This document shows positions 1 through 64,000 of a DNA stretch of 64,000 nt, piece by piece. Made by a program: the position numbers and the translations under genes. This DNA is from Streptomyces sp. Je 1-332 (GTDB lineage Bacteria; Actinomycetota; Actinomycetes; Streptomycetales; Streptomycetaceae). Below the pieces are notes generated by a model. That model searched no databases, was not told the DNA's origin, and saw only the letters and a program-made list of their open reading frames with translations. Positions within the stretch are counted from its first letter, which is position 1, and each line of letters opens with the position of its first letter. Where the stretch lies: positions 62,001 to 126,000 of the forward strand of contig NZ_CP160402.1 of NCBI RefSeq assembly GCF_040730185.1, written 5' to 3'.

Positions 1-1
1 G

Positions 2-250
2 GACGGCCGTATCTCGCCAACCGAACACCAGCGACTCATCGAGACGTGGCACGGACAGCCCCGCGAAACGCGTGACATCTTCCCCCTTCTCGACCACGAC
101 GGGGACGGTTACCTCACCCGCGCCGAGTTCGCGGCCCTGTGGACCCAGTTCTGGATCAGCGACGACGCCGCAGAACCGGGCAACCTGATGTGCGGCCGCT
201 TCCCCGGTCTGCCCTCCCCCTCCGGGAGTCCGGCCCCGCCCCAGGCCTGA
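2..250 (+). CDS. EF-hand calcium-binding protein, C-terminal part (5' end outside the window)
   Basis: The reading frame is open from the first bases and stops at TGA 248-250, so only about 82 C-terminal residues are visible. They contain one canonical EF-hand loop, DHDGDGYLTRAEF, with Asp at loop positions 1, 3 and 5 and Glu at position 12. This is the pattern of small cytosolic calcium-binding proteins of streptomycetes, which usually carry two to four such loops, so at least one more probably lies upstream. After the loop comes an aromatic helix (LWTQFWIS) and a Pro/Ser-rich tail. Role inferred: calcium buffering or sensing. The family call is firm; the full length is unknown. Confidence 0.75.
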   Translation, partial: DGRISPTEHQRLIETWHGQPRETRDIFPLLDHDGDGYLTRAEFAALWTQFWISDDAAEPGNLMCGRFPGLPSPSGSPAPPQA

Positions 251-272
251 GCAAGCGTTCTGAACCGTTGTC

Positions 273-440
273 TCATTCAACGTCCGGCCCGGCGTACTCG
301 ACCATGCGCTCCTGGACCAGAGGGTGCGCGAGTAGACCCTTCGGCAGCTTCGTGGTGGGGTAGATCCGGGCTCGGCCGAGTTGTTCCACGCGCAAGTTCG
401 CAGCGCGGGTAGCGAAGATGTGAATTCGACTCCGCTGTGA
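273..440 (-). pseudogene. C-terminal remnant of an unidentified protein
   Basis: Read on the minus strand, this segment encodes a protein-like tail (RIYPTTKLPKGLLAHPLVQ, then RMVEYAGPDVE) ending at TGA 275-273. It looks like real coding sequence, but no start or N-terminal domain can be found. Upstream (higher coordinates) the frame runs into another gene remnant on the opposite strand. I do not recognise the family. The most likely reading is a truncated leftover from a rearrangement. Confidence 0.35.
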
Positions 441-456
441 ACGTGAGGCGGGGCCC

Positions 457-640
457 GTGCCTTCTTTGGTGAGCGAGCTGGTGACCAACGTCCATCGGTA
501 TGCCCCTGGACCGTGTCTACTGACGCTGGAGATCAACGAAGGGGCCGTGGCGGTGACGGTGTGGGACAGCAGCACCACGCTGCCCCTGATCATGGGACCC
601 GACCCCAAGAGTTCACTCCGCGGCAACACATCACCAGAAG
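457..640 (+). pseudogene. Remnant of an anti-sigma-factor-type ATP-binding protein (HATPase_c)
   Basis: The translation contains LVSELVTNVHRYAPGP, then LTLEINEGAVAVTVWDSS. This is the N-box region and following strands of the small RsbW/SpoIIAB-like ATP-binding proteins that are abundant in Streptomyces. The family normally has about 40 residues before this motif and a G-box (GxGL) after it. Neither is present in any frame; after about position 600 the reading becomes unrelated. The gene is therefore a decayed fragment, probably non-functional. Confidence 0.55.
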
Positions 641-835
641 CTGCCCATCCATCCGGCCAGGACCGTTGCAGTACTCTCCTGCGTCGCTTCCTCGGCGTCA
701 CGGGCCTGCGCGTGCGGTGGTGGACGGGCGGTACCTCAGGTGGCGTACGGGGATCAGTGGGAATGTGGGGGGAACTTCGGGGCATTCGGAGGCGTACCTG
801 ACGTAGGTCATTTTCAGCTGGGGAGGGTGTGGAAC

Positions 836-1720
836 ATGCGTGTTTCCAGGATGCGGGGTTCGAAGACGGCAGCCTTCGGGGTGGCGGGGCTGCTGGCCGC
901 CACGGTGCTGACGGGCTGTGGGTCGGAGGGCTCGGGTGATGACACCGGCTCCGGTTCCGGGAAGAAGACCGAGGGGGCCAAAGGCGGCGGCGAGAAGTCT
1001 CCGTCGCAGGTGCTGCAGGCGACGAACGAAAAGACCGCGGACGCCGGTTCCGCCCGGCTGAAGATCTCCACGATGGTCAGTACGAACGGCAAGAGCGAGA
1101 CGGTCACCGGCTCCGGCGTCATGGACTTCGGGGGCGGCACCAGCAAGCTCACCATGGGGCAGCAGGGCAAGAAGGTCGAGCAGCGCGTCGTGGACAAGGT
1201 CCTCTATCAGAAGCCTCCCAAGGGAAAGGCCCAACTGCCTGACGGCAAGCCCTGGTTGAAGATCGACTTGGAGAGACTGCAGGCCTCCGGGGTGGCAGGC
1301 ACCGATCAGGCCAGCGATCCCTCGGATTCCTTCGCCTACTCCAAGTCGCTGTCCGACAAGGGTGTGAAGCGGGTCGGTGAGGAGGAGATTGGGGGTGTGC
1401 GGACCACGCATTACCGGGTCTCGCTCGACATCGACAAACTCGCCCAGGGGGATCAGAAAGAGGCGGACAAGATGCGTGAGCAGCTGGGCGACTCCGTGCC
1501 GGTGAACATGTGGGTCGATGACAAGGGCCTGACCCGCCGTATGCAACTAGAGATGTCCGCCAAGAACGGAAAGGGATCCGGGGGCAAGGACAAGGTCAAG
1601 GTCGTCATGGACTTCAGCGACTTCGGCACGAACGTCGACGTCGACGTGCCCCCTTCCTCGGACACCGCCGACGTGACGGACAAGGTCATCAAGGAGAGCC
1701 AGGGCCGGCAAAAGGCCTGA
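836..1720 (+). CDS. LppX/LprAFG-like lipoprotein
   Basis: Predicted exported lipoprotein of 294 residues. The ATG at 836 follows a GGAGGG ribosome site at about 12 bases. A signal sequence ends in a lipobox, AATVLTGC, so the Cys should be lipidated and the protein anchored on the outer face of the membrane. A Gly/Ser/Lys-rich linker follows. The remainder has the LppX/LprG-type pattern: LKISTMVSTNGKSETVTGSG, a VLYQKPP segment, KPWLKIDL, and a late VPVNMWVDDKGLTRRMQLE strand. Family members bind lipids or glycolipids in a hydrophobic cavity; the ligand here is unknown. A hairpin terminator follows. An earlier ATG (740) is in frame but lacks a signal-peptide context. Confidence 0.85.
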   Translation: MRVSRMRGSKTAAFGVAGLLAATVLTGCGSEGSGDDTGSGSGKKTEGAKGGGEKSPSQVLQATNEKTADAGSARLKISTMVSTNGKSETVTGSGVMDFGGGTSKLTMGQQGKKVEQRVVDKVLYQKPPKGKAQLPDGKPWLKIDLERLQASGVAGTDQASDPSDSFAYSKSLSDKGVKRVGEEEIGGVRTTHYRVSLDIDKLAQGDQKEADKMREQLGDSVPVNMWVDDKGLTRRMQLEMSAKNGKGSGGKDKVKVVMDFSDFGTNVDVDVPPSSDTADVTDKVIKESQGRQKA

Positions 1721-1737
1721 CCACGGGCGTTCCTGGT

Positions 1738-1769
1738 GGGCCGTCCCTGGCCGTGGTCAGGGACGACCC
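1738..1769. terminator. Hairpin between convergent genes
   Basis: CGTCCCTG (1742-1749) and CAGGGACG (1758-1765) form an 8-bp perfect stem with an 8-base loop, extended by GGG/CCC around one mismatch. It lies 20 bases after the lipoprotein stop and faces the convergent nitronate monooxygenase gene, so it probably ends transcription of the lipoprotein. The following 270 bases to 2041 show no gene. Confidence 0.5.
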
Positions 1770-2040
1770 GCCCGTCATATCAGGCGAAGTCCGTCTGCTG
1801 TTCCGTTGGTCGGACGGCAAGGTCGCAGCGCGCTCGGATTGACCGTCCCTGCCGCTCCTCGGCCGCGCGCGTGGGCCTGCGGTAGGTCCAAGCGTCATTC
1901 CGGAGCCTCCGCCAAGGCTGTCTCGGTGCCGCCGCCAAGGGTCAGCTGAGCCCCAGTGCCTCCGACAGCCCCACCGGTCTGTCGGCCACGTCGACCGTCG
2001 CCCGTCCGATCTCAGGTACCCGCGCCCGCGCCGCCGGAGG

Positions 2041-3795
2041 TCAACCGAGAGGTTGGGGGGCCGGCTCTTGCCGGGGCAGCAGCCATCGCACCACGTCGGC
2101 CGCGCCGTACGGTGCGCCGTTCGGGCTCAGGGGCGTGAGGAACGTGAGGTCTTGGCCGAGGGTCGCGATGAGGGGTTCGATCGTGCCGTGGGGGCGGCGT
2201 TGGGCGAGGCCGATCGTGGCCAGCAGGCCGTTGCACAGGCACAGGCGACCCTCGGTGGCGGATGGGTCGCCGCCCTTGCGCCGGTAGGCCGCCTGGGGTT
2301 CGGCGGGGCAGCGGTAGCCGATGGTCCCCTTGGAGGTGCGGTAGGGCGTACGGAGATATCCGAGGTCGCAGACCCGGCGGCGTCCCGCGAGGACATCGGG
2401 GTCGGCGAGAGTGCCCGGCAGCTTCGCGACCTTGAAGGGGAAGCCGGTCGGCGAGGCCAGGGGGTCGTTGCGCACCGTGAGGTCCCCGGCGTGGGCCCGC
2501 TCCCTCAACTCCCCGCGCAGCTCCGGGTCGAGGCCGGAGTCCTCACTGAGCGCGAACGCGCTGCCGATCTGCACCCCCGCGGCCCCGGCCGCCCGCGCCA
2601 CCGCGAGCCGGTCGGGGTGGGCTGCGCCGCCGGCCAGCCAGAAGGGGATGCCGAGCGCGGCCATCTTGGCCAGGTCGGGGTGGTCTCGGGGGCCGTAGAC
2701 CGGATCGCCGTCCGGGTCCAGGCTCAGCCTGCCTCGCGGGGGTGCACTGTGCCCGCCCGCGCCATGGGTCTCGATGACGAAGCCGTCGGGCCGGGTCGCC
2801 TCGTCCCTGGCGAGATACGAGGCGAGCACGGGCAGCGAGACGATGGCGAGGACGTCCGGGCGGCGGAGGCCCGCCATCGCCTGCGATGCCGTAACTCCCG
2901 CTGTTGCATGTCGAGTTGGGGGTGCCGTCGTGCGGAGTCCGTCGATCGTCACGTCCTGCACCCGGCGCTTCCCTTCGCCGGAACCGCCCTCGCCGCGCCC
3001 GCACGCGCAGTCACCCGAGCCGGATCCGCTGCCCCCGCCGCAGCCGCCCTCCTCCACCGGGTCGGCGTCACCGACCGTCAACGTGGCCCTCGGGTCGAAG
3101 CGGTGGGCGTACGGCTCCTCGTCGCCGTCCACCGTGACGGCGACCGTCACCGGTTCCGCGCGGGCCAGACGTGAAGCAAGGTCCGGGACGTGGCCGGGGA
3201 CACCCGCACCGACCAGGACGCAGTCGACTCCCGCGAGGATCGCCCCGAACATGGCCGGGGCTAGGCCCAGTTCGACCTTGCCCAGGTAGTTGATCCCCAC
3301 CGGTCCTGCCGCGTCCCGCCGGTCCGCCCCGTCCCGCCGGTCTGCCGCGTCCCCTTGGCCCGCCCCGGCCTCGTAGTCCTCCTTCGCCAGCCACACCTCG
3401 ACGAAATTGCCGAGCACGGTCAGCAGCTCCGCGGGCCGGCCGCGATCGGCCCGCAGCATCGGCACCGTACGGAAGCGTTCGTGCTCGCCGATGCCTCCTT
3501 CGACGTAGAAGCGGTCGATGACCGCGGACGCCAACTCCGGTACGGGGAAGGCCGCGAGGGCGCGCCGCACGTCGCCGCCCGGGTCGCCGAGCTGGAGACG
3601 ACGCGCGAGCACCGCGTCGAGCGCCGTGCCGGAGACGACCCCGAACTGACCGGCGCGGGAGACCGCGCGGGCGAGCTGCCAGTCGGAGACGCCGACGCCC
3701 ATGCCGCCCTGGATGATCTGGGGCGGGGCGCCGCCCGCGGCGATCCTGCGCAGGGCGGGCTTCGGTGTGACAACGGTCTTCGGCATCGCGCTCAA
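2041..3795 (-). CDS. Nitronate monooxygenase (2-nitropropane dioxygenase family) with Gly/Cys-rich insertion
   Basis: 584 residues. N-terminal QIIQGGMGVGVSDWQLARAV and WLAKE, GPVGINYLGKVE, AILAGVDCVLVGAGVPG, GFVIETHGAGGHSAPPRG and FWLAGGAAHPDRLAVARAAG motifs are those of FMN-dependent nitronate monooxygenases, which oxidise alkyl nitronates. The C-terminal PTGFPFKVAKLPGTL and YRCPAEP...LCLCNGLL region is typical of the long actinobacterial subgroup. Two parts look inserted: a DRRDGADRRDAA repeat near residues 152-163, and residues about 243-312, rich in Gly, Ser and Cys. The gene is next to the nitrate reductase block but transcribed away from it. A start at ATG 3786 is equally possible. A perfect palindrome lies 20-41 bases upstream of the start. 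Confidence 0.85.
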   Translation of the reverse strand: MSAMPKTVVTPKPALRRIAAGGAPPQIIQGGMGVGVSDWQLARAVSRAGQFGVVSGTALDAVLARRLQLGDPGGDVRRALAAFPVPELASAVIDRFYVEGGIGEHERFRTVPMLRADRGRPAELLTVLGNFVEVWLAKEDYEAGAGQGDAADRRDGADRRDAAGPVGINYLGKVELGLAPAMFGAILAGVDCVLVGAGVPGHVPDLASRLARAEPVTVAVTVDGDEEPYAHRFDPRATLTVGDADPVEEGGCGGGSGSGSGDCACGRGEGGSGEGKRRVQDVTIDGLRTTAPPTRHATAGVTASQAMAGLRRPDVLAIVSLPVLASYLARDEATRPDGFVIETHGAGGHSAPPRGRLSLDPDGDPVYGPRDHPDLAKMAALGIPFWLAGGAAHPDRLAVARAAGAAGVQIGSAFALSEDSGLDPELRGELRERAHAGDLTVRNDPLASPTGFPFKVAKLPGTLADPDVLAGRRRVCDLGYLRTPYRTSKGTIGYRCPAEPQAAYRRKGGDPSATEGRLCLCNGLLATIGLAQRRPHGTIEPLIATLGQDLTFLTPLSPNGAPYGAADVVRWLLPRQEPAPQPLG

Positions 3796-3814
3796 CCTCG
3801 CTGCTCGGGCTCCG

Positions 3815-3836
3815 GAACCTACGGAACCGTAGGTTC
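3815..3836. promoter_or_regulatory. Perfect inverted repeat upstream of the nitronate monooxygenase gene
   Basis: GAACCTACG (3815-3823) and CGTAGGTTC (3828-3836) are exact reverse complements separated by GAAC. The site lies just upstream of the start codon of the leftward gene, where a repressor operator would be expected. It has no U-tract. The cognate regulator is not obvious in the neighbourhood. Confidence 0.5.
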
Positions 3837-4033
3837 GCCCGAGGCCCAGTCTGCGCCACCGCGGACTGCCACAACCGCGCCGAAGGACCCGGAAAGCAGG
3901 GCCTTTCGACCCCGGGTGGTCCTGTGATGGCAGGGTTTCGCCCAGGTCCGGGGGTTAGCTCCGGCCCGGGGATTCGCCCCCGGTCCAGTGGCCCCAGGCC
4001 CCAGGCTCCAGGCCCCAGGGCCTCACCCGGCCG

Positions 4034-4912
4034 TCACAGCGCAAGCAGAGTCACCAGCAGGACCGCCGACAGGGCCAGCTCGGTCAGGCCCACCGTGCGG
4101 ATTCGCAGACCGCGGCCCGGCAGCAGCGCCGCCCGCAGCAGGCACAGGGCGAACAGCACCGCGAGCCGGGGGTCGAGCAGCGTCGCGACGGTCAGGGCCG
4201 CGCAGTGGTAGGCGACCGAGGCGAACAGGAACCGGCGGTTGTGGCGCTCGCGGATCATGGACTTGACGTAGAGGACCGTGCCGCCGAAGTAGAGGAGGCA
4301 AGCGATGAAGGGGCCCACTCCCCCGCCCGGCGCACCGCCACCGATCCGCAGCGCGACCAGCAGCATGGCGCACGCGGGCACGATCGCGACCAGGCCGTTG
4401 ACCAGCGCCCGCTCCCGGTTGCGCAGCGCGTAGAAGATGTTCACCGCGACGAACGGCAGCGCGGCGGCGACCGCCACGGCCAGCCAGGGCCGCCATACGA
4501 GGAGCGGTGTGCCCAGGAGGATGAGCACGGTGGCGAAGACGAGGAACGGCCGTACGTGCCGCTCGGCGGCGCGGGGGTTGCGGGAGCAGCGGGTCAGCCG
4601 GATGTGCTGCTGGAGGTGGAAGGCCGTGGCGTAGGCGACCAGCCAGCACACGAAGAGCGGCAGGTGCAGCCAGGTCGGCTCACCCAGGAATGTGCCCGCC
4701 GCGAAAGGGACGGCCAGCATCGCCCAGGCGCCGTGCTGGTCGGGGACCCACTTGGAGCGGACGCGCGCCCTGTTCCCGGGGGTGGGAGCAGGTGCCCTGT
4801 TCCCGGGGATGGAGGAGAGCGTCCTGCTCCCGTGCCCGGGAGACATTGCCCTGCCGTGCGGGAGATCGGCCCGCACTCCGCCGTGCGTGACAGCGTGCGC
4901 CCTGCTGTGCAT
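4034..4912 (-). CDS. YwiC-like integral membrane protein
   Basis: 292 residues if started at ATG 4912, which follows GGAAGG by ten bases; the frame is open further upstream to 5062 but without family similarity. After a basic N-terminus the motif KWVPDQHGAWAMLAVPFAAG opens the YwiC-like domain. About eight to nine hydrophobic segments follow, with cytoplasmic HIRLTRCSRNPRAAERHVRP and NIFYALRNRERALVNG loops. The family function is unknown, but Bacillus ywiC lies beside narGHJI, matching the arrangement here. The gene is divergent from narG, with about 300 bp between the starts. Confidence 0.8.
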   Translation of the reverse strand: MHSRAHAVTHGGVRADLPHGRAMSPGHGSRTLSSIPGNRAPAPTPGNRARVRSKWVPDQHGAWAMLAVPFAAGTFLGEPTWLHLPLFVCWLVAYATAFHLQQHIRLTRCSRNPRAAERHVRPFLVFATVLILLGTPLLVWRPWLAVAVAAALPFVAVNIFYALRNRERALVNGLVAIVPACAMLLVALRIGGGAPGGGVGPFIACLLYFGGTVLYVKSMIRERHNRRFLFASVAYHCAALTVATLLDPRLAVLFALCLLRAALLPGRGLRIRTVGLTELALSAVLLVTLLAL

Positions 4913-5097
4913 CAGTGAGAGACCTTCCCAGGAGCGGCCGCCGGGCGCGGCGAGCGACCGCCGACGAACAGCGAGCAGCGACCGCCGGTGAGCAGAGAGC
5001 GGCGGGCCAAAAGCCCCTTTCTCCGCGCTATTTGGCCCTGAGTTCCACCATGTCACGTACATGGAGCCGGAATTGCGGAATTAGGTCACTGCCTACT

Positions 5098-5111
5098 GGG
5101 ACTTAAGTCCC
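5098..5111. promoter_or_regulatory. DosR/DevR (OsdR)-type hypoxia box upstream of narG
   Basis: GGGACTTAAGTCCC is a perfect 14-bp palindrome. It matches exactly the core of the mycobacterial DosR consensus (GGGACTWWAGTCCC), which is also the type recognised by the streptomycete OsdR/DevR response regulator. It is centred about 113 bases before the narG start and about 190 bases before the divergent YwiC-like gene. It predicts induction under oxygen limitation or redox stress. Confidence 0.75.
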
Positions 5112-5217
5112 GGGGTTCTGCCTGGTCAGCGGGCATAGGGTCTGGTCAGGCCAGCGAATTTCCCGGCGAGTTGTCGGCAAGTCGGGGCCGGAGTTTCTCC
5201 CATCTCGGAGGGTCAAG

Positions 5218-8200
5218 TTGCGGCAGAATCAGCGCGGAGCCGCGGAGACGCTGCTCAAGGCCGGACGGTATTTCGGCCGTGCCGACGTTTCCGAGGACCT
5301 GCGGTCGGTGCACCACACCGGCGGGCGCGACGGCGAGGTCTTCTACCGGGACCGCTGGAGCCACGACAAGGTCGTGCACTCCACCCACGGCGTGAACTGC
5401 ACCGGCTCCTGCCGCTGGAAGGTCTTCGTCAAGGACGGGATCATCACCTGGGAGACCCAGGCCACGGACTACCCCTCGGTCGGCCCCGACCGTCCCGAGT
5501 ACGAGCCGCGCGGTTGCCCCCGCGGCGCCTCCTTCTCCTGGTACAGCTACTCGCCGACGCGGGTGCGCCACCCGTACGTGCGCGGCACCCTCCTGACGAT
5601 GTACCGCGAGGCGAAGAAACACCTGAAGGACCCCGTCCTCGCCTGGGCCGACATCCAGCGCGACCCGGTCCGCAGGCGCACCTACCAGCAGGCGCGCGGC
5701 AAGGGCGGCCTCGTCCGGGCCAGCTGGGAGGAGGCGGTGGAGATCGCCGCCGCCGCGCACGTGCACACGATCAAGGAGCACGGTCCCGACCGGGTGGCGG
5801 GCTTCTCGCCCATCCCCGCGATGTCCATGGCCTCGCACGCGGCGGGGGCCCGCTTCCACTCCCTCATCGGCGCCCCGATGCTCTCCTTCTACGACTGGTA
5901 CGCGGACCTCCCGGTCGCGTCCCCGCAGGTCTTCGGCGACCAGACGGACGTACCGGAATCGGGCGACTGGTGGGATGCCGCGTATCTGATGATGTGGGGC
6001 TCGAACGTCCCCGTGACGCGCACCCCCGACGCGCACTGGATGGCGGAGGCGCGTTATCGCGGGCAGAAAGTCGTCACCGTGTCCCCCGATTTCGCGGACA
6101 ACACCAAATTCGCCGACGAATGGATGCATCCGCACCCCGGGACGGACGGTGCGCTCGCCCTCGCGATGGGCCATGTCATCCTCAAGGAATTCTTCGTCGA
6201 CCGGCAGACGCCGTTCTTCACGGATTACGTGCGGCAATACACCGACCTGCCCTTCCTGGTCACCCTGCGGGACACCGAGCAGGGGCTCGTCCCGCACAAG
6301 TTCCTGAACGCGTCCGACCTCGGCGAGGCCACCGAGAACGCGCGGTGGAAGACCGTCCTGGTCGACGACGCGACCGGCGACCCCGTCGTCCCGAACGGCA
6401 CCCTCGGCCACCGCTGGGGCAGCAACGAGACTCCCGAGTGGAATCTCGACCTCGGCGACACCGTTCCGCGCCTCACCCTGCACGGCGAGGCGGGAGGTGA
6501 CACCGCCGAGATCGTGCTGCCCCGCTTCGAGGAGGACGCGGACACCACCATGCGGCGCGGCGTACCGGTCCGGCGGATCGGCGGGCACCTCGTCACCACC
6601 GTCTTCGACCTCATGCTCGCGCAGTACGGCGTCGGGCGAGAGGGCCTGCCGGGTCAGTGGCCCACCTCGTACGACGACGCGTCGGAGCCGGGCACTCCTG
6701 CCTGGCAGCAGACGCTGACCTCCGTCCCGGCGGCTCAAGCGGCGCGTGTGGCCCGGGAGTTCGGGCAGACGGCCGAGCAGTCCAAGGGCAGGTGCATGAT
6801 CCTGATGGGGGCGGGGACCAACCACTGGTTCCACTCCGAGACGATCTACCGCGCGTTCCTGGCCCTGCTCACCCTCACCGGCTGCCAGGGCCGCAACGGC
6901 GGTGGCTGGGGCCACTACGTCGGCCAGGAGAAGTGCCGCCCGGTCACCGGCTGGGCCACCCTGGCCAGCGGCGCCGACTGGGCGCGGCCTCCCAGGCACA
7001 TGATCGGCGCGGGCTGGTTCTATCTGCACACCGACCAGTGGCGCTACGACACCCTGCCCACCGAGTCCCTCTCCTCTCCCCTGGCCGACGGGCACTTCGA
7101 GGGCATGAGCGGCGCCGACTGCCTGGCCGCGTCCGCCCGTATGGGCTGGATGCCGTCGTACCCCACCTTCGACCGTAACCCCCTGGATCTCGGTGACGCG
7201 GACGATCCCGTCCAGCACACCGTCGAGGAACTCAAGGCGGGGAAGCTGAAGTTCGCGGGCGAGGACCCCGATGCACCCGGCAACTGGCCGCGCGTCCTCA
7301 CCGTGTGGCGGGCCAATCTGCTCGGATCGAGCTCCAAGGGCAACGAGTACTTCCTCAAGTATCTGCTCGGCACCCACTCCAACTTGCCCGACGACGGGCC
7401 GCGTTGCGCGCCGCGCGATGTCACCTGGCATCAGAAAGATGTCGAGGGCAAGCTCGATCTGCTGCTCGCCATGGACTTCCGGATGACGTCCACGACGCTG
7501 CTCGCCGACGTCGTGTTCCCGGCCGCGACGTGGTACGAGAAGCACGACCTGTCCTCCACGGACATGCACCCCTTCCTGCACGCCTTCACCCCGGCCGTCG
7601 ACCCACCCTGGCAGGCGCGCTCCGACTTCGACGCTTTCCTCACGCTGGCCCGCCGGTTCGGCGAGCTGGCCGCCGAGCACCTGGGCGTCCGCAAGGACGT
7701 GGTGGCGACCGCGCTCCAACACGACACCCCAGGCGGGGAGATGGCGCAGCCCGGCGGGGTCGCGCTCGACTGGTCGAAGGGCGAGTGCGAGCCGGTGCCG
7801 GGGCGCACCATGTACAACCTGACGGTCGTGGAGCGCGACTACGGCGCCGTCGGCGAGAAGTTCGCCGCGCTCGGCCCGCTGATCGACACCCTCGGCGTCA
7901 CCACCAAGGCCATCACCTTCGACGTGGGCGAGGAAGTCGACTACCTCGGGGCGAAGAACGGGACGGTACGGGGCGGCGTGGCCGATGGACGGCCCCGTAT
8001 CGACACCGCGCAGCGTGCCTGCGAGGCGATCCTCTCGCTGTCCGGGACCTCCAACGGCCGCCTCGCCACCCAGGGGTTCGAGACCCTGGAGAAGAAGGTC
8101 GGCACCCGCATGGCGCATCTGGCCGCGGAGGCCGAGGGCAAGCGGGTCACCTTCGCCGACACCCAGGCCCGCCCGGTGCCCGTCATCACCTCGCCCGAGT

Positions 8201-8868
8201 GGTCGGGCAGCGAGTCCGGCGGGCGGCGCTACACCGCGTTCACCGTCAACACCGAGCACCTCAAGCCCTGGCACACGCTCACCGGACGCCAGCACTTCTT
8301 CCTGGACCATGACTGGATCCACGAGGTCGGCGAGGCGCTGCCCGTCTACAAGCCGCCACTGAACATGCACCGCCTGTACGGGGAGCCGCAGTTGGGCCGG
8401 GTCGACGAGAAGACGGTGGCCGTGCGCTACCTCACCCCGCACAACAAGTGGGCCGTGCACTCCATGTACCAGGACAACCTGTACATGATGTCGCTGGGCC
8501 GGGGCGGCCAGACCATCTGGATGTCCCCGCAGGACGCCCAGTCGATCGGTGTGGCCGACAACGACTGGATCGAGGCGGTCAACCGCAACGGCGTCGTCAC
8601 CGCCCGCGCCATCGTCTCCCACAAGATGCCGCCCGGCACCGTCTACATGAACCACGCCCAGGAGCGCACCGTCGGCGTCCCGCGCACCGAGAAGACCGGC
8701 AGGCGCGGCGGCATCCACAACTCGCTCACCCGCGTGATGCTCAAACCCACCCATCTCATCGGCGGCTACGCCCAGTTGACCTGGGCGTTCAACTACCTGG
8801 GCCCGACCGGGAACCAGCGCGACGAGGTGACGGTCATCCGCCGCCGCAACCAGAAGGTGGCGTACTGA
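5218..8868 (+). CDS. narG: Respiratory nitrate reductase alpha subunit
   Basis: 1216 residues. The TTG start is chosen because GGAGGG sits seven bases before it. NarG reduces nitrate to nitrite at a Mo-bis-MGD centre on the membrane-bound NarGHI complex. The FS0 cluster ligands are visible as H57-x3-C61-x3-C65 and C100, and the molybdenum ligand Asp as D226 in SFYDWYADLP. The adjoining QTDVPESGDWW and GSNVPVTRTPDAHW motifs are strongly conserved. The length is close to the E. coli (1247) and Bacillus (1228) proteins. The stop overlaps the narH ATG (TGATG). There is no Tat signal with an SPase site, as usual for NarG. Confidence 0.97.
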   Translation: MRQNQRGAAETLLKAGRYFGRADVSEDLRSVHHTGGRDGEVFYRDRWSHDKVVHSTHGVNCTGSCRWKVFVKDGIITWETQATDYPSVGPDRPEYEPRGCPRGASFSWYSYSPTRVRHPYVRGTLLTMYREAKKHLKDPVLAWADIQRDPVRRRTYQQARGKGGLVRASWEEAVEIAAAAHVHTIKEHGPDRVAGFSPIPAMSMASHAAGARFHSLIGAPMLSFYDWYADLPVASPQVFGDQTDVPESGDWWDAAYLMMWGSNVPVTRTPDAHWMAEARYRGQKVVTVSPDFADNTKFADEWMHPHPGTDGALALAMGHVILKEFFVDRQTPFFTDYVRQYTDLPFLVTLRDTEQGLVPHKFLNASDLGEATENARWKTVLVDDATGDPVVPNGTLGHRWGSNETPEWNLDLGDTVPRLTLHGEAGGDTAEIVLPRFEEDADTTMRRGVPVRRIGGHLVTTVFDLMLAQYGVGREGLPGQWPTSYDDASEPGTPAWQQTLTSVPAAQAARVAREFGQTAEQSKGRCMILMGAGTNHWFHSETIYRAFLALLTLTGCQGRNGGGWGHYVGQEKCRPVTGWATLASGADWARPPRHMIGAGWFYLHTDQWRYDTLPTESLSSPLADGHFEGMSGADCLAASARMGWMPSYPTFDRNPLDLGDADDPVQHTVEELKAGKLKFAGEDPDAPGNWPRVLTVWRANLLGSSSKGNEYFLKYLLGTHSNLPDDGPRCAPRDVTWHQKDVEGKLDLLLAMDFRMTSTTLLADVVFPAATWYEKHDLSSTDMHPFLHAFTPAVDPPWQARSDFDAFLTLARRFGELAAEHLGVRKDVVATALQHDTPGGEMAQPGGVALDWSKGECEPVPGRTMYNLTVVERDYGAVGEKFAALGPLIDTLGVTTKAITFDVGEEVDYLGAKNGTVRGGVADGRPRIDTAQRACEAILSLSGTSNGRLATQGFETLEKKVGTRMAHLAAEAEGKRVTFADTQARPVPVITSPEWSGSESGGRRYTAFTVNTEHLKPWHTLTGRQHFFLDHDWIHEVGEALPVYKPPLNMHRLYGEPQLGRVDEKTVAVRYLTPHNKWAVHSMYQDNLYMMSLGRGGQTIWMSPQDAQSIGVADNDWIEAVNRNGVVTARAIVSHKMPPGTVYMNHAQERTVGVPRTEKTGRRGGIHNSLTRVMLKPTHLIGGYAQLTWAFNYLGPTGNQRDEVTVIRRRNQKVAY

Positions 8869-10337
8869 TGCCCCGTGACGGAGTCACCAGTAGGCGAGTA
8901 ATGGCACAGGTCGCGATGGTGATGAACCTCGACAAGTGCATCGGCTGCCACACCTGCTCGGTCACCTGCAAGCAGACGTGGACCAACCGGCAGGGCACCG
9001 AGTACGTCTGGTTCAACAACGTCGAGACCCTCCCCGGCCAGGGCTACCCGCGCCGCTGGGAGGACCAGGAGAAGTGGAAGGGCGGTTGGGAGCGCACCCG
9101 CTCCGGCAAGCTGCGACTGCGCTCCGGCTCGCGCGCCAAGCGCCTGGGCACCATCTTCGCCAACCCGGACCTGCCGGGGCTCGACGACTACTACCAGCCG
9201 TGGAGTTACGAGTACAAGAACCTCACCGAGGCCCCGGCGGGCGACGACCTGCCCACCGCCCGGCCCGTCTCGCAGGTCACCGGCGCCCCCATGGAGAAGA
9301 TCGAGTGGGGTCCGAACTGGGACGACAACCTGGGCGGCGCGCCCGAGCACGGGCCGCGCGACCCGATCGTGGAGAAGATCCGCGACGAGGTGGGTGAGAA
9401 GATCCGTTTCGAGTTCGAGCAGTCCTTCATGTTCTACCTGCCGCGCATCTGCGAGCACTGCCTCAACCCCGCGTGCGTGTCCGCGTGCCCGTCCGGCGCG
9501 ATGTACAAGCGCTCGGAGGACGGCATCGTCCTGGTCGACCAGGACACCTGCCGGGGCTGGCGGATGTGCGTCAGCGGCTGCCCGTACAAGAAGGTCTACT
9601 TCAACCACGCCACCGGCAAGGCCGAGAAGTGCACCTTCTGCTTCCCGCGCGTCGAGGTCGGCATGCCCACGGTGTGCTCCGAGACCTGCGTGGGCCGGAT
9701 GCGCTACCTCGGGGTGATGCTCTACGACGCGGACAAGGTCGGCGATGCCGCCGCCGTCGAGGACGAACACGACCTGTATCCGAGCCAGTTGGAGTGCTTC
9801 CTCGATCCGCACGACCCGGCCGTGCAGGAGGCCGCGCGCGCGTCCGGAATCACCGACGAGTGGCTGGCAGCGGCCCGCCGCTCCCCCGTGTACGACCTCA
9901 TCGCCACCTACCAGGTCGCGCTGCCGCTGCACCCGGAGTACCGCACGATGCCGATGGTCTGGTACGTGCCGCCGCTCTCCCCCGTGGTCGACGCCGTCGC
10001 CGCGACCGGGAGCGACGGCGAGGACGCGGGCAACCTCTTCGGGGCGATCGACGCGATGCGCATCCCGGTGGAGTACCTGGCGGGCATCCTCACCGCCGGG
10101 GACACCGACGTCGTCGACGCCGTGCTGCACCGGATGGCCGCCATGCGCGCCTTCATGCGGCGGATCAACCTCGTTGAGGAGCCCGATGAGGGCATAGCGC
10201 AGGCGGTCGGCCTGACCGGGGTCGAGATGCGGGACATGTTCCGGCTGCTCGCCGTCGCCAAGCTGGAGGACCGCTTCGTGGTGCCGAGCGCGGCGCGGGC
10301 GGACGCGGACGCGCTGGCGCAGGCGCATCCGTTCTAG
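8868..10337 (+). CDS. narH: Respiratory nitrate reductase beta subunit, ended by an in-frame TAG
   Basis: 489 residues from ATG 8868, which overlaps the narG stop; ATG 8901 (MAQVAMVMNLDKCIGCHTC) matches the usual family start and is an alternative. NarH carries electrons from NarI haem to NarG. All four Fe-S Cys groups are present: CIGCHTCSVTC, CEHCLNPACVSAC, CRGWRMCVSGC (Trp replacing one Cys, as in the [3Fe-4S] site) and CTFC...CSETC. The frame ends at TAG 10335-10337 right after LAQAHPF. The same frame then stays open for 44 more codons to a TGA that overlaps the narJ start, so the protein may have lost its tail. All cluster ligands lie before the TAG, so activity may be retained. Confidence 0.93.
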   Translation: MPRDGVTSRRVMAQVAMVMNLDKCIGCHTCSVTCKQTWTNRQGTEYVWFNNVETLPGQGYPRRWEDQEKWKGGWERTRSGKLRLRSGSRAKRLGTIFANPDLPGLDDYYQPWSYEYKNLTEAPAGDDLPTARPVSQVTGAPMEKIEWGPNWDDNLGGAPEHGPRDPIVEKIRDEVGEKIRFEFEQSFMFYLPRICEHCLNPACVSACPSGAMYKRSEDGIVLVDQDTCRGWRMCVSGCPYKKVYFNHATGKAEKCTFCFPRVEVGMPTVCSETCVGRMRYLGVMLYDADKVGDAAAVEDEHDLYPSQLECFLDPHDPAVQEAARASGITDEWLAAARRSPVYDLIATYQVALPLHPEYRTMPMVWYVPPLSPVVDAVAATGSDGEDAGNLFGAIDAMRIPVEYLAGILTAGDTDVVDAVLHRMAAMRAFMRRINLVEEPDEGIAQAVGLTGVEMRDMFRLLAVAKLEDRFVVPSAARADADALAQAHPF

Positions 10338-10472
10338 GACGCCGGCGACCCGGTGGCGGCGAGGGCGCAGGCTCAGGCGCAGTCGGCCTGCCCGGTCGCC
10401 GGGCTGCCCAACGCCACCGGGGCCCCCGCACGCGTCCTGCTCAACCTCGGGGCCACCCGGAGGACCGCATGA
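10338..10472 (+). other. Open narH-frame extension after the in-frame TAG
   Basis: In the narH frame, 44 sense codons follow the TAG without interruption and end at TGA 10470-10472. That stop overlaps the narJ ATG at 10469, the same ATGA coupling used elsewhere in the operon. The translation includes CPVAGLPNATGAPARVLLNL, which resembles the FNLFN-type end of E. coli NarH in having a short hydrophobic Leu/Asn motif near the terminus. The simplest reading is that TAG arose by mutation and this is the former C-terminus. Confidence 0.6.
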
Positions 10473-11188
10473 GCGCGCCCGCCGTGGCATCCGTGACCGC
10501 GCCGGTCACCGCCGACGACGTCACGCGGCTGATCGTCGGGCGGTGCCTGGAGTACCCCGAGACGCGGCTCTACGCCGACCTACCCGCCCTGCGCGCGGCA
10601 CTCGACGAGGCGACGCCCGAGGCCGCCGCGCTGCTCGCCGGGTTCCTCGACCACGTCGCGGCCACCGAGCCGCTCGACCTGGGCGCGCACTACACGTCCA
10701 CCTTCGACACCCGTAACCGCCGCTGCCTGTACCTGACTTGGTGGGCGGACGGCGACACCCGCCGACGTGGCATGTCCCTCGTACGCGTCAAGCAGATCTA
10801 CCGCGACCACGGCCTGCCGTACGAGGACGAGGAGCTGCCCGACTTCCTGCCCGTCGTCCTGGACTTCGCGGTCCGCCGCCCGGAGGCGGGCACGGAGCTG
10901 CTCGAAGAGCACCGGGTCGGCCTCGAACTGCTGCGCCTCGCCGTCGCCGCGGCGGACACCCCCTACGCGGCCGTGCTCGAAGCCCTCTGCACGACGCTGC
11001 CCGGCCCTTCCCCCCGCACCCGGGAGGAGGCCAAGGCGATGGCACGCAAGGGGCCGGCACAGGAACTCGTCGGCATCGGCTCGCCCCTGGAGCCCTTCGG
11101 CGCCGTCATCGACCTGCCGTGGCCCACCCCCTCCGCCGCGCACGGAATCCTCGACGCGCACGGAATCTCCGAAAGGCCGTCGGCATGA
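10469..11188 (+). CDS. narJ: Nitrate reductase molybdenum cofactor assembly chaperone
   Basis: 239 residues. NarJ binds apo-NarG and allows cofactor insertion before membrane assembly; it is not part of the final complex. Family motifs are clear: LDLGAHYTSTFDTRNRRCLYL, then RRRGMSLVRVKQIYRDHG and ELPDFLPVVLDFA. The C-terminal third carries the usual acidic/Ala-rich helices. The ATG overlaps the end of the extended narH frame, and its stop overlaps the narI ATG (ATGA at 11185). Position between narH and narI is the standard operon order. Confidence 0.94.
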   Translation: MSAPAVASVTAPVTADDVTRLIVGRCLEYPETRLYADLPALRAALDEATPEAAALLAGFLDHVAATEPLDLGAHYTSTFDTRNRRCLYLTWWADGDTRRRGMSLVRVKQIYRDHGLPYEDEELPDFLPVVLDFAVRRPEAGTELLEEHRVGLELLRLAVAAADTPYAAVLEALCTTLPGPSPRTREEAKAMARKGPAQELVGIGSPLEPFGAVIDLPWPTPSAAHGILDAHGISERPSA

Positions 11189-11913
11189 CCGACCTGCTCC
11201 TGTGGGGCGTCCTGCCCTACGTCTCGATCGCGTTGCTGATCTCCGGCACCGTCTGGCGCGCACGCTACGACCGGTTCGGCCGGACCAGCCACTCCTCGCA
11301 GCTGCACGAGTCGCGGCTGCTGCGCATCGGCTCGCCGCTGTTTCACTTCGGGATGCTGTTCGTCGTACTCGGCCATGTCGTAGGCCTGTTGGTCCCGCAG
11401 GCGTGGACCGACGCGGTCGGTGTCAGCGACCACACGTACCACCTGGTGGCGGTCGGCACCGGGGCCGTGGCGGGCGCCGCGGCCGTCGCCGGGGTCGCGA
11501 TCCTCCTCCACCGCCGCCTGACCGTGCCCGCCGTGCGCCGGGCCACCCTGCGCAGCGACCACCTGATGTACACCTTCCTGCTCGGCGCGATCGTGCTCGG
11601 GCTCCTCGCCACCATCCTCAACTCGACCGGAGCGACGGACGGTTACAACTACCGTGAGGGCATCTCGCCGTGGTTCCGTTCGCTGTTCACCTTCTCGCCC
11701 GACTACCAGCTGATGGCGGGCGCGCCGCTCGCCTTCAAGCTGCACATCCTGTTCGGCTTCACGCTCTTCGCGCTCATTCCGTACTCGCGCCTGGTGCACA
11801 TGTTCAGCGCCCCGGTGCGGTACGTGTTCCGGCCCTTCGTCGTCTACCGCAGCCGGGACCCGAAGCGGCTCACCCCGCGCCCGGAGCGGCGCGGCTGGGA
11901 GCGGGTCCGATGA
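11185..11913 (+). CDS. narI: Respiratory nitrate reductase gamma subunit (cytochrome b)
   Basis: 242 residues. NarI is the membrane dihaem cytochrome that oxidises menaquinol and passes electrons to NarH. Five hydrophobic segments are visible. The four haem-ligand histidines are at H54 and H64 (LFHFGMLFVVLGHVVG) and H187 and H205 (KLHILFGF and SRLVHMFSAP), essentially the same spacing as in E. coli NarI. The positively charged C-terminus should be cytoplasmic. The stop TGA 11911-11913 overlaps the ATG of the radical SAM gene at 11910. Confidence 0.95.
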   Translation: MTDLLLWGVLPYVSIALLISGTVWRARYDRFGRTSHSSQLHESRLLRIGSPLFHFGMLFVVLGHVVGLLVPQAWTDAVGVSDHTYHLVAVGTGAVAGAAAVAGVAILLHRRLTVPAVRRATLRSDHLMYTFLLGAIVLGLLATILNSTGATDGYNYREGISPWFRSLFTFSPDYQLMAGAPLAFKLHILFGFTLFALIPYSRLVHMFSAPVRYVFRPFVVYRSRDPKRLTPRPERRGWERVR

Positions 11914-13193
11914 CGATCGCTCATCACCAGCGGGCGGTGGCGCCTCCCGCTGGGCGGCTCGTCCGTACGCCACGGCACGCGGTGGCCGACCGGCCCTTCC
12001 TCGTCATCTGGGAGGCGACGCGGGCCTGCCCGCTGGCCTGCCTGCACTGCCGGGCCGAGGCCAACACCCGCCGCAGCCCACACGAGTTGGACGGGGCGCA
12101 GGCGCGCGCCCTGATGGACCAGATCGCCTCCTTCGGGCGCCCCCACCCGCTGTTCGTCATCACCGGGGGTGATCCGTTCCAGCGGCCGGACTTGAGTGAA
12201 CTGATCTCGTACGGTACGAGGTTGGGCCTACGGGTCGCCGTGTCGCCGTCCGGCACGCCCACCCTCACCCGGGAGAACCTGACGGCGGTGCGGGACGCGG
12301 GCGCCGTCGCGCTCTCGCTCAGCGTGGACGCCTCCAGCGCCGCGCGGCACGACGCCTTCCGGGGCGTGGACGGGGTCTTCGACCTCACGCTGCGGGGCTG
12401 GCGGACGGCGCGCGAGCTCGGTCTGAAGGTCCAGATCAACACCACCGTGTCGCGGCACAGCCTCGACGACCTGGCCGACATCGCCGCCCTCGTCCGCCGG
12501 GAGGGGGCGATGCTGTGGTCCGGTTTCCTCCTGGTGCCCACCGGGCGCGGCACCGACCTCGCCTCGCTCAGCGCAGCCGAGACCGAGGACGTCCTGCACT
12601 TCCTCTACGACTGCGGGGCGTTCATGGCCACGAAGACCACCGAGGGGCACCACTTCCGTCGCGTCGTGCTGCAGCGGACCGCCCTGGCCGAGCGGGGCGG
12701 GACGCCGGCCACCGGTGAACTGCACGCACGCCTCACGGCGCGTGGCGCCGCGCTCGGGCTCTTCGACGGGGAGCGGCGTGCGGTGCGCAGGCCGCCGATG
12801 GACGTCTCGTCGGGGCGCGGCTTCGTCTTCGTGTCCCACACGGGCGAGGTGACGCCGAGCGGCTTCCTGCCACTGTCGGCGGGCAACACCAAGCACCGCC
12901 CGCTGACCGACATCTACCGCCACTCACCGCTCTTCACCCAGCTCCGCGACCCCGGGCTCCTGCGCGGCAAGTGCGGGCGCTGCGCGTACCGGTCCCTGTG
13001 CGGCGGTTCGCGCTCGCGGGCGTACGCGGTCACCGGCGATTACCTGGCCGAGGACCCCTGGTGCGCATACGAGCCGGGCGAAGTGGATGGACCGGGCTCC
13101 GCTCACGCTCCCGGCGCCCCCGAGGCCCCTGAGGCCCCGGAGGCTGCCGACACTCCCGAGTCCCCCGGCAAGGAGTCCACGTGCGTTCTGTGA
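11910..13193 (+). CDS. Radical SAM/SPASM protein in the nar operon
   Basis: 427 residues. The N-terminal half has the radical SAM [4Fe-4S] motif CPLACLHC (CxxxCxxC) and TGGDPF. The C-terminal half has a SPASM-type auxiliary cluster region, CGRCAYRSLCGG, and a late Cys in DPWCAYEP. The overall pattern resembles the TIGR04053/AhbD/NirJ neighbourhood of tetrapyrrole-modifying radical SAM enzymes. The start overlaps the narI stop and the end overlaps hemY by 13 bases, so it is probably co-expressed with nitrate reductase. Inferred role: oxygen-independent haem or cofactor maturation. A MoaA-like role is less likely because the SPASM domain is present. The tail is Ala/Pro/Glu-rich and ends in Cys-Val-Leu. 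Confidence 0.85.
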   Translation: MTIAHHQRAVAPPAGRLVRTPRHAVADRPFLVIWEATRACPLACLHCRAEANTRRSPHELDGAQARALMDQIASFGRPHPLFVITGGDPFQRPDLSELISYGTRLGLRVAVSPSGTPTLTRENLTAVRDAGAVALSLSVDASSAARHDAFRGVDGVFDLTLRGWRTARELGLKVQINTTVSRHSLDDLADIAALVRREGAMLWSGFLLVPTGRGTDLASLSAAETEDVLHFLYDCGAFMATKTTEGHHFRRVVLQRTALAERGGTPATGELHARLTARGAALGLFDGERRAVRRPPMDVSSGRGFVFVSHTGEVTPSGFLPLSAGNTKHRPLTDIYRHSPLFTQLRDPGLLRGKCGRCAYRSLCGGSRSRAYAVTGDYLAEDPWCAYEPGEVDGPGSAHAPGAPEAPEAPEAADTPESPGKESTCVL

Positions 13194-14578
13194 TCGTCAT
13201 CGGCGGAGGCATCAGCGGTCTCGCCGCGGCCTGGGAACTGCGCGGCAAGGCCGAGGTCACCGTCCTGGAGGCGGGCGACCGCGTCGGCGGCAAGCTGCGT
13301 ACCAGTGTCCTGGCCGGAACACCCGTCGACGAGGGCGCGGAGTCGATCATGGCGCTGCGGCCCGAGGCCGTACGGCTCGCCGAGGAGGTCGGCCTCGGGG
13401 AGAGCCTGTGCGACCCGGCGCCCGCCCCCGTCACCTTCTGGACCCGCGACGCCCTACGCCCGCTGCCCGCGGGGCACGTGATGGGCATCCCCGCGGACCC
13501 GGCCGCCCTCGACGGCACCGGGCTGCTGTCCCCCGAAGGCCTCGCCCGGCTCGTCCAGGAAGAGGCCATCCCCGCGAGCCCCGCCCTGGCCGAGGGGGCG
13601 GACATCAACATCGCCGGTTACCTGGTCCCCAGGATCGGCCGGGAAGCGGTGGACCGCCTCGTGGAACCGCTCCTCGGCGGGATCTACGCGGGCCGCACCG
13701 ACCGGCTCTCCCTGCGCTCGGCCATGCCGTTCCTCGCCCCGGCAGCCGCGTCGGGCGACTCGCTGCTCGCCTGGCTGCGCCGCCGCCGGGAGAGCCGGCC
13801 GCCGGCCACGGGCACCCGGCCGAGCGTGGTCCGCGGCATCGTGGGCGGCACCGGCAGGCTGCCCCGCGCGGTGGCCGCGGCGAGCGGCGCCCGCGTCCTC
13901 ACACACAGCACCGCCCTCGCCCTGGAACGCGTACCGGGCGGGGGCTGGCGCGTGCACGTGGCCACCGGCCGGGGCCCGACGACGCTGGACGCCGATGCGC
14001 TCATCATCGCGCTGCCGGCGCACGCGGCGGCCACGCTGCTCGGCCCGCACTCCCCGGCCGCGCAGGCCGAGCTCGACGGCGTCCGCCATGCCGGATCGGC
14101 CGTGATCACCATGGCGTTCGCCCGCTCACGGCAGGGCGGTCCCTCGCCGGGCCTGAACGGCTTTCTCGTACCCCCGGTGGACGGTCGGACCATCAAAGCG
14201 GCAACGATCCTCTCCCACAAGTGGCCCTGGCAGGGCGCCGATGCGCCATCGAAGCTCATCCTGCGCGCTTCGGTGGGCCGGGTGAGCGAGGAGCACCTGA
14301 TCGGCCTCGACGACCGGCGCCTGATCGGCCTGGCGCAGCGGGAACTGGCCCACGCGCTGGGCCCGTTGGGCGAACCGCTGGAGTCGAGGGTCACCCGCTG
14401 GCCGCAGGGTCTCCCACAGTACGAGGTCGGGCACGCCGACCGCGTGGCCGCGATCCGGGACGCGATCGGCATGCTGCCCGGGGTCGAGGTGTGCGGGGCG
14501 CTGTACGAGGGAGTGGGTGTCGCCGCGTGCGTGGCGACGGGACGGGCGGCGGCGGAGCGGTCGCTGGAGGGGCGTTGA
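13181..14578 (+). CDS. hemY: Protoporphyrinogen/coproporphyrinogen III oxidase (FAD)
   Basis: 465 residues. The GTG start follows AAGGAG by five bases and lies inside the end of the radical SAM gene. The N-terminus has the FAD Rossmann motif VIVIGGGISGLAAAWEL followed by VLEAGDRVGGKLRT. PLLGGIYAGRTDRLSLRSAMP and the C-terminal WPQGLPQYEVGHADR and VCGALYEGVGVAACVATGR motifs are typical of HemY. The enzyme aromatises coproporphyrinogen III (or protoporphyrinogen IX) in haem synthesis. Since HemY normally needs oxygen, its place in a hypoxia-type operon is notable. A second chromosomal hemY elsewhere is likely. No clear terminator follows. Confidence 0.9.
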   Translation: MRSVIVIGGGISGLAAAWELRGKAEVTVLEAGDRVGGKLRTSVLAGTPVDEGAESIMALRPEAVRLAEEVGLGESLCDPAPAPVTFWTRDALRPLPAGHVMGIPADPAALDGTGLLSPEGLARLVQEEAIPASPALAEGADINIAGYLVPRIGREAVDRLVEPLLGGIYAGRTDRLSLRSAMPFLAPAAASGDSLLAWLRRRRESRPPATGTRPSVVRGIVGGTGRLPRAVAAASGARVLTHSTALALERVPGGGWRVHVATGRGPTTLDADALIIALPAHAAATLLGPHSPAAQAELDGVRHAGSAVITMAFARSRQGGPSPGLNGFLVPPVDGRTIKAATILSHKWPWQGADAPSKLILRASVGRVSEEHLIGLDDRRLIGLAQRELAHALGPLGEPLESRVTRWPQGLPQYEVGHADRVAAIRDAIGMLPGVEVCGALYEGVGVAACVATGRAAAERSLEGR

Positions 14579-14667
14579 ACCACGCGGCGGTGGCTACCCC
14601 GCAGCGAGAGCGCGTAACGGATCATCAAGTCGGGAAGGGCAGAGCACGCGGTCCGGTTCAGGGGTGC

Positions 14668-15267
14668 TTACGAAGAGCCGAGGCGTGAGCGGAGATAGGC
14701 GACTCCGGCCGTGCCGTCGGTACCAGGCTGGTTTCCGATCATCCGTTCCACCAGGCGCAGGTGCCGTTCTTTCCAGCTTTTTGCCGCCTCACGCACACGG
14801 GACACACTCGCGTCCACGTCTCGTGCGTGCGCAACCGGTACGGGTGCGCCGCATCGCGGCTGGGCGATGTGATGGAACAGCTCGGCGAACTGCACGGATT
14901 GCCCACCGCTGCCCTCGCCGAGCAGGGGCCTGAAGGAGGCGAAGTCCTTGTCGGTCAACGTGTCGAGCAGGGGGAGCAGGCCTTCGAGCTGGCACAGCAG
15001 GTCGTGCACCCGCTGAAGCGTGACCTGGGCGGCGCCGGGCACGCCGCCCGTCGAGTGGCGAAGCTGCCGCAGCTCGACCAGGGCGTGGGCGAGGAGAAGC
15101 TCCGAAGCTTGATGCACCACGATGAACAGGTGCTCATCGCACCACTGGGCGCCCCGGGCAGGTCGGGTACGCGGCTGCTGCAGAGCGAGAAGCTGCGCCA
15201 CGTGCAAATAGGCCGCATACGGGCTCTCGTCGTCAGCAGGTTCTTTTTCGTCCGTACGATGGTCCAT
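14668..15267 (-). CDS. Tryptophan 2,3-dioxygenase family protein
   Basis: 199 residues from ATG 15267, which follows GAGGAC; the frame is open further upstream but without similarity. The motifs EHLFIVVHQASELLL, LRHSTGG..., FRPLLGEGSGGQSVQFAEL and the terminal TDGTAGVAYLRSRLG match the haem dioxygenase that opens the indole ring of tryptophan to N-formylkynurenine. The protein is shorter than catabolic KynA (about 280), and the usual PASGFQS is GEGSGGQS. It may be one of the secondary-metabolism or divergent paralogues. No kynurenine-pathway partner is next to it. It converges on hemY. Confidence 0.75.
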   Translation of the reverse strand: MDHRTDEKEPADDESPYAAYLHVAQLLALQQPRTRPARGAQWCDEHLFIVVHQASELLLAHALVELRQLRHSTGGVPGAAQVTLQRVHDLLCQLEGLLPLLDTLTDKDFASFRPLLGEGSGGQSVQFAELFHHIAQPRCGAPVPVAHARDVDASVSRVREAAKSWKERHLRLVERMIGNQPGTDGTAGVAYLRSRLGSS

Positions 15268-15389
15268 GTGCTGGTCCTCATAGCGGGATGACAGGGCAGG
15301 GCGCGGCGCCGCATCTCCAGCAGACCTGGTCGCCTGCGTGTGCCGCAGCTCTGCCTCGTCCATCTGGCCCACGTCCCGGCTGGGCAGTG

Positions 15390-15860
15390 GGCCCACTGGG
15401 CACCCACAACGAGATGATCGGCGTCGTGCTCGGCATGTACGCCGCGATCTACGGCATCATCCTGGCCTTTGTCGTCGTGGCCGAGTGGGAGGGCCTCAAC
15501 GCCGCGGAGACCAACGTCGCGCTCGAGGCCAGCCAGACCGCCGAGGTATTGCGTGACGCTTCCGCTTTCCCGGCCGGCCAGGAACGCCGGGTGACGAACG
15601 CCGTCGGTGCGTACGTGCGTGTCGTCGTCAACGAGCAATGGCCGCTGATGCGCGCGGGAGAGCCCGACCCGGGCCTCACCAATCCCGAAGTGACCGCGCT
15701 GTACCAGGCGTTCCAGGAATACGAGCCGCAGACCGAGGCCGACTCGTCATGCTTCCCCTGACCTTGCTCTACGGCATCAGGATCCTGCGCGCGAAATTGA
15801 TGTTCGTCGTGTCGGTCGCCGCGCTGATCGGCGTGAGCCTGCTGCTGTGCTTGACGAGGC
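15390..15860 (+). pseudogene. Bestrophin-like (DUF4239) membrane protein, internally deleted
   Basis: The first part (MIGVVLGMYAAIYGIILAFV, then EGLNAAETNVALEASQTAEV and EVTALYQAFQEYEPQTEAD) is the start of a DUF4239 protein. At about 15745 the frame breaks. A second frame beginning near 15749 gives the hydrophobic last helix of the same family (FVVSVAALIGVSLLL). The middle of the domain, about 90 residues, is missing, and the tail overlaps the 3' end of the opposing MFS gene. The gene appears inactivated by an internal deletion. The frame is open upstream to 15288 but that portion is not family-like. Confidence 0.6.
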
Positions 15861-15864
15861 GGCT

Positions 15865-17337
15865 CTACGACGCCGTGCGCCGGGCCCGTTCCTCTGCGTC
15901 CGCGTCGAAGCCGACCGGTTCCCAGCGCTTGGCCAGCAGTGCGATCAGACCCAGTACGGGGGCGGCGAGGATGACCCAGTAGACGTGGGTGCCCAGGCCG
16001 CTGCTGAGGATGGGGAAGAACAACAGGGTCAGCGTCGAACCGAGGCGCAGGACCGCCTGGTTGAAGCCGATGCTGACGCCGCGCATCGACGTGGGGAAGC
16101 CCAGCGAGGCGTAGCTCATGATGTGCGCGCCGGGGCCGAAGCCCTGGGCGAACATGAACGCGCCGAGCATCAGGATCCCTGCCGCGACAGCGGCCGTGCC
16201 GGAGGGGTCCGCGATGAGGCCGAGCACCGTGATGGCGACGAACTGGATCGCGAAGCCCAGCGTCATCATCGGCCAGGCGCCGCGGGTCGACGCCCAGCGG
16301 ATCCCGAGCAGTCCGCCGGTCAGGGCGAAGAGGAGGTTCAGGGCGAACGAGGAAGCAATGGTGGTCAGCGGGCCCTGCGTCATCAGGGTGGCGATGATGA
16401 TCGGCAGCCCGAACGCGACCGCGTTGTAGCCGAAGGTCTCCGCCAGACCGACCGTCACCGACTGGATGGTGCGGGTGCGGTACGGAGGTGTGAAGAGCCG
16501 TGCGTACGCGGCGAGGCCGGGCTTGGGCGGGCGGGGCGCCTGCGCGGGTACATCGTCGGCGACGCGCGCGTCCACGTCGTAGGACTGCCGGAGTATCCGC
16601 GCCGCGCCTTCCAGGTCGCCCTGGTCGGCGGCCCAGGTCGGGGACTCGTTCATGTAGCGCCGGCGCAGCAGCAGTACCAGCAGCGCGGGGATGGCGCCGA
16701 AACCGACCGTGAACCGCCACAGCCAGCCCAGCTGGGCGTCCGGCAGGAGGAAGTACAGCAACATGATCACCAGGTAGCAGCCGCTGGTCGCGGCGTACCA
16801 GGCGGGCGACCAGGCAGCCGTACGTGAGCCCTTGCTGCCCTTGCCGCGCAGCCGGGAGAACTCGGCGAGGAACGCGATCGCGACGGGGATGTCCATGCCG
16901 ACACCGATGCCCATCACGAAGCGCGCCACGATGAGCGTCCACACGTCCTGCGCCAGCGCGCACACGAGCGCGGTCACGACGAAGAAGAGCATATTCGCCA
17001 TGAAGACCCGGTAGCGTCCGATCCGGTCCACCAGCCAGCCGCCGACGAGAGCGCCGACGAGCGATCCCACGCTGATCGATGCGGTGACCGTGCCGGCCAT
17101 GGCGGAGCTGAGGCCGAACTGTTCCGTGATGTCGGGAAGCCCGTAGGCGAGGGAACTCAGGTCGTAGGCGTCGAGGAAGATGCCGCCGAGCGCGATGATC
17201 ACGATCATCTTGGCGTGCCGGCCGCGGGCCGTGCCCGAGTTCACCAGGTCGGAGACGTCCGCCGCGGAGCGGATCAGAACCGTGCCCGGTGCGGTCGCCG
17301 GGATCGTGCTGCCGGACAAGGGGGAGGTGGAGCTCAC
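15865..17337 (-). CDS. MFS transporter (sugar-porter/aromatic-acid symporter type)
   Basis: About 490 residues with twelve predicted transmembrane helices. GTG 17337 is preferred because GGAAGG is five bases before it; ATG 17382 is in frame but has no ribosome site. The signature GGWLVDRIGRYRVF lies between helices 2 and 3, and MGIGVGMDIPVAIAFLAEFSRLRGKGSKG is in the helix 4-6 region, both typical of MFS metabolite:H+ symporters. A central basic loop (RRRYMNESPTWAADQGDLEGA) also fits. The substrate cannot be told. It is not a NarK-type nitrate porter. Its 3' end overlaps the tail of the DUF4239 pseudogene. Confidence 0.85.
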   Translation of the reverse strand: MSSTSPLSGSTIPATAPGTVLIRSAADVSDLVNSGTARGRHAKMIVIIALGGIFLDAYDLSSLAYGLPDITEQFGLSSAMAGTVTASISVGSLVGALVGGWLVDRIGRYRVFMANMLFFVVTALVCALAQDVWTLIVARFVMGIGVGMDIPVAIAFLAEFSRLRGKGSKGSRTAAWSPAWYAATSGCYLVIMLLYFLLPDAQLGWLWRFTVGFGAIPALLVLLLRRRYMNESPTWAADQGDLEGAARILRQSYDVDARVADDVPAQAPRPPKPGLAAYARLFTPPYRTRTIQSVTVGLAETFGYNAVAFGLPIIIATLMTQGPLTTIASSFALNLLFALTGGLLGIRWASTRGAWPMMTLGFAIQFVAITVLGLIADPSGTAAVAAGILMLGAFMFAQGFGPGAHIMSYASLGFPTSMRGVSIGFNQAVLRLGSTLTLLFFPILSSGLGTHVYWVILAAPVLGLIALLAKRWEPVGFDADAEERARRTAS

Positions 17338-17585
17338 GAGCGCCTTCCGGGGTGGTGCGGACGTACCGGCGCATCGTCGCATCGGCCGGAAATCGTCCGT
17401 ACGTACGTCCGCATAGTGGTCACGGCCGTCTGCATCATGGACGCCTCACCCACGATCCCTTCCAGCCTCGGGTGTCCGATGCCGGTAGGGGCCGACCCCT
17501 CGCCTCCCTGTGTGGAGGCTCGGGGCCTACCGAGTGCGATGAGGGCGAACGTGGCGATCGCTCGTGGCCGGTGGCGCAGCGTTTC

Positions 17586-18014
17586 CTACCCTGACAGCAT
17601 CGGGACCCAGTAACTCATCACCTGGTGCAGACGCCGGCGGTGGTGCGCAACCCAGTCGTCCGGCGGGACGATCGGGACCCGCACGGTAACCATGGATCCG
17701 CCCTCGTCCTCCACGACCACCTCCGGACAGTCACGCTCGCCGGCGAGCTGGATGAAGATCGATGGCCCTCTGCTCATCTCCATCCAGGCGATGTCTTCGC
17801 CGGCGTCGAGCCGGTCCAACGCGTCGGCCCAGCTCTCCAGCCTCGAAAGGTACAGCCCCAGGTCGATACGGCCGCACACGAAGGGCGTCCTGACGACGAT
17901 CTCGGCGTCGAGGCCGGTGCTCCAACTGGGGGCACGCCTCAGAACGTTGACCCTGACGCTGTTCCCCTCGTCATCCGCGAGGGAGATCAGCTCCCTCGGG
18001 GGACTGTCGCCCAT
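17586..18014 (-). CDS. DUF5959 family protein
   Basis: 142 residues. ELISLADDEGNSVRVNVLRR, VVRTPFVCGRIDLGLYLSRLESWADALDRL, GEDIAWMEMSRGP and the terminal HRRRLHQVMSYWVPM match the small streptomycete family DUF5959. No function is known. The protein is soluble, without a signal sequence. It stands alone between an MFS gene and a broken VOC gene. The 200 bases between it and the MFS gene start hold no gene. Confidence 0.75.
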   Translation of the reverse strand: MGDSPPRELISLADDEGNSVRVNVLRRAPSWSTGLDAEIVVRTPFVCGRIDLGLYLSRLESWADALDRLDAGEDIAWMEMSRGPSIFIQLAGERDCPEVVVEDEGGSMVTVRVPIVPPDDWVAHHRRRLHQVMSYWVPMLSG

Positions 18015-18094
18015 GACTGCCCTCTCGTCGGCGAAGCAGTGAAATCAGTGACCCAGATCCTCGCCTGGCCGGAGGGCGACTTCCACTTCATTTG

Positions 18095-18330
18095 TCAGTG
18101 ATGCGAAGGCGAGACCGCCAGGGTGCGCAGCACGTCGAACTCGTTGCCCTCGGGGACGGCCATGACCACTCAGTTCCGGTCCGAACCCTGGCCCGCGTCT
18201 GCCTTGGTGGCCCCGAGGGCGAGCAGTTGGGTCACCTCCTCCTCGGTGCTTTTGTCGATCGGGCTCACGTCGAGATGAAGCCGATTCTTGATGGTCTTTC
18301 CCTCGGGCACACGGATGAACACCAGGGGGG
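18095..18330 (-). pseudogene. VOC/glyoxalase-like domain protein, disrupted
   Basis: The minus strand encodes RVPEGKTIKNRLHLDVSP, ALGATKADAGQG, then a TGA at 18172-18170 where the family has Trp (W-V-V-x-A-D-P-E-G-N-E-F), then VVMAVPEGNEFDVLRTL and a final TGA at 18097-18095. An upstream portion (PYYLGKVEIGSW) is in another frame. One nonsense change plus at least one frameshift mark this as a pseudogene of the VOC superfamily. The last 25 codons are otherwise intact, so the damage may be recent. Confidence 0.6.
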
Positions 18331-18593
18331 CGACATCTGGCGGGCCCGGACGTCCTCGACGGCCGGGACCCAGGAGCCGATCTCGACCTTGCCGAGGTAG
18401 TACGGACGGGGCTCAGCGTAGGTCGCCCGCCCGCCAGGTCCCAGATCTCTTGACCAGGGCCATCAGACGGGAGGGACCGAGGCGGAGGAACCGCTCAGTG
18501 CGGACGTCGTCTTGGCGATGCCCCGACTGTCGGTGCTCGGTGCGGGGCGCGACATGACGGCGGTCCGCGGGGCGTGACAGTACTGTCGTCGCC

Positions 18594-19034
18594 ATGACTG
18601 ACAATTCGCTGCGTTCCGTCACCATCGAACGGGCCGGCCCGGGACGGTTCACCGTGACCAATGCCCGCGGGGGCACGCTGAGCTTCGGCACCGGCGAGGG
18701 GACCGACTTCACGCCGGTCGAGTTGTTCCTCGCGGCGATCGGCGGCTGCACGGCGGCCGACGTGGAGGTCGCCACGAGCCGTCACGAGGAACCCATCACG
18801 TTCTCCCTCACCGTGACCGGCAACAAGGTCGAGGACGAGAGCGGCAACCGGATGTCGGACCTCGACGTCGCCTTCTCCGTCGCGTTCCCGGACGGCCCGT
18901 CAGGGGAACGCGCCCGCACGATCCTGCCGCGAGCCGTGAAGACCTCGCACGACCGGCTCTGCACGGTCAGCCGCACCGTCGAGGCGGGCACACCGGTCGG
19001 CGTGACCGTGTCCGACAACGCTGAGGGCGCCTGA
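18594..19034 (+). CDS. OsmC family protein
   Basis: 146 residues. The two family cysteines are present: AAIGGCTAADVEV and RLCTVSRTVEAG. OsmC/Ohr proteins are cytosolic thiol peroxidases that reduce organic hydroperoxides. This member looks more like the general OsmC group than Ohr. The fold elements FTVTNARGGTLSFGTG and EGTDFTPVELFLAA are in order. There is no linked OhrR regulator. The 200 bases after it (19035-19233) contain only weak coding-like scraps. Confidence 0.85.
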   Translation: MTDNSLRSVTIERAGPGRFTVTNARGGTLSFGTGEGTDFTPVELFLAAIGGCTAADVEVATSRHEEPITFSLTVTGNKVEDESGNRMSDLDVAFSVAFPDGPSGERARTILPRAVKTSHDRLCTVSRTVEAGTPVGVTVSDNAEGA

Positions 19035-19233
19035 CGTGTGAAGGCGGCGTCGGAGCAAGCCGGTCGGCGAGCTTCGGCGCCGCAGGCCATCCACCACGTC
19101 CGCGAGTTCGGCGCGGAGCCTCTCCCGCGGGCGGGGGACCAAGCATGAACTGAGCCGCGGCGACGGCCTCCCCGTCGACGACTCCGGCCAGGGCGCATAA
19201 GCCGGCCGGGGGCCGGACGCCCGCCGCGGGACG

Positions 19234-19812
19234 TCACGCAGCGGGTGCCAGCAATCGGTCGACCAGCCCGTCGACATAGCCCCGGGTCAGCGGGCCCATG
19301 CCGAACAAGACGCGGATGTACATCGGGGCCAGGATGTGGTCCAGCACCCCGAGCGCGTCGGGCGCGTGTTCGCCACGTTCTTGGGCGCGATCGAGCATGG
19401 ACTGCAGTTGCCGCGTGCGTTCGTCACGGAGTGCGTCACGCGCCTGCAGACCCTGCTGACCAGTGCTCGACAGGGCGACAGCCAGGCGCACCAACAACAG
19501 GCCGTCGGGGCCGGTGATCTCACGGGCCACGGCGGCCGCGTACGAGCGCAGGTCGCCGTCCAGGCTCCCGGTGTCGGGCATCGGGGACTGCGCGTTGAGG
19601 CGGTTGAGCGCCACGTCGGTGAGCAGGGCGTCCAGACCGCCCCACCGGCGGTAGATGCTGCTGTCCGCCACGCCCGCGCGGGCCGCGACCTCGCCGACGG
19701 TGAAGTTGCCGTAGCCGCGCTCGTTGATCAGGTCGGTGACGGCCTGGTGCACCTCCGCGGCGACGCGGGCGCTGCGCCCGCCGGGCCGTCGGGCTCGCTG
19801 TTGGTCCTCCAT
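19234..19812 (-). CDS. TetR/AcrR family regulator of the adjacent efflux gene
   Basis: 192 residues. The N-terminal helix-turn-helix is clear: LINERGYGNFTVGEVAARAGVADSSIYRRW. The rest is an all-alpha ligand-binding domain ending DGLVDRLLAPAA. It is divergent from a DHA2 drug transporter, with two similar inverted repeats (core TAACGCAG) in between, the classic layout of a drug-sensing repressor. Part of its C-terminus is closely matched by a gene fragment at 39277-39362. Confidence 0.88.
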   Translation of the reverse strand: MEDQQRARRPGGRSARVAAEVHQAVTDLINERGYGNFTVGEVAARAGVADSSIYRRWGGLDALLTDVALNRLNAQSPMPDTGSLDGDLRSYAAAVAREITGPDGLLLVRLAVALSSTGQQGLQARDALRDERTRQLQSMLDRAQERGEHAPDALGVLDHILAPMYIRVLFGMGPLTRGYVDGLVDRLLAPAA

Positions 19813-19823
19813 GCCTCCACCTT

Positions 19824-19844
19824 AACGCAGTTACTACTTGCGTT
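19824..19844. promoter_or_regulatory. Probable TetR operator 1
   Basis: AACGCA (19824-19829) and TGCGTT (19839-19844) form a perfect inverted repeat with a nine-base spacer, 12 bases upstream of the tetR start. The half-site TAACGCAG recurs in the second palindrome 46 bases away. Confidence 0.6.
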
Positions 19845-19869
19845 TACGAGGCAACCTTCCTACAGTCCC

Positions 19870-19894
19870 CTAACGCAGCCACCGGCTGTGTTAG
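19870..19894. promoter_or_regulatory. Probable TetR operator 2
   Basis: CTAACGCAGCC (19870-19880) pairs with GGCTGTGTTAG (19884-19894) with one mismatch around a three-base centre. It shares the TAACGCAG half-site with the neighbouring palindrome and lies about 60 bases before the MFS start, where bound repressor would block the promoter. Confidence 0.6.
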
Positions 19895-19955
19895 GGCGCC
19901 GGCGGCTGATCACATCGGCCCGGAACGGCGCGACCGATTATGGAGAGGAATCCCC

Positions 19956-21425
19956 ATGGCTGCATCGCCTGAGGCCGTAGGCAGTGGGCCGAACCGGGCC
20001 GTGCTGCTCGCAGTGACCTGCCTGGGTCAATTCATGGTCCTGCTCGACAACACGATTGTCGGAGCGGCGCTGCCCGACATGCAGCACCGGCTGCACACGG
20101 GTCTGACCGGTCTGCAGTGGATCGTCGACGCGTACGTACTGCTGGTCGCCATGCTGCTGATGTCCGGCGGCATCTTCGCCGACCGGTTCGGCCGCAAGCG
20201 GGTGTACCTGACCGGCGTGGCGGTGTTCACCGTGGCGTCGGTGCTGTGCAGCCTCGCGCCCTCGGTCGGCTGGCTGGTCGCCGGCCGGGTGCTGCAGGGC
20301 ATCGGGGCCGCTGCGCTGGCCCCTGCCTCGCTCGCCCTGCTCGCCGCCGCCTATCCCCTGCCGCAGGAACGCGTCAAGGCGATCGGGCTGTGGGCCGGAT
20401 TCAGCGGGATCGGTCTGGCCGCGGGCCCCGTGGCCGGCGGCGTGCTGACGGATGCCTTCGGCTGGCCCGCCATCTTCCTGGTCAATCTGCCCATCGGCGC
20501 CGCCCTTCTGCTGGTCGGTCTGCACAGCCTTGAGGAGACCCGTAATCCCGGCGCTCCCGCGATCGATGTTCCAGGTACGGTGCTGTCCGTTCTGGGGGTG
20601 GGGGCGCTGACGTACGGGCTGATCGAGGGTGGTGCTCGCGGCTGGACGGCGCCCGTGATCCTGGGCAGCTTCACCGCCGCGGTGATCCTCCTCGGAGCCT
20701 TCGTCGCCGTCGAAGCGCGTCGTTCCGCTCCGATGCTGCCGCTGCGGTTGTTCCGGGAACGCCTGTTCACCGTGTCCAACACCGCCATGGTCGTGGTGGG
20801 GTTCGCGCTCATGGGGTCGTCGTTCTTCTTCTCCCAGTTCTTCGTGTACGTCCAGGGCAGCTCCATCCTCCGCGCAGGCCTGCAGACCCTGCCGCTGTCC
20901 ATCGCCATGGTGATCGTCAGCCCGTACGCGGGCCGGCTCGCCGCCCGGTACGGCTTCCGCATCGTGACCACCATCGGCCTGGGCCTGGCCGGCCTGGGCC
21001 TGCTTGGGCTCGGCATGGTGCACGCCGACACCGGCTACGGGAACGTGTGGTGGCGGCTGGGAGTCGTCGGCATCGGCTTCGCACTGACCATGTCCCCCCT
21101 GACGGGAGCCGCCATCCAGGCGGTCAGCCCGCAGGAAGGCGGCCTCGCGTCGGGCATCAGCAGCACCACCCGGCAGATCGGCGCGGTGCTCGGCGTGGCG
21201 GTACTCGGAGCCATCGTCCGGACCCGGCAATCCGGCGGCGCCTCCTTCGAGACCGGCCTCAACAGCGCCTTCCTCGCCGCCGGTGCGGTCACGTTGGCCA
21301 CCGCCGTGTTCACCGGCCTGTGGCTGGCGCGGTCCAAGCCGGCGGAAGACTCCGCGACGCCGCACCGTTCCACGCGGTCAGGCGCGGTCACTGTCTCGAA
21401 CCAGGCGTCGTCGAACAGCCGTTGA
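19956..21425 (+). CDS. DHA2-family MFS drug efflux transporter (EmrB/QacA type)
   Basis: 489 residues and about 14 transmembrane helices. Diagnostic motifs: LDNTIVGAALPDM in helix 1, GGIFADRFGRKRVYL (motif A), GRVLQGIGAAALAPASLALL and GLAAGPVAGGVLTDAFGWPAIFLVNLPIG (motif C region). GAGAGGAATCCCC precedes the ATG. It should export lipophilic drugs or antibiotics by proton antiport. The divergent TetR gene and two operator-like palindromes indicate substrate-induced expression. A strong hairpin follows the stop. Confidence 0.92.
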   Translation: MAASPEAVGSGPNRAVLLAVTCLGQFMVLLDNTIVGAALPDMQHRLHTGLTGLQWIVDAYVLLVAMLLMSGGIFADRFGRKRVYLTGVAVFTVASVLCSLAPSVGWLVAGRVLQGIGAAALAPASLALLAAAYPLPQERVKAIGLWAGFSGIGLAAGPVAGGVLTDAFGWPAIFLVNLPIGAALLLVGLHSLEETRNPGAPAIDVPGTVLSVLGVGALTYGLIEGGARGWTAPVILGSFTAAVILLGAFVAVEARRSAPMLPLRLFRERLFTVSNTAMVVVGFALMGSSFFFSQFFVYVQGSSILRAGLQTLPLSIAMVIVSPYAGRLAARYGFRIVTTIGLGLAGLGLLGLGMVHADTGYGNVWWRLGVVGIGFALTMSPLTGAAIQAVSPQEGGLASGISSTTRQIGAVLGVAVLGAIVRTRQSGGASFETGLNSAFLAAGAVTLATAVFTGLWLARSKPAEDSATPHRSTRSGAVTVSNQASSNSR

Positions 21426-21453
21426 CTGCGACGCCGAGCTCGGCCGGAAGTCT

Positions 21454-21483
21454 CGTCCCGCCGGTGGATCATCCGGCGGGACG
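21454..21483 (+). terminator. Strong hairpin after the efflux gene
   Basis: CGTCCCGCCGG (21454-21464) and CCGGCGGGACG (21473-21483) form a perfect 11-bp stem with loop TGGATCAT, 28 bases after the MFS stop. It lacks a T-run, as is usual in Streptomyces. Confidence 0.65.
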
Positions 21484-21622
21484 CCTCCCGGGCAGGTAAA
21501 TCCGGCCGCTCACAGAGCCGCGCGTCCCTCGAATGGCGGAGGGCGGCGGGCAGGCGCAGAGTGTAAGTGGCGCCCTGACGGGCGGATGAGCCGCTCGTTC
21601 CTGCACCACTTGGGAGGCGGCC

Positions 21623-22078
21623 ATGACCGACACAGGAACGATCAGCACGAACGCGTCGACGGGCAGGTCGGGCACCTCGACGCCCGCTCCGGCCCGGGGC
21701 TCGACAGAGGCCGACTCGCGTGGCACGACCACTATCGCCGACAGCGTCGTGGCCACCATCGCCGGGATCGCGATCCGGGGGACGGACGGCGTGCACTCCG
21801 TCGGCAAGGGTGCGTCGAAAGCCTTCGGGACCGTTGCCGGCAAGATGCCCGGAACGTCGAACGCGGGCCGCTCGGTGCGGGTGGACGTCACCGACAAGCA
21901 GGTCGTGATCGACGTGGACATCGAGGTCGAGTACGGCATGCCGATCCACGAACTCGCCGACCAGATCCGCACTCATGTCATCGACGCCGTGGAGACCATG
22001 ACGGACTTGAGCATGTGCGAGATCAATCTCAACGTCTTCGCCGTCCACGTCGTCGAGGATGACGACGAGGAGCAGTGA
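21623..22078 (+). CDS. Asp23/Gls24 family envelope stress protein
   Basis: 151 residues. After a Thr/Ser/Gly-rich N-terminus, the Asp23 domain is complete: TTIADSVVATIAGIAIRGTDGVHSV, VRVDVTDKQVVIDVDIEVEYG, IRTHVIDAVETMTDLSMCEINL and an acidic tail. Gls24/Asp23 proteins lie at the cytoplasmic side of the membrane through AmaP-like partners and affect the alkaline and cell-wall stress response. Streptomycete asp23 genes usually sit in a cluster with several membrane partners; here it is alone. Confidence 0.85.
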   Translation: MTDTGTISTNASTGRSGTSTPAPARGSTEADSRGTTTIADSVVATIAGIAIRGTDGVHSVGKGASKAFGTVAGKMPGTSNAGRSVRVDVTDKQVVIDVDIEVEYGMPIHELADQIRTHVIDAVETMTDLSMCEINLNVFAVHVVEDDDEEQ

Positions 22079-22112
22079 GACTGCGGGTGCGGAAGGCTGA
22101 TCCTGCCCATCG

Positions 22113-22164
22113 GGTCGCCGGAACAGGTCGCCGGGACAGGTCGCCTCGATAGGTCGCCGGGGCG
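22113..22164. repeat. Degenerate 13-bp tandem repeat, four copies
   Basis: GGTCGCC recurs at 22113, 22126, 22139 and 22152, exactly every 13 bases, with the following bases varying (GGAACA, GGGACA, TCGATA, GGGGCG). It lies between the asp23 stop and the convergent membrane-protein gene. No function is evident. Confidence 0.6.
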
Positions 22165-22252
22165 GGCATACCAGTCCCCGGGGGCCACTCGGGCCTCGGG
22201 CGGAGATAGCTGGCTGGCGGCTGGCCGGAGCGCGGCCCGGCAGGCCGGAACG

Positions 22253-23047
22253 TCAGCCGATGGGCTCGCGCATCTCCTCGCGCACCTGCAGCGTCATCCG
22301 CGCAAGCTTCTCCAGGTCCACGTCCTCAGGGTCCTGGGACACGTTCTCGTCGGTGATCACACCCACCGACGCCCCCGTGTTGTCGTCACCCCACACGCAC
22401 ATCGGTACGTTGCTCACCGTTCCGCCCTGCTCCGATGTCAGCACCTGGCACCGCACCGTCATATCCGAGCCCCGGACGGTGACATCGTGGGCGGGCACAG
22501 CCACCGTGGCGCCCTCAGCTTCCGCAGCACCCTCCGACATGTCGTCCCGCGCCTCCGCCGGGCTCCTGAACCGCCCGTACAACCCCGAGACCACCAGCCT
22601 GCTGCCGTTCTGCTCGCCCTGCCCCGCGTAACTGCCCACCACGGCCGTCGGATTCCGGACGTTGCTGCGGTTGCGGTTCTCCTCCACGATCTGCCGGCCC
22701 GCCGTGTCGGAGAGATCCGCGCTCAGCTTGAACGTTCCGCCCACCAGCTCCGCGGACACCCGCAGACGGTACTTCGCCTCCGGGAATCCCACCCCGCCGA
22801 ACACGGCGAACCCCACCATCACCAACACCACGACCAGCACACCGGCCCCGACCGCCGCGACCACCCTGCCCGTCCTGCGCCCCGGCGGCGGAACATTCCA
22901 GGGCGGGGGCGAGGGATAGGGCTGCAACCCGTACGGCGGGCCCTGCGGCGGCAATGGCGCGGGAACGTGGGGCGGCTGCTGCGGTATCGGCCCAAAGGCA
23001 GGTGGGGCAGCACCGAACCCACCAGGCGGTGACGGAGGCATGGACAT
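22253..23047 (-). CDS. Pro-rich single-pass membrane protein
   Basis: 264 residues from ATG 23047; GTG 23053 and ATG 23041 are alternatives. The first 60 residues are a Pro/Gly-rich cytosolic region, followed by a basic stop (RRTGR) and one transmembrane helix (VVAAVGAGVLVVVLVMVGFA). The remaining 170 residues should be outside the membrane. They contain two cysteines (VRCQVLTS and VPMCVWGDD) that could form a disulfide, followed by a C-terminal acidic helix. This architecture is common in streptomycete hypothetical proteins. No specific function can be assigned. Confidence 0.7.
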   Translation of the reverse strand: MSMPPSPPGGFGAAPPAFGPIPQQPPHVPAPLPPQGPPYGLQPYPSPPPWNVPPPGRRTGRVVAAVGAGVLVVVLVMVGFAVFGGVGFPEAKYRLRVSAELVGGTFKLSADLSDTAGRQIVEENRNRSNVRNPTAVVGSYAGQGEQNGSRLVVSGLYGRFRSPAEARDDMSEGAAEAEGATVAVPAHDVTVRGSDMTVRCQVLTSEQGGTVSNVPMCVWGDDNTGASVGVITDENVSQDPEDVDLEKLARMTLQVREEMREPIG

Positions 23048-23159
23048 GCCCACACGCTACGTCACCCCCCACACAGAACCGCCGGAGCCCCACCACCAAC
23101 TCCCCGCCACACCGCGGCCGTACTCCACACAAGCCGGCTCCGAGGCGACACGACTCGTT

Positions 23160-23423
23160 GACGCTTTGCGTTGTCGGCTATGGCTCCGTAGGTGCAGGTC
23201 ACCGTGGTGCCGACGGCGGTGCATCCGGCGGAGAGGCTGGTGGCGGACGCGCCCAGCGGGAGCGTGGCGGACAGCGTTGCCGAGGTGACGGGTCGGGGCC
23301 GGTGTTGTGAGCGGTGAGGGTGTAGTCCAGGTAGGGCACAAGCAGGCCGAGGTTCGGCCGAGCGGTGAGGTTGGCGTCGATGTCCGTCGCCCGGCAACTT
23401 GACACCACACCCGAGGGGTTCAC
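23160..23423 (-). pseudogene. DUF11-repeat surface protein fragment, frameshifted
   Basis: Two minus-strand frames together read as one DUF11-like repeat. The first has PNLGLLVPYLDYTLTAHNTG. The second, after a frameshift near 23285, has SATLSATLPLGASATSLSAG and GTTVTCTYGAIADNA. DUF11 repeats form stalks of exported cell-surface proteins. No signal sequence or further repeats remain, so this is a fragment. Confidence 0.55.
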
Positions 23424-23516
23424 GACCTGTCCGAGCTTTCCCCGGATGAATCAGAGCTGTTCGCCCGTCGAGCTTCAACTCTCCCCCAGGTGTCGTCGAA
23501 CCTGGCGGCGGATTGC

Positions 23517-23966
23517 TCAGGAGTGCCAGGTCGTCGAGCCGCCGTGCGACACCACGTATGCCAGACGCCAGATCACCACGATCAATGTTCCCGCCCAGAG
23601 CGCGATGCTCCCGTACAAGCCGCGGACGCACCGCCGGTAGCGCGTCTCCGTGTCCAGCGCGGCCAGTTCCGGGTGGGCCGGGTCGAAGCGGATGCGCACC
23701 CGGGACCCCTCGGGGAGGGCGTGGGCACCCGTGCCGTCGGGGAGGGCCCGTTCGTGCGTCGTGCCATCGGGGGCCGTCCAGGCCACCACCGGATGCAGCG
23801 TCGCGTACGTCGCCTCTCGCGAGGCCGTGTGACCGGTGACCGTCGCCTCGACCACCGTGCCCGTCGCGCGGCGCAGGGTTTCGGTGACGAGCTGGGTTAT
23901 GTACGTCGCCATCAATGCCAGTCCCGCGACGAACGGGATCAGGGCAAGCAGCCAGGGTGTGCTCAT
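23517..23966 (-). CDS. DUF3592 membrane protein
   Basis: 149 residues. The N-terminal helix (WLLALIPFVAGLALMATYI) and the C-terminal helix (GSIALWAGTLIVVIWRLAYVV) flank a beta-rich domain with ATGTVVEATVTGH, HPVVAWTAPDG and GSRVRIRFDPAHPELA. That pattern is DUF3592, in which the soluble domain faces one side of the membrane between two helices. The function is unknown. No partner genes are evident. Confidence 0.8.
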   Translation of the reverse strand: MSTPWLLALIPFVAGLALMATYITQLVTETLRRATGTVVEATVTGHTASREATYATLHPVVAWTAPDGTTHERALPDGTGAHALPEGSRVRIRFDPAHPELAALDTETRYRRCVRGLYGSIALWAGTLIVVIWRLAYVVSHGGSTTWHS

Positions 23967-24024
23967 GGGGCACCACCGTAGCCGCGTGACTGCACCGCGT
24001 TCGACGAGAAGGTCGCCGCACTAC

Positions 24025-24235
24025 ATGAACCGCAAGATCCGCATGGCCGCCGTCGCCATCGCCGCCACCGGCGTTGCTTTCGGCACGGCAGCCGCGTCGC
24101 CCGCGATGGCTGCCTCTGGCGCCCGAGGTCATCGTCAACGACATTGACCTCGACGGCCGTTCGATGGGCGTCCGGATCTCCGATGGCAGCGGCAAGTACC
24201 AACTAAACCTGCAGCAAGGCGTCAACGCACCAGCT
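24025..24235 (+). pseudogene. Small secreted protein with a frameshift
   Basis: ATG 24025 begins a good signal peptide (MAAVAIAATGVAFGTAAASP, AMA cleavage site). The frame then ends soon after at TGA 24145-24147. The alternative frame continues with APEVIVNDIDLDGRSMGVRI and GKYQLNLQQGVN, which looks like the mature part. One indel near 24118 would join them. The 360 bases beyond (24236-24595) hold no gene; they contain a close direct repeat ATGTTCCCCGG. Confidence 0.5.
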
Positions 24236-24595
24236 GGGCGGGGGCCTACCCCCTCAGCCCGCCTACGGCGAAGGGCGGCAGGGGGCCTGCGAAGGCCCCG
24301 ACTGGTTCGGGGGATCGCCAGCCGGGGCCGATCGGGTGTGGGCGCGAAGGGCGGTCGCCTCGCGGCGGGGGCTCCATGAGGCTTCAGCCGAACGATCGTC
24401 CTCATGGGCGAAGGGGTGAGGCCCGGGGACACAGTTCCCTCCACGCCCACATACGGATCAACAGTGAAGCACCCTCGAATGTTCCCCGGATGTTCCCCGG
24501 AAGCGGCTCCTACCGAGACTCTCCGCAGCTCGTGCGAGCGGGGCCCGGGGCGCGCCTGTCGCGCGGTTGCCGGTGCCGTCGGGTAATCAGGAACG

Positions 24596-27064
24596 GTGAG
24601 CAAGGACGCGAGTGACCCCTTCGTACATGTCCGGGGCGCCAGGGAGAACAACCTGCGGAACATCGATGTCGACGTGCCGCGGGACGCGATGGTCGCCTTC
24701 ACCGGCGTCTCGGGTTCGGGCAAGACCTCGCTCGCCTTCGGCACGCTCTACGCGGAGGCCCAGCGGCGCTACTTCGAGTCCGTGGCACCGTACGCCCGAA
24801 GGCTGTTGCAACAGGTAGGCGCACCGCACGTGCAGGACATCACCGGACTGCCACCCGCCGTGGCCCTGCAGCAGCGACGCGGGGCGCCCAGCTCGCGCTC
24901 GACGGTCGGCACCATCACCACGCTGTCCAATCTGCTGCGCATGCTGTACTCCCGCGCCGGCACCTACCCGGCCAGGGCTGCTCGGCTGGAAGCCGAGTCG
25001 TTCTCACCCAACACCGCGGCCGGTGCCTGCCCGCAGTGCCACGGGCTGGGCGTCGTGCACGACGTCGCCGAGGACCTGCTCGTGCCCGACCCCGCGCTGA
25101 GTATCCGCGAGGGGGCGATCGCCGCCTGGCCGGGTGCCTGGCAGGGCGCCAACCTGCGCAGTGTCGTGAACGGCCTGGGGATCGACATCGACCGACCGTG
25201 GCGCAGGCTCAGGAAGAAGGACCGGCAGTGGCTGCTGTACACGGACGAGCAGCCCTCCGTGTACATCGAGCCGGAGGAGGCCCGCGTCGACTACGGCTAC
25301 CAGGGCAAGTTCTGGAGCGCCCGCAAGCACGTCATGCACGTCCTCGCCGACTCCAAGAGCGAGAAGATGCGCGAACGGGCGCTCCGGTTCGTCAGGAGTG
25401 TGCCCTGCCCCGAATGTCACGGCAGCGGACTGCGGCCCGAGGCGCTCGCCGTGATGTTCGCAGGACATTCCATCGCCGAGATCAACGCGATGCCGCTCAT
25501 CGAGGTCGTGGCATTGCTGCGGCCCGTCGCGGAGCGGTCCGAGGCCGACGCCACCACGTCGACCGCCCGATCCGGGGAGACGACCGAGGTCGCGGTCCGG
25601 ATCTGCGCCGATCTGGTGGCACGGGTGGATGTTCTGCTCGACCTTGGCCTCGGATATCTGAGCCTCGGGCGCCGCTCGACGACCCTGTCGCCCGGCGAGG
25701 CGCAACGTCTGCGGATCGCCACCCAGCTGCGCTCGGGGCTGTTCGGCGTCGTCTACGTCCTCGACGAACCCTCCGCGGGCCTGCACCCGGCTGACGCGGA
25801 ACCGCTGCTCGACGTGCTGGACCGCCTCAAGGCGGCGGGCAACTCTCTGTTCGTCGTGGAGCACGACATGGACGTCGTACGGCGGGCGGACTGGGTGGTC
25901 GACATCGGTCCCGGCGCGGGCGAGGGCGGCGGGCGCGTGCTGTACAGCGGTCCGGTCGCCGGTCTCGAACGGGTCGGGGAGTCACCCACGAGCCAGTACC
26001 TGTTCGGGCGCGCCCAGCCGCTCGATCACCGCCCGCGCGCCCCGCACGGCTGGCTGCACCTGCGCGGCGTCTCCCGCCACAATCTGCGCGACGTGTCGGT
26101 GGACGTACCGCTCTGCGTTCTGACGGCGGTGACGGGCGTGTCCGGTTCCGGGAAGTCGACGCTGGTGACGCAGGTGCTCGCCGAGGTCGTCCGTGGCCAC
26201 CTGGGCGTCGTCCCCGAGGAGCCCGACGAGGCGCAGCTGGAGGTCGACGTCCAGGACGCGTCGGGGATCGAGTCGTTCGACCGCCTGGTGCTGGTCGACC
26301 AGCGGCCCATCGGCCGCACTCCGCGGTCCAACCTGGCCACGTACACGGGGATGTTCGACGCGGTGCGCAAGCTGTACGCGGCGACGGACGAGGCCAGGGC
26401 GCGCGGCTACTCGGCCGGGCGGTTCTCCTTCAACGTGCCCCAAGGGCGGTGCGAGACCTGCCAGGGCGAAGGGTTCGTCGCGGTGGAGCTGCTGTTCCTG
26501 CCCGGCACCTACGCGCCGTGCCCGACCTGCCGGGGCGCCCGGTACAACGCCGAAACCCTGGAAGTCACCTACCGGGGCAAGAACATCGCGGACGTGTTGG
26601 CACTGTCCGTCGACGCCGCCGCCGAGTTCCTGTCCGCCGTCCCGGCCGCCTCCCGCAGCCTGGAGACCTTGCGCGAGGTGGGACTCGGCTACCTGCGGCT
26701 GGGCCAGCCCGCGACGGAGCTCAGCGGCGGTGAGGCGCAGCGCATCAAACTGGCCACCGAACTGCAGCGAGCTCGCCGCGGCCACGCGCTCTACCTGCTG
26801 GACGAGCCGACGGCCGGACTGCACCCCTCGGACATCGCGCTGCTGTTGCGGCAGCTGCACCGGCTCGTCGACGCCGGCAACACGGTCGTCCTCGTCGAGC
26901 ACGACCTGGACACGATCGCCACCGCCGACTGGGTCATCGATCTCGGGCCCGGCGGGGGCGACGCGGGCGGGCGGGTGGTCGCGGCGGGCCCGCCGGCCAA
27001 AGTGGCGAAGGCCCGCCGCAGCGCCACCGCGCCCTACCTCGCGGCCCGGCTCGCGCGCTCCTGA
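24596..27064 (+). CDS. UvrA paralogue (class II UvrA/UvrA2-like ABC ATPase)
   Basis: 822 residues from GTG 24596. There are two ABC cassettes. Walker A motifs GVSGSGKTS and GVSGSGKST are in the first and second. Signatures are LSPGEAQRLRIATQL and LSGGEAQRIKLATEL, and both cassettes have DEP(S/T)AGLHP Walker B. Zn modules CPQCHGLG...CPECHGSG and CETCQGEGF...CPTCRG are retained. It is about 130 residues shorter than housekeeping UvrA, with a reduced UvrB-binding region, as in UvrA2 and drug-resistance homologues such as DrrC. Inferred role: tolerance of DNA-binding drugs or an accessory repair role rather than core excision repair. It stands alone. Confidence 0.9.
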   Translation: MSKDASDPFVHVRGARENNLRNIDVDVPRDAMVAFTGVSGSGKTSLAFGTLYAEAQRRYFESVAPYARRLLQQVGAPHVQDITGLPPAVALQQRRGAPSSRSTVGTITTLSNLLRMLYSRAGTYPARAARLEAESFSPNTAAGACPQCHGLGVVHDVAEDLLVPDPALSIREGAIAAWPGAWQGANLRSVVNGLGIDIDRPWRRLRKKDRQWLLYTDEQPSVYIEPEEARVDYGYQGKFWSARKHVMHVLADSKSEKMRERALRFVRSVPCPECHGSGLRPEALAVMFAGHSIAEINAMPLIEVVALLRPVAERSEADATTSTARSGETTEVAVRICADLVARVDVLLDLGLGYLSLGRRSTTLSPGEAQRLRIATQLRSGLFGVVYVLDEPSAGLHPADAEPLLDVLDRLKAAGNSLFVVEHDMDVVRRADWVVDIGPGAGEGGGRVLYSGPVAGLERVGESPTSQYLFGRAQPLDHRPRAPHGWLHLRGVSRHNLRDVSVDVPLCVLTAVTGVSGSGKSTLVTQVLAEVVRGHLGVVPEEPDEAQLEVDVQDASGIESFDRLVLVDQRPIGRTPRSNLATYTGMFDAVRKLYAATDEARARGYSAGRFSFNVPQGRCETCQGEGFVAVELLFLPGTYAPCPTCRGARYNAETLEVTYRGKNIADVLALSVDAAAEFLSAVPAASRSLETLREVGLGYLRLGQPATELSGGEAQRIKLATELQRARRGHALYLLDEPTAGLHPSDIALLLRQLHRLVDAGNTVVLVEHDLDTIATADWVIDLGPGGGDAGGRVVAAGPPAKVAKARRSATAPYLAARLARS

Positions 27065-27180
27065 CCACGCCGGAGGGGCGAAGCACCGGTCGCCGCGGGG
27101 CGCGGGGCGCGGGAGGCACGTAACGAGATCCTTCGCTCCCCTGCTCACGAGCAGCCGAGAACCTCAAGCTCGGGGAGGAC

Positions 27181-27245
27181 GGAGAGGGAGGGCGGAGAGG
27201 GAGGGCGGAGAGGGAGGGCGGAGAGGGAGGGCGGAGAGGGAGGGC
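27181..27245. repeat. 13-bp minisatellite, five perfect copies
   Basis: The unit GGAGAGGGAGGGC is repeated five times without a mismatch. The run is purine-only on this strand except for the C. It lies just before a decayed dihydrofolate-reductase-like gene. Strand slippage is the likely origin. Confidence 0.95.
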
Positions 27246-27251
27246 GCGACA

Positions 27252-27625
27252 GTGACATCGTGCGCGAGACGTTCGAGCGCACCGGCGCGAGCGTGATGGG
27301 CAAGCGCATGTTCGACGCGGCGAGCAGCCTGGCCCGAAGATCCGCCCTTCCACACGCCGGTGTTCGCGCTGACGCACGAGAAGCGTGATCCCGGGCCGCG
27401 ACAGGGCCGGATTACCTCCACTTCGTCAACGACGGCATCGAGTCCGCGCTCCATCAGGCCCGCGAGGCCTCCGCCGGCCGGGATGTCCGCGTCGCAGGCG
27501 GCGGCGCGACCATCCTGCAGTACGTGAACCCTGCAGTACGTGAACGCCGGCCTGATCGACGCGTTCACTACCGCCCTCTCGCCCGTGCTGTTCGGCTCCG
27601 GTATCCGCCCGTTCGCAAGCGTCAA
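27252..27625 (+). pseudogene. Dihydrofolate reductase/RibD C-terminal family protein, multiply frameshifted
   Basis: Segments in different frames read as one family: DIVRETFERTGASVMGKRMFD, PFHTPVFALTHEKRD, FVNDGIESALHQAREASAGRD followed by VRVAGGGATILQYVN, and QYVNAGLIDAFTTALSPVLFGSG. One frameshift is explained by a 16-bp tandem duplication (CCTGCAGTACGTGAAC at 27514-27529 and 27530-27545). The N-terminus and the last helix are also lost. It is non-functional. Confidence 0.7.
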
Positions 27626-27687
27626 CGCCGGCCACGTAGCTCTCGACCTGGTCCGTGCGGAGCATCGCCCAGGACGACGCATCCCAG

Positions 27688-27975
27688 TCACACCGTGCGC
27701 CCCCGGTAACCACCGCCACCGGGGGCAGTGCCGGCCGCGGGCGCCGCCCGCACGGTCCGGGCGCGGGCGATCTCCTTGAGAGCCACCCGGGCGGCAGGCG
27801 TTCCGGCAGGCGTCTCCCAGAAGGGATGCCCCGCGACACGGCGGGAGAGCTCCAGAAGGCGACGACGTCGCGCAGCCGTCTGCACCCCCGCGGGGTCGAC
27901 GGCGAGTTCGTCGTAGGTCAGGTACCAGGCGGTCTGATCCCTCAAGAGGTCACTGGGGAAGCGGTCACGGTCCAT
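27688..27975 (-). CDS. Small conserved hypothetical protein
   Basis: 95 residues from ATG 27975. The centre reads AWYLTYDELA, RRRRLLELSRRVAGHPFWE and TPAARVALKEIARA, an all-alpha protein with a basic middle that has the look of a streptomycete-specific family. No known domain is recognised. The C-terminal Gly/Arg-rich tail may be untemplated by selection. A weak GAAG lies before the start. Confidence 0.5.
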   Translation of the reverse strand: MDRDRFPSDLLRDQTAWYLTYDELAVDPAGVQTAARRRRLLELSRRVAGHPFWETPAGTPAARVALKEIARARTVRAAPAAGTAPGGGGYRGRTV

Positions 27976-28040
27976 GCTTCAAATAGACCACATGTTCGAT
28001 TTCTATCGCAAAGAGGAGCCGAGGTGCGCACGCAGGCAGG

Positions 28041-28086
28041 TGACCTGTCGCCGCGAAGGTTGAGTGTTCTCATCGAACATTGAGTG
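28041..28086. repeat. Left 46-bp terminal inverted repeat of a 1.5-kb unit
   Basis: The sequence from TGACCTGTCG to CATTGAGTG is the reverse complement, at 42 of 46 positions, of 29560-29605. The base pairs just outside both copies are GCAGG (28036-28040 and 29606-29610), a direct repeat of five, as left by a transposition event. Between them lie a LysR gene and a DoxX-like gene, without a recognisable transposase. Confidence 0.75.
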
Positions 28087-28242
28087 CCGCCGGGTCGGCA
28101 CGGCCGACGGCCATGGCCTGTGCGCACCCAGCCGAGGCGGTCGCGACGGGTGGCCTCGTGGTGGGCGAGCCGTTCAACGCGGCCGCCGTCGGCAATAGTG
28201 CCGGTACGGCCGGGTATCCCCGGCGGTCTGTCGACCCCGTCG

Positions 28243-29124
28243 TCAACTCCGGCTCAGTCGCCGTACGATGGCCTCCAGCAGCTCGTCCAGCGCCGCCTCG
28301 TGCGTCCGCCCCCGAGGCCGGACCAGCCCAACCCGGCTCGGTGAGACCCCGCGGACTGGACGGAAGACCACGTCCGGGTGGGAGTAGAAACGGGCCGCCG
28401 ACGCCGGGGCCAGCGCCACGCAGCCGCCAGCCACCGCTCCGAGCCACTCGTCGGGACGGCTGGTGACGGCGCCTACCCGGACAGGGTGCCCGTCTCGCTC
28501 CTCCACGGCCAGCCAGTGCTCCCTCCAGGTTCCGGTCTCGGCTCCGGACGCGACGAACAGCTCGTCCCGCAGCTCCCGGAACTCCACCGTCTCGCTGTTC
28601 GCCAGCGGATGCCGAGCTGGTAGCAGCACCCCCCGGTCCTCAGTAAACAATTCCCGCACCGTCAACCTCTCTTGCCCCGGAAACGGCAAACGCACCACTG
28701 CTGCATCCACCTCACCCCGGGCCAGGTCGGCACCCGGGTCCGACCAGTCGAACTGCCGCAGTTCCACCCGCCACTCCGGCTGCGCCTTGCGGAACGCGGC
28801 GATGACCTCGGGGACGGCACCCACTGCGCCCGCGTCCAGGAAGCCCAGGCGCAGCACCTGCGCCGCTTGGCCCGTTGCCTGCACCGCCTCGTCCCAGTTG
28901 TCCAGCAGTGCGGACACCCGGGAGGCGAGCTCACGACCAGCCTCGGTCAGCGCCATCCCCGACCGCGAACGCGCGAAAAGCCGTACACCGAGATCGTCCT
29001 CCAGGCGCCGGATCTGCTTGGTCAGCGCAGGCTGCGAGACGAACAGCCTCTTCGCTGCCCCCGTCAGGCTCCCCTCATCCGCCACTGCGGCGAAGTACCG
29101 AAGCAGGCGCGTGTCCACATCCAT
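28243..29124 (-). CDS. LysR family transcriptional regulator
   Basis: 293 residues. The N-terminal winged helix is typical: LLRYFAAVADEGSLTGAAKRL followed by FVSQPALTKQIRRLEDDLGVRLFAR. A complete periplasmic-binding-like effector domain follows from about residue 90. It is divergent from a DoxX-like membrane gene with a 60-bp intergenic region, the usual arrangement for autoregulation and control of the neighbour. The gene lies inside a pair of 46-bp inverted repeats. The effector is unknown. The 28084-28242 stretch downstream shows no gene. Confidence 0.88.
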   Translation of the reverse strand: MDVDTRLLRYFAAVADEGSLTGAAKRLFVSQPALTKQIRRLEDDLGVRLFARSRSGMALTEAGRELASRVSALLDNWDEAVQATGQAAQVLRLGFLDAGAVGAVPEVIAAFRKAQPEWRVELRQFDWSDPGADLARGEVDAAVVRLPFPGQERLTVRELFTEDRGVLLPARHPLANSETVEFRELRDELFVASGAETGTWREHWLAVEERDGHPVRVGAVTSRPDEWLGAVAGGCVALAPASAARFYSHPDVVFRPVRGVSPSRVGLVRPRGRTHEAALDELLEAIVRRLSRS

Positions 29125-29184
29125 GCCACCAGGTTATAAAAGCAGGTATTGGTAGGTGCCGCGGTGCCCGCGGATCCTGAAGGC

Positions 29185-29550
29185 ATGACCAGTACCCAGC
29201 TCGCTTTTCTCGTTGTCACCCTGCTCACCGTCGCCGTCAACGTCGGTATCGCCGCCGCCGACCTTGCCGGGGCGCGCTTCGTGCTGGCCAACTCGGCGGA
29301 GGTAGGTGTCCCCCGGTCCTGGCTGCCCCGGCTGGCCACCCTCAAGCTGGCTGGCGCGGCGGGCCTCCTCCTCGGCCTCGTCGACGCCGCACTGCGCCCC
29401 CTCGCCGCGGCTGCGGCCGGCGGTCTCGCCCTGCTCTATCTAGGCGCGCTTGCCTTCCACCTGCGCGCCCGCGTGCTCTACAACCTCGCCTTCCCCGGTT
29501 TCTATTTCGCCACCGCCGTCGCCTCGCTGGCCTTGACGGTGTCCTCTTGA
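29185..29550 (+). CDS. DoxX-like small membrane protein
   Basis: 121 residues from ATG 29185, preceded by GAAGG. Four hydrophobic helices are visible (FLVVTLLTVAVNVGIAAADL, LKLAGAAGLLLGLV, AAGGLALLYLGALAFHLRA, FYFATAVASLALTV). The helix-2 motif with Lys-Leu-Ala-Gly matches the DoxX family. Some DoxX proteins act with thioredoxin-like partners in redox defence, but the function here is unknown. It is probably controlled by the divergent LysR gene. Confidence 0.75.
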   Translation: MTSTQLAFLVVTLLTVAVNVGIAAADLAGARFVLANSAEVGVPRSWLPRLATLKLAGAAGLLLGLVDAALRPLAAAAAGGLALLYLGALAFHLRARVLYNLAFPGFYFATAVASLALTVSS

Positions 29551-29559
29551 TGGCAGCAC

Positions 29560-29605
29560 CACTCAATGTTCGACGAGAACGCTCGACCTTCGCTGCGACA
29601 GGTCA
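29560..29605. repeat. Right 46-bp terminal inverted repeat of the LysR/DoxX unit
   Basis: This is the counterpart of 28041-28086, differing at four positions. The unit begins TGACC and ends GGTCA, so it has TG...CA termini. The five bases that follow (GCAGG) repeat those preceding the left copy. The region from here to 29760 has no gene. Confidence 0.75.
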
Positions 29606-29759
29606 GCAGGAGCCGGAGCCACCGTTGCCGACAAGGTGGGTCACTTGGTGAGGCGACCGGTGCAGGCGACGGTGCCGAGCCAGTGGGCGCTGAGCTTGGG
29701 GTGCGGGTGAGGGTTTCACGGTCGACGACAACCTCCTCCTTCTGAGCCCCACCCGCCGG

Positions 29760-31064
29760 TCAGACCGTACTGAGCGGGTGGGCCGCCGTGGCAGAGCGTG
29801 GGGGCCAGGCGCGGGGGGCGAGGATACCCAGGACATAGGCGCGGGCGACCAGGGCGGGGCGGGTGGCGGCTCCCAGGGCCTGCCGCAGGCGGCTGAGGTG
29901 GTAGTCGACCGTCTGCCTGGACAGCTTCAGCGAGGCGGCGATGTCACTGTTGCTGCTGCCCTCCGCCAGGAGGGACAGGATGCGGACCTGCGCGGCGGTG
30001 AGCGGCGGATGGGCCTCGTGGGCGAGGCTCTGGTGGGTGATGACCGCCCAGACGTGCCGGGCACGGGCAGTGGAGTGGCCGACGGTCGTCAGGTGGAGCC
30101 GCGCGCGGCGTTGTAGCCCCTGGCTGTCGACGAGCACGGCGGATGTCTCCATCCGTCTGGTGCGGCGCGCTATCAGACCGTTCCATCTGCGGTGCAGCCG
30201 GTCGAGGTCGGGGGCGGAGGCGGGGGCGAGCAGCGTGTGCGCGCGGCGGCCCACCAGGTCGGGCAGGCCGAGGTGGAACAGGTCGGCGGCCGCCGCGCTC
30301 GCCTCGATCACGCGTCCGTCGGCGGAGAGCAGTGCGCAGGGCAGGCCGCTGTGGTCGCGCAACGCCTGTAGGTTCTCCTCCGCCTCCTGCCGTTGGACCA
30401 TGGCACGGAGGTGGTCCGTGATGTCCACGTAGATTCCGGCGACGCAGGTCTGCGTGTTCTCGCGCACGGGGAAACGGTGGCCGACCGCCTGACCGGCGCT
30501 GCCGTCCGGGCGGCGGTAGCCGAGGGTGTGGCGCACCTGCGTGCCCCGGGTGAGGATCTCCTGGTCGAGGGCGCGGAACTGGACGGCGTCGGCGGGGGCG
30601 TCGAAGTCCTCGATGCACTTGCCGGCGAGTTCTTCCGCAGTGGTGCCGTAGAGGTGCGCGTAGGCGTGGTTGGCCCACAGGTAGCGTCCGTCCCGGTCCC
30701 GGATGAAGGCGGCGGCCGGGGCGCGGTCGATGAGGTCGGCGAAGGCCGCGTACCGGCGCGGGACTTCGGGGTGTGCGTCGACCTCCACGGCGAGGCCGCG
30801 CGTGGGACTGTGGGCGCGGTTCTCGTCCAGGGGCCAGCTCACGTCGAAGGTGCGGCCGTCGAACCGGGCCTGCCAGCGGCCCTCCTCGGGCGGGCGGTGC
30901 CCCGGGGCCGAACGTTCCTGCTGCAGCCGTTCCAGGAAGCGCTGCGCCGTGCCGGTGTCAGCGAAGGCGCCGCCTCCTCTCTCCAGCACCTGCCACGGCT
31001 CGTCGACCTCCCACCAGAACACGGGAAGGTCCTCGAGAAGTGCCTTGAGGCCGGAATCGTCCAC
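29760..31064 (-). CDS. PAS-domain LuxR-type regulator
   Basis: 434 residues. An N-terminal region of about 100 residues is not recognised. It is followed by a PAS domain (about 105-220; DLIDRAPAAAFIRDRDGRYL, with a PAC-like end AGIYVDITDHLRAM) and a second PAS-like domain (about 230-330; LPCALLSADGRVIEASAAAA). The C-terminus is a LuxR helix-turn-helix (about 365-425; LTAAQVRILSLLAEGSSNSD, then LKLSRQTVDYHLSRLRQAL). It probably senses a small molecule or redox signal and binds DNA directly. It is divergent from the ATP-grasp/dikinase/MFS operon with a large palindrome midway, so control of that operon is inferred. Confidence 0.85.
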   Translation of the reverse strand: MDDSGLKALLEDLPVFWWEVDEPWQVLERGGGAFADTGTAQRFLERLQQERSAPGHRPPEEGRWQARFDGRTFDVSWPLDENRAHSPTRGLAVEVDAHPEVPRRYAAFADLIDRAPAAAFIRDRDGRYLWANHAYAHLYGTTAEELAGKCIEDFDAPADAVQFRALDQEILTRGTQVRHTLGYRRPDGSAGQAVGHRFPVRENTQTCVAGIYVDITDHLRAMVQRQEAEENLQALRDHSGLPCALLSADGRVIEASAAAADLFHLGLPDLVGRRAHTLLAPASAPDLDRLHRRWNGLIARRTRRMETSAVLVDSQGLQRRARLHLTTVGHSTARARHVWAVITHQSLAHEAHPPLTAAQVRILSLLAEGSSNSDIAASLKLSRQTVDYHLSRLRQALGAATRPALVARAYVLGILAPRAWPPRSATAAHPLSTV

Positions 31065-31232
31065 AGCGTTCTCTCCATCCGTATACAGCTGGTTGACGCA
31101 CAGTCATCACGCGAGGCGTATCCCGTCCTGGTCCCGCGCATGCTCGGTTCTCGGCCGAAGTGGGGGCTACCCGCGGGGAATCGCGGGCAGCCAGCGATCC
31201 CTCGCGGAGCACGAGGTCGCCCAACACGGCCT

Positions 31233-31258
31233 GCGACTCAGGCATTTGCCTGAGTCGC
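31233..31258. promoter_or_regulatory. 26-bp perfect palindrome midway between the PAS-LuxR gene and the ATP-grasp operon
   Basis: GCGACTCAGGCA (31233-31244) and TGCCTGAGTCGC (31247-31258) are exact reverse complements with TT between. The site lies 168 bases from the regulator start and 165 bases from the ATP-grasp start. A two-base loop makes an RNA hairpin awkward, so an operator for the PAS-LuxR protein or another dimeric regulator is the better reading. No other gene is seen in the 359-bp gap. Confidence 0.6.
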
Positions 31259-31423
31259 GGGCGCCCCTGATGGCGTTCGCGGGTACCTGCCGACTGGTCC
31301 CCTTGAGTGTGCGGGTGAACACTCCCTGCAACGTACGCCCGGTGATCCGCCCTGGTCTACGCGCGTCACCGCTCCGTGCGACACCACGCCCCGTACCAAC
31401 CGGATGGATGGAGACGAACTTCA

Positions 31424-32797
31424 GTGAGCACGGTGCTGTTAGTGCATGCCAAGGGTGGTCCGCCGCTCGGTCACGTCCTGTCCCGGACGGCCGCGCGGGC
31501 GGAAGTGCACCTGCTGACGCTCAGCGCTCTTCCTCCCGTGGCGGCGGACACCGCCCGGACACTGTGCGCGTCGGTGGTGACGCCCACCGATGCGCAGCGC
31601 TCCGACCTGGTGTCACTGATCGTCTCGCAGGCCGAGGCCGTGGGCGCGAACGCGGTGTTCACCTGCTCCGAGTATGCGGTCGTGGCGGTCGCCGAGGCGT
31701 GCGAGGCGCTCGGTCTGACGGGGGCGGGCAGCGCCGCCGCTCTCGCCCGTGACAAGCGTCTGATGCGGCGCACATGGCAGGAACACGGCCTGCCGCAGCC
31801 CGAGTTCCGGCCGGTCGCCACGGAGGCGGACCTGCACGAGGCGGCCGTTCACCTGCCCTTCCCGCTGCTCCTCAAGGCGGCCTGGAGCGCGGGGTCCACC
31901 GCGCACCAGATCATCCGCTCCCCCCACGAGGTGTCCGCCGCCTGGCGTCGATCGCGTGAAGTGATGGCCGAATCAGCCCTGTTGGGGTACGCGGAGCTTC
32001 ATGTCGCCGAGGCCGAAGCGGACTTCGTGGTCGAGCAGATCGTGACGGGTACCGCTTCGCACTGGTTCGACGAGCCTGGCTGGGGCGATTACGTCAGTGT
32101 CGAGGGGATCGTGGCGGACGGCGTGTTCCGTCCGGTCTGCCTGAGCGGCCGGATGCCCACGGTCGAGCCGTTCACCGAACGCGCGGGGATCACCCCCGCC
32201 CTGCTGTCCCAGGACGCCCAGGACCGGATCGTGGCTCTGGCCCGTGAATCCGTCGACGCTCTCGGCCTGCGCGACTGCGGAATCCACACCGAGATCAAGC
32301 TCGGTGTGGACGGCAGCATGTGGCTGATCGAGACGGCTGCCCGATTCGGCGGCGCGATGACGGTGCCGCAGGTCGAGGAGGTGTTCGGGCTCGACCTGAT
32401 CGGCATGCTCGTCGACCATCTTCTCGGCCGCCCCGTCGCGTGGCCCGAGCAGGCTCTCACCCCGGCGCAGGCACACGGCGCGGCGGGCTCCCTCGTGGTC
32501 CTCGCGGTCGACGGCAAGGGCGAAGCCTGGCAGGACCGCAAGATCTGGGACTTCGCAGCGGTAGCGGCGAACGTGCCGCTCGGAGGGGGCAGCGAGCTGT
32601 CGGTGGTCGCGGAAAGCTCGCTCGCCGACGGCAGCGTCGTGCCGGTCTACGATCCGGCCGCGGGCGCCAACACCATGGCGGCTCTGTGCCTGCTGTCCGC
32701 CACCGACGCGCGGGCGGTGCTCCGCGACTTCGAAACGCTGGTGGACGCCCTGCCCCTGACCCTGCCCACCGCGCGGCCCGAGGCGGTTTCCCGATGA
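31424..32797 (+). CDS. ATP-grasp domain ligase
   Basis: 457 residues from GTG 31424 (GGAG ten bases before). An N-terminal Rossmann-like preATP-grasp part (VSTVLLVHAKGG) leads to the ATP-grasp fold: DKRLMRRTWQEHGLPQPEF, PLLLKAAWSAGSTAHQII (about 147-164) and the metal-binding end HTEIKLGVDG...WLIETAARFGG (E290, E303). This is the carboxylate-amine ligase type seen in L-amino-acid ligases such as BacD and in carnosine-synthase-like enzymes. Predicted reaction: ATP-driven amide or peptide bond formation via an acyl phosphate. The substrate is unknown. The stop overlaps the next ATG (ATGA), so it is coupled with the dikinase. Confidence 0.85.
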   Translation: MSTVLLVHAKGGPPLGHVLSRTAARAEVHLLTLSALPPVAADTARTLCASVVTPTDAQRSDLVSLIVSQAEAVGANAVFTCSEYAVVAVAEACEALGLTGAGSAAALARDKRLMRRTWQEHGLPQPEFRPVATEADLHEAAVHLPFPLLLKAAWSAGSTAHQIIRSPHEVSAAWRRSREVMAESALLGYAELHVAEAEADFVVEQIVTGTASHWFDEPGWGDYVSVEGIVADGVFRPVCLSGRMPTVEPFTERAGITPALLSQDAQDRIVALARESVDALGLRDCGIHTEIKLGVDGSMWLIETAARFGGAMTVPQVEEVFGLDLIGMLVDHLLGRPVAWPEQALTPAQAHGAAGSLVVLAVDGKGEAWQDRKIWDFAAVAANVPLGGGSELSVVAESSLADGSVVPVYDPAAGANTMAALCLLSATDARAVLRDFETLVDALPLTLPTARPEAVSR

Positions 32798-34818
32798 CCG
32801 ACCAGCTGCTGACCGGCTCCGCCGGGCCTGCCACGGACCGCACGGTCGTCGGCGAGAACCTCTCCCTTCCGCTCTTCCGCACCCTCTCGGGCGTCCTGGC
32901 CGGTCATCCGTACCTCAAGGTCGTCGTCGACCGCGTCGAAAACACCTGGCACCTGCTCGACACCGCCGCGCACCCCTTCCACGTCAACTACATCGCCACC
33001 CGCGTCCTGGGCATGGAACTCGCCGCACTGGACGCGGATCTCGACGCGTTCAACGCCTCCGTCTACATGGACCCCGAACGCCGCTTCCTCCTCGGCGTGC
33101 TGTCCCTGCACACCGAGCAGGACCCGGAGGGCCGCGAACGCACCTTCCTCGTCCTGGAGACGACCGAGGCCGACACCATGCACGGTGAACTCCTCGCGTA
33201 CTTCCACCAGTTCGTACGCGCACGCGTCGACGGCAGACTGCCCGTGCTCCTCAAGCCCGCCAACCACGGGCAGGAGGAGGAACTGGCGGCGATCAGCGAA
33301 CTGCTCGTGCCGCGCATCCTGAGCCACGAGCTCTTCGGCTCCAGGACCCGAACGCCGCTCAACCCCGGCGAGGCCACCGGGCGGTTGCGGTACTTCCGTA
33401 CGCACGAGGAGTACGCGGCGGCGGAGGCCGGGCTCGGCTGGGCGGACATCGTGGCCATGCCGTGCCTGCCGGACGACGTTCCCCGGGTGGCCGGATTCCT
33501 CAACACCGCCCCGATCACCCCGCTTTCGCACACCAACGTCCTCGCCTCCGGCTGGGGCATACCCAACGCCATCGTGCGCGACCTGGAACAGCTCGTCGAG
33601 AAGGACCAACTGAACGGCGCATGGGTGCGCTACCGGGTGCGCGAGGACGAGATCTCCCTGGAACGGCTCGACCATGAGCCGGCCCTGCAGGCTCCGGCCT
33701 GGCACCAGCAACGCATACGCCTCGAACCACCCCTGCTGGAGGACGCCCCCGTCCTGGCCCTGCACCGGCTGCGCAGCACCGACCGGGACCGGTACGGCAC
33801 CAAGGCGGCCAACCTCGGCGAGCTGCACCACGTACTCGACAGCCGTACGGCCGACCTGACCACCTTCTACGGCCGGCCCCGTCCGCCGCGCGAGGACCTC
33901 TACGGGCACCTCGCGGCGCGCCTGGGCCTGCACACACCCTCCCCGGCCGAACTGCGCGCCGGTGCGGCCGACTTCGTGGCCACGACGGTCGGCGCCCCGG
34001 AGGGTGTCGCGCTCCCCTTCGCACTCCAGCAGCACTTCCTTGCCTCCTCCCCCGCGCTACAGCAAGGCATCGGCAAGCTCAAGATGGCACTGGAACTCGA
34101 CGCCACCGACGTCCTGGACTCCCTCTGCCTGCAACTCCAGCACCTGATCCGGAACACTCCCGTCCCCGAGTCGGTCACCCGGCAGATCAACCAGGCGCTC
34201 CCCGCCGCCGCGGCCTCGCGCCGGCGCCTGGTGGTGCGCTCCTCGTCCAACGCCGAGGACCTTCCGGGCTTCTCCGCGGCGGGCGTCTACGACTCCGTCA
34301 CCACCGTCCACGGCACCGGCGAACTCATGGAAGCCGTACGCCAGGTGTGGGCCTCCGTGGTGTCACCCCGCAGCGTGCGACTGCGCCACCAGGTCGGCAT
34401 CTCCCTGGACGACACCTACATGGGCGTGATCATCCAGGAGTACGTGCCCGCCTCTCTGGGCGGTGTCCTGGTCACCTGCAACCCGACCCGCCGCGAGGAC
34501 TTCCGCAACGTCTACCTCAACTGCTCCCCCGGATCCCCGGAGCAGGTGGTCGACGGCACGGTCATGCCACAGCAGTACCTGTACAACACGGTGGAGGGCG
34601 GGGGCCGCACCGTCGCCCTGGGTTCCGGGGGCGAAGCCCTTTCCACCGTCAGCCGCGCCCGGCTCGCCGACCTGTCCCTGACCGGGCGGCTGCTGCAGTC
34701 CCATTTCAGCGGGTCACACTCCGGTGGTTCGGAGGTGGACAAGCCGCTGGACATCGAGTGGCTGATGACCGAGCGGGGCGACTTCCGTCTGGTCCAGATC
34801 CGCCCGTACGCGCTGTGA
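32794..34818 (+). CDS. Dikinase-like protein (PPDK_N ATP-grasp after a His domain; glucan-water-dikinase order)
   Basis: 674 residues. From about residue 334 (YGTKAANLGEL) to the end the protein is a PEP/pyruvate-dikinase nucleotide-binding domain: VVRSSSNAEDLPGFSAAGVY (480-499), EYVPASLGGVLVTCNPTRRE and the closing DIEWLMTERGDFRLVQIRPY. Upstream, ITPLSHTNVLASGWGIPNA (241-259) resembles the swivelling phosphohistidine site, with H246 the likely phosphate carrier. In PEP synthase the His domain follows the ATP domain and a PEP barrel ends the protein. Here His comes first and no barrel exists, as in glucan water dikinases. Residues 1-230 are not recognised and may bind the acceptor. It is the middle gene of a coupled three-gene operon. 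Confidence 0.8.
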   Translation: MTDQLLTGSAGPATDRTVVGENLSLPLFRTLSGVLAGHPYLKVVVDRVENTWHLLDTAAHPFHVNYIATRVLGMELAALDADLDAFNASVYMDPERRFLLGVLSLHTEQDPEGRERTFLVLETTEADTMHGELLAYFHQFVRARVDGRLPVLLKPANHGQEEELAAISELLVPRILSHELFGSRTRTPLNPGEATGRLRYFRTHEEYAAAEAGLGWADIVAMPCLPDDVPRVAGFLNTAPITPLSHTNVLASGWGIPNAIVRDLEQLVEKDQLNGAWVRYRVREDEISLERLDHEPALQAPAWHQQRIRLEPPLLEDAPVLALHRLRSTDRDRYGTKAANLGELHHVLDSRTADLTTFYGRPRPPREDLYGHLAARLGLHTPSPAELRAGAADFVATTVGAPEGVALPFALQQHFLASSPALQQGIGKLKMALELDATDVLDSLCLQLQHLIRNTPVPESVTRQINQALPAAAASRRRLVVRSSSNAEDLPGFSAAGVYDSVTTVHGTGELMEAVRQVWASVVSPRSVRLRHQVGISLDDTYMGVIIQEYVPASLGGVLVTCNPTRREDFRNVYLNCSPGSPEQVVDGTVMPQQYLYNTVEGGGRTVALGSGGEALSTVSRARLADLSLTGRLLQSHFSGSHSGGSEVDKPLDIEWLMTERGDFRLVQIRPYAL

Positions 34819-36269
34819 GCGCGCGACGTGGGCGTCCGCGCACCGGCAAAGGGGCGGGCCACGGCCTGACGGACACCGCCCGCCGGATCATCCGCCTCAA
34901 CTACGGCTTCCAGCTGCTGTTCAACTTGCTGTGGTGGATGCCGGTGTTCTATGCCTACCAGAAAGCAGCCGGGCTCTCGGACGGGCAGATCTTCGGCATC
35001 CAGAGCATCTACTACGTGGCCTTCTGCCTGTTCGAGATCCCGACCGGGCTGATAGCCGACCGCATCGGCACCCGCAACTGCCTGCGGGCCGGCGCGGTGG
35101 TCATGACGGCGGCCAACCTGGCTCCGGTGGTCAGCGCCTCGTACACCGGCTTCCTCGTCCACTTCCTCGCCATCGCCGCGGGCCGCTCGCTCACCTCGGG
35201 TGCGGCAAGCGCCTATCTGTACGACGGGTTGCAGGCCGAGCAGTGCGACGAGCATTACCTGAAGGCAGAGGGCACCGCGCGGGCCCTGGGGCTTGCGGCC
35301 AAGGTCGTGTGCTGGCCGCTGGTGGGGCCCTTGATGTCCGCCGCCCATGCGGCCCCCTACGTCCTCAGTGCCGCCAGCGCGGCGGGTTCCCTCGCCTGTG
35401 CCGTCGCGCTGCCCCGGCTTGCCGGAGCGGACGGCGGCACCGGGAAAGCGGCCGAGCGGACGAACGGCGGGCGCAGAAGCGGCGACTTTCTGCGCGACGC
35501 GGGCTCCGCTCTGCGCTGCGTCGCCTCCTCACGGTGGCTGGCCCTGGTGATGGTGCAGGGCGTGGCGGTCTTCACGCTGTCCCGCATCTGCCAGGTCAAC
35601 CTCTTCCAGCCGATCCTGCTGGACCACGGCATCGCGGAGACCTCGCACGGCGGAGTGCTTGCTGCGATGACGGTGGCGGAGGCGGTGACCTCGGCCCGCC
35701 CCCAGTGGCTCAGCCGTCGCCTGACCCCGGTCGCCTGGGTCTCGGTCCTCAGCCTCGTGCTCGCGGCCACCCTTGCGGCCATGACACTCGGCGGCCCCTG
35801 GGCCGTGGTCACACTGCTCTGCCTCTTCGCCGCCGCCGCCGGCTTCGCGTACCCGGTTCAGCGCAAACTCGTGAACGACGCGGTGCCCGCACACGCCCCG
35901 CGCGCCACGCTCCTCTCGGTCGAGAGCACCGTGGACCGTGCGGTGTGCGCACTGGCCGCGGTGGCCGCGGGCGCCTATCTTTCGGCGGGACACCTGGACG
36001 CCCTGCTGTGGCACAGCGCGCTCGCGACGGCGGTGCTGCTCGGAGCCTTCCAACTGATGCTGCGCAGCGGGGTGGTGAAGCGGGGCCCGGTGGCCGCGGC
36101 CCCGGGAGCACCTTCGGCCCCGACCGGGAGTGCGGACACGACGGACGCGGACACGTGCGCCCCGACCGCCTGCACTGCCCCGGCGACGGAACCCGGCAGG
36201 GATGCCCTGCACGACGCGGGCGACGCGGACCGGCTGACCGGAGGTGGAGGCCGCAGGCCCCGGGGCTGA
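34815..36269 (+). CDS. MFS transporter of the ATP-grasp/dikinase operon
   Basis: 484 residues from GTG 34815, which overlaps the dikinase stop (GTGA). About eleven to twelve hydrophobic helices, beginning RIIRLNYGFQLLFNLLWWMPVFYAYQ; motif-A-like FEIPTGLIADRIGTRNCLRAG lies after helix 2. A charged central loop (ERTNGGRRSGDF) separates the halves. The long C-terminal tail is Ala/Pro/Thr/Asp-rich and cytosolic. As the last gene of the operon it probably exports the product or imports the substrate of the two ATP-dependent enzymes, as BacE does for BacD's product. Two hairpins follow. Confidence 0.85.
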   Translation: MSARRGRPRTGKGAGHGLTDTARRIIRLNYGFQLLFNLLWWMPVFYAYQKAAGLSDGQIFGIQSIYYVAFCLFEIPTGLIADRIGTRNCLRAGAVVMTAANLAPVVSASYTGFLVHFLAIAAGRSLTSGAASAYLYDGLQAEQCDEHYLKAEGTARALGLAAKVVCWPLVGPLMSAAHAAPYVLSAASAAGSLACAVALPRLAGADGGTGKAAERTNGGRRSGDFLRDAGSALRCVASSRWLALVMVQGVAVFTLSRICQVNLFQPILLDHGIAETSHGGVLAAMTVAEAVTSARPQWLSRRLTPVAWVSVLSLVLAATLAAMTLGGPWAVVTLLCLFAAAAGFAYPVQRKLVNDAVPAHAPRATLLSVESTVDRAVCALAAVAAGAYLSAGHLDALLWHSALATAVLLGAFQLMLRSGVVKRGPVAAAPGAPSAPTGSADTTDADTCAPTACTAPATEPGRDALHDAGDADRLTGGGGRRPRG

Positions 36270-36278
36270 CACGCAGCC

Positions 36279-36343
36279 GCGGAGGGGACCTCCGCCTCCC
36301 CCGCTGCCGTACACACCCGCGAACAGTGCGTCCGGCAGCGGGG
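36279..36343. terminator. Two hairpins between convergent genes
   Basis: GCGGAGG (36279-36285) pairs with CCTCCGC (36289-36295). CCCCGCTGCCG (36299-36309) pairs perfectly with CGGCAGCGGGG (36333-36343). They lie between the stops of the MFS operon and the convergent HAD-like gene, so they can end transcription from both sides. Confidence 0.55.
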
Positions 36344-36372
36344 ACACGCTCCACGCTCCTCATGAACTTCGG

Positions 36373-37011
36373 TCAGCGGGAGCGGTCGCCGAGGAACTCG
36401 ATCAGCCGGACCGGGAAAAACGCGGGCCGGTGGGGCCGGGCGACCTGGTACGCCACGTAGCCGAGCGATGCCGCAACATGGGTCTCCTCGGCCGTCTCCG
36501 CCTGGTAGACGACCCGGCAGCGGCCCGAGTCACCCTTCGCGCGCTGCCAGAGGGCGGGAGCCGGTTTGCGTTCCGCTTCCGTCCGGGGGGTGTAGATCCG
36601 GTCACCGAAGTCCTTCCAGGCGAAGGGCGCGGAGCCCACCCACGTGGCATCGACCTCCTTCTTCAGCCTGGCGGCACGCTCCTCGTCGGTCGTGCCCCAG
36701 GAGGACGGGACATTGGTGATCAGGCCGATGCTGATGTGGCGTTCGCGCAGGGCTCGCAGATAGGTGGCCGCACCGGCCTGATAGCTGGTGCTGCCGTCCT
36801 CGGCGGTGTGCACGAGGGTCTCGCCCAGGTCGAAGTACACGATGGGGCAGTCACGTTCGGCGCTCAGCCGCGCGACCGAGGACGTCGCCGTGGCGCCGCT
36901 CGCGTCCGCGGGCACAGCCACACTCGCCGTGGCGCAGAGCATGGTCGACGCCAGGGCCGCACCGAGCGTGATGCTCGTGCGGACCGAGCCCTTGGAGGCG
37001 GATCTGTACAT
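36373..37011 (-). CDS. Secreted HAD-like protein
   Basis: 212 residues from ATG 37011, preceded by GGAGAAGG. A signal peptide (SITLGAALASTMLCATASVA) predicts export. The mature part has a HAD-type motif I, IVYFDLGETLVHTAEDG, with a second acidic position replaced by Gly. Motif II is LITNVP, and a motif III Lys lies in ERKPAPALW. The last motif (YQAETAEETHVAASLGY) lacks the usual Asp pair. The altered motifs mean phosphatase activity is uncertain. Exported HAD proteins are unusual; the role is unknown. Confidence 0.75.
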   Translation of the reverse strand: MYRSASKGSVRTSITLGAALASTMLCATASVAVPADASGATATSSVARLSAERDCPIVYFDLGETLVHTAEDGSTSYQAGAATYLRALRERHISIGLITNVPSSWGTTDEERAARLKKEVDATWVGSAPFAWKDFGDRIYTPRTEAERKPAPALWQRAKGDSGRCRVVYQAETAEETHVAASLGYVAYQVARPHRPAFFPVRLIEFLGDRSR

Positions 37012-37315
37012 GGCGTCGTCGCCCTTCTCCTGGCGCACCACGAGGGTGCGCTTATGTCCAGTCCATGACAGGCAGTTGCCGCATTCCATGCGTTCCATGC
37101 CGTCGGCTGCCTGTCTGGAAGTTCCCTCAACGCTTCGGCGGTCTACCCCGCTCTACCCGTGAACACCACGTGTCACTCGGCTCCCAGACACCGCCCTTGA
37201 ATCCCACGTGATCGCGTCGCGTGACCGCATCCGCCTCTCGGTCGTCACGAAGCCGCCATGAGCTTGTCACGTACGGGCTGGAATGGCGGTCGCGCGACGG
37301 ACGGTTGTGGTGAGT

Positions 37316-38233
37316 ATGACCATCGGAGTAGCGCTCTCACTTCAGAACCGAGTCGACAGCACGGTGCAACTCGCGCGGGAGGCCCACGAGGCCGGACTGC
37401 GCTCCGCGTGGTTCGGCCAGACCTTCGCGTACGACTCCCCCATGCTCGCCGCGATCGTCGGCCGCGCGGTGCCGGGACTCCACGTCGGCACCGCGGCGAT
37501 CCCGGTCTTCGGCCGTCACCCCCTGCCTGTCTCCAGCCAGGCCCAGACGGCCCAGGCCGCGACCGGCGGCCGCTGCCACCTGGGCCTCGCGCTCGGAACG
37601 AAACAGCTGACAGAAGCGGCCTTCGGCATCCCGCACGAACGCCCCATCGGCCGACTCCGCGAATTCCTCACCGCTTTGCGCCAGTTGCTGGAGACGGGCA
37701 CCGCCGATTTCCACGGCGAGCTGCTCACCGCCACCACGCCCCTGTCTGCACAGGTGCCCGGCGCCGATCCCCCGGTGCCGATCCTGGTGGCCGCCATGGG
37801 CCCCCAGGCACTGCGTGTCTCGGGTGAACTCGCGGACGGCATCCTGCCGTTGCTGGCCGGCCCGCGCGCGCTGGCCGAGCACATCGTCCCGGCCGTCAAC
37901 GCCGCGGCCGAAGCCGCCGGCCGACCCGCTCCCCGGATCGTGGCCTTCGTGCCCGGCGTCGTCACCGCCGATGCCGAGACGGTACGGGATACCGCGACCG
38001 CGGCTCTCTCGTTCTACGAGCAGTTTCCCTCCTACCAGCGTGTCATCGAGCTCTCCGGCGCCACCCGAGCCGCCGACCTGGCTGTCATCGGCGACGAGGA
38101 GCATGTCGCCGCCGAGGTGCACCGGTACAGAGAAGCCGGGGCGACCGAGGTGGTGTTCACGTCGACGGAGCTCGGCGGCCAGGCGGACCGCCGTCGTACG
38201 TGGAAACTGCTCGGGGAGCTGGCGAGCGCCTGA
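37316..38233 (+). CDS. F420-dependent LLM-class oxidoreductase (TIGR03564-like)
   Basis: 305 residues from ATG 37316; ATG 37283 is in frame but adds a basic stretch without family similarity. The luciferase-like TIM barrel is read from MTIGVALSL, LAREAHEAGLRSAWFGQTFAYDS, HVGTAAIPVFGRHPLP, GRCHLGLALGTKQ and PVPILVAAMGPQALRVSGELADGILP. The last motif is the typical cofactor-phosphate loop of this class. Members use F420 (or FMN) to reduce or oxidise unknown metabolites. No pathway partner is adjacent. The 270 bases upstream hold no gene. Confidence 0.88.
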   Translation: MTIGVALSLQNRVDSTVQLAREAHEAGLRSAWFGQTFAYDSPMLAAIVGRAVPGLHVGTAAIPVFGRHPLPVSSQAQTAQAATGGRCHLGLALGTKQLTEAAFGIPHERPIGRLREFLTALRQLLETGTADFHGELLTATTPLSAQVPGADPPVPILVAAMGPQALRVSGELADGILPLLAGPRALAEHIVPAVNAAAEAAGRPAPRIVAFVPGVVTADAETVRDTATAALSFYEQFPSYQRVIELSGATRAADLAVIGDEEHVAAEVHRYREAGATEVVFTSTELGGQADRRRTWKLLGELASA

Positions 38234-38414
38234 GGCGCTCCGATGGGCCTACCCGCTCAGCCGGCGTCGGCCGGGCGGGAGCCGGGAGCGTGCCCCGGCA
38301 GCGCGATGCCTTTCAAGTAGCGGAACGTGCCGCGTGCCAGATGATGCGCATGCCATGGCCACCGGGGTCGTTGCCCTCAGGGACACACCTGCGCCACTCA
38401 GGGGGGCGGCGTCT

Positions 38415-38545
38415 CCCCGAGGGGCACGTTTTCCCCGAAGAAGACAACGTCCGTGCTTGAGAACTCCGTCGCCACAGGTCGAACACGCCACCACCCGGAA
38501 CTCGCAAACCGCTTCGTCGGGCACGTCGACGTCACAAGTCCCCTG
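38415..38545 (-). pseudogene. Sirtuin (Sir2) fragment
   Basis: The minus strand reads DVPDEAVCEFRVVACSTCGDGVLK, then after a frameshift DVVFFGENVP. This is the zinc-binding second Cys pair and the adjacent PDVVFFGE motif of Sir2-type NAD-dependent deacylases. The catalytic His and NAD site are absent, so it is a small remnant. The rest of the 38234-38737 gap contains no supported gene. Confidence 0.55.
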
Positions 38546-38737
38546 GGGGCTCGGTGGAATTGAGGGGGCCGGGCGCGGCGGCGTCATGAATCGTGCACAG
38601 GCGGGCGGTCACCACCATGCGCTGGTTCCGCGAAGGGCCCCACCAGCCCGCCCTGCGCTGAGGCTCGCGCTGCACGCGGCCTGCCCTGCCCAGCCGCGTC
38701 CGTCGCGGAATTCACCGGCGGTCGCTAGTGTCGGCCC

Positions 38738-39157
38738 ATGTCCAGTCCTGGAGATGTGCCGCCGGAGATCCTGAACCGGTTGCGGTCGATCTGTCGACAG
38801 CTGCCCGAGGCGTACGAGGAACCAGCCTGGATCGGCGTGCGCTGGCGGATCCGTACGCGGACGTTCGCCCATGTCTACACGCCGGACGTGGATCGCCACC
38901 CGCTCTACTCCTCGTATGCAGCCGCGGATCAGGAGCCGGTCGTGATGACCTTCCGGGTGCCCGCCGACGACCTGCTCGGCCTGACCGCCGGTGGGTTCCC
39001 GTTCCTCCGTGCCGGCTGGGGCCACAACGTCGTCGCCGCCGTCCTCGGTGACCACACCGACTGGACCGAGCTTGCCGAACTGATCACCGACAGCTACCGC
39101 GAGATGGCCCCGAAGTTCCTCGCCGCCCAGGTCCCCCTCCTGCCACCGATCAGCTGA
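38738..39157 (+). CDS. MmcQ/YjbR family protein
   Basis: 139 residues. ILNRLRSICRQLPEAYEEPAW, GVRWRIRTRTFAHV and the late VLGDHTDWTELAELITDSYREMAPKFLAAQV are the pattern of the YjbR/CyaY-like fold, often annotated MmcQ/YjbR DNA-binding. The function is not established in actinomycetes. It is probably a monocistronic cytosolic protein. Confidence 0.8.
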   Translation: MSSPGDVPPEILNRLRSICRQLPEAYEEPAWIGVRWRIRTRTFAHVYTPDVDRHPLYSSYAAADQEPVVMTFRVPADDLLGLTAGGFPFLRAGWGHNVVAAVLGDHTDWTELAELITDSYREMAPKFLAAQVPLLPPIS

Positions 39158-39276
39158 CTGACGGGAACCCGGCCGCCCGCCACACCACGCACTGCGCGTG
39201 GACCTTGGGTCACCACGACACCCCGAGACGCGGGTGACCCGACCATCCGATACAGCACGGCACCACCGAGTTGTGG

Positions 39277-39362
39277 TCACAGCATTCGGTCGACCAGCCC
39301 GTCGACGTAGTCCGGGGTGAGCTCCATGCCGAACAGGACGCGGATGTACATCGGGGCAAGGC
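39277..39362 (-). pseudogene. C-terminal fragment of a TetR regulator, paralogue of 19234-19812
   Basis: The reading PMYIRVLFGMELTPDYVDGL then VDRML and TGA differs from the C-terminus of the TetR at 19234-19812 (PMYIRVLFGMGPLTRGYVDGL) only slightly. Only the last 27 codons remain, so it is a scrap left by recombination or transposition. It sits next to a transposase fragment. Confidence 0.6.
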
Positions 39363-39429
39363 AGCTCGCGCCTCACCACCCGCTGGTACGACCACCAGCA
39401 ACACCCCACCCACCGCTGGCACACCCGCC

Positions 39430-39525
39430 TGACTGCCCGGACCCGAAGTCGAACTTCAAGGGCAATAGCCGCCAGGCGCTGCCCTGGTGCAGGAACCACA
39501 GGATGCCCTGCAGACTCCTTTTACG
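39430..39525 (-). pseudogene. IS5-family-like transposase fragment
   Basis: Minus-strand LQGILWFLHQGSAWRLLPL and FDFGSGQSG resemble the N-terminal part of IS5-type transposases (the ILxxLxxGxAWxxLP...FGSGxTxWRR pattern). The rest of the transposase is absent. Together with the TetR scrap it marks a recombination edge just downstream of the RHS gene. Confidence 0.45.
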
Positions 39526-39539
39526 ATCCCTTACCGGAA

Positions 39540-39671
39540 CTACCGCCTATTTCTCCTCACCAATCCGATGATCATAATAATTGCCAAAATGACCACTACA
39601 GCCACAGCGGCCACTTGACCCGCCACCGGCCAGCTCTGCCCGTTTCCACCCTTTGCTATCAAAATTTCCAT
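39540..39671 (-). CDS. 43-residue single-pass membrane peptide downstream of the RHS gene
   Basis: ATG 39671 follows GGGAGA by five bases, and the frame ends at TAG 39542-39540. The peptide starts MEILIAKGGNGQSWPV, then has one hydrophobic helix (VAAVAVVVILAIIMIIGLV) and a basic end (RRNRR), so the C-terminus should be cytosolic. The local base composition is far richer in A+T than the surroundings. It lies 111 bases after the RHS stop, on the same strand, with a perfect inverted repeat between. Position suggests a partner or immunity-like role, but this is only inference. Confidence 0.55.
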   Translation of the reverse strand: MEILIAKGGNGQSWPVAGQVAAVAVVVILAIIMIIGLVRRNRR

Positions 39672-39712
39672 ACGAATCTCCCAATTTCTTGCACATGTAG
39701 CCGATCGATATT

Positions 39713-39754
39713 CCGCGTATTGTGGACCAATTCTGACAGGCCCACAATACGCGG
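39713..39754 (-). terminator. Perfect 13-bp inverted repeat after the RHS gene
   Basis: CCGCGTATTGTGG (39713-39725) and CCACAATACGCGG (39742-39754) are exact reverse complements with a 16-base loop. It lies between the RHS stop and the small membrane-peptide gene. It could end or attenuate RHS transcription, or be an operator for the peptide gene. Confidence 0.5.
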
Positions 39755-39782
39755 TGAAATATGCGCTTTTCTCAGTTGAGGC

Positions 39783-42700
39783 TCACCAGGTGTATTTCAC
39801 CTTCGCGCTGCATCCGGGCTTAGCGCTGTACTGCGTGCTCGCGCCGAGACTCGTGTCACCGTCCGTACTGGCAGCTGCCCGCAGGTTTCCGGCAGAGCAC
39901 TCAACCTCGCCCGAGGGGCCGGCGTTGGCATCTCCGGCGGACTGGTCAGCTGTGTAGTTGACCCCGGGAGTGCCAGCTCCCGCAGAAACACTGGGGTGGA
40001 AGGAGCCATCGTCGTTGATGGAAAGGCCACCACCGACACATCCGCCGAACATGCAGACTTCGAGACTGCCGCTGGACGCCAGCCCACTCGGGTCGATGCG
40101 GTTGACCGGGTCGCCCGAGGCGTAGAGGTAGGGGTTCTGTTCCTGGCCTGAGGGGTCAGGGCTGTTGAAACGGCCGATGTTGGGGTCGTAGTAGCGGGCC
40201 TGGTTGTGGTAGAGCCCGGTCGGGTCCTGATAGCTGCCAGCGAACCGATAGGGCTGGAGGATCTTTTCGCTGCTCGTAGAGCGGGTGACGCCGCGAGGAC
40301 TGTAGGCATACGAATTCACCTTCGTGCCGGATTCGTCGGCGGTCGCGACGACGGAGCCGAGGGCGTCGGTGAGGTAGTAGTCCGCCTTTCCGTCCCGGGT
40401 CATGGAGTTGAGTGTGCCCTCCGGTTCCCGGTTGAAGCCTGTGTCCACACCGGCAGTTGACGTGGCCGACAGGCCGATCGGGCCGTTGTGGAAGTAGGTG
40501 TCGCCGAGCTTGACGCGCTCGCTCTGGTCGGTCGAGCCGTACTGGCCCTCATACGTCTTGCCGCCCACCGTCAGGGAGGTGAGCTGGCTGTGATCCGACC
40601 ACTTCTCGCCCGTGCGGGTGCCTTCTGGTGTCGGGGCCGCGGCGGTCTCGTGGCCCTCCCGGTCGTAGGACCAGTTGGTGGCCGAGCCGTTCTTCGCGGT
40701 GATCTGCTGGGCGTCGTTGATCGTATAGGTGGTGCCGCGGGGGCAGCCTTTTTCCGTGCCCTGGCTGGTGAGGTTGCCGGCCAGGTCGTAGCAGTACTGC
40801 CAGGACTCGTTCAGCGTGGAGCCCTTGTTCTCCGCCGCGTAGGAGAAGCGGCCCGCCCCGTCATAGCTGTAGGTCGTCTTCAGCCCGGTCACCGCGTCGG
40901 TCTTGGTGCGGATCTTGTTGCCGTCGGTCGTGGCACCGGTGCCGTAGCCGTAGGTGTAGGCGAGGTCGACCAGCGTGCCCTTGCTGGATGTTGCCCTGAT
41001 CTTCTCGGGGCGGCTGGACTTGTCGACGTCGACCTTCTGCACCGTGCCGCCGGGGTAGGCGGTCTCCGTGCGGACGTCGTTGTTGTTGTACTTGTACTCC
41101 GTCACCCGGCCCTGCGGGTCCTTGAGCTCCTTGAGCTTGTTGACCTCGTTCCAGGTGTAGTCGACCTTCCCGGCCGGGTCCTGGTAGAAGTCGACATTGC
41201 CGGCCGCGGTGTAGGCGAGCAGGGTTTGTGAGCCGTCCTGGAGGGTGCGGACGGTTTCGCGTTGGAGCGGGTCGAACTGGTACTTGATGGTGCCGGTGTT
41301 GTCGTCGCGCTGGCGCAGGTTGCCGTCGTCGTCGTAGTAGTAGCGGACCGTGTCGTTGGTGGTGGAGACGGTCTTGATGCGGTCCAGATGGTCGTAGGTG
41401 AAGACCTTCTTGATGCCGCGGCCATCGGTCAGGGTCTCGGTGCGGCCCAGGCTGTCGTACGTGTAGGTCGTCTCCCCCAGCGGCCCCGGCGGGCTCACCT
41501 TGGTCAGGTTGCCCTTGCCGTCATAGGTGAAGGACGTCTTCACCGTCTTGGACGCCGACATCTTCGTCTCGGTCGCACACCGCTGGCCCTCGAAACCACC
41601 GCAGTTGGGCGTGGCCGGGTTATAGGTGTAGGAAACGTTGCCGCCGCCGGTGCCGGTCTGGGCGACCGATTTGGTGTTGCCCGCGGTGTCATAGGTGTAG
41701 CTGGTCTTCTCACCGTCGGCGTTGGTGGAGTCCTTGGGCACATCCCCGCCGGCGATCGTCTGCCAGCTCGTGGCCGACTTCCCACCGGTCGGGGACTTGA
41801 CGCTCTCGAGGTTGTTGCGGGTGTTGAACCCGTAGTCGGACACGTTGCCCGGGGTCGTACCCGACCCCATCGCGTCGGTAGCCGTGTCCACGTTGTGGTT
41901 GGCGTCGAACTTCGTCGACCGCTTGTGCCCCAGAGCGTCGGTGACCTCGTCGACCTGGCCATCCTTGTCGTGCTTGTAGCTGGTGGCGTGCTGTTCGGGA
42001 TCGGTGACCTTCGTCGTGCCCGCCGCCGTCGGCGAGGCGGCGTCGTACTCATACGTCCACGTCGGCCCCGTGTGGCCGGAGCCGTTGAACTCCGTGGCCC
42101 GCAGCATGGACGTGACGCGGTTGGCGCTGTCATAGGTGAAGACGGTGACCCGCTTCTCCGCTGTGGTGATCTTTGTCAGGCGGCGTGAGGAGTCGTAGTC
42201 GAAGGTGGTGGTCTTGCCCTCGGCGTTCGTGGTCTTGTGCAGGTTGCCGGCGGGGTCGAGGTCGAAGACCGCGGTGCGGCCCGCGTGGTCCTTGGCCTGC
42301 CACTGCGAGGCGTCGGTCTTGACCAGGTCGATCCACCGGCCGGATCGGGTCTCGGTCAGCTTGAAGCCCTTGTGCTCGCCGCCCTCATCGTGCTGGGCGA
42401 TCGTGATGGCGCCCTTGTTCTTGTCAGTGACCTTGGTCAGCGTGCCATCAGCGTTGTAGGTGTCCTTGGATGAGGACTTCCAGTTGGTGACGGTATAGGT
42501 GCCGTCCGCGTTCTTCTTCAGCTCCTTGGAGTAGCCCTTGGGCGTGGTGAAGGTGCCATCAGCCTGCTTGCTGAAGCGCAGGCTGTCACCCGAGGCGTCA
42601 TAGAGGACGACTTCACCGTCGAGGACCTGGAGGTAACGCTCATACTGCTGCCACCAGCGTTGGGAGACCTTGCCCCACGGCGCGTCCAGTGAGTTGTAGG

Positions 42701-43193
42701 TGCGCGACAGGCTCAGAGTCTGGCCCACCCCGGCGATCTCGAAGTCGGTCGCGGTCAGCATCAGGTTGCCGGTCGAGTAGTCGACCCGGGCCGTCAGTGC
42801 GTCGGTGATCGCGAAGTTGCTGATGCGGTGCCAGGGCACATTGCCCTGCCTCTCGGGCACGTAGTCGCTGGGTGCCGCACGACCGGACCGGCCGGTACTG
42901 TCACCGCCCTGGGCGCGTTTCTTCTGCTCGGCCCGCCACGCGGCCACCTCAGCGGTGGGCGTGCGCTCGGCCTGCGGTGCGACCGGGTCGTTGTCCCCGA
43001 CCTTCACCGGCGGCATCGTGAACGACGGAGCGTCCTGGCCCCACGCCGAACCCGGATCATCCGCCGCAGCCGCCACACCGGCGACCGGCAGCAACGACAA
43101 CGTCAGGGCACCGGAAGCAACAACTGCCGCCGTCGCCAGGCTGGTTCTGTTCCGAGCACGCGAAAAACGCGCGCCGAAGGCACGTCTGATCAA
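39783..43193 (-). CDS. Secreted RHS-repeat protein
   Basis: About 1136 residues. The true start is uncertain: TTG 43193 has a purine-rich GGGGGGAAG close before it, and TTG 43229 is an in-frame alternative. The N-terminal segment has a basic region and a hydrophobic core ending VAGVAAAADD, a likely signal peptide. About 20 YD repeats follow (TFDYDSSRRLTKI, TYTYDSLGRTETL, FTYDHLDRIKTV), then the RHS-core end: YYLTDALGSVVATADESG, QARYYDPNIGRFNSPDPSG and NRIDPSGL. The last 97 residues are a Gly/Ser-rich domain with several Cys (VCMFGGCVGGGL, EVECSAGN, KPGCSAKVKYTW). No known toxin domain is recognised. RHS shells usually encapsulate a C-terminal effector. Confidence 0.88.
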   Translation of the reverse strand: MIRRAFGARFSRARNRTSLATAAVVASGALTLSLLPVAGVAAAADDPGSAWGQDAPSFTMPPVKVGDNDPVAPQAERTPTAEVAAWRAEQKKRAQGGDSTGRSGRAAPSDYVPERQGNVPWHRISNFAITDALTARVDYSTGNLMLTATDFEIAGVGQTLSLSRTYNSLDAPWGKVSQRWWQQYERYLQVLDGEVVLYDASGDSLRFSKQADGTFTTPKGYSKELKKNADGTYTVTNWKSSSKDTYNADGTLTKVTDKNKGAITIAQHDEGGEHKGFKLTETRSGRWIDLVKTDASQWQAKDHAGRTAVFDLDPAGNLHKTTNAEGKTTTFDYDSSRRLTKITTAEKRVTVFTYDSANRVTSMLRATEFNGSGHTGPTWTYEYDAASPTAAGTTKVTDPEQHATSYKHDKDGQVDEVTDALGHKRSTKFDANHNVDTATDAMGSGTTPGNVSDYGFNTRNNLESVKSPTGGKSATSWQTIAGGDVPKDSTNADGEKTSYTYDTAGNTKSVAQTGTGGGNVSYTYNPATPNCGGFEGQRCATETKMSASKTVKTSFTYDGKGNLTKVSPPGPLGETTYTYDSLGRTETLTDGRGIKKVFTYDHLDRIKTVSTTNDTVRYYYDDDGNLRQRDDNTGTIKYQFDPLQRETVRTLQDGSQTLLAYTAAGNVDFYQDPAGKVDYTWNEVNKLKELKDPQGRVTEYKYNNNDVRTETAYPGGTVQKVDVDKSSRPEKIRATSSKGTLVDLAYTYGYGTGATTDGNKIRTKTDAVTGLKTTYSYDGAGRFSYAAENKGSTLNESWQYCYDLAGNLTSQGTEKGCPRGTTYTINDAQQITAKNGSATNWSYDREGHETAAAPTPEGTRTGEKWSDHSQLTSLTVGGKTYEGQYGSTDQSERVKLGDTYFHNGPIGLSATSTAGVDTGFNREPEGTLNSMTRDGKADYYLTDALGSVVATADESGTKVNSYAYSPRGVTRSTSSEKILQPYRFAGSYQDPTGLYHNQARYYDPNIGRFNSPDPSGQEQNPYLYASGDPVNRIDPSGLASSGSLEVCMFGGCVGGGLSINDDGSFHPSVSAGAGTPGVNYTADQSAGDANAGPSGEVECSAGNLRAAASTDGDTSLGASTQYSAKPGCSAKVKYTW

Positions 43194-43693
43194 GACTTCC
43201 CCCCACAGGAAGACATCCCGCAACCCCAACGGTCACGAGGAGCCCACAACCAACCACACAAGCCACACAAGTTGACTGGCGGTAGCCCCGATCCCTTCCG
43301 GTAAACGTCCAGGAATAAGCCCCTCCCCATAACGCCACCGCGGGGAGACATACGCAGCGCAGAGACAGTTTCCGGTTGGTCATTTGCGAACACGATCTGC
43401 TTTCACCCGGCAAACGTGGCGTGAAAGGGACGGTTAAAACCAGACCCGAAACGGGAGCGCCGCTGCGGCAGCACATCCTGATCGGACCTGACCCCACGTC
43501 CCCGCACAGCGCGTGGACTCACGCTCCTGCCGGTTGCTCTCCCGCCGGCCGGCGGCTTCCGCGCCAGTCGCACCGCTCGTCCCACACCGGTAAGGGCCGT
43601 GCCCTCTTCGGGGTCCCGACGCGGTCCAGCCCGCCGCCCTTGCCGCACCGCCATGGACCGTCTGAGGGACCGTCTGAGGGGCGCTGTGCGTCG

Positions 43694-43963
43694 TCAGGTC
43701 GACTTGGGGTGTACGCCGTGAACCGGCCGGCCCGCCAGTGCTTCGTCGACCTCGTGCTGAAAGTGCTCGAAGTTGGTCAGAGCGAACCATCCGCACGGCT
43801 CGACGCGCCCAGAGAGAGCGTTGTCGTTCTCGTCGACGTACCCCTCGTCGCTCGCGTCATAGAAGCAGTGCCCGAATCGATAACTTGCGTCGTCCAGCTG
43901 AAGGGCGAAGACGTCCCCAGCCACATGCTTGCGACGCTGGCCCCGAATCTTCATCAAAGGCAT
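43694..43963 (-). CDS. Small protein, weakly Imm26-like
   Basis: 89 residues from ATG 43963 (or ATG 43954). The N-terminal reading KHVAGDVFALQLDDASYRFGH resembles the start of immunity protein 26 (x-G-D-V-F-A-I-P-L...Y-x-F-G-R). The remainder (VDENDNALSG, PCGWFALTNFEHFQHEVDEA) is unlike that family and shorter than expected. It lies on the same strand as the RHS gene, 460 bases upstream of it. It may be a truncated immunity gene. The opposite strand is also open here, so coding is not certain. The stretch 43230-43693 between them shows no gene. Confidence 0.35.
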   Translation of the reverse strand: MPLMKIRGQRRKHVAGDVFALQLDDASYRFGHCFYDASDEGYVDENDNALSGRVEPCGWFALTNFEHFQHEVDEALAGRPVHGVHPKST

Positions 43964-44172
43964 ACAGGCAATCCTGCCGGAAGTCGCTCAAAAGTCGGGT
44001 CGCTCGAGGGAAGCTCGCAGCCGAGCCGACTCGAGACCGATGGGCCGAGGCGGCAGATTAACGCCGTAGTGCCTCGGAGATCCTGGCAGGACGCATGAAC
44101 GGCAGTTGAGTCGGGGGCACTTCAAGGCTGCGCGAGGGGATTCACGGTGGCCCACCTGTGGCTGTCGCGTCT

Positions 44173-44202
44173 TGCCCTGATCAGGCGCCCCTGATCAGGG
44201 CA
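44173..44202 (-). terminator. Strong hairpin at the end of the P450 operon
   Basis: TGCCCTGATCAGG (44173-44185) and CCTGATCAGGGCA (44190-44202) form a perfect 13-bp stem with loop CGCC, 24 bases after the SDR stop. It is the end of the five-gene leftward operon. Confidence 0.7.
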
Positions 44203-44225
44203 CTGCTCGCCCGCCGTTGCGAGTG

Positions 44226-45029
44226 TCAGTGTGTTCCGGCGCGCAGAGTGAAGCCGCCGTCGACGGGCAGGGTGACGCCTGTGATGAAGGCGGAGGCGTT
44301 CGAGGCGAGGAAGAGTGCTGCTTCGGCGACGTCCTGGCTGGTGCCTTGATGGCCCATGGGGACGAGGCTCGCCCGTTGCGCCGCGACGTCTTTGCGGTCG
44401 GTGCCGCTGGAACGGGCGACGGAGTCCACGCCCATGGGAGTGTCCATCATCCCCGGGGCGATGGCGTTGACGCGGATGCCGTGCGGGGCGTACTCCAGCG
44501 CGAGGCTACGGGTCATGGAATGGACCGCGGCTTTGGAGGTGGTGTAGGCGATGGCCTCGCCGCCGGCGAGCAGTCCCGCCATGGAGGAGATGTTGATGAC
44601 GGCGCCGCGGCCGCGCTCACGCATATGCGGTAGGACGTATTTGCAGGTGAGCCACATGCCGGTGAGGTTGACCTCGAAGCCGTGACGCCAGGTGGCGGAG
44701 GGGAGTTCCTCGGTGCGGCCGCCGGGCACGATGCCGACGTTGTTGTGGAGCACGTCGATCTGCCCGTAGGCGTCGAGGGCGGCCCGGGCCAGATCGGCGC
44801 AGTCCTTTTCGACGGTGACGTCGGCGCGGTGGGGCCGGGCGGTGCCGCCGCCCTTGCGGATGAGCGCGGCGGTTTCCTCGGCTGACTCCTCGTCCCGGTC
44901 GACGACCAGGACGCGTGCGCCTTCACGGGCGTAGGTGAGGGCGGCGGCGCGTCCGTTGCCCATGGTGGCGCCCGGGGTCTGTCCGCCGCCGACGACAACG
45001 GCGACTTGGTCGCGCAGACGTGCGCTCAC
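44226..45029 (-). CDS. Short-chain dehydrogenase/reductase of the P450 operon
   Basis: 267 residues from GTG 45029, which follows GGAAGGAG and overlaps the upstream stop (GTGA). Cofactor motif GGGQTPGATMGNGRAAALTY is a variant Gly-rich loop. VLVVDRDEES suggests an NAD-preferring site (Asp after the strand). NNVGI, the catalytic Ser in INISSMAGLL and the Y-x3-K motif in AYTTSKAAVH are all present, and the end LPVDGGFTLR is standard. It probably oxidises an alcohol produced by the P450 or reduces a keto group. It is last in the operon. Confidence 0.9.
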   Translation of the reverse strand: MSARLRDQVAVVVGGGQTPGATMGNGRAAALTYAREGARVLVVDRDEESAEETAALIRKGGGTARPHRADVTVEKDCADLARAALDAYGQIDVLHNNVGIVPGGRTEELPSATWRHGFEVNLTGMWLTCKYVLPHMRERGRGAVINISSMAGLLAGGEAIAYTTSKAAVHSMTRSLALEYAPHGIRVNAIAPGMMDTPMGVDSVARSSGTDRKDVAAQRASLVPMGHQGTSQDVAEAALFLASNASAFITGVTLPVDGGFTLRAGTH

Positions 45030-45499
45030 GGTTGCTCCTTCCTGTCCGGCGGGGGTGCCGCACTGTTGGTCGGGGTGTTGGCCAGGGCGGTCACCTGTTC
45101 GTAGCCGGTGTCGTGTCCGGTGGCCGTGTCGACGGCCGCGTCGAAGGACGTGGCCAGCGGCCACCCGGCGTAGTAGGCGATCTGAACGGCCATTTCGCGC
45201 AGTTCGGCCTCGGTGAGGTCGCTGCTGGCCAGGGCGGCCCTGATGTGCAGTGGTGTGTGCAGGCGGTCCTGTCCAAGGACGGCCAGGGCGGTGAGGGTGA
45301 TCAGCCGTCGGTCGCGCCGGGAGAGCCCGGGGCGGTCCCACAGGTCTCCGAAGATGTGCTGGGCGGACAGGCCGCCGAGCGAGGCCGGCGACATGGCCGG
45401 CGGAGCCGGGCACTGCATGACCTCGGCCATAGCTGCCCAACCCCGCGTGGCGCGCTGCTGTGGTGTCTCGGCGACTCCGGCACCGTCAGGGGCGCTCAC
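45026..45499 (-). CDS. Carboxymuconolactone decarboxylase family protein
   Basis: 157 residues from GTG 45499, overlapping the P450 stop (GTGA). GDLWDRPGLSRRDRRLITLTALAV and LHTPLHIRAALASSDLTEAELREMAVQIAYYAGWP match the CMD fold. The AhpD-type CxxC is absent; the conserved His of gamma-carboxymuconolactone decarboxylase lies in LHIRAAL. The C-terminus is extended and polar. In the operon it may open or decarboxylate a ring or lactone product of the P450. Confidence 0.85.
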   Translation of the reverse strand: MSAPDGAGVAETPQQRATRGWAAMAEVMQCPAPPAMSPASLGGLSAQHIFGDLWDRPGLSRRDRRLITLTALAVLGQDRLHTPLHIRAALASSDLTEAELREMAVQIAYYAGWPLATSFDAAVDTATGHDTGYEQVTALANTPTNSAAPPPDRKEQP

Positions 45500-46707
45500 C
45501 AGGTCACCGGCAGTTCTTCGAGCCCGTAGGTCAGGGCGTCGTCGTGGAAGCGCAGTTCGCTTTCGTCCACGGCCAGGCGCAGGGCGGGGTAGCGGTGGAA
45601 GAGGCGTGGCCAGGCTTCCTGCATCTCGACGCGGGAGAGGTTCTGGCCCAGGCACTGGTGGATGCCGAAGCCGAAGCCGATGTGCTTGCGCTCCACGCGG
45701 GTGAGATCGAGCGCCTCAGGGGCGGCGAAGACGTCGGGGTCGCGGTTGGCGGCGGGCAGATTACAGATGACGCCCTCCCCGGCCTTGATCAGGACGCCGC
45801 CGATCTCGGTGTCCTGAAGGCAGACGCGCCGCGGTTCGGTCTGCACCATGGACCAGTACCGCATCATCTCCTCGGTGGCCGTGCTCTGATATTTCTTCGG
45901 GTTCGAGAGGAGGATGGCGCGCTGCTCGGGCTCGCGCAGCAGAGCGAGGATGCCGAGGCCGATCATGTTCGCCGTGGTCTCATGTCCGGCGGCGATGACG
46001 AGGACGCCCAGGCCGACGGCCTGCTCGAAGCCAAGGACGCCCTTCTCGTCGACCCAGGTGTTGACCAGGCGGGAGAGCAGCCCGTCATCGGGATCGCTGC
46101 GTTTGTCGGCCATGGTGCGGCTGAGGGTGTCCAACATCGTGCGGTGCGCGGCGAGCTTCTCCTCTTTGGGAAGGCTGAGCTGCACCACCTTCTTCGAGGA
46201 CTCGTGGATGATGTGCCGCCACTCGGACGGAACGCCGAGGATCTCGCATATGACCAGGGTGGGCAGAGCCAGGGCGTACTCCTCGATGAGGTCGACGGGC
46301 CTGCCCTTGGCCGGCAGCTCGTCCAAGAGATGGTCGATCAGTTCGACGATGCGGGGGCGCAGCGCCTCGGAGCGCTTGGCGGTGAAGTCGGGGTTGAGGA
46401 TGCGGCGGATCGGCAGGTGTTCGTCGCCGTCCTTGCGGAAGAAGATGCCGCCCTCGACGACGGGCTGGGCGCTGGAGGTGTTGGGGAAGCCGGGGAGGGT
46501 GACATCGGCGCCGAACCGGCCACCCGGGCTGAGAACCTGTTGGACCTGGTCGTGGCGGGTGATCAGCCAGGGGCGGGTGCCGTTCCAGATGATGACCCGG
46601 CGCGGTGCGCCGGCCTCACGGAAGGCGGTGGCGGTCTCCGGCGGAGCGAAGGGGCAGCCGCGGGTGAGAGGGAAAGCGGGGGCTTGTGCTGAGGTGTCCG
46701 TGGACAT
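45496..46707 (-). CDS. Cytochrome P450 (CYP105-like)
   Basis: 403 residues. Key motifs: I-helix AAGHETTANM, K-helix ExxR in TEEMMRYW, and the haem loop FGFGIHQCLGQNLSR with the axial Cys. The N-terminal GCPFAPPETATAFREAG and WNGTRPWLITRHDQVQQVL are typical of soluble streptomycete P450s near CYP105. It uses electrons from the ferredoxin and reductase encoded just upstream to hydroxylate an unknown substrate. The stop overlaps the CMD start. It is 26 bases from the reductase gene. Confidence 0.93.
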   Translation of the reverse strand: MSTDTSAQAPAFPLTRGCPFAPPETATAFREAGAPRRVIIWNGTRPWLITRHDQVQQVLSPGGRFGADVTLPGFPNTSSAQPVVEGGIFFRKDGDEHLPIRRILNPDFTAKRSEALRPRIVELIDHLLDELPAKGRPVDLIEEYALALPTLVICEILGVPSEWRHIIHESSKKVVQLSLPKEEKLAAHRTMLDTLSRTMADKRSDPDDGLLSRLVNTWVDEKGVLGFEQAVGLGVLVIAAGHETTANMIGLGILALLREPEQRAILLSNPKKYQSTATEEMMRYWSMVQTEPRRVCLQDTEIGGVLIKAGEGVICNLPAANRDPDVFAAPEALDLTRVERKHIGFGFGIHQCLGQNLSRVEMQEAWPRLFHRYPALRLAVDESELRFHDDALTYGLEELPVTW

Positions 46708-46733
46708 GCGTGTCCTTCAGGTGGGGGGAAGTC

Positions 46734-47960
46734 TTAACCGGCGAGGGGAAGGTCCTGACGGGCCTGTTCCCACGGGGCGCGGGCGGCCACGAGGGGCCGC
46801 AGGGCGCGTAGCGGGCGGATCATGCCGACGCCCAGGGCTGCGGTGACATGACCGCGGCTCAGGTACAGCGCGGTGAACTTCCGCTCGTGCAGGCTGCCTT
46901 CGACGACGTGCATCGCGTCGGCGCCATGGGTACGGCCGTAGATCTGGATCTTCAGGTCGTACTGGTCGGACCAGACGTAGGGCACCGTGCGGAAGGCGGT
47001 CGCGGCGGGCCCGGCGAGGATGTTCCGGGCGACGGTCAGGCCCTGCTCGGAGGCGTTGGTGCGGTGCTCGATCCGCAGGCGTTCGCCCGAGTCGACGTCC
47101 GGCCAGGAGGCGACGTCACCGGCGGCCCACACACCGTGGCCTGCGTGCAGGAAAGCGTTGCAGTCGACACCGTTGGTGAGCGACAGGCCGCTGCCGGTTA
47201 GCCAACCGGTGTTGGGCCTCGCTCCGATGCCGATCAGGACAGCTCCCGCGGGCAGGATGCGGCCGTCGTCAAGACGTACACCGGCGGTCCGCCCGTTCTC
47301 GGTGATCACTTCCCTCACCAGTGAACCGGTCACTACCCGCACGCCGTGCTCGCGGTGCACCGCTGTCAGCAAGCCGCCGACTTCCACGCCGACGGCGTCC
47401 GAGAGGGGCGCGTCCTGGTCCGTGACGAGCGTGACCTCGCAGCCGAGCCCGCGTGCCACCGCCGCGGCCTCCGCGCCCACGAACCCGCCGCCCACGAACC
47501 CGCCGCCCACGATCACCAGGTGCGGGCGGGCGACGAGTTCCGCACGCAGCGCCAAGGCGTCTTCCACCGTGCGCAGGGTGTGCACCCCGGCCACACCCTC
47601 GGTGCCGGGCAGCGTGCGGGCCGAGGCGCCGGTGGCGACGACCAGCTGCGTGTAGGCCAGCTGGCGGCCGTCGGCAAGACGGACGCTGCGGCCCCCGGTG
47701 TCCAGGGCGACCGCCTCCGCGCCGAGCAGGTGATCCACCTGGAGTTCGGTGTACGTCTCGGGGGTGCGCAGGCGCAGCTTTTCCGGCTGCCAGGCACCGC
47801 TGAGCAGCTGCTTGGACAGCGGGGGCCGGTCATAGGGCAGATGCGACTCACCGCCGACCAGTGTCAGCGAGCCCTCGTAGCCGCCGCGCCGCAGCCCCTC
47901 CACGGTGGCCAGACCCGCCGCCGAGGCGCCGACCACGACGATTCCGGCGGACACGGTCAT
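46734..47960 (-). CDS. Ferredoxin reductase (FAD) with a duplicated NAD-binding motif
   Basis: 408 residues. FAD motif IVVVGASAAGLATVEGLRRGG and HLPYDRPPLSKQLL are typical of rubredoxin/putidaredoxin-reductase-type enzymes. ATGASART and the late VWAAGDVASW also fit. The second, NAD-binding Rossmann motif reads VIVGGGFVGGGFVGAEAAA: a 15-bp tandem duplication (GAACCCGCCGCCCAC at 47481-47495 and 47496-47510 on the + strand) adds five residues to the expected GGGFVGAE. It should pass electrons from NAD(P)H to the ferredoxin, but cofactor binding may be impaired. The start overlaps the ferredoxin stop by four bases. Confidence 0.92.
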   Translation of the reverse strand: MTVSAGIVVVGASAAGLATVEGLRRGGYEGSLTLVGGESHLPYDRPPLSKQLLSGAWQPEKLRLRTPETYTELQVDHLLGAEAVALDTGGRSVRLADGRQLAYTQLVVATGASARTLPGTEGVAGVHTLRTVEDALALRAELVARPHLVIVGGGFVGGGFVGAEAAAVARGLGCEVTLVTDQDAPLSDAVGVEVGGLLTAVHREHGVRVVTGSLVREVITENGRTAGVRLDDGRILPAGAVLIGIGARPNTGWLTGSGLSLTNGVDCNAFLHAGHGVWAAGDVASWPDVDSGERLRIEHRTNASEQGLTVARNILAGPAATAFRTVPYVWSDQYDLKIQIYGRTHGADAMHVVEGSLHERKFTALYLSRGHVTAALGVGMIRPLRALRPLVAARAPWEQARQDLPLAG

Positions 47961-48151
47961 GCGTGGATCTCGATGGCGGCGGCCGGACAGACGGACGCGG
48001 CCTCACGGGCGGCGTCCTGCTGCTGCGAGGGCGGCTCGGCATCCAGCAGGACCACCACCCCGTCCTCGTCCCGCTGGTCGAAGACCTCCGGCGCGACCAG
48101 CACACACTGCCCTGCACCACAGCATTTGTCCTCGTCGATCGTGATGTGCAT
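47957..48151 (-). CDS. P450-type ferredoxin
   Basis: 64 residues. MHITIDEDKCCGAGQCVLVAP and the final CPAAAIEIHA are the arrangement of the small single-cluster ferredoxins that serve bacterial P450s. The Cys pattern is C-x5-C ... C-P, with Ala/Gly at the position of a lost ligand, pointing to a [3Fe-4S] cluster. It is first in the five-gene operon and lies opposite the TetR gene. Role: electron carrier from the reductase to the P450. Confidence 0.92.
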   Translation of the reverse strand: MHITIDEDKCCGAGQCVLVAPEVFDQRDEDGVVVLLDAEPPSQQQDAAREAASVCPAAAIEIHA

Positions 48152-48212
48152 GCGCGTTTCCCTTCAGAACAGGGCACGGCAGCGCTCCGGCAGGGAGCGT
48201 CCCGCTCCGTAA

Positions 48213-48256
48213 CTTTACGAGTATTTATTTACACCCGATTAGCTACTGCCGTAAAG
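48213..48256. promoter_or_regulatory. Possible operator in the TetR/P450-operon divergent promoter
   Basis: CTTTACG (48213-48219) and CGTAAAG (48250-48256) are exact reverse complements, 30 bases apart, in an A+T-richer stretch (GAGTATTTATTTACA) between the ferredoxin gene and the divergent tetR. Both copies could be half-sites of operators for the linked TetR protein. Weak evidence. Confidence 0.35.
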
Positions 48257-48319
48257 CTCGGGATCGTCGCCGTCGACCTCCGTGGCGCCCGGAACGAACA
48301 CTGTGCGAGGCTGGCAAAC

Positions 48320-48976
48320 ATGGCCGACCGCACCCGAAGCTCCTCGCCGCCCGAGGAGACCGCCCTCAGACGCAGACCCCGTAACGCCCGGGGCGAGGGA
48401 GACAAACTCCGCGAGGAGATCCTGCAGGCGACGCTCCGGCTCGTCGCGGACGAATCCCGGATGCAGATCGTGCCGTTGTCCCTGCGAGAAGTCGCCCGGG
48501 AGGCAGGAGTCACCGCACCGGCCATCTATCTGCACTTCGCGGACAAGGAAGAACTGTCGATCGCGGCCGTACGACGGCTCTTCGAGCAGCTCCTCGACGC
48601 GATGGACCAAGTGGAGGGAGACTCACACGAGCTTCCACCGGACCGGCGACTGGCCGAACTCGCCCACGTCTACTGCCGGTTCGCCGAGCACAATCCGCTG
48701 TACTTCCGGGTCATGTTCGGCGACCACGACCGGCATCAGAATGAGATGGCGCTGCTCGCGGATCGCTGGCGGACCGCCGTCACGCGGCTGGCGGCGACAG
48801 GCATGCGTCTGACACAGACGCCGGAGGCCGCTGCCGTGTCCGTGTGGTCGGCGGTGCACGGCCGCATCCTGCTCAGGAACAGCGCGGGCCAAGTATGGAA
48901 CCTGGGCGACGTGCACGACTTCGTCGAGGAACTCACCCGCTCCATCACCACGGCCGATGGCGGCCCTCGCGGCTGA
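48320..48976 (+). CDS. TetR family regulator of the P450 operon
   Basis: 218 residues from ATG 48320. After a basic Ser/Pro-rich N-terminus, the helix-turn-helix is clear: SLREVAREAGVTAPAIYLHFADKEEL. The C-terminal part (LAHVYCRFAEHNPLYFRVMFGD, SVWSAVHGRILLRN) matches the TetR_C WHG-type domain, in which a Trp-x-x-x-His-Gly motif (WSAVHG) contacts the ligand. It is divergent from the ferredoxin gene and probably represses the P450 operon until the substrate is present. Confidence 0.88.
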   Translation: MADRTRSSSPPEETALRRRPRNARGEGDKLREEILQATLRLVADESRMQIVPLSLREVAREAGVTAPAIYLHFADKEELSIAAVRRLFEQLLDAMDQVEGDSHELPPDRRLAELAHVYCRFAEHNPLYFRVMFGDHDRHQNEMALLADRWRTAVTRLAATGMRLTQTPEAAAVSVWSAVHGRILLRNSAGQVWNLGDVHDFVEELTRSITTADGGPRG

Positions 48977-49322
48977 CTTGCCAAGGTGAGCGGCCCGCCT
49001 CGCTCCCCTCCCGAGGGCGATGCGGCAACAGGAGCACCCGGGGGCCCGTACGTCCAGGACTCACCGAGATCCGTGGCCCTTAGGGCCTGTCTCTAGTCGC
49101 GATCATGAGCGGGAGTCAGGGCTGAAGTGGTGCTCACGGCGTCCGCCGTCGGCCGGCCGACGGGTAGCGACGCTCACTCCGGTCTGCTTTCCCTCGCCGG
49201 AGCCGCACTCTGGCTGCGCTCCCGATAAGTAGGCTGTGTCAGCTTCTTCGGGAGTCGTTTCGGTGTGACTTCGGTAATCGTTTGGCGGCCAGCCGAGTGA
49301 TCAATGTCAGCGTGGTGCCGGG
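48977..49322. other. Intergenic stretch without a supported gene
   Basis: Short frames here are broken and not protein-like. The phrase GGGCCTGTC at about 49082 resembles an insertion-sequence end, but no partner repeat or transposase was found. Confidence 0.3.
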
Positions 49323-49460
49323 CTAGCGGCGATGCCTCCTACGCATCCAGCCCGCTCCGAGAGCAACCGCGGCGATCGCAGACAGAAGGATCGCCCCAAG
49401 GACCGTGGTTGCTCCGGTTGAGACCACGATGATGGCCCACCACGGCGGATCACCTTCCAC
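49323..49460 (-). CDS. 45-residue predicted membrane peptide
   Basis: GTG 49460 follows AGGGG by about six bases, and the frame ends at TAG 49325-49323. The peptide reads EGDPPWWAIIVVSTGATT, then a continued hydrophobic helix (VLGAILLSAIAAVALGAGW), then a basic tail (MRRRHRR), fitting a single-pass protein with its C-terminus in the cytosol. There is no database check, and coding is inferred from the amphipathic design and basic stop only. Confidence 0.4.
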   Translation of the reverse strand: MEGDPPWWAIIVVSTGATTVLGAILLSAIAAVALGAGWMRRRHRR

Positions 49461-49716
49461 AGCGCACCCCTAAGAAATCACGAGTACCAGGCACGACGCC
49501 GGGCTTTGGGGGATGGTTCTGTGGGCCTGATCACCTGTCCCACTTCCGGGAAGACTCCTACGGATGCGTGGGGTGACCCCCATGTGTGATCCGGTCGGTG
49601 TCTTAGGTCAGCAGCCGCTTGCGGGCATCGGGCGCGAAGGCGCGGTCCAGGCGCGGGGCGTGGGCGGCGACCACCAGAGACGTCGCTGCCCTCCTGACTT
49701 GCAGAACCTTCACCCC

Positions 49717-51222
49717 CTACGAGAGATCGAAGGGGGCGGGGGCGTGGCCTTCCCAGATCCGGCGGGAGACCTGTTCGGGGTAGGGCAGAGTCTTTGATTC
49801 GGCGTCCAGGACGCGGGTCAGCTGCTGGTCGGGCCGGTAGGCGGCCCATCCCGCGTCGCCGGTCGTGACGAAGCGGACCCATGCCTCCCTGAGTTCGCGG
49901 GAGATCGCATGGGTCTCGGGGGTGGGGTCGTCGCCGATGAGCTGTGCGCCGACGGGACTGTCCAGGGTGCCGAACGCCAGGGGGACGTCGAGGCTGTGGC
50001 AGGCGCCCAGGGCGCCGCCGAGGGCCGGGGCGGTCCAGCACAGCTCGAACAGGAATGAGGTGCCGCCGGCTGCGGCGTTCGCCTCGGCCAGCTTCTGCGA
50101 CGGCATGCGGAAGAGGGCGTCGGAGTACACCGTCTCCACCAGCTCCTCCGGGCCGGCCTGTGGAAATCCGGCACGGTACGCGTCGGCGCCGCCCGGCTGC
50201 GGGGCGAGCAGCTCCAGGGCTGCACGGGCGTCCTGCTCGGTGAAGGTGCCCCGCCGTCCGCTCATGACGCTGAACAGCCGGAATTCATCGCGGGTGTGGC
50301 CGACGAGCAGCTCGGTCCCGTTCGCGCGCGCGCCGCTCAGCGCGGGCCAGGGCGTTTCGGGGAGGACCTCGCCGTCGACGACGGGGCACAGGGCGGTGCC
50401 GGTCTCCGTGAGCCGTCCCCAGCTCTCCCGGTGTGCATGGAGGTCGGCGTTGAAGGAGGTGAGTTCCGCGGCCAGGTGCCAGGGGTCGATGTCGCGCATG
50501 GCCGCGGCGGTGGGGGCCGCCGCGCCGAGCCGGTCCGCGAGCGCGGCGGTGACCTGCAGTGCCAGCGCGGGGGTGCTGTGCAGCCCCGGCACCGAGTGGG
50601 TGATGGCCCGCCGGAACAGGCCGCGCGCCGGCTTCATCGTCAGGAGGGCGGCGACCGACCCTGCCCCGGCGGACACTCCGCCCACGGTGACCTGGTCGGG
50701 GTCACCTCCGAAGGCGGCGATGTTCCGCTGCACCCACTCCAGCGCCGCGATCTGGTCGAGGAATCCGCGGTTGGGCGGCGCATCGTCGAAGAACGCGTAA
50801 CCCTCCACGCCCACCCGGCAGTTGATGCTCACCACAACGACTCCCGCGTCGGCCAGCGCCGCCGGGTCGTACATCGGGTCGCTCGACGCCGCCGAAACGT
50901 AGCCGCCTACGGGGATCCACACCAGCACCGGTAGTCCTGCCGCGCCCGGATCCGGGGTGCCGACGTTGAGCGTCAGCCAGTCCGTGCCCTGCGGCGGGCC
51001 CACGTCGATCGGCAGGGACAGCGGTACCACGGGGCCGAACTCCGCCGCCTGCCTCGTACCCTCCCAGCGCTGCGGTGAGGCGGGCGCGGCGAAGCGAAGT
51101 TCTCCCACCGGGGGCCGGGCGTAGGGGATCCCGCGGAACACTGCGTGTCCCTGCCGCCGGCGCCCCTGCACCACACCTTCGGTGGTCCGCACTGTTGGCT
51201 GTTCGGGCAGCCGTTCAGGCAT
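49717..51222 (-). CDS. Type-B carboxylesterase with altered active-site loops
   Basis: 501 residues. TEGVVQGRRRQGHAVFRGIPYARPPVGELRF and the nucleophile elbow VTVGGVSAGAGSVAALL (S184) belong to the carboxylesterase/cholinesterase family. The usual oxyanion HGGG is replaced by VGGY (about 105-108), and the GESAGA elbow by GVSAGA. ALEWVQRNIAAFGGDPDQ is intact. Substrates are likely esters of unknown type, and activity may be altered by the oxyanion change. It is divergent from a TetR gene that probably controls it, with a TTGACA-like box between. The stretch 49461-49716 has no gene. Confidence 0.88.
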   Translation of the reverse strand: MPERLPEQPTVRTTEGVVQGRRRQGHAVFRGIPYARPPVGELRFAAPASPQRWEGTRQAAEFGPVVPLSLPIDVGPPQGTDWLTLNVGTPDPGAAGLPVLVWIPVGGYVSAASSDPMYDPAALADAGVVVVSINCRVGVEGYAFFDDAPPNRGFLDQIAALEWVQRNIAAFGGDPDQVTVGGVSAGAGSVAALLTMKPARGLFRRAITHSVPGLHSTPALALQVTAALADRLGAAAPTAAAMRDIDPWHLAAELTSFNADLHAHRESWGRLTETGTALCPVVDGEVLPETPWPALSGARANGTELLVGHTRDEFRLFSVMSGRRGTFTEQDARAALELLAPQPGGADAYRAGFPQAGPEELVETVYSDALFRMPSQKLAEANAAAGGTSFLFELCWTAPALGGALGACHSLDVPLAFGTLDSPVGAQLIGDDPTPETHAISRELREAWVRFVTTGDAGWAAYRPDQQLTRVLDAESKTLPYPEQVSRRIWEGHAPAPFDLS

Positions 51223-51249
51223 GGCACTTCCTTCCTCGAGTGGGCTCCA

Positions 51250-51277
51250 GGTTTATCGGTCGCCTGTATTATGTCAA
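51250..51277 (-). promoter_or_regulatory. Candidate promoter of the carboxylesterase gene
   Basis: On the minus strand TTGACA (51277-51272) is a perfect sigma-70-type -35 box. A -10 candidate is weak (GATAAA at 14 bases, or TAAACC at 16). It lies about 30 bases upstream of the esterase start and overlaps the 5' side of the divergent tetR gene, where a repressor could act on both. Confidence 0.4.
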
Positions 51278-51318
51278 GTGTATGGGAAAGGCTCCGGGTA
51301 CGAGAGAAGAGGCTGGCG

Positions 51319-51930
51319 ATGCCGAAACTGGTGGATCACCGCAGACGCCGCGAAGAGATCGCCCGCGCGCTGTGGCGGGTGGTGGAACAGCGCGGCGTCG
51401 CGCACCTGACGACGCGCGTGGTGGCGCGGGAGGCGGGTATCTCCCTCGGGCAACTGCAGCACTATTTCGCCACTCGGGCCGCCATGCTCTCCTTCGCCAT
51501 GGACTTCGCGTCCGAGCAGACCTCGCTGCGCGTCGACCAGGGCCTCAAGAAGCTCGGTGACCGTCCGCACCCCCGCGACGTACTGCGCCTGACGCTCGCG
51601 GAAATGCTCCCCCTGCACGCCGACGCCCGCGCGACCAGCCGGATGAGCGCCGCCTACGTCCTGGAGGCGCTGCACGACGAGGCCGTCCACGAGCAGGCAC
51701 GCCGCGGCCTCCTCCAAGGACGAGATCTCGTCGAGCAGCTGATCCGCCAAGCGGTCGCCGACGGGCAGATCGATTCTGACTGCGATCCGGCGACCGAGAC
51801 CAACCTGCTTCTCGCCCTCACCGGCTTCACCCCTCTGATCGAACTCGACGTGATCGGACCCGGGGACGCACTCACTGCGATCGATCTCCACCTGGACAGG
51901 CTGTTCAGCGGCAACGATCGGAGTGCGTGA
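51319..51930 (+). CDS. TetR family regulator divergent from the carboxylesterase
   Basis: 203 residues from ATG 51319. The helix-turn-helix LTTRVVAREAGISLGQLQHYFATRAAML is typical, with the BetI-like HYF. The C-terminal domain of the TetR_C_6 type runs to the end (EALHDEAVHEQARRGLLQGR, LLLALTGFTPLIELDVIG). The divergent arrangement with the esterase suggests ligand-dependent control of that gene and of itself. Confidence 0.88.
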   Translation: MPKLVDHRRRREEIARALWRVVEQRGVAHLTTRVVAREAGISLGQLQHYFATRAAMLSFAMDFASEQTSLRVDQGLKKLGDRPHPRDVLRLTLAEMLPLHADARATSRMSAAYVLEALHDEAVHEQARRGLLQGRDLVEQLIRQAVADGQIDSDCDPATETNLLLALTGFTPLIELDVIGPGDALTAIDLHLDRLFSGNDRSA

Positions 51931-52062
51931 CCTGCCCCCCGGCTCCGCCAGCGAACGGCTCGGCGGGCCCTCTAGCCTGGCTTGGACGTAGACGGCTGTT
52001 CGTCAGGGGCCGGGGGTGCTCCAGCGGGTGCGCCACATCGGCTATTCCTGACCGGCGGTCCT

Positions 52063-52190
52063 TCACATCCGCCGGTAGAACCGCGCGCCCTTCTCAAACC
52101 TTCTTGCGATGACTGTCGTCTCCTCGCGGTAGTTGCCGGCCTCGTGACAGTTGTCGGCCTCGGCGAACAGCAGCGGCACCCCGCGGCCTC
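52063..52190 (-). pseudogene. C-terminal fragment resembling replication-relaxation proteins
   Basis: The minus strand reads VPLLFAEADNCHEAGNY, then TTVIARRFEKGARFYRRM and TGA 52065-52063. The string with Glu-Ala-Asp-Asn-Cys followed by a basic aromatic helix resembles the end of plasmid/integrated-element replication-relaxation proteins. No N-terminal part is present. This would point to a lost integrative element. Similarity is by eye only. Confidence 0.35.
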
Positions 52191-52748
52191 TGGGGCCGTG
52201 AGGACGGCGTCGGCGCGCGCTTCCCAAGCCTGGGGTCTTCCACGCACCGGTGGCGGGGAGCGCCACTCTCCCGTTACACGCCCTATGCGGACTTCGGCAT
52301 GGCGCCGGCAGCCTCCACCTGACTCAGACATTTCAGACACAGGGGCTGGAGGAGTCCTATCGCACGGCTGGCCGATGGCGGACCCTGGACCGGCCGCACC
52401 GCGACCGCACGGACGTCGACTCTTCAGGAGGGTGGTCATGGCCCGAATCTCACCTGAACTTCCGGCGGTTGGCCACCGTCTGGTGCCGGCTTACCAGCGG
52501 GTGGGGACGGTAGTTCTTGCGCTGAGCTGACGGGTGGCCGCCTTGTGCTCATCCAGCGCGGGCCCCTCCTTGTCGGTGGCAATCGTGGTCACCGGTGACA
52601 TTCCCCGCATCCCCTGGACTGGACGCTGGTCAGCCGCGTCCACTCCGCCCTCGCCTGGCGTCGGCGTACGATCTCGGCTCCCCGGTTGTGGACGGATGAA
52701 CGTCCCTGACTACGGTTCACGGGTAGCAGAACGATAGGGGGAGGGGGG
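52191..52748. other. Intergenic stretch without a supported gene
   Basis: Frames on both strands are short or have atypical codon use. The only notable feature is the very purine-rich run at its right edge (52737-52748), which serves as the ribosome site of the next gene. Confidence 0.3.
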
Positions 52749-53249
52749 ATTGGGTCGGAGCTTTGGGACCAGGACATCGCGCCGTACGGCGAGCAGCTGG
52801 AGGCGCTGGACAGCGGCACGCTGGCTGACCTTGTGCTGGACGTGGTGGCATCGACGATTCCGCTATTCGAGCCGCCGTTTGACCACTTCTTCCCGCAACC
52901 GCACTTCGAGCTGGTCGAGTCCGTTCTGGCCCTGCGTGCACAAGCTCCAACGAGCTGGTGGGATGACGCGGCCTTCGCACGAGACTTTCTGGCTCGCTAC
53001 GACCTTCTGCCAGATGTCCCCACCAGGCCAGCAGTCGGTCCCTTCCTGATGGTGCTGGTTCGACTCTTCGAAGCACGCCGCGGATGCCTGTCGGCCGACC
53101 AGGCGCTGGAGTGCCTGTCCAGTTGCTATGAAGCAGTCCTGGTATCCCAGTTGACCGGGCGAGTCACAGTGGCGGACGAAAGACAAAATGCAAAGTGCCA
53201 GCAGGCCATCGCGCGCCAGACAGGCCTGGTCCTACGCGCGCTGGGATGA
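52749..53249 (+). CDS. Hypothetical protein with an apparent ATT start
   Basis: About 166 residues if started at ATT 52749; 138 if at GTG 52833. The frame is open from 52710. A strong Shine-Dalgarno (GGGGGAGGGGGG) ends directly before ATT, and the residues after it (GSELWDQDIAPYGEQLEALD) look like real protein, so GTG 52833 seems too far in. No ATG, GTG or TTG occurs in frame between. The body is alpha-helical (LADLVLDVVASTIPLF, FLMVLVRLFEARRGCLSADQ). No domain is recognised; the fold could be an immunity-like helical protein, but this is a guess. Confidence 0.5.
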   Translation: MGSELWDQDIAPYGEQLEALDSGTLADLVLDVVASTIPLFEPPFDHFFPQPHFELVESVLALRAQAPTSWWDDAAFARDFLARYDLLPDVPTRPAVGPFLMVLVRLFEARRGCLSADQALECLSSCYEAVLVSQLTGRVTVADERQNAKCQQAIARQTGLVLRALG

Positions 53250-53508
53250 AGCCGTCGACATGGACCGTATGCCTCGCGGAAACGCCGCCCCGGGTCAGGC
53301 GACATCGTTCTTTGGACCGATGACCACCAGGCGGCTCTTCAGCCATTGATGGAGATGACGTCACATCAAGAACTGTCCTTCTCCCTCCCGTACGAGGGTG
53401 AGGAGGGGCACGTGTACGCCGAGACTCAGCACAGCCTGACCCCCTACCAGGTCCTCGACACCCTCCAGGACCTCCTGCGGTGCCGCACCGAGCTTCCCGA
53501 ACACACCC

Positions 53509-54177
53509 TCAGCTTGTTCTTGGACCTGAGCCCAGTCGGGCGCGCAGGATTGCGGCACCGTCACCCTCAAGGTCCTCGCAGGCCGATGCACGGCCTGCCA
53601 TCCCCATCACCAGCGAGAGGGTCGGCCCCCGGAGCAGATCCCCCGAGCCGGTGGTAAACGGGCCGTCTGTGGCCTCGACCCGCAAGCCCGCGATCGCAGT
53701 GTTGCTCGCGACGGTGAAATCGCGGCCGGCGAAGAACCGGGCCACGGCGGTCGTCGTGGCTACCGGGGGTGTCCGTACAAGCCCCAATGGCCGACGGATG
53801 TCCTCGCTGTGGACGACTGTTTCGCCCAGCCAGGCCGCAGTATGTCCTGTCGGCCCGGCGGGCCCGGCGACAACTTCGCGAAATCGCCGCAAGCTCTCTT
53901 CAGGTGTAGCACCACGGTGCTCTGCAAGTCGTCGGTCGTTGTGCAGAGCAGGGTCGAACCGCGCGGCCAGCATGCTCAGCAGCCAGCGCCACATGCTCGT
54001 GCTGGCACCTGCCGTCAGATGGGCTACGACCTCCTCCACGGTCCAGCGCTCACACAGTGACGCTTTCGCCCACTGGGCCTCGCTGAGTTCGGCGAGGTCT
54101 TGAGCGAGCGCGGACCGCTCGACGTGGATCGCCCTTTCCAGAGCTTTCCGGGTTTCAAGAACGTGTGGTTCAGCCAC
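53509..54177 (-). CDS. Maleylpyruvate isomerase family mycothiol-dependent enzyme
   Basis: 222 residues from GTG 54177, seven bases after GGAGG; GTG 54198 also follows a GGAGG. The N-terminal DinB-like four-helix part reads WAKASLCERWTVEEVVAHL and AWLGETVVHSEDIRRPLG, with the metal-binding His residues in VAHL and VVHSED. This family uses mycothiol as a thiol cofactor or transfers groups to it. The C-terminal part (GSGDLLRGPTLSLVMGMAGRA) is the usual SCP2-like extension. No partner genes are adjacent. Confidence 0.82.
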   Translation of the reverse strand: MAEPHVLETRKALERAIHVERSALAQDLAELSEAQWAKASLCERWTVEEVVAHLTAGASTSMWRWLLSMLAARFDPALHNDRRLAEHRGATPEESLRRFREVVAGPAGPTGHTAAWLGETVVHSEDIRRPLGLVRTPPVATTTAVARFFAGRDFTVASNTAIAGLRVEATDGPFTTGSGDLLRGPTLSLVMGMAGRASACEDLEGDGAAILRARLGSGPRTS

Positions 54178-54198
54178 GGGCCAGCCTCCAAAGATCAC

Positions 54199-54578
54199 CT
54201 GTCCTCCATCAGACTCCTATCGCAGCCCGAACTCATCGACGGCACCCGCGTAGCGGGCCGCAGATGCGCGGCTACGGTTCCGGTCGACGCCGACCAGGAG
54301 GGTGTGACCGCCGAGGCCGAGGAGGCGTCGGAAGGGTGAGGTGCGGCCGAACTCGAATCCGAGTGTCTGCCGGCTCGCGATGTTCTCGGCTCGGGCTCGC
54401 TCCCCTTGCGGCGACGGGCGCCTGTGAGGCGAGTGGGTACCGCTTTGGGCGGCTCGGCGCCGGTGTGAGTGGCAAAATCGTGCTCAACATGTGTGGCGTC
54501 GCTGCGGCTTCGAGCCATCGTCGCGAGAGCCTCTCCGGCGGATGAGGGTCAGGAGAGCGCATGATCCGCCGGACAGAC
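54199..54578. other. Intergenic stretch without a supported gene
   Basis: I see no ORF with protein-like content on either strand and no clear hairpin or repeat in these 380 bases. Confidence 0.3.
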
Positions 54579-55187
54579 CTAGTCCCTGCCGTCGGCGTTC
54601 AGTCGCGCGCCGTCCAAGGTGGTGTCCGTGAGGGTGGTACGCGTCTCGGTGCTGACCTCAGTGCGACTGACCACGGCGCAGGTCATTTCGGACAAGAGGA
54701 AGCCTGAGCGGTGCTTTCCGCGCACCATGCCGGAGTCCACGCAGTGATTCACTCCATCGCGGAGCCAGTCATACAGGTCGTGGACGTCGTCATCCTGCCA
54801 TCCCTTGAGGCCAGCGGCGCGGATGCCTAGGGCCAGCCTCTCGGCCACGTAGTCGGGATCAAGGAAGGTCCGGAAGCGAATCGTCAGGCGCTCGAACTCA
54901 TGGCCTCCGCCGAACTCCCAGAGAGCCCACAGCTCCGCCACACCCTCCGCCACGGGTCGGGCCTCGAGAAGCCACTGGTACTCATCCATGAAGGGCGCAT
55001 GACGATCCAGCCACGACTTTTGTGCCCGTGGGTGGATCACCCAGGGCTTCGGGATCTCGGGGAAAGCCGGCCATTCGACCTCGGGGCATTCCCAGCGCCT
55101 TGTCCACGACCGAACCTTCTCCCGGTTGGCCACAAACTTCGCTCGAAGTTCGTCCGCGTCGCGCCGTTTCGATCTGCGTAAGCTCAT
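54579..55187 (-). CDS. Hypothetical protein (charged, Trp-rich)
   Basis: 202 residues from ATG 55187; TTG 55232 is an in-frame alternative. The protein is unusually rich in Trp, Arg and Glu: RSKRRDADELRAKFVANREK, PWVIHPRAQKSWLDRHAPFM, ELWALWEFGGGHEFERLTIRF and VHDLYDWLRDGVNHCVDSGMV. It is soluble with no signal sequence. No family is recognised. The base composition is somewhat less GC-rich than its neighbours. It might be an accessory gene of mobile origin. Confidence 0.55.
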   Translation of the reverse strand: MSLRRSKRRDADELRAKFVANREKVRSWTRRWECPEVEWPAFPEIPKPWVIHPRAQKSWLDRHAPFMDEYQWLLEARPVAEGVAELWALWEFGGGHEFERLTIRFRTFLDPDYVAERLALGIRAAGLKGWQDDDVHDLYDWLRDGVNHCVDSGMVRGKHRSGFLLSEMTCAVVSRTEVSTETRTTLTDTTLDGARLNADGRD

Positions 55188-55489
55188 GTCCTTCAACTTC
55201 CCGCTCTCCCGCCAGGACAAGCTCTCACTCAACGGTCGATGACAGAGGCCCAGCCAGTGATGGCGCGGGCTGCCCGGGTCGGCCGCTCTCGCGGCATCGC
55301 GATCGGCTGGGGCCTACCACGCCGCACAGGTTAAAGATCAAGCCAGAGCGGCAAAACCTTGAGCTGATAACCGCGCTGGGGGACTCATCCTCGTCGCCTA
55401 CACCCAACTCCGCCTCGCCCGCCCACTCGCAGTGTCTGCCAGAGACGGTCGGCATCCGCCGGAGCGGCATCGGTGCCTGACCACCACGA

Positions 55490-55720
55490 CCAGACCGGGT
55501 TCGGTGTTGCTCCGGCTTCGGTGTTGCTCCGCTGGGCAGGTGGCCGATATCCGGGGGATCACCGTTCCTTCCACGATCGGGAGGGTGTGGTCTGTGTCTG
55601 CCCAGGAAGAGCTATGGGTCAGCTTGGGGTGCAGCCGGTTCCAGGAGCGGGCCGCCCTGGCGGTTCCGTGGAGGTGTGTCTCGGTGACGGTTTCGGTGTT
55701 CGGGGTGCCCCACGTCTCGA
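55490..55720 (-). pseudogene. C-terminal remnant of a DDE transposase
   Basis: The minus strand reads HGTARAARSWNRLHPKLTH, SSWADTDHTLPIVEGTVI, then after a frameshift DIGHLPSGATPKP. This looks like the region before the last catalytic residues of large streptomycete IS701/IS4-like transposases (WDRLHPRL...PVIEGTVI...LPSG...KPVWLW). Nothing of the N-terminal or catalytic part remains. The flanking 55188-55489 and 55721-55880 stretches hold no gene. Confidence 0.5.
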
Positions 55721-55880
55721 GCTGTCCGTAGACGAACTCGCCGCCGTGCCGGGGCGGTCGGCCCTGGGTGTGCGGGAGCCGGGGTGGGACAGCTCTGCGA
55801 GGCGTGGGCAGGCACCACGCCGGCCAGGGCTGCCTGGACGAGACGTGACGGGCGTCGCGGGCACGTGGCGCAGCGGCCGC

Positions 55881-56219
55881 TCAGAGGTGGCCGTCCAGGA
55901 ACTTCCGTACTTCGGCGGTGGTCATAGGACCGGTGCTGTGCGCCACCACCTCTCCCTCCTTCAGCAGGACGCAGGATGGGGCTCCGGTGACTCCGTATCG
56001 CTCGGTTGCGGCCGGGCAACGCGTGATGTCGGCGCGAACGGCCGTCAGGCGGCCCGTGTATTCGTCGGCGATGTCACCCACGACGAGGTCCATCTCCCGG
56101 CAGGGCTCGACTGCCTTGGGCCATGTTCCGGTGAAGTACGCGAGGACCGGGCCTTCGCTCATCCCGAGGATGAAATTGAACTCCGCGTCCTCGCGGGGGC
56201 GGTGGACCCGCTTCGCCAT
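55881..56219 (-). CDS. Thioredoxin-fold protein with degenerate active site
   Basis: 112 residues. The fold is thioredoxin-like: GPVLAYFTGTWPKAVEPCREM, LTAVRADITRCPAATERYGV, TGAPSCVLLKEGEVV and the cis-Pro region (TGAPS). The active-site WCGPC is replaced by WPKAVEPC (W33, C40), so the nucleophilic first Cys is missing and two residues are inserted. Disulfide reductase activity is unlikely. Such proteins may act as chaperones or in regulation. No reductase is linked. Confidence 0.75.
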   Translation of the reverse strand: MAKRVHRPREDAEFNFILGMSEGPVLAYFTGTWPKAVEPCREMDLVVGDIADEYTGRLTAVRADITRCPAATERYGVTGAPSCVLLKEGEVVAHSTGPMTTAEVRKFLDGHL

Positions 56220-56495
56220 GCAAGCTCCTGACCTTCACATTCCGTCATTCCATCCCCATCATCCCTCGCGCGATGCGCCAGGCCCGCCCGGTCGATCGTC
56301 CGGTTGACCTGGCGGCAGGGAGGCACGGGGCCGTCGCAGACCACTGTGGTCGTGGGGGCGAGCGGCCTGCCCCCGCCGTTGGTGACGTGACTCCACCTGA
56401 TCGGCCAGCGCATCGTCCACCGGCTCCGGTCGAGCCCTATCCGCCACCACGCTTCTCAGAGACAGCCTCCCCGAGAGGCTTCTGTCTGGTCCGCA

Positions 56496-56549
56496 CCGCG
56501 CCCCGCTCTCAGCTGGCCGATTCCGCGCCCCGCTCTCAGCTGGCCGATA
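56496..56549. repeat. 27-bp direct repeat, two copies
   Basis: The unit beginning CCGCGCCCCGCTCTCAGC and ending TGGCCGAT is repeated in tandem (56496-56522 and 56523-56549) with one difference at the end. It lies in the intergenic region between the thioredoxin-like and PucR genes (56220-56650), which otherwise holds no gene. Confidence 0.85.
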
Positions 56550-56650
56550 CCGCTCTTCTGCAGGCCGCATGAGCCGGACGAGGACACCGAGAACGAGGCG
56601 CGGTTTTTCGGACCGCTCACGGACCCGGTGGTGGACGGTCGAAGTACGCG

Positions 56651-57790
56651 TCAGCTGTCCCGAAGACCGACCGCCAGTGTCAGTTCAAGGATGCGCTGTG
56701 GCGATGCGAGGTCAGGAAACAGCTCACGCAGTTGCGACAGCCGGTACCGGACCGTCTGGGGGTGGACGAACAGCGCCGCCGCCGCCTCCTCCCGCCTGCC
56801 CTGGTGCAGTAGCCACTCCCGCAACGTCTCCTCCAGCCGCCGCGCTCTGGCGGCGGGCAAGGTCCGCAACGGCGCGAGGGCTCGGGCACGCAGGTCGGCG
56901 AGCGCGTCCGCGTCGGCGCTCAGCACCAGTTCGGGCAGGTGGTCCTCGGTGTCGCGAATGTCAGGGGAGAGCGAGCGTGCGCGTACAGCCCGTGCGTACG
57001 AGTCGGACGCACGAGTCCACGGACGGGCCGGGCCGACCACCGCGGTGCGGTCGGCCAGCTGCCGCAGGAGATGTGATCGGTCGGCATCGGGGACCAGCAG
57101 CAGACCAGTGGCGTCCACGAGGTCGTCGAGGACAAGGGTGCTCGGGTCGAGCGCGCGGTAGGCGGGCCGGGCCTGGGCTGCGGGCAGCAGGACCGCGGTC
57201 AGCGAAACGGGAGGCTGCCACCCGGCCCGTTGCACCGAGGCCAGCAGCACGTCCGGGCTCGCGCCGGCGAGAAGGTCACGGGCCAGGTGTTCCAGGTGGA
57301 GCTCGTGGGCCCTGCCCCGGGCGGCCAGCTCGTCGGCGTGGCCCGCGGCGCTCGCGGCGGAGAGCTCGTCGATGTAGGCGAAGGTCAGCTCGGCGAACTT
57401 GGCGACCTCGGCGGCGGGCAGGCCTGCGGGTACGGCACCAGCTGCCAGGCATCGCCAGGCCACGCGGGCGCCGACGCGGTAGGCGCTGAGCAGGGCGTCC
57501 ATCGAACGGCCGTCCCGTACCTCGCCGCGGCCCAGCTCGTAGGCTGCGTCACCGGCGTCGCCGCCGGTGGCCTTCCCGCTCGCGAGGTCCAGGTAGTGCC
57601 CCAGGGCGGTGCGGACGGCTCGGCGGATGGTGCCGCCCATGCTGCCCGATAGGGCGTTGGCGTAGGGAGGGACCTCGTCGATGATGGCCTGGACGACCTC
57701 GTCCGCGGTGCTCTTCACTGTGGCCCGAAGTGCGGTGACCGTCGTCTCGTCCAAGGCCAGTTCGCTGGCCCTCTGGATTGCATGACTCAC
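56651..57790 (-). CDS. PucR-type helix-turn-helix regulator
   Basis: 379 residues from GTG 57790 (AGGGA eight bases upstream); the frame is open slightly further to 57811. A GGDEF-like/RsbRD-like N-terminal half (VVQAIIDEVPPYANALSGSMGG, ELGRGEVRDGRSMDALLSAYRVGARVAWR) is followed by a CdaR-like middle. The C-terminal PucR helix-turn-helix is typical: LEETLREWLLHQGRREEAAAALFVHPQTVRYRLSQLRELF. It is divergent from a ferredoxin reductase/desaturase pair, the standard streptomycete arrangement in which it controls fatty-acid desaturation. Confidence 0.88.
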   Translation of the reverse strand: MSHAIQRASELALDETTVTALRATVKSTADEVVQAIIDEVPPYANALSGSMGGTIRRAVRTALGHYLDLASGKATGGDAGDAAYELGRGEVRDGRSMDALLSAYRVGARVAWRCLAAGAVPAGLPAAEVAKFAELTFAYIDELSAASAAGHADELAARGRAHELHLEHLARDLLAGASPDVLLASVQRAGWQPPVSLTAVLLPAAQARPAYRALDPSTLVLDDLVDATGLLLVPDADRSHLLRQLADRTAVVGPARPWTRASDSYARAVRARSLSPDIRDTEDHLPELVLSADADALADLRARALAPLRTLPAARARRLEETLREWLLHQGRREEAAAALFVHPQTVRYRLSQLRELFPDLASPQRILELTLAVGLRDS

Positions 57791-57830
57791 GTTTTTGTTC
57801 CCTGCGAACAATTCAGTCGACCAGATTTAC

Positions 57831-57846
57831 GTCCTGCGGTCAGGAC
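57831..57846. promoter_or_regulatory. Inverted repeat in the PucR/desaturase divergent promoter
   Basis: GTCCTG (57831-57836) and CAGGAC (57841-57846) are exact reverse complements with CGGT between, set within direct repeats TTTACG before and after. It lies between the two divergent start codons. Candidate operator for the PucR protein. Confidence 0.45.
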
Positions 57847-57877
57847 TTTACGCCTTGAGGCGCAGCAAGCTGAAGTC

Positions 57878-58933
57878 ATGACGAGTACAGCCCTCCGCAG
57901 CAGGGCGTGGAAACTGCTGGAGATGGTCACGACGCCGCTACTGCCGTCGGACTACCTCGACCTGGTCAGCCCGCTGCGTGCGGGCGCTGACCTGCGTGGG
58001 CGCATCGAGGCCGTGCACCCGGAGACGGGTGACGCCGCGTCTATCGTGATCAGGCTGGGGCGGGGCTGGCGCGGTCACAAGGCCGGTCAGTACATGCGGA
58101 TCGGGGTCGACGTCGACGGGGTGCGCCTGTGGCGCGCCTACTCCATCACCTCGCCGACACACCGCCAGGACGGCCGCGTCACGATCACCGTGAAGGCGAT
58201 CCCGGACGGCAAGGTCAGCAACCACCTGGTCCGCAGGGCGAGACCGGGCACGCTGATCCAGCTCGACCAGCCGACCGGTGACTTCGTGCTGCCAGAGGCC
58301 AAGCCCGCCAAGGTGCTCTACCTGACGGCCGGCAGCGGCATCACGCCCGTGATGGGCATGCTGCGCGACACCGAGTTCGACGACGTCGTCATGGTCCACT
58401 GCGCGCCACAGCCGCAGGACGTGATCTTCCGCAACGAACTGCACGAGCTGGTCGCGGACAAGAAGCTGCGGCTCACCGAGGTGCACACCGACACCGACGG
58501 CATGCTCGACATCGCCCGTCTCGACGAACTCGTACCCGACTGGGCCGAGCGCGAGACCTGGGCCTGCGGGCCAGCGGGCCTGCTCGACGCCGCCGAGAAG
58601 CACTGGAGCGAGCACGGCGTGCCAGAGCGCCTGCACACTGAACGCTTCCGCCCCAGCGTCGTCGTCGCCGGCGATGGCGGCGAGGTCACGTTCAGCACCA
58701 CCGGCAAGACCGTCCACGCAGGCGGCGCGACGCCGTTGCTGGACGTCGGCGAGGAGGCCGGCGTGCTCATGCCCTCCGGGTGCCGCATGGGCATCTGCTT
58801 CGGCTGCGTCACGCCGCTCAAGGCGGGCGCCGTCCGTGACCTGCGCACCGGCGAGATCACCGAGGCCGAGCCCGGCGTCCTCATCCAGACCTGCGTGTCC
58901 GCCGCGGCGGGCCCCTGCGACATCGAACGGTAG
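57878..58933 (+). CDS. Ferredoxin reductase with C-terminal 2Fe-2S domain, desaturase partner
   Basis: 351 residues from ATG 57878. Order of domains: FAD-binding (GQYMRIGVDVDG, RAYSITS), NAD-binding (VLYLTAGSGITPVMGMLRD, WACGPAGLL) and a plant-type [2Fe-2S] ferredoxin (MPSGCRMGICFGCVTPL ... IQTCVS). It supplies electrons to the acyl desaturase encoded seven bases downstream, as Rv3230c does for DesA3 in mycobacteria. Transcription is divergent from the PucR gene. Confidence 0.92.
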   Translation: MTSTALRSRAWKLLEMVTTPLLPSDYLDLVSPLRAGADLRGRIEAVHPETGDAASIVIRLGRGWRGHKAGQYMRIGVDVDGVRLWRAYSITSPTHRQDGRVTITVKAIPDGKVSNHLVRRARPGTLIQLDQPTGDFVLPEAKPAKVLYLTAGSGITPVMGMLRDTEFDDVVMVHCAPQPQDVIFRNELHELVADKKLRLTEVHTDTDGMLDIARLDELVPDWAERETWACGPAGLLDAAEKHWSEHGVPERLHTERFRPSVVVAGDGGEVTFSTTGKTVHAGGATPLLDVGEEAGVLMPSGCRMGICFGCVTPLKAGAVRDLRTGEITEAEPGVLIQTCVSAAAGPCDIER

Positions 58934-58940
58934 GAGCACC

Positions 58941-60059
58941 TTGACCGCCATCGACCCCACCGCCCACCTGACCACGGAGCAGATCGAGGAGCTGGGCCGC
59001 GAGCTGGACGCGATCCGCGACGAGGTGATCGCCGGCCGCGGCGAGAAGGACGCCGCCTACATCCGTAAGGTCATCTCGGCGCAGCGCAAGCTCGAGCTGG
59101 TCAGCAGGGGTGTGTTGCTGTTCTCGATCTTCCCGCCCGCGTGGCTGATCGGCACCGCCGGTCTGTCCGTGGCGAAGATCATGGACAACATGGAGATCGG
59201 CCACAACATCCTGCACGGCCAGTGGGACTGGATGCGGGACCCGAAGATCCACTCCACCACCTGGGATTGGGATCACGTCTCGCCGGCCGACCAGTGGAAG
59301 CACTCGCACAACGAGCTGCACCACACGTACACCAACGTGATCGGCAAGGACAACGACCTCGGCTACGGCATCATGCGCGTCGACGAGGACCAGAAGTGGC
59401 ACCCCTTCCACCTCGGCCAGCCGCTGTGGAACTTCATCAACGCCTGCTTCTTCGAGTACGGCATCGCGGCGTACGACCTGGAGCTCGGCAAGAATCTGCC
59501 CAAGCATCGCCGCAAGAGCCCGGAGTTCCGCGCGCGGGCCAAGGCCGTGGGCCGAAAGATTCGCAAGCAGGTGCTCAAGGACTACGTGATCCACCCGCTG
59601 CTTTCGGGTCCGTCGTTCCTCCCCACGCTCGGCGCCACCTTCACCGCGAACCTGGTCCGCAATCTCTGGACCCACTCGGTGATCATGTGCGGGCACTTCC
59701 CCGAGGGCGTGCAGGTCTTCGAGCGCCGGTCGATCAAGGGCGAGACGCGCGGCCAGTGGTATCTGCGCCAGATGATGGGCTCGGCGAACATCAGCGGCAG
59801 CAAGGCCATGCACTTCATGTCCGGCAACCTGTCGCACCAGATCGAGCACCACCTGTTCCCGGACCTCCCGAGCAACCGTTACGCCGAGGTCGCGGTGAAG
59901 GTGCGCGCGCTGTTCGAGAAGTACGAGCTGGAGTACGTCACCGGGCCGCTGCCCAAGCAGGTGTTCTCCGCGTGGCACAAGGTGTTCCGGCTCTCGCTGC
60001 CGAACAAGAAGCCCAAGGTCACGACGCCGAACCGCGAGCGGAAGCTCGTGGCGGCCTGA
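58941..60059 (+). CDS. Membrane fatty acyl desaturase
   Basis: 372 residues from TTG 58941, preceded by AGGAG. Three His boxes are present: GHNILHGQ (H88, H92), HSHNELHH (H121-H128) and the late HQIEHHLFPDLP. These bind the di-iron centre of acyl-lipid/acyl-CoA desaturases. Hydrophobic segments (FSIFPPAWLIGTAGLSVAKI, NACFFEYGIAAY) anchor it in the membrane. It probably inserts a delta-9-type double bond with electrons from the reductase next to it. Membrane-fluidity control via the PucR regulator is inferred. Confidence 0.92.
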   Translation: MTAIDPTAHLTTEQIEELGRELDAIRDEVIAGRGEKDAAYIRKVISAQRKLELVSRGVLLFSIFPPAWLIGTAGLSVAKIMDNMEIGHNILHGQWDWMRDPKIHSTTWDWDHVSPADQWKHSHNELHHTYTNVIGKDNDLGYGIMRVDEDQKWHPFHLGQPLWNFINACFFEYGIAAYDLELGKNLPKHRRKSPEFRARAKAVGRKIRKQVLKDYVIHPLLSGPSFLPTLGATFTANLVRNLWTHSVIMCGHFPEGVQVFERRSIKGETRGQWYLRQMMGSANISGSKAMHFMSGNLSHQIEHHLFPDLPSNRYAEVAVKVRALFEKYELEYVTGPLPKQVFSAWHKVFRLSLPNKKPKVTTPNRERKLVAA

Positions 60060-60481
60060 GCCCCGGCCCTGGGCCCCGGCCCTGGACCCTGACTGGAGAC
60101 TTCGGTCCGGGCGATCCTGATGGCGCCTCGCTCCTCTGTTCTTTCTTGCAGCGGGCCGGGCAGTGTCTCGCCATGCGGCGACGCCGGTCGTGGGCGGTAC
60201 GCCCAGGTGGCGGTCGAGCATGTCGGGCGCCGTCCCTTCCTTGAATGAAGCTGCGGGACGTCAGTCGTTTGGACGAAACCCGCAGCGCCGGGTCGCCGCG
60301 TCAGACAAGGTTCTTGACCTGCAGAAACGCCTACCCGACCGCCCGAGCGGGCTTGAAGAGAGCCCGTGGGACGCGCGAGCTGGAGTGCAGGACGGCCCAC
60401 AGGAGGCTGTTCTCGAAGCAGATCGCGTTGCCGGGCAGCGCACAGGCGCTGTGCCCCGTTCCACCGGGAGGTCACTGCATC
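60060..60481. other. Intergenic stretch without a supported gene
   Basis: Right after the desaturase stop is a short direct repeat (CCCCGGCCCTGG twice at 60061-60084). The remaining 400 bases show open frames but none with protein-like content or a ribosome site. Confidence 0.3.
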
Positions 60482-60943
60482 ATGGGTGCCATATCCGTTG
60501 TCGTCACCGCTGCTGCTGGCGCGGCCATCATCAGCATCGCCGCCCCGGCGGTGCAGGCCACCGACAGCTCCGCCTGCGGGCGAGCCGAGATCGCTGCGCA
60601 GCAGGCTGAGACCGACTACAGGGCGGCGCTGAAGACGTACCAGGCGATCGTCGATGAAGGGGGCCACCCCGATCAGTCCCGGCGCGACAACGTGGACCGA
60701 CTCAAGTCTGAGTCCGCATTCTTCTCCACTCAGGCGGCCCGCTGCCCCGGCCCCCACCAGACGCCCACAGCCACCACACATGCCGGGCTGGGCGGCCCGA
60801 ACCAGGAGCGCTACGGCCCCGCGTTGGCCGGTTCCACGATCGTCGCCCTGGCCGGCGCCTACGGTCCGGCGATGGCCGGCTCCGCACTTGTCGCAGTGGC
60901 GGGGAGCCTGCTTCTGCTCATGTGGCGGCGAGACCGCTCCTGA
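60482..60943 (+). CDS. Small exported, C-terminally anchored protein
   Basis: 153 residues from ATG 60482 (GGGAGG about ten bases before). A signal peptide (VVTAAAGAAIISIAAPAVQA) is followed by a charged helical mature part with two Cys (SSACGRAEIAAQQAE, STQAARCPGPH), a Thr/Pro/Gly linker, and a C-terminal helix ending in a basic tail (LVAVAGSLLLLMWRRDRS). That end resembles a cell-wall or membrane anchor, though no LPxTG-type sortase motif is visible. It lies 75 bases before a two-component system and could be its sensory or regulated partner. Confidence 0.65.
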   Translation: MGAISVVVTAAAGAAIISIAAPAVQATDSSACGRAEIAAQQAETDYRAALKTYQAIVDEGGHPDQSRRDNVDRLKSESAFFSTQAARCPGPHQTPTATTHAGLGGPNQERYGPALAGSTIVALAGAYGPAMAGSALVAVAGSLLLLMWRRDRS

Positions 60944-61018
60944 CCAGCCGCTGAAGCCGCTGTAGCACCCGGCACCCCGCTCATGGTCTGCCGGGCACCC
61001 GTCGGAAGTAGGAGCTGG

Positions 61019-61693
61019 ATGCCGATCACAGTGGTCATCGCGGACGACCAGGAGATGGTCCGCAGAGGATTCCGGATGATCCTGGAGGCGACCCCCGGAA
61101 TCGAAGTGCTCGCCGACGTCGCAGACGGCCAGGAAGCGCTGGAGGCCGCACGTGCACTTGCGCCCGACATCATGCTCCTGGACATCCGCATGCCGGGTAT
61201 GGACGGACTCGAAGTCAATCGGCGCCTGCGCCAGGCAGATCACAACAAGGAAAGTGAACGCTCCTCACCGAAGGTCGTCATCATCACCACGTTCAATGAC
61301 GACGAATACGTGCGCACGGCGCTGCGCGACGGAGTCTCCGGTTTCCTCCTCAAAGACTCCAGCCCTGCCCTGCTCGTCGAAGCGGTCCACGCGGCAGCCG
61401 CGGGCGACTCCCTGATCTCACCAGCCATCACTGTGCGCCTGCTCGAGCAGATGGCGCAACAGCCCGGTGCGCTCAGGGCGTTTCAGCCTGCCGAACCACT
61501 GACACCGCGAGAGGTGGATGTTGTCCGTCGCCTGGCGCGCGGCCTCACCAACGCGGAGATAGCCGAGGACCTCTTCCTGTCCGTGTCCACCGTCAAAGCC
61601 CACCTCGCGCACATTCAGACCAAGCTCGACGTACGCAACCGTGTAGAGATCGCCGTCTGGGCATGGGAGGCGGGCCTGTGCACCACCGATTGA
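61019..61693 (+). CDS. NarL/LuxR-type response regulator
   Basis: 224 residues from ATG 61019 (AGGAG six bases before). The receiver domain has D9-D10, the phosphoacceptor D55 (IMLLDIRMPGMDG), the Thr in IITTF and the Lys in LLKDSSP. A LuxR helix-turn-helix ends the protein (LTPREVDVVRRLARGLTNAE, DLFLSVSTVKAHLAHIQTKL). It is upstream of the histidine kinase gene, the reverse of the usual kinase-first order. The regulon is unknown. Confidence 0.93.
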   Translation: MPITVVIADDQEMVRRGFRMILEATPGIEVLADVADGQEALEAARALAPDIMLLDIRMPGMDGLEVNRRLRQADHNKESERSSPKVVIITTFNDDEYVRTALRDGVSGFLLKDSSPALLVEAVHAAAAGDSLISPAITVRLLEQMAQQPGALRAFQPAEPLTPREVDVVRRLARGLTNAEIAEDLFLSVSTVKAHLAHIQTKLDVRNRVEIAVWAWEAGLCTTD

Positions 61694-61793
61694 CACACGC
61701 GCACGGCCCCGCGTGCGATCTCTCGTGTCCCGCCCCCTCGTGTCCCGCTGTCACGCGCCACAACGCGCAGGAGAGCCTTGCCTGGTGCAGCAC

Positions 61794-62957
61794 ATGACGC
61801 TGGTGGAACGCTTTTCACGCCTCCCGGCCCGCAACCCCAGGGTGATGATCGCCTCGGGGATCGTCTTGCTCGGCCTCATCACCATCGATGCGGTCTTCCT
61901 CGAGAGGCTGCCCTCGGCGGAACTCGCCCTCGCCATCGGCTCATCCATCGTGTGCAGTCTGTGTGCCATCCCCGGCACCCCCGTCCCGCTCGCCGTGCGC
62001 GGCACAGTCGCCGCCGTCGTTTCGTGGGGCGTCACGTTGTACTTCATCGTTGGAAGCGATGAGAGCGGGGTGTGGGGAATCGGGGAAATCGCGGCGCTCC
62101 TGCTTCTGTTGTGCAGTGTCTGCTGGCGGGCCTCGGATCGCACCGCCACCATCTTGGCGCCCGCGTTGGCGCTCGCCTGCATGGCCGTGCCGACACGTGA
62201 TGCCAACCCGCAGGAGTGGACCCTTGCCATCTCACTCATCACCCTGATCGTCGCGACGTTCTCCATCCTCCTGCGGGCACAGAGACAACGACGTTTCCGT
62301 GATCTCGCCGAAACACGCTCCGTCGAACGCAGAGCCCTGGCACGGGAGTTGCACGATGTGGTCGCTCACCACATCACCGGCATCATCGTTCAGGCGAAGG
62401 CGATCCGCTTCGTAGGAGCGCAAGGGCAAGTACCGGATGACGCCCTGGAACGCATCGAGACGGAAGCCGCCGAAGCGCTCAATGCGATGAAACGGCTCGT
62501 GGCGGTCATGCGCCGAACCGGCGACCGCGAGAACACGGGCCCTCTTGCCCCCACAGGGCTCGGCGGACTGCCCCAGGTGGCTCGGGATTTCGCCCGCACT
62601 GGACCACCGGTAGAACTCGACATCGCACCCGGTGTCGAGTCAGGACTTCCGGCTGACGTTCGCGCCGGGGTTCACCGGATCGTCCGCGAGGCGCTGACCA
62701 ACATCCGCAAACACGCAGCCGACGCCACCCTCGTGCGCATCTCACTGCGCGAGCTGCCCACCGGGCTCGAACTGAAAGTCGTCAACGACGGCCACCGTGC
62801 AGCCGGCCTCCCGCCTCGCGCCCGAGGTGGGGGCTTCGGGCTGGAAGGCATGCGCGAGAGGGCAGCCGCCATGGCAGGACGCCTGGACGCCGGCCCCACT
62901 GACGAAGGCGGCTGGCAGGTACGGGCCCTCCTCCCCCTGCGGCCTCCCGGCGCGTGA
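61794..62957 (+). CDS. Histidine kinase (HisKA_3/NarX-like)
   Basis: 387 residues from ATG 61794; GTG 61785 is possible. Five to six N-terminal helices (VMIASGIVLLGLITIDAVFL, LALAIGSSIVCSLC, AAVVSWGVTLYFIV, ALLLLLCSVCW, LAISLITLIVATFSILL) are followed by the HisKA_3 site ARELHDVVAHHITGIIVQ (H187). The ATPase domain has HRIVREALTNIRKHA (N-box), and the G-box GGGFGLEGMRERAAAMAG. No extracellular sensor domain is apparent, so it senses at or within the membrane. It partners with the response regulator 100 bases upstream. Confidence 0.92.
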   Translation: MTLVERFSRLPARNPRVMIASGIVLLGLITIDAVFLERLPSAELALAIGSSIVCSLCAIPGTPVPLAVRGTVAAVVSWGVTLYFIVGSDESGVWGIGEIAALLLLLCSVCWRASDRTATILAPALALACMAVPTRDANPQEWTLAISLITLIVATFSILLRAQRQRRFRDLAETRSVERRALARELHDVVAHHITGIIVQAKAIRFVGAQGQVPDDALERIETEAAEALNAMKRLVAVMRRTGDRENTGPLAPTGLGGLPQVARDFARTGPPVELDIAPGVESGLPADVRAGVHRIVREALTNIRKHAADATLVRISLRELPTGLELKVVNDGHRAAGLPPRARGGGFGLEGMRERAAAMAGRLDAGPTDEGGWQVRALLPLRPPGA

Positions 62958-63050
62958 TCCGTCTCGCTCTGCCGACTTTCCGAACGGGTCGAGGAGAGGG
63001 ACGAGTAGGTCTCCTACCGAGGGAACTCGCACTGGCTCCATGAGCGAACC

Positions 63051-63094
63051 TCCGCCCCGTGCCCGTGCCTTCGAAGGCACGGGCACGGGGCGGA
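63051..63094. terminator. 44-bp perfect palindrome, bidirectional terminator
   Basis: The sequence is self-complementary over 44 bases, centred on TTCGAA, with arms TCCGCCCCGTGCCCGTGCC and its complement. It lies between the convergent kinase and small secreted-protein genes, so it can stop transcription from both. The remaining bases to 63153 hold no gene. Confidence 0.8.
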
Positions 63095-63153
63095 TGATGG
63101 TGACTGCTGGGTGCGCTGCGGATCTGGGCGCTAGGTCCTGCCACCTGGCTGGC

Positions 63154-63558
63154 TCAGCCTGTGGCCGGGCTGGGGGTCGGGCCATCATCGGGCGTCGGGT
63201 TCGGCGTCGGCGTCGGGCTCGGCGTCGGGTTGTCGATGATGTGGGCCTTGGTCCGCCACTTGACGACCTTGCCGTTGCTGTACACCTTCGTGTGGACCAT
63301 GAACTTCCCATCGAATTCGGTGTACTCCTTCACCACACGCACCGGGCGGGGCTTCTTCTTGTTCTGGCCCTTCTTCTTGCCGACGGCGGCGGCAGACTGG
63401 CCCCCATCGCTGTTCGGGGCTTTCTGGCTGACGGTGCTCGATGTCGACGAAGGCGCCGGCGCGGCCATGGATTCGACCGCGGGAACCAGGGACAGACTGC
63501 CCAGCGCGGCAACGACGATGCCGGCGCGCACGGTGCGACGAGACAGAGCAGAACGCAT
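63154..63558 (-). CDS. Small secreted basic protein with Thr/Pro-rich tail
   Basis: 134 residues from ATG 63558 (GAAGGG upstream); the frame is open further to 63666 but without a start signal. A signal peptide (TVRAGIVVAALGSLSLVPAV, then SMAAPAP) is followed by a Ser/Thr linker, a Lys-rich segment (GKKKGQNKKKPRPVRVV), a short conserved-looking beta region (EYTEFDGKFMVHTKVYSNG) and a Pro/Thr repeat (PTPSPTPTPNPTP). No Cys. Likely cell-wall or extracellular. The family is not recognised. Confidence 0.7.
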   Translation of the reverse strand: MRSALSRRTVRAGIVVAALGSLSLVPAVESMAAPAPSSTSSTVSQKAPNSDGGQSAAAVGKKKGQNKKKPRPVRVVKEYTEFDGKFMVHTKVYSNGKVVKWRTKAHIIDNPTPSPTPTPNPTPDDGPTPSPATG

Positions 63559-64000
63559 GATGTTTCCCTTCAGAGGCCTGGCGGTACGTGGTGCACCGCG
63601 CAGAACGGTTCGGTGGTCGTCGGCCGGCCCACCCCCCCTGCTTGCGGGCCGACCGACATCTACCAACGTAGGAAACCGGGCGCTCCTGCCGCTTCAGCCC
63701 TTTGGCCAAGGAATGGGCAACCGAAAGTACTGAGACAGGGCGGCAGGCCGCACCGGGGGATGACGGATGATTCGCCGGTCCAGGAGGCGCGCGCGGTGAA
63801 GGGCGGCCTGCTGCTCTTCTCAGCCCCGGGCAGCGACTTCTTGATGCGCTCGGACCGTGTCCCGCGCGCCGCGCTCCCGCCAACCGCACCCGGTTCTATC
63901 TGCACGACTCGCCAACATGTCTCCTTCACCAGGGTGGCTAGGAGGCGCGAGCGCCGTGGCATGGTGATCCGGAGTTCACGGCCGGACAGCGCAGGGAGAA
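63559..64000. other. Window end without a supported gene
   Basis: The stretch is mostly the upstream region of the secreted-protein gene. A minus-strand frame at 63660-63962 (100 codons) has no protein-like content. The strong AAGGAG at about 63930 on the minus strand is followed only by a very short frame. Confidence 0.3.

Follow-up and report, generated by a model that had tools for sequence, protein, structure and literature searches.

Related biosynthetic systems

The biosynthesis of phosphoramidon and talopeptin was reportedly described by Baulig in 2019 (cited in PMC9961378) in terms of the tal genes, a dipeptide and a kinase (TalE) that forms an N-P bond. Excerpts of one article (PMC6429109) state that these two phosphoramidate compounds inhibit thermolysin and that the inhibitor FMPI comes from S. 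rishiriensis NK-122. FMPI (phosphophenylalanylarginine, N-phospho-Phe-Arg) is a sugar-free phosphoryl dipeptide, and in the open-licence literature we found described neither its gene cluster nor any genes for a sugar-free branch of phosphoramidate biosynthesis.

The dipeptide made by the ligase BacD belongs to bacilysin; BacE is encoded by the MFS gene of the same system, and we know of no dikinase in this pathway. A section of a review (PMC6920838) gives Trp332 as a key pocket residue of BacD, an enzyme that accepts small N-terminal residues only. For phaseolotoxin, part of PMC4530439 presents PhtL, PhtQ and PhtU as a PPDK-like enzyme, proposed to form N-P bonds, together with ATP-grasp ligases; PhtL and AgnD appear there as PPDK/PEPS-like proteins for which N-P bond formation is a proposal. 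Passages from two other articles describe the PPDK/PEPS-like glutamine kinase Cj1418, which forms an N-P bond (PMC10971088), and Pas, which forms one on aniline and phosphorylates phenol too (PMC7500099).

Organization of the locus

The window (the whole stretch of 64,000 nucleotides analysed, from Streptomyces sp. Je 1-332) contains a compact unit that combines these enzyme types. We found that the four genes reported in the initial annotation are real, as are the ATGA and GTGA overlaps noted there. A PAS-PAS-LuxR regulator of 434 aa with a GTG start (REG, 29760..31064, minus strand) is divergent from a plus-strand operon. The operon encodes a predicted BacD-like ATP-grasp L-amino acid ligase (LIG, 31424..32797, 457 aa), a phosphohistidine kinase (KIN, 32794..34818, 674 aa) and an MFS transporter, the presumed exporter (MFS, 34815..36269, 484 aa). 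Two features had been missed: a convergent gene for a HAD-type phosphatase and a palindromic operator between REG and LIG.

The genome-neighbourhood check that had been suggested showed a match to REG, LIG, KIN and MFS in 67 of the 67 Streptomyces loci retrieved via KIN, so the genes are widely found together and the doubt raised about their co-occurrence can be set aside. Apart from frames overlying the HAD or an M4 protease gene, no family of flanking frames within 6 kb was common to more than 8 of 68 loci. The genes flanking the operon in the window (LysR, DoxX-like, luciferase-like, YjbR and UvrA-like) had no consistent position beside it in 80 loci, where they gave only scattered weak matches; a wider cluster was rejected for this reason.

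The initial annotation knew of no described pathway with the ligase, dikinase and transporter. Indeed, within the open-licence literature we did not find the exact REG-LIG-KIN-MFS-HAD set described. On the other hand, a dipeptide combined with an N-P-forming kinase is the logic of phosphoramidon/talopeptin, and ATP-grasp ligases accompany a PPDK-like enzyme in phaseolotoxin. As in BacD/BacE of bacilysin, a BacD-like ligase adjoins an MFS gene. Phaseolotoxin shares a PPDK-like enzyme and ATP-grasp ligases with KIN and LIG (the ligases being likened by description), but its cluster is larger and yields a sulfodiaminophosphinyl tripeptide. Phosphoramidon/talopeptin is a phosphoramidate metalloprotease inhibitor whose pathway would need a glycosyltransferase for the deoxysugar. 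The window operon has none, while it carries in addition the PAS-LuxR, MFS and HAD genes; it was therefore not assigned to the phosphoramidon pathway itself.

We consider it probable that the locus makes and exports a sugar-free N-phosphoryl dipeptide that inhibits metalloproteases, a compound of the FMPI/phosphoramidon class. The evidence agrees with the earlier proposal of a small molecule that is assembled with ATP, possibly phosphorylated and then exported, and we infer from it the narrower product type of an N-phosphoryl dipeptide. The phosphoramidon chemistry is known already; REG-LIG-KIN-MFS would be its sugar-free variant, for which we found no described genes, and FMPI exemplifies the product type predicted for LIG and KIN.

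The ligase

LIG matched PF13535 above the cut-off. Among solved structures, its nearest relative is BacD (3wo1, E 1.3e-48), in agreement with the likeness first suggested, and BL00235 (3vot) matched with E 1.2e-11. The Pfam match and these structures thus place LIG, by its ATP-grasp fold and its similarity to characterized Lals, in the predicted class of L-amino acid ligases. We rejected its identification as the alanine-anticapsin ligase BacD, since it reached 179.7 of 850 bits against the NCBIfam BacD equivalog, far under the cut-off, and has Gly at the position of Trp332. This residue (Gly309 in LIG) was found in 77 of 78 loci, the remaining locus not being covered there. Trp332 sets the limit of BacD to small N-terminal residues; because Gly replaces it, LIG is predicted to have room for a bulky one. 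The enzyme would couple two amino acids via an acyl-phosphate.

The phosphohistidine kinase

KIN has an N-terminal domain (residues 1-180), a phosphohistidine domain (183-293) and an ATP domain (316-674), in the order claimed initially. The catalytic residues are intact: His246 and the motifs of the ATP domain are kept in 28 of 28 aligned proteins. An ATP domain and a phosphohistidine swivel domain are likewise present in rifampin phosphotransferase, PEP synthase and plant GWD. In the first two the ATP domain comes first, whereas in GWD the phosphohistidine domain precedes a C-terminal ATP domain. KIN is thus a GWD-like dikinase by domain order only, and its N-terminal domain had no structural match in a list of structures that spans mainly residues 250-674.

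The best score of KIN against the PEP synthase and PPDK profiles was 108.2 of 883 bits, and both identities were rejected on these scores, far under the cut-offs, and on the order of the domains. More generally, LIG and KIN both fell under the cut-offs of all listed NCBIfam families, including those of primary metabolism, which argues against the well-characterized primary pathway considered earlier as an alternative. A primary-metabolism role of KIN is also unlikely from its presence in only 33 of 295 Streptomyces genomes (~11%).

The ATP domain of KIN gave matches to the profiles of RedH (E 2e-19) and PigC (E 3.6e-19), both far under the cut-offs, so KIN could be a ligase that condenses two parts via a phosphorylated intermediate and leaves a phosphate-free product. 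We regard this as extremely unlikely. The profiles of PEP synthase and rifampin phosphotransferase scored higher, in PigC and RedH the matches put the ATP domain first, and the compact unit conserves no further gene that would make a substrate.

The structures nearest to KIN are rifampin phosphotransferase and PEP synthase, both O-phosphorylating enzymes, and the aniline enzyme Pas acts on phenol too, as stated in part of PMC7500099. KIN might therefore phosphorylate an oxygen of the dipeptide (Ser, Thr, Tyr or another hydroxyl) to give an O-phospho dipeptide with some other function. This is quite improbable in our judgment: a free amine is present in nearly every dipeptide, a hydroxyl is not always, and the thermolysin-like protease neighbours described below would not be predicted. 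For the N-phosphoryl dipeptide, the phosphate of ATP would pass to His246, the His domain would swivel towards the acceptor domain at the N-terminus, and the free amine of the dipeptide would receive the phosphate to give a phosphoramidate. The inhibitor reading is supported here because the unit is compact, LIG is nearest to BacD and has the conserved Gly309, KIN has both domains with its catalytic residues, and PPDK/PEPS-like enzymes form N-P bonds elsewhere.

Glycosyltransferase variants and protease neighbours

We observed that an EryCIII-like glycosyltransferase (GT) adjoins KIN in one Amycolatopsis and one Lentzea locus, and that all seven Kitasatospora-type loci retrieved have the arrangement KIN-LIG-GT with a GT of the same kind. 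These Kitasatospora-type loci hold the enzyme set that phosphoramidon-type chemistry needs, and the GT next to KIN supports the inhibitor reading since such a pathway requires one. Counted against it is the KIN-MFS-LIG locus of S. halobius, with no GT within the retrieved stretch. No deoxysugar genes were recognized beside the Kitasatospora-type operons in the frame list, and two flanking genes searched with Pfam, from two of these loci, were FAD-binding oxidoreductases. Neither TalE nor the phosphoramidon producers were found by name among the matches listed in three homologue lists of 120 each, in which names are abbreviated.

A gene for a thermolysin-like M4 protease adjoins the operon in 10 of the 67 Streptomyces loci. 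All ten fall among the 27 HAD-lacking genomes, compared to 0.14-0.27 expected, and form four groups on the KIN tree, which was built without two unusually long KIN proteins (both open frames with insertions). Counted as four lineages, the adjacency has a chance probability of 1.3e-5 (3 kb) to 1.9e-4 (6 kb), to be taken as a guide only, as genes were treated as randomly placed and the M4 family was picked after the neighbours had been seen. Together with the inhibition of thermolysin by phosphoramidon and talopeptin, this adjacency supports the inhibitor reading. Conversely, we counted against it that there is no M4 gene beside the window operon (the three of the genome are megabases away) or beside the operon in 17 of the 27 HAD-lacking genomes, and that the link was noticed only afterwards. 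Eight flanking genes from eight loci with neither HAD nor M4 matched no protease family, and three of them matched nothing.

REG-LIG-KIN-MFS is present in the genome of S. rishiriensis NBRC 13407, where the flanking DNA contains no HAD and no M4 gene. The FMPI producer NK-122 belongs to the same species. The link lends slight support because the strains differ and ~11% of Streptomyces genomes hold KIN.

The transporter and the putative phosphatase

MFS adjoins KIN in all 67 Streptomyces loci (as a partial match in two), as it does in 10 of the 11 loci from outside the actinobacteria, and would carry the product out. The HAD gene (36373..37098, minus strand; likely start ATG at 37011, 212 aa) is convergent with MFS across a gap of 103 bases. 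Homologues are present in 34 of the 67 Streptomyces loci (~5 kb off in one), in 35 of 41 rows of the KIN clade of the window, and directly after MFS in the non-actinobacterial loci L070, L072 and L074.

The window HAD protein had no Pfam match. Foldseek returned 3ib6 (E 9.9e-5), MDP-1, GmhB and HisB-N with low TM-scores of 0.40-0.47, and D61, K149, E172 and E176 are invariant in 13 aligned proteins. The HAD fold, together with a nucleophile Asp, a Lys and an acidic motif IV, classes the protein as a putative HAD phosphatase. Its motif I is DLG, compared to the usual DxD, and its activity is uncertain because the residue at Asp+2 is Gly; this too was counted against the inhibitor reading. The N-terminus looks like a signal peptide by eye. 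In the clade of the window, HAD may strip the phosphoryl group outside the cell, by which inhibition would end or the compound would be recycled.

The exported-looking, conserved HAD could also serve self-protection: LIG would make a bacilysin-like dipeptide antimetabolite, as its nearest solved relative does, KIN would inactivate it inside the cell, MFS would export the phospho-form and secreted HAD would release the active compound. We find this rather unlikely. No HAD homologue was found near KIN in 33 of the 67 Streptomyces loci (in one the contig ends there) or in the seven Kitasatospora-type, the Amycolatopsis and the Lentzea loci. Moreover, the GT partners suggest that the phosphate is retained and decorated, and the M4 neighbours are left unexplained.

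BLAST-level LIG was found in none of the 11 non-actinobacterial loci, some with short flanks, and 10 of them have KIN-MFS; the absence of LIG also counted against the inhibitor reading. An ATP-grasp gene was found only in L070, below the Pfam cut-off, and among these loci it matches only itself. KIN-MFS might then be a catabolic module for uptake and phosphorylation to which LIG was added later, with the exported-looking HAD freeing a phosphorylated nutrient outside. Such an origin is very improbable, as biosynthesis is favoured by the type of regulator (PAS-LuxR), the likeness of the ligase to BacD, the patchy distribution and the GT variants.

If the N-phosphoryl dipeptide reading is true, a phosphoramidate natural product could be made by as few as two enzymes, LIG and KIN, the smallest such route, and this route could be recognized by sequence in many genomes not yet examined. 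KIN would be a kinase that places phosphate on a peptide amine, FMPI would gain its genes, and genome mining for new metalloprotease inhibitors would be opened. The M4 and HAD neighbours offer a testable case that Streptomyces secrete protease inhibitors in order to keep proteases in check, whether made by themselves or by competitors. More tentatively, and with considerable doubt, we suggest a protease-control circuit. The exported compound would inhibit thermolysin-like enzymes, including the adjoining M4 of the same organism in some lineages, and exported HAD would cleave the P-N bond and so stop the inhibition; the operon would then be the missing FMPI pathway, a sugar-free sister of phosphoramidon biosynthesis. 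The genes concerned occur in about a tenth of the Streptomyces genomes sampled, and genomes of the Bdellovibrionales and Elusimicrobia types carry the KIN-MFS(-HAD) core.

The regulator and its predicted operator

REG was matched in all 67 Streptomyces loci, over less than 75% of its length in three, and has PAS and LuxR HTH domains, as do PimM-type PAS-LuxR regulators. The palindrome TCAGGCAWWTGCCTGA sits between REG and LIG. At 31238..31253 the palindrome reads TCAGGCATTTGCCTGA, the predicted REG site, and its 12-base arms around TT span 31233-31258. The operator is conserved across loci: with at most two mismatches it was found in 70 of 71 divergent REG-LIG gaps, compared to 0 of 1420 mononucleotide shuffles, and it is a single site in the 8.27 Mb genome. 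The palindrome is likely the binding site of REG, which would read a signal by its PAS domains and act there. The site shares the GGNAWWTNCC core and the 16-base length with the published PimM-type consensus CTVGGGAWWTCCCBAG, and differs from it at six positions.

Operon layout and conservation

The host genome is a single contig of 8.27 Mb, of which the window spans bases 62,001-126,000. A gene for a PAS-PAS-LuxR regulator (REG, 29760-31064, minus strand; PAS plus GerE in Pfam) stands divergent from three plus-strand genes, coding for a BacD-like ATP-grasp ligase (LIG, 31424-32797; ATP-grasp_4), a phosphohistidine kinase (KIN, 32794-34818; PPDK_N) and a presumed exporter (MFS, 34815-36269; MFS_1). 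The initial annotation had this layout of four genes, with its ATGA and GTGA overlaps, correctly; it lacked a fifth gene, the HAD-type phosphatase-like HAD (36373-37098, minus strand), convergent with MFS with 103 bases between, as well as an operator. The locus is real, conserved and more specific than was then supposed.

A scan of a genome collection with KIN produced 80 loci (the best 80 of 97), numbered here with the prefix L, and all of the 67 Streptomyces loci among them had matches to REG, LIG, KIN and MFS. Coverage of the query by the best stretch fell below 75% for REG in L018, L052 and L056, for MFS in L044 and L052, and for LIG, among the 67, in L052 alone. In L052 (8994-9929) REG abuts the 3' end of LIG (9647/9648) and most of LIG is unmatched; this operon reads as rearranged or misassembled. 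KIN is unusually long yet open in L059 (10001-12364; insertions after residues 348 and 646) and in L089 (6552-8807; after 297, 348 and 379). With the window's own genome counted, KIN was found in 33 of 295 genomes of the genus and in 26 of 200 genomes (4 of 17 genera) of the family.

HAD was present in 34 of the 67 Streptomyces loci, about 5 kb off in L032. When flanking frames of these loci and the window were compared all-against-all, HAD and the frames overlying it appeared in up to 35 loci, a thermolysin-like protease (M4) and its overlying frames in 10, and no other flanking family in more than 8.

Candidate operator

The sequence TCAGGCAWWTGCCTGA was found exactly in 32 of the 71 divergent REG-LIG gaps; the remaining gaps had it with one mismatch (21), two (17) or three (1), while the best of 1420 mononucleotide shuffles had three. 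It occurs at one place in the window's genome. The PAS-LuxR site given in a passage of PMC9774167, CTVGGGAWWTCCCBAG, is likewise 16 bases long and has the same core, GGNAWWTNCC, but differs from it at six positions. Because core and length agree but six positions differ, we only infer, though reasonably, that REG would bind this candidate operator.

Variants of the operon

In g14, a genus of the same family, 10 of the 12 KIN matches were of a type with 47-50% identity, and all seven loci examined among these 10 had the order KIN-LIG-GT, where GT is a glycosyltransferase. Such loci, labelled Kitasatospora-type, include those of Kitasatospora mediocidica (L098), Kitasatospora sp. MAA4 (L099), Streptomyces novaecaesareae (L095) and Saccharothrix sp. 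ST-888 (L103); the seven had no MFS homologue and no REG homologue save an HTH-only match in L103. L101, also of g14, has LIG-KIN-MFS as in the window, not KIN-LIG-GT. The order is KIN-MFS-LIG in S. halobius (L088), with no GT within the stretch fetched, and in Amycolatopsis (L067) and Lentzea (L076), where an EryCIII-like glycosyltransferase is divergent from it. In the branch with 57-59% KIN identity, REG is not divergent from LIG, unlike in the window: it lies convergent after MFS in L085, L086, L100 and L102, and had no match within the stretch fetched in L087 and L101.

KIN was adjoined by MFS in 10 of 11 non-actinobacterial loci (the sequence of L073 ends soon after KIN). None of the 11 had a BLAST-level LIG; L070 has a divergent ATP-grasp_4-like gene at 21.0 bits, under the 27-bit cut-off. 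A HAD homologue follows MFS in L070, L072 and L074. In two Bdellovibrionales/Oligoflexia loci, KIN-MFS is followed by a gene for a proton-pumping pyrophosphatase, H_PPase (L069, 13386-15803, E 3e-178; L071, 13279-15774, E 8e-181), which may hint at pyrophosphate release by KIN or be chance.

Ligase specificity

The closest solved relative of LIG is BacD (E 1.3e-48); the LIG score is far under the BacD equivalog cut-off. In an ungapped part of the alignment Gly309 of LIG pairs with BacD residue 332; the 3wo1 sequence as listed has Ala there, and we infer 3wo1 to be the W332A variant. Gly occupies this position in 77 of 78 LIG loci, near-duplicates counted, the position being uncovered in L052. 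The limit of BacD to small residues is set by Trp332. In a review (PMC6920838), Trp332 is described as a key residue of the pocket, and BacD as restricted to small N-terminal residues. Since LIG has Gly in place of Trp332, the window's product likely carries a bulky N-terminal residue.

M4 protease neighbours

M4 adjoins the operon in 10 of the 67 Streptomyces loci (L037, L038, L045-L049, L051, L053, L056) and, outside the 67, in L092 and L093, with gaps of 130 to 1370 bases. The L056 protease has Peptidase_M4 and M4_C (Pfam); L092 is nearly identical to L056, and the M4 of L037, L038 and L093 shares only about 50% identity with the L056 protease. Three arrangements were seen: on the MFS side in the same orientation (L037, L038, L093; L056, L092), on the MFS side in the opposite orientation (L046, L048, L053), and on the REG side in the opposite orientation (L045, L047, L049, L051). 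On a quick KIN tree the M4 loci form four groups, with a minimum of six changes. For 27 genomes, all HAD-lacking, with 205 M4 genes, random gene placement would give 0.14-0.27 loci with M4 within 3-6 kb of an operon end, compared to 10 observed. With one M4 query, none was found in HAD-bearing loci or the window; the window's genome has three M4 genes, all away from the operon.

Proposed product and possible role of HAD

The ligase would make a dipeptide, a kinase capable of it would form an N-P bond, and the product would then be exported. Phosphoramidate metalloprotease inhibitors are the product class indicated by this dipeptide ligase, N-P-capable kinase and exporter, taken together with the glycosylated sister operons and the thermolysin-like proteases next door. 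PMC6429109 gives thermolysin and other metalloproteinases as targets of phosphoramidon and talopeptin, and describes FMPI as a metalloprotease inhibitor. The chemistry of FMPI matches the sugar-free Streptomyces branch. S. rishiriensis NBRC 13407 (L011) carries REG-LIG-KIN-MFS; this match to the FMPI species is only supportive, because the prior is about 1/9 and L011 has neither HAD nor M4 near the operon.

The HAD protein has the fold of a HAD hydrolase, with structural scores that are modest and sequence support that is weak, and its N-terminus looks exported by eye. In the best explanation HAD would destroy the inhibitor, while in the main rival it would activate a protected compound; the role of HAD is what separates the two. 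In a HAD-lacking Streptomyces lineage, a gene downstream of MFS (L062, 13318-14568; L064, 13644-14924) encodes a protein of about 420 aa that looks exported and matches no Pfam family.

The trio had been called undescribed. This holds for the exact gene set, of which no description was found in open-licence literature, and not for its logic; novelty is restricted to the exact set because phosphoramidon biosynthesis has the same logic.

Other features of the window

By eye, positions 5218-11188 (plus strand) resemble a respiratory nitrate reductase operon with a narG-like start, and 24596-27064 (plus strand) encodes an 822-aa ABC protein that is UvrA-like and resembles the drug-resistance paralogues. 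Likewise by eye, the translation of about 27150-27300 resembles short tandem repeats, and 39783-43229 (minus strand) encodes a large RHS/YD-repeat-like protein; the DNA around this last gene has a lower G+C content, about 65%.
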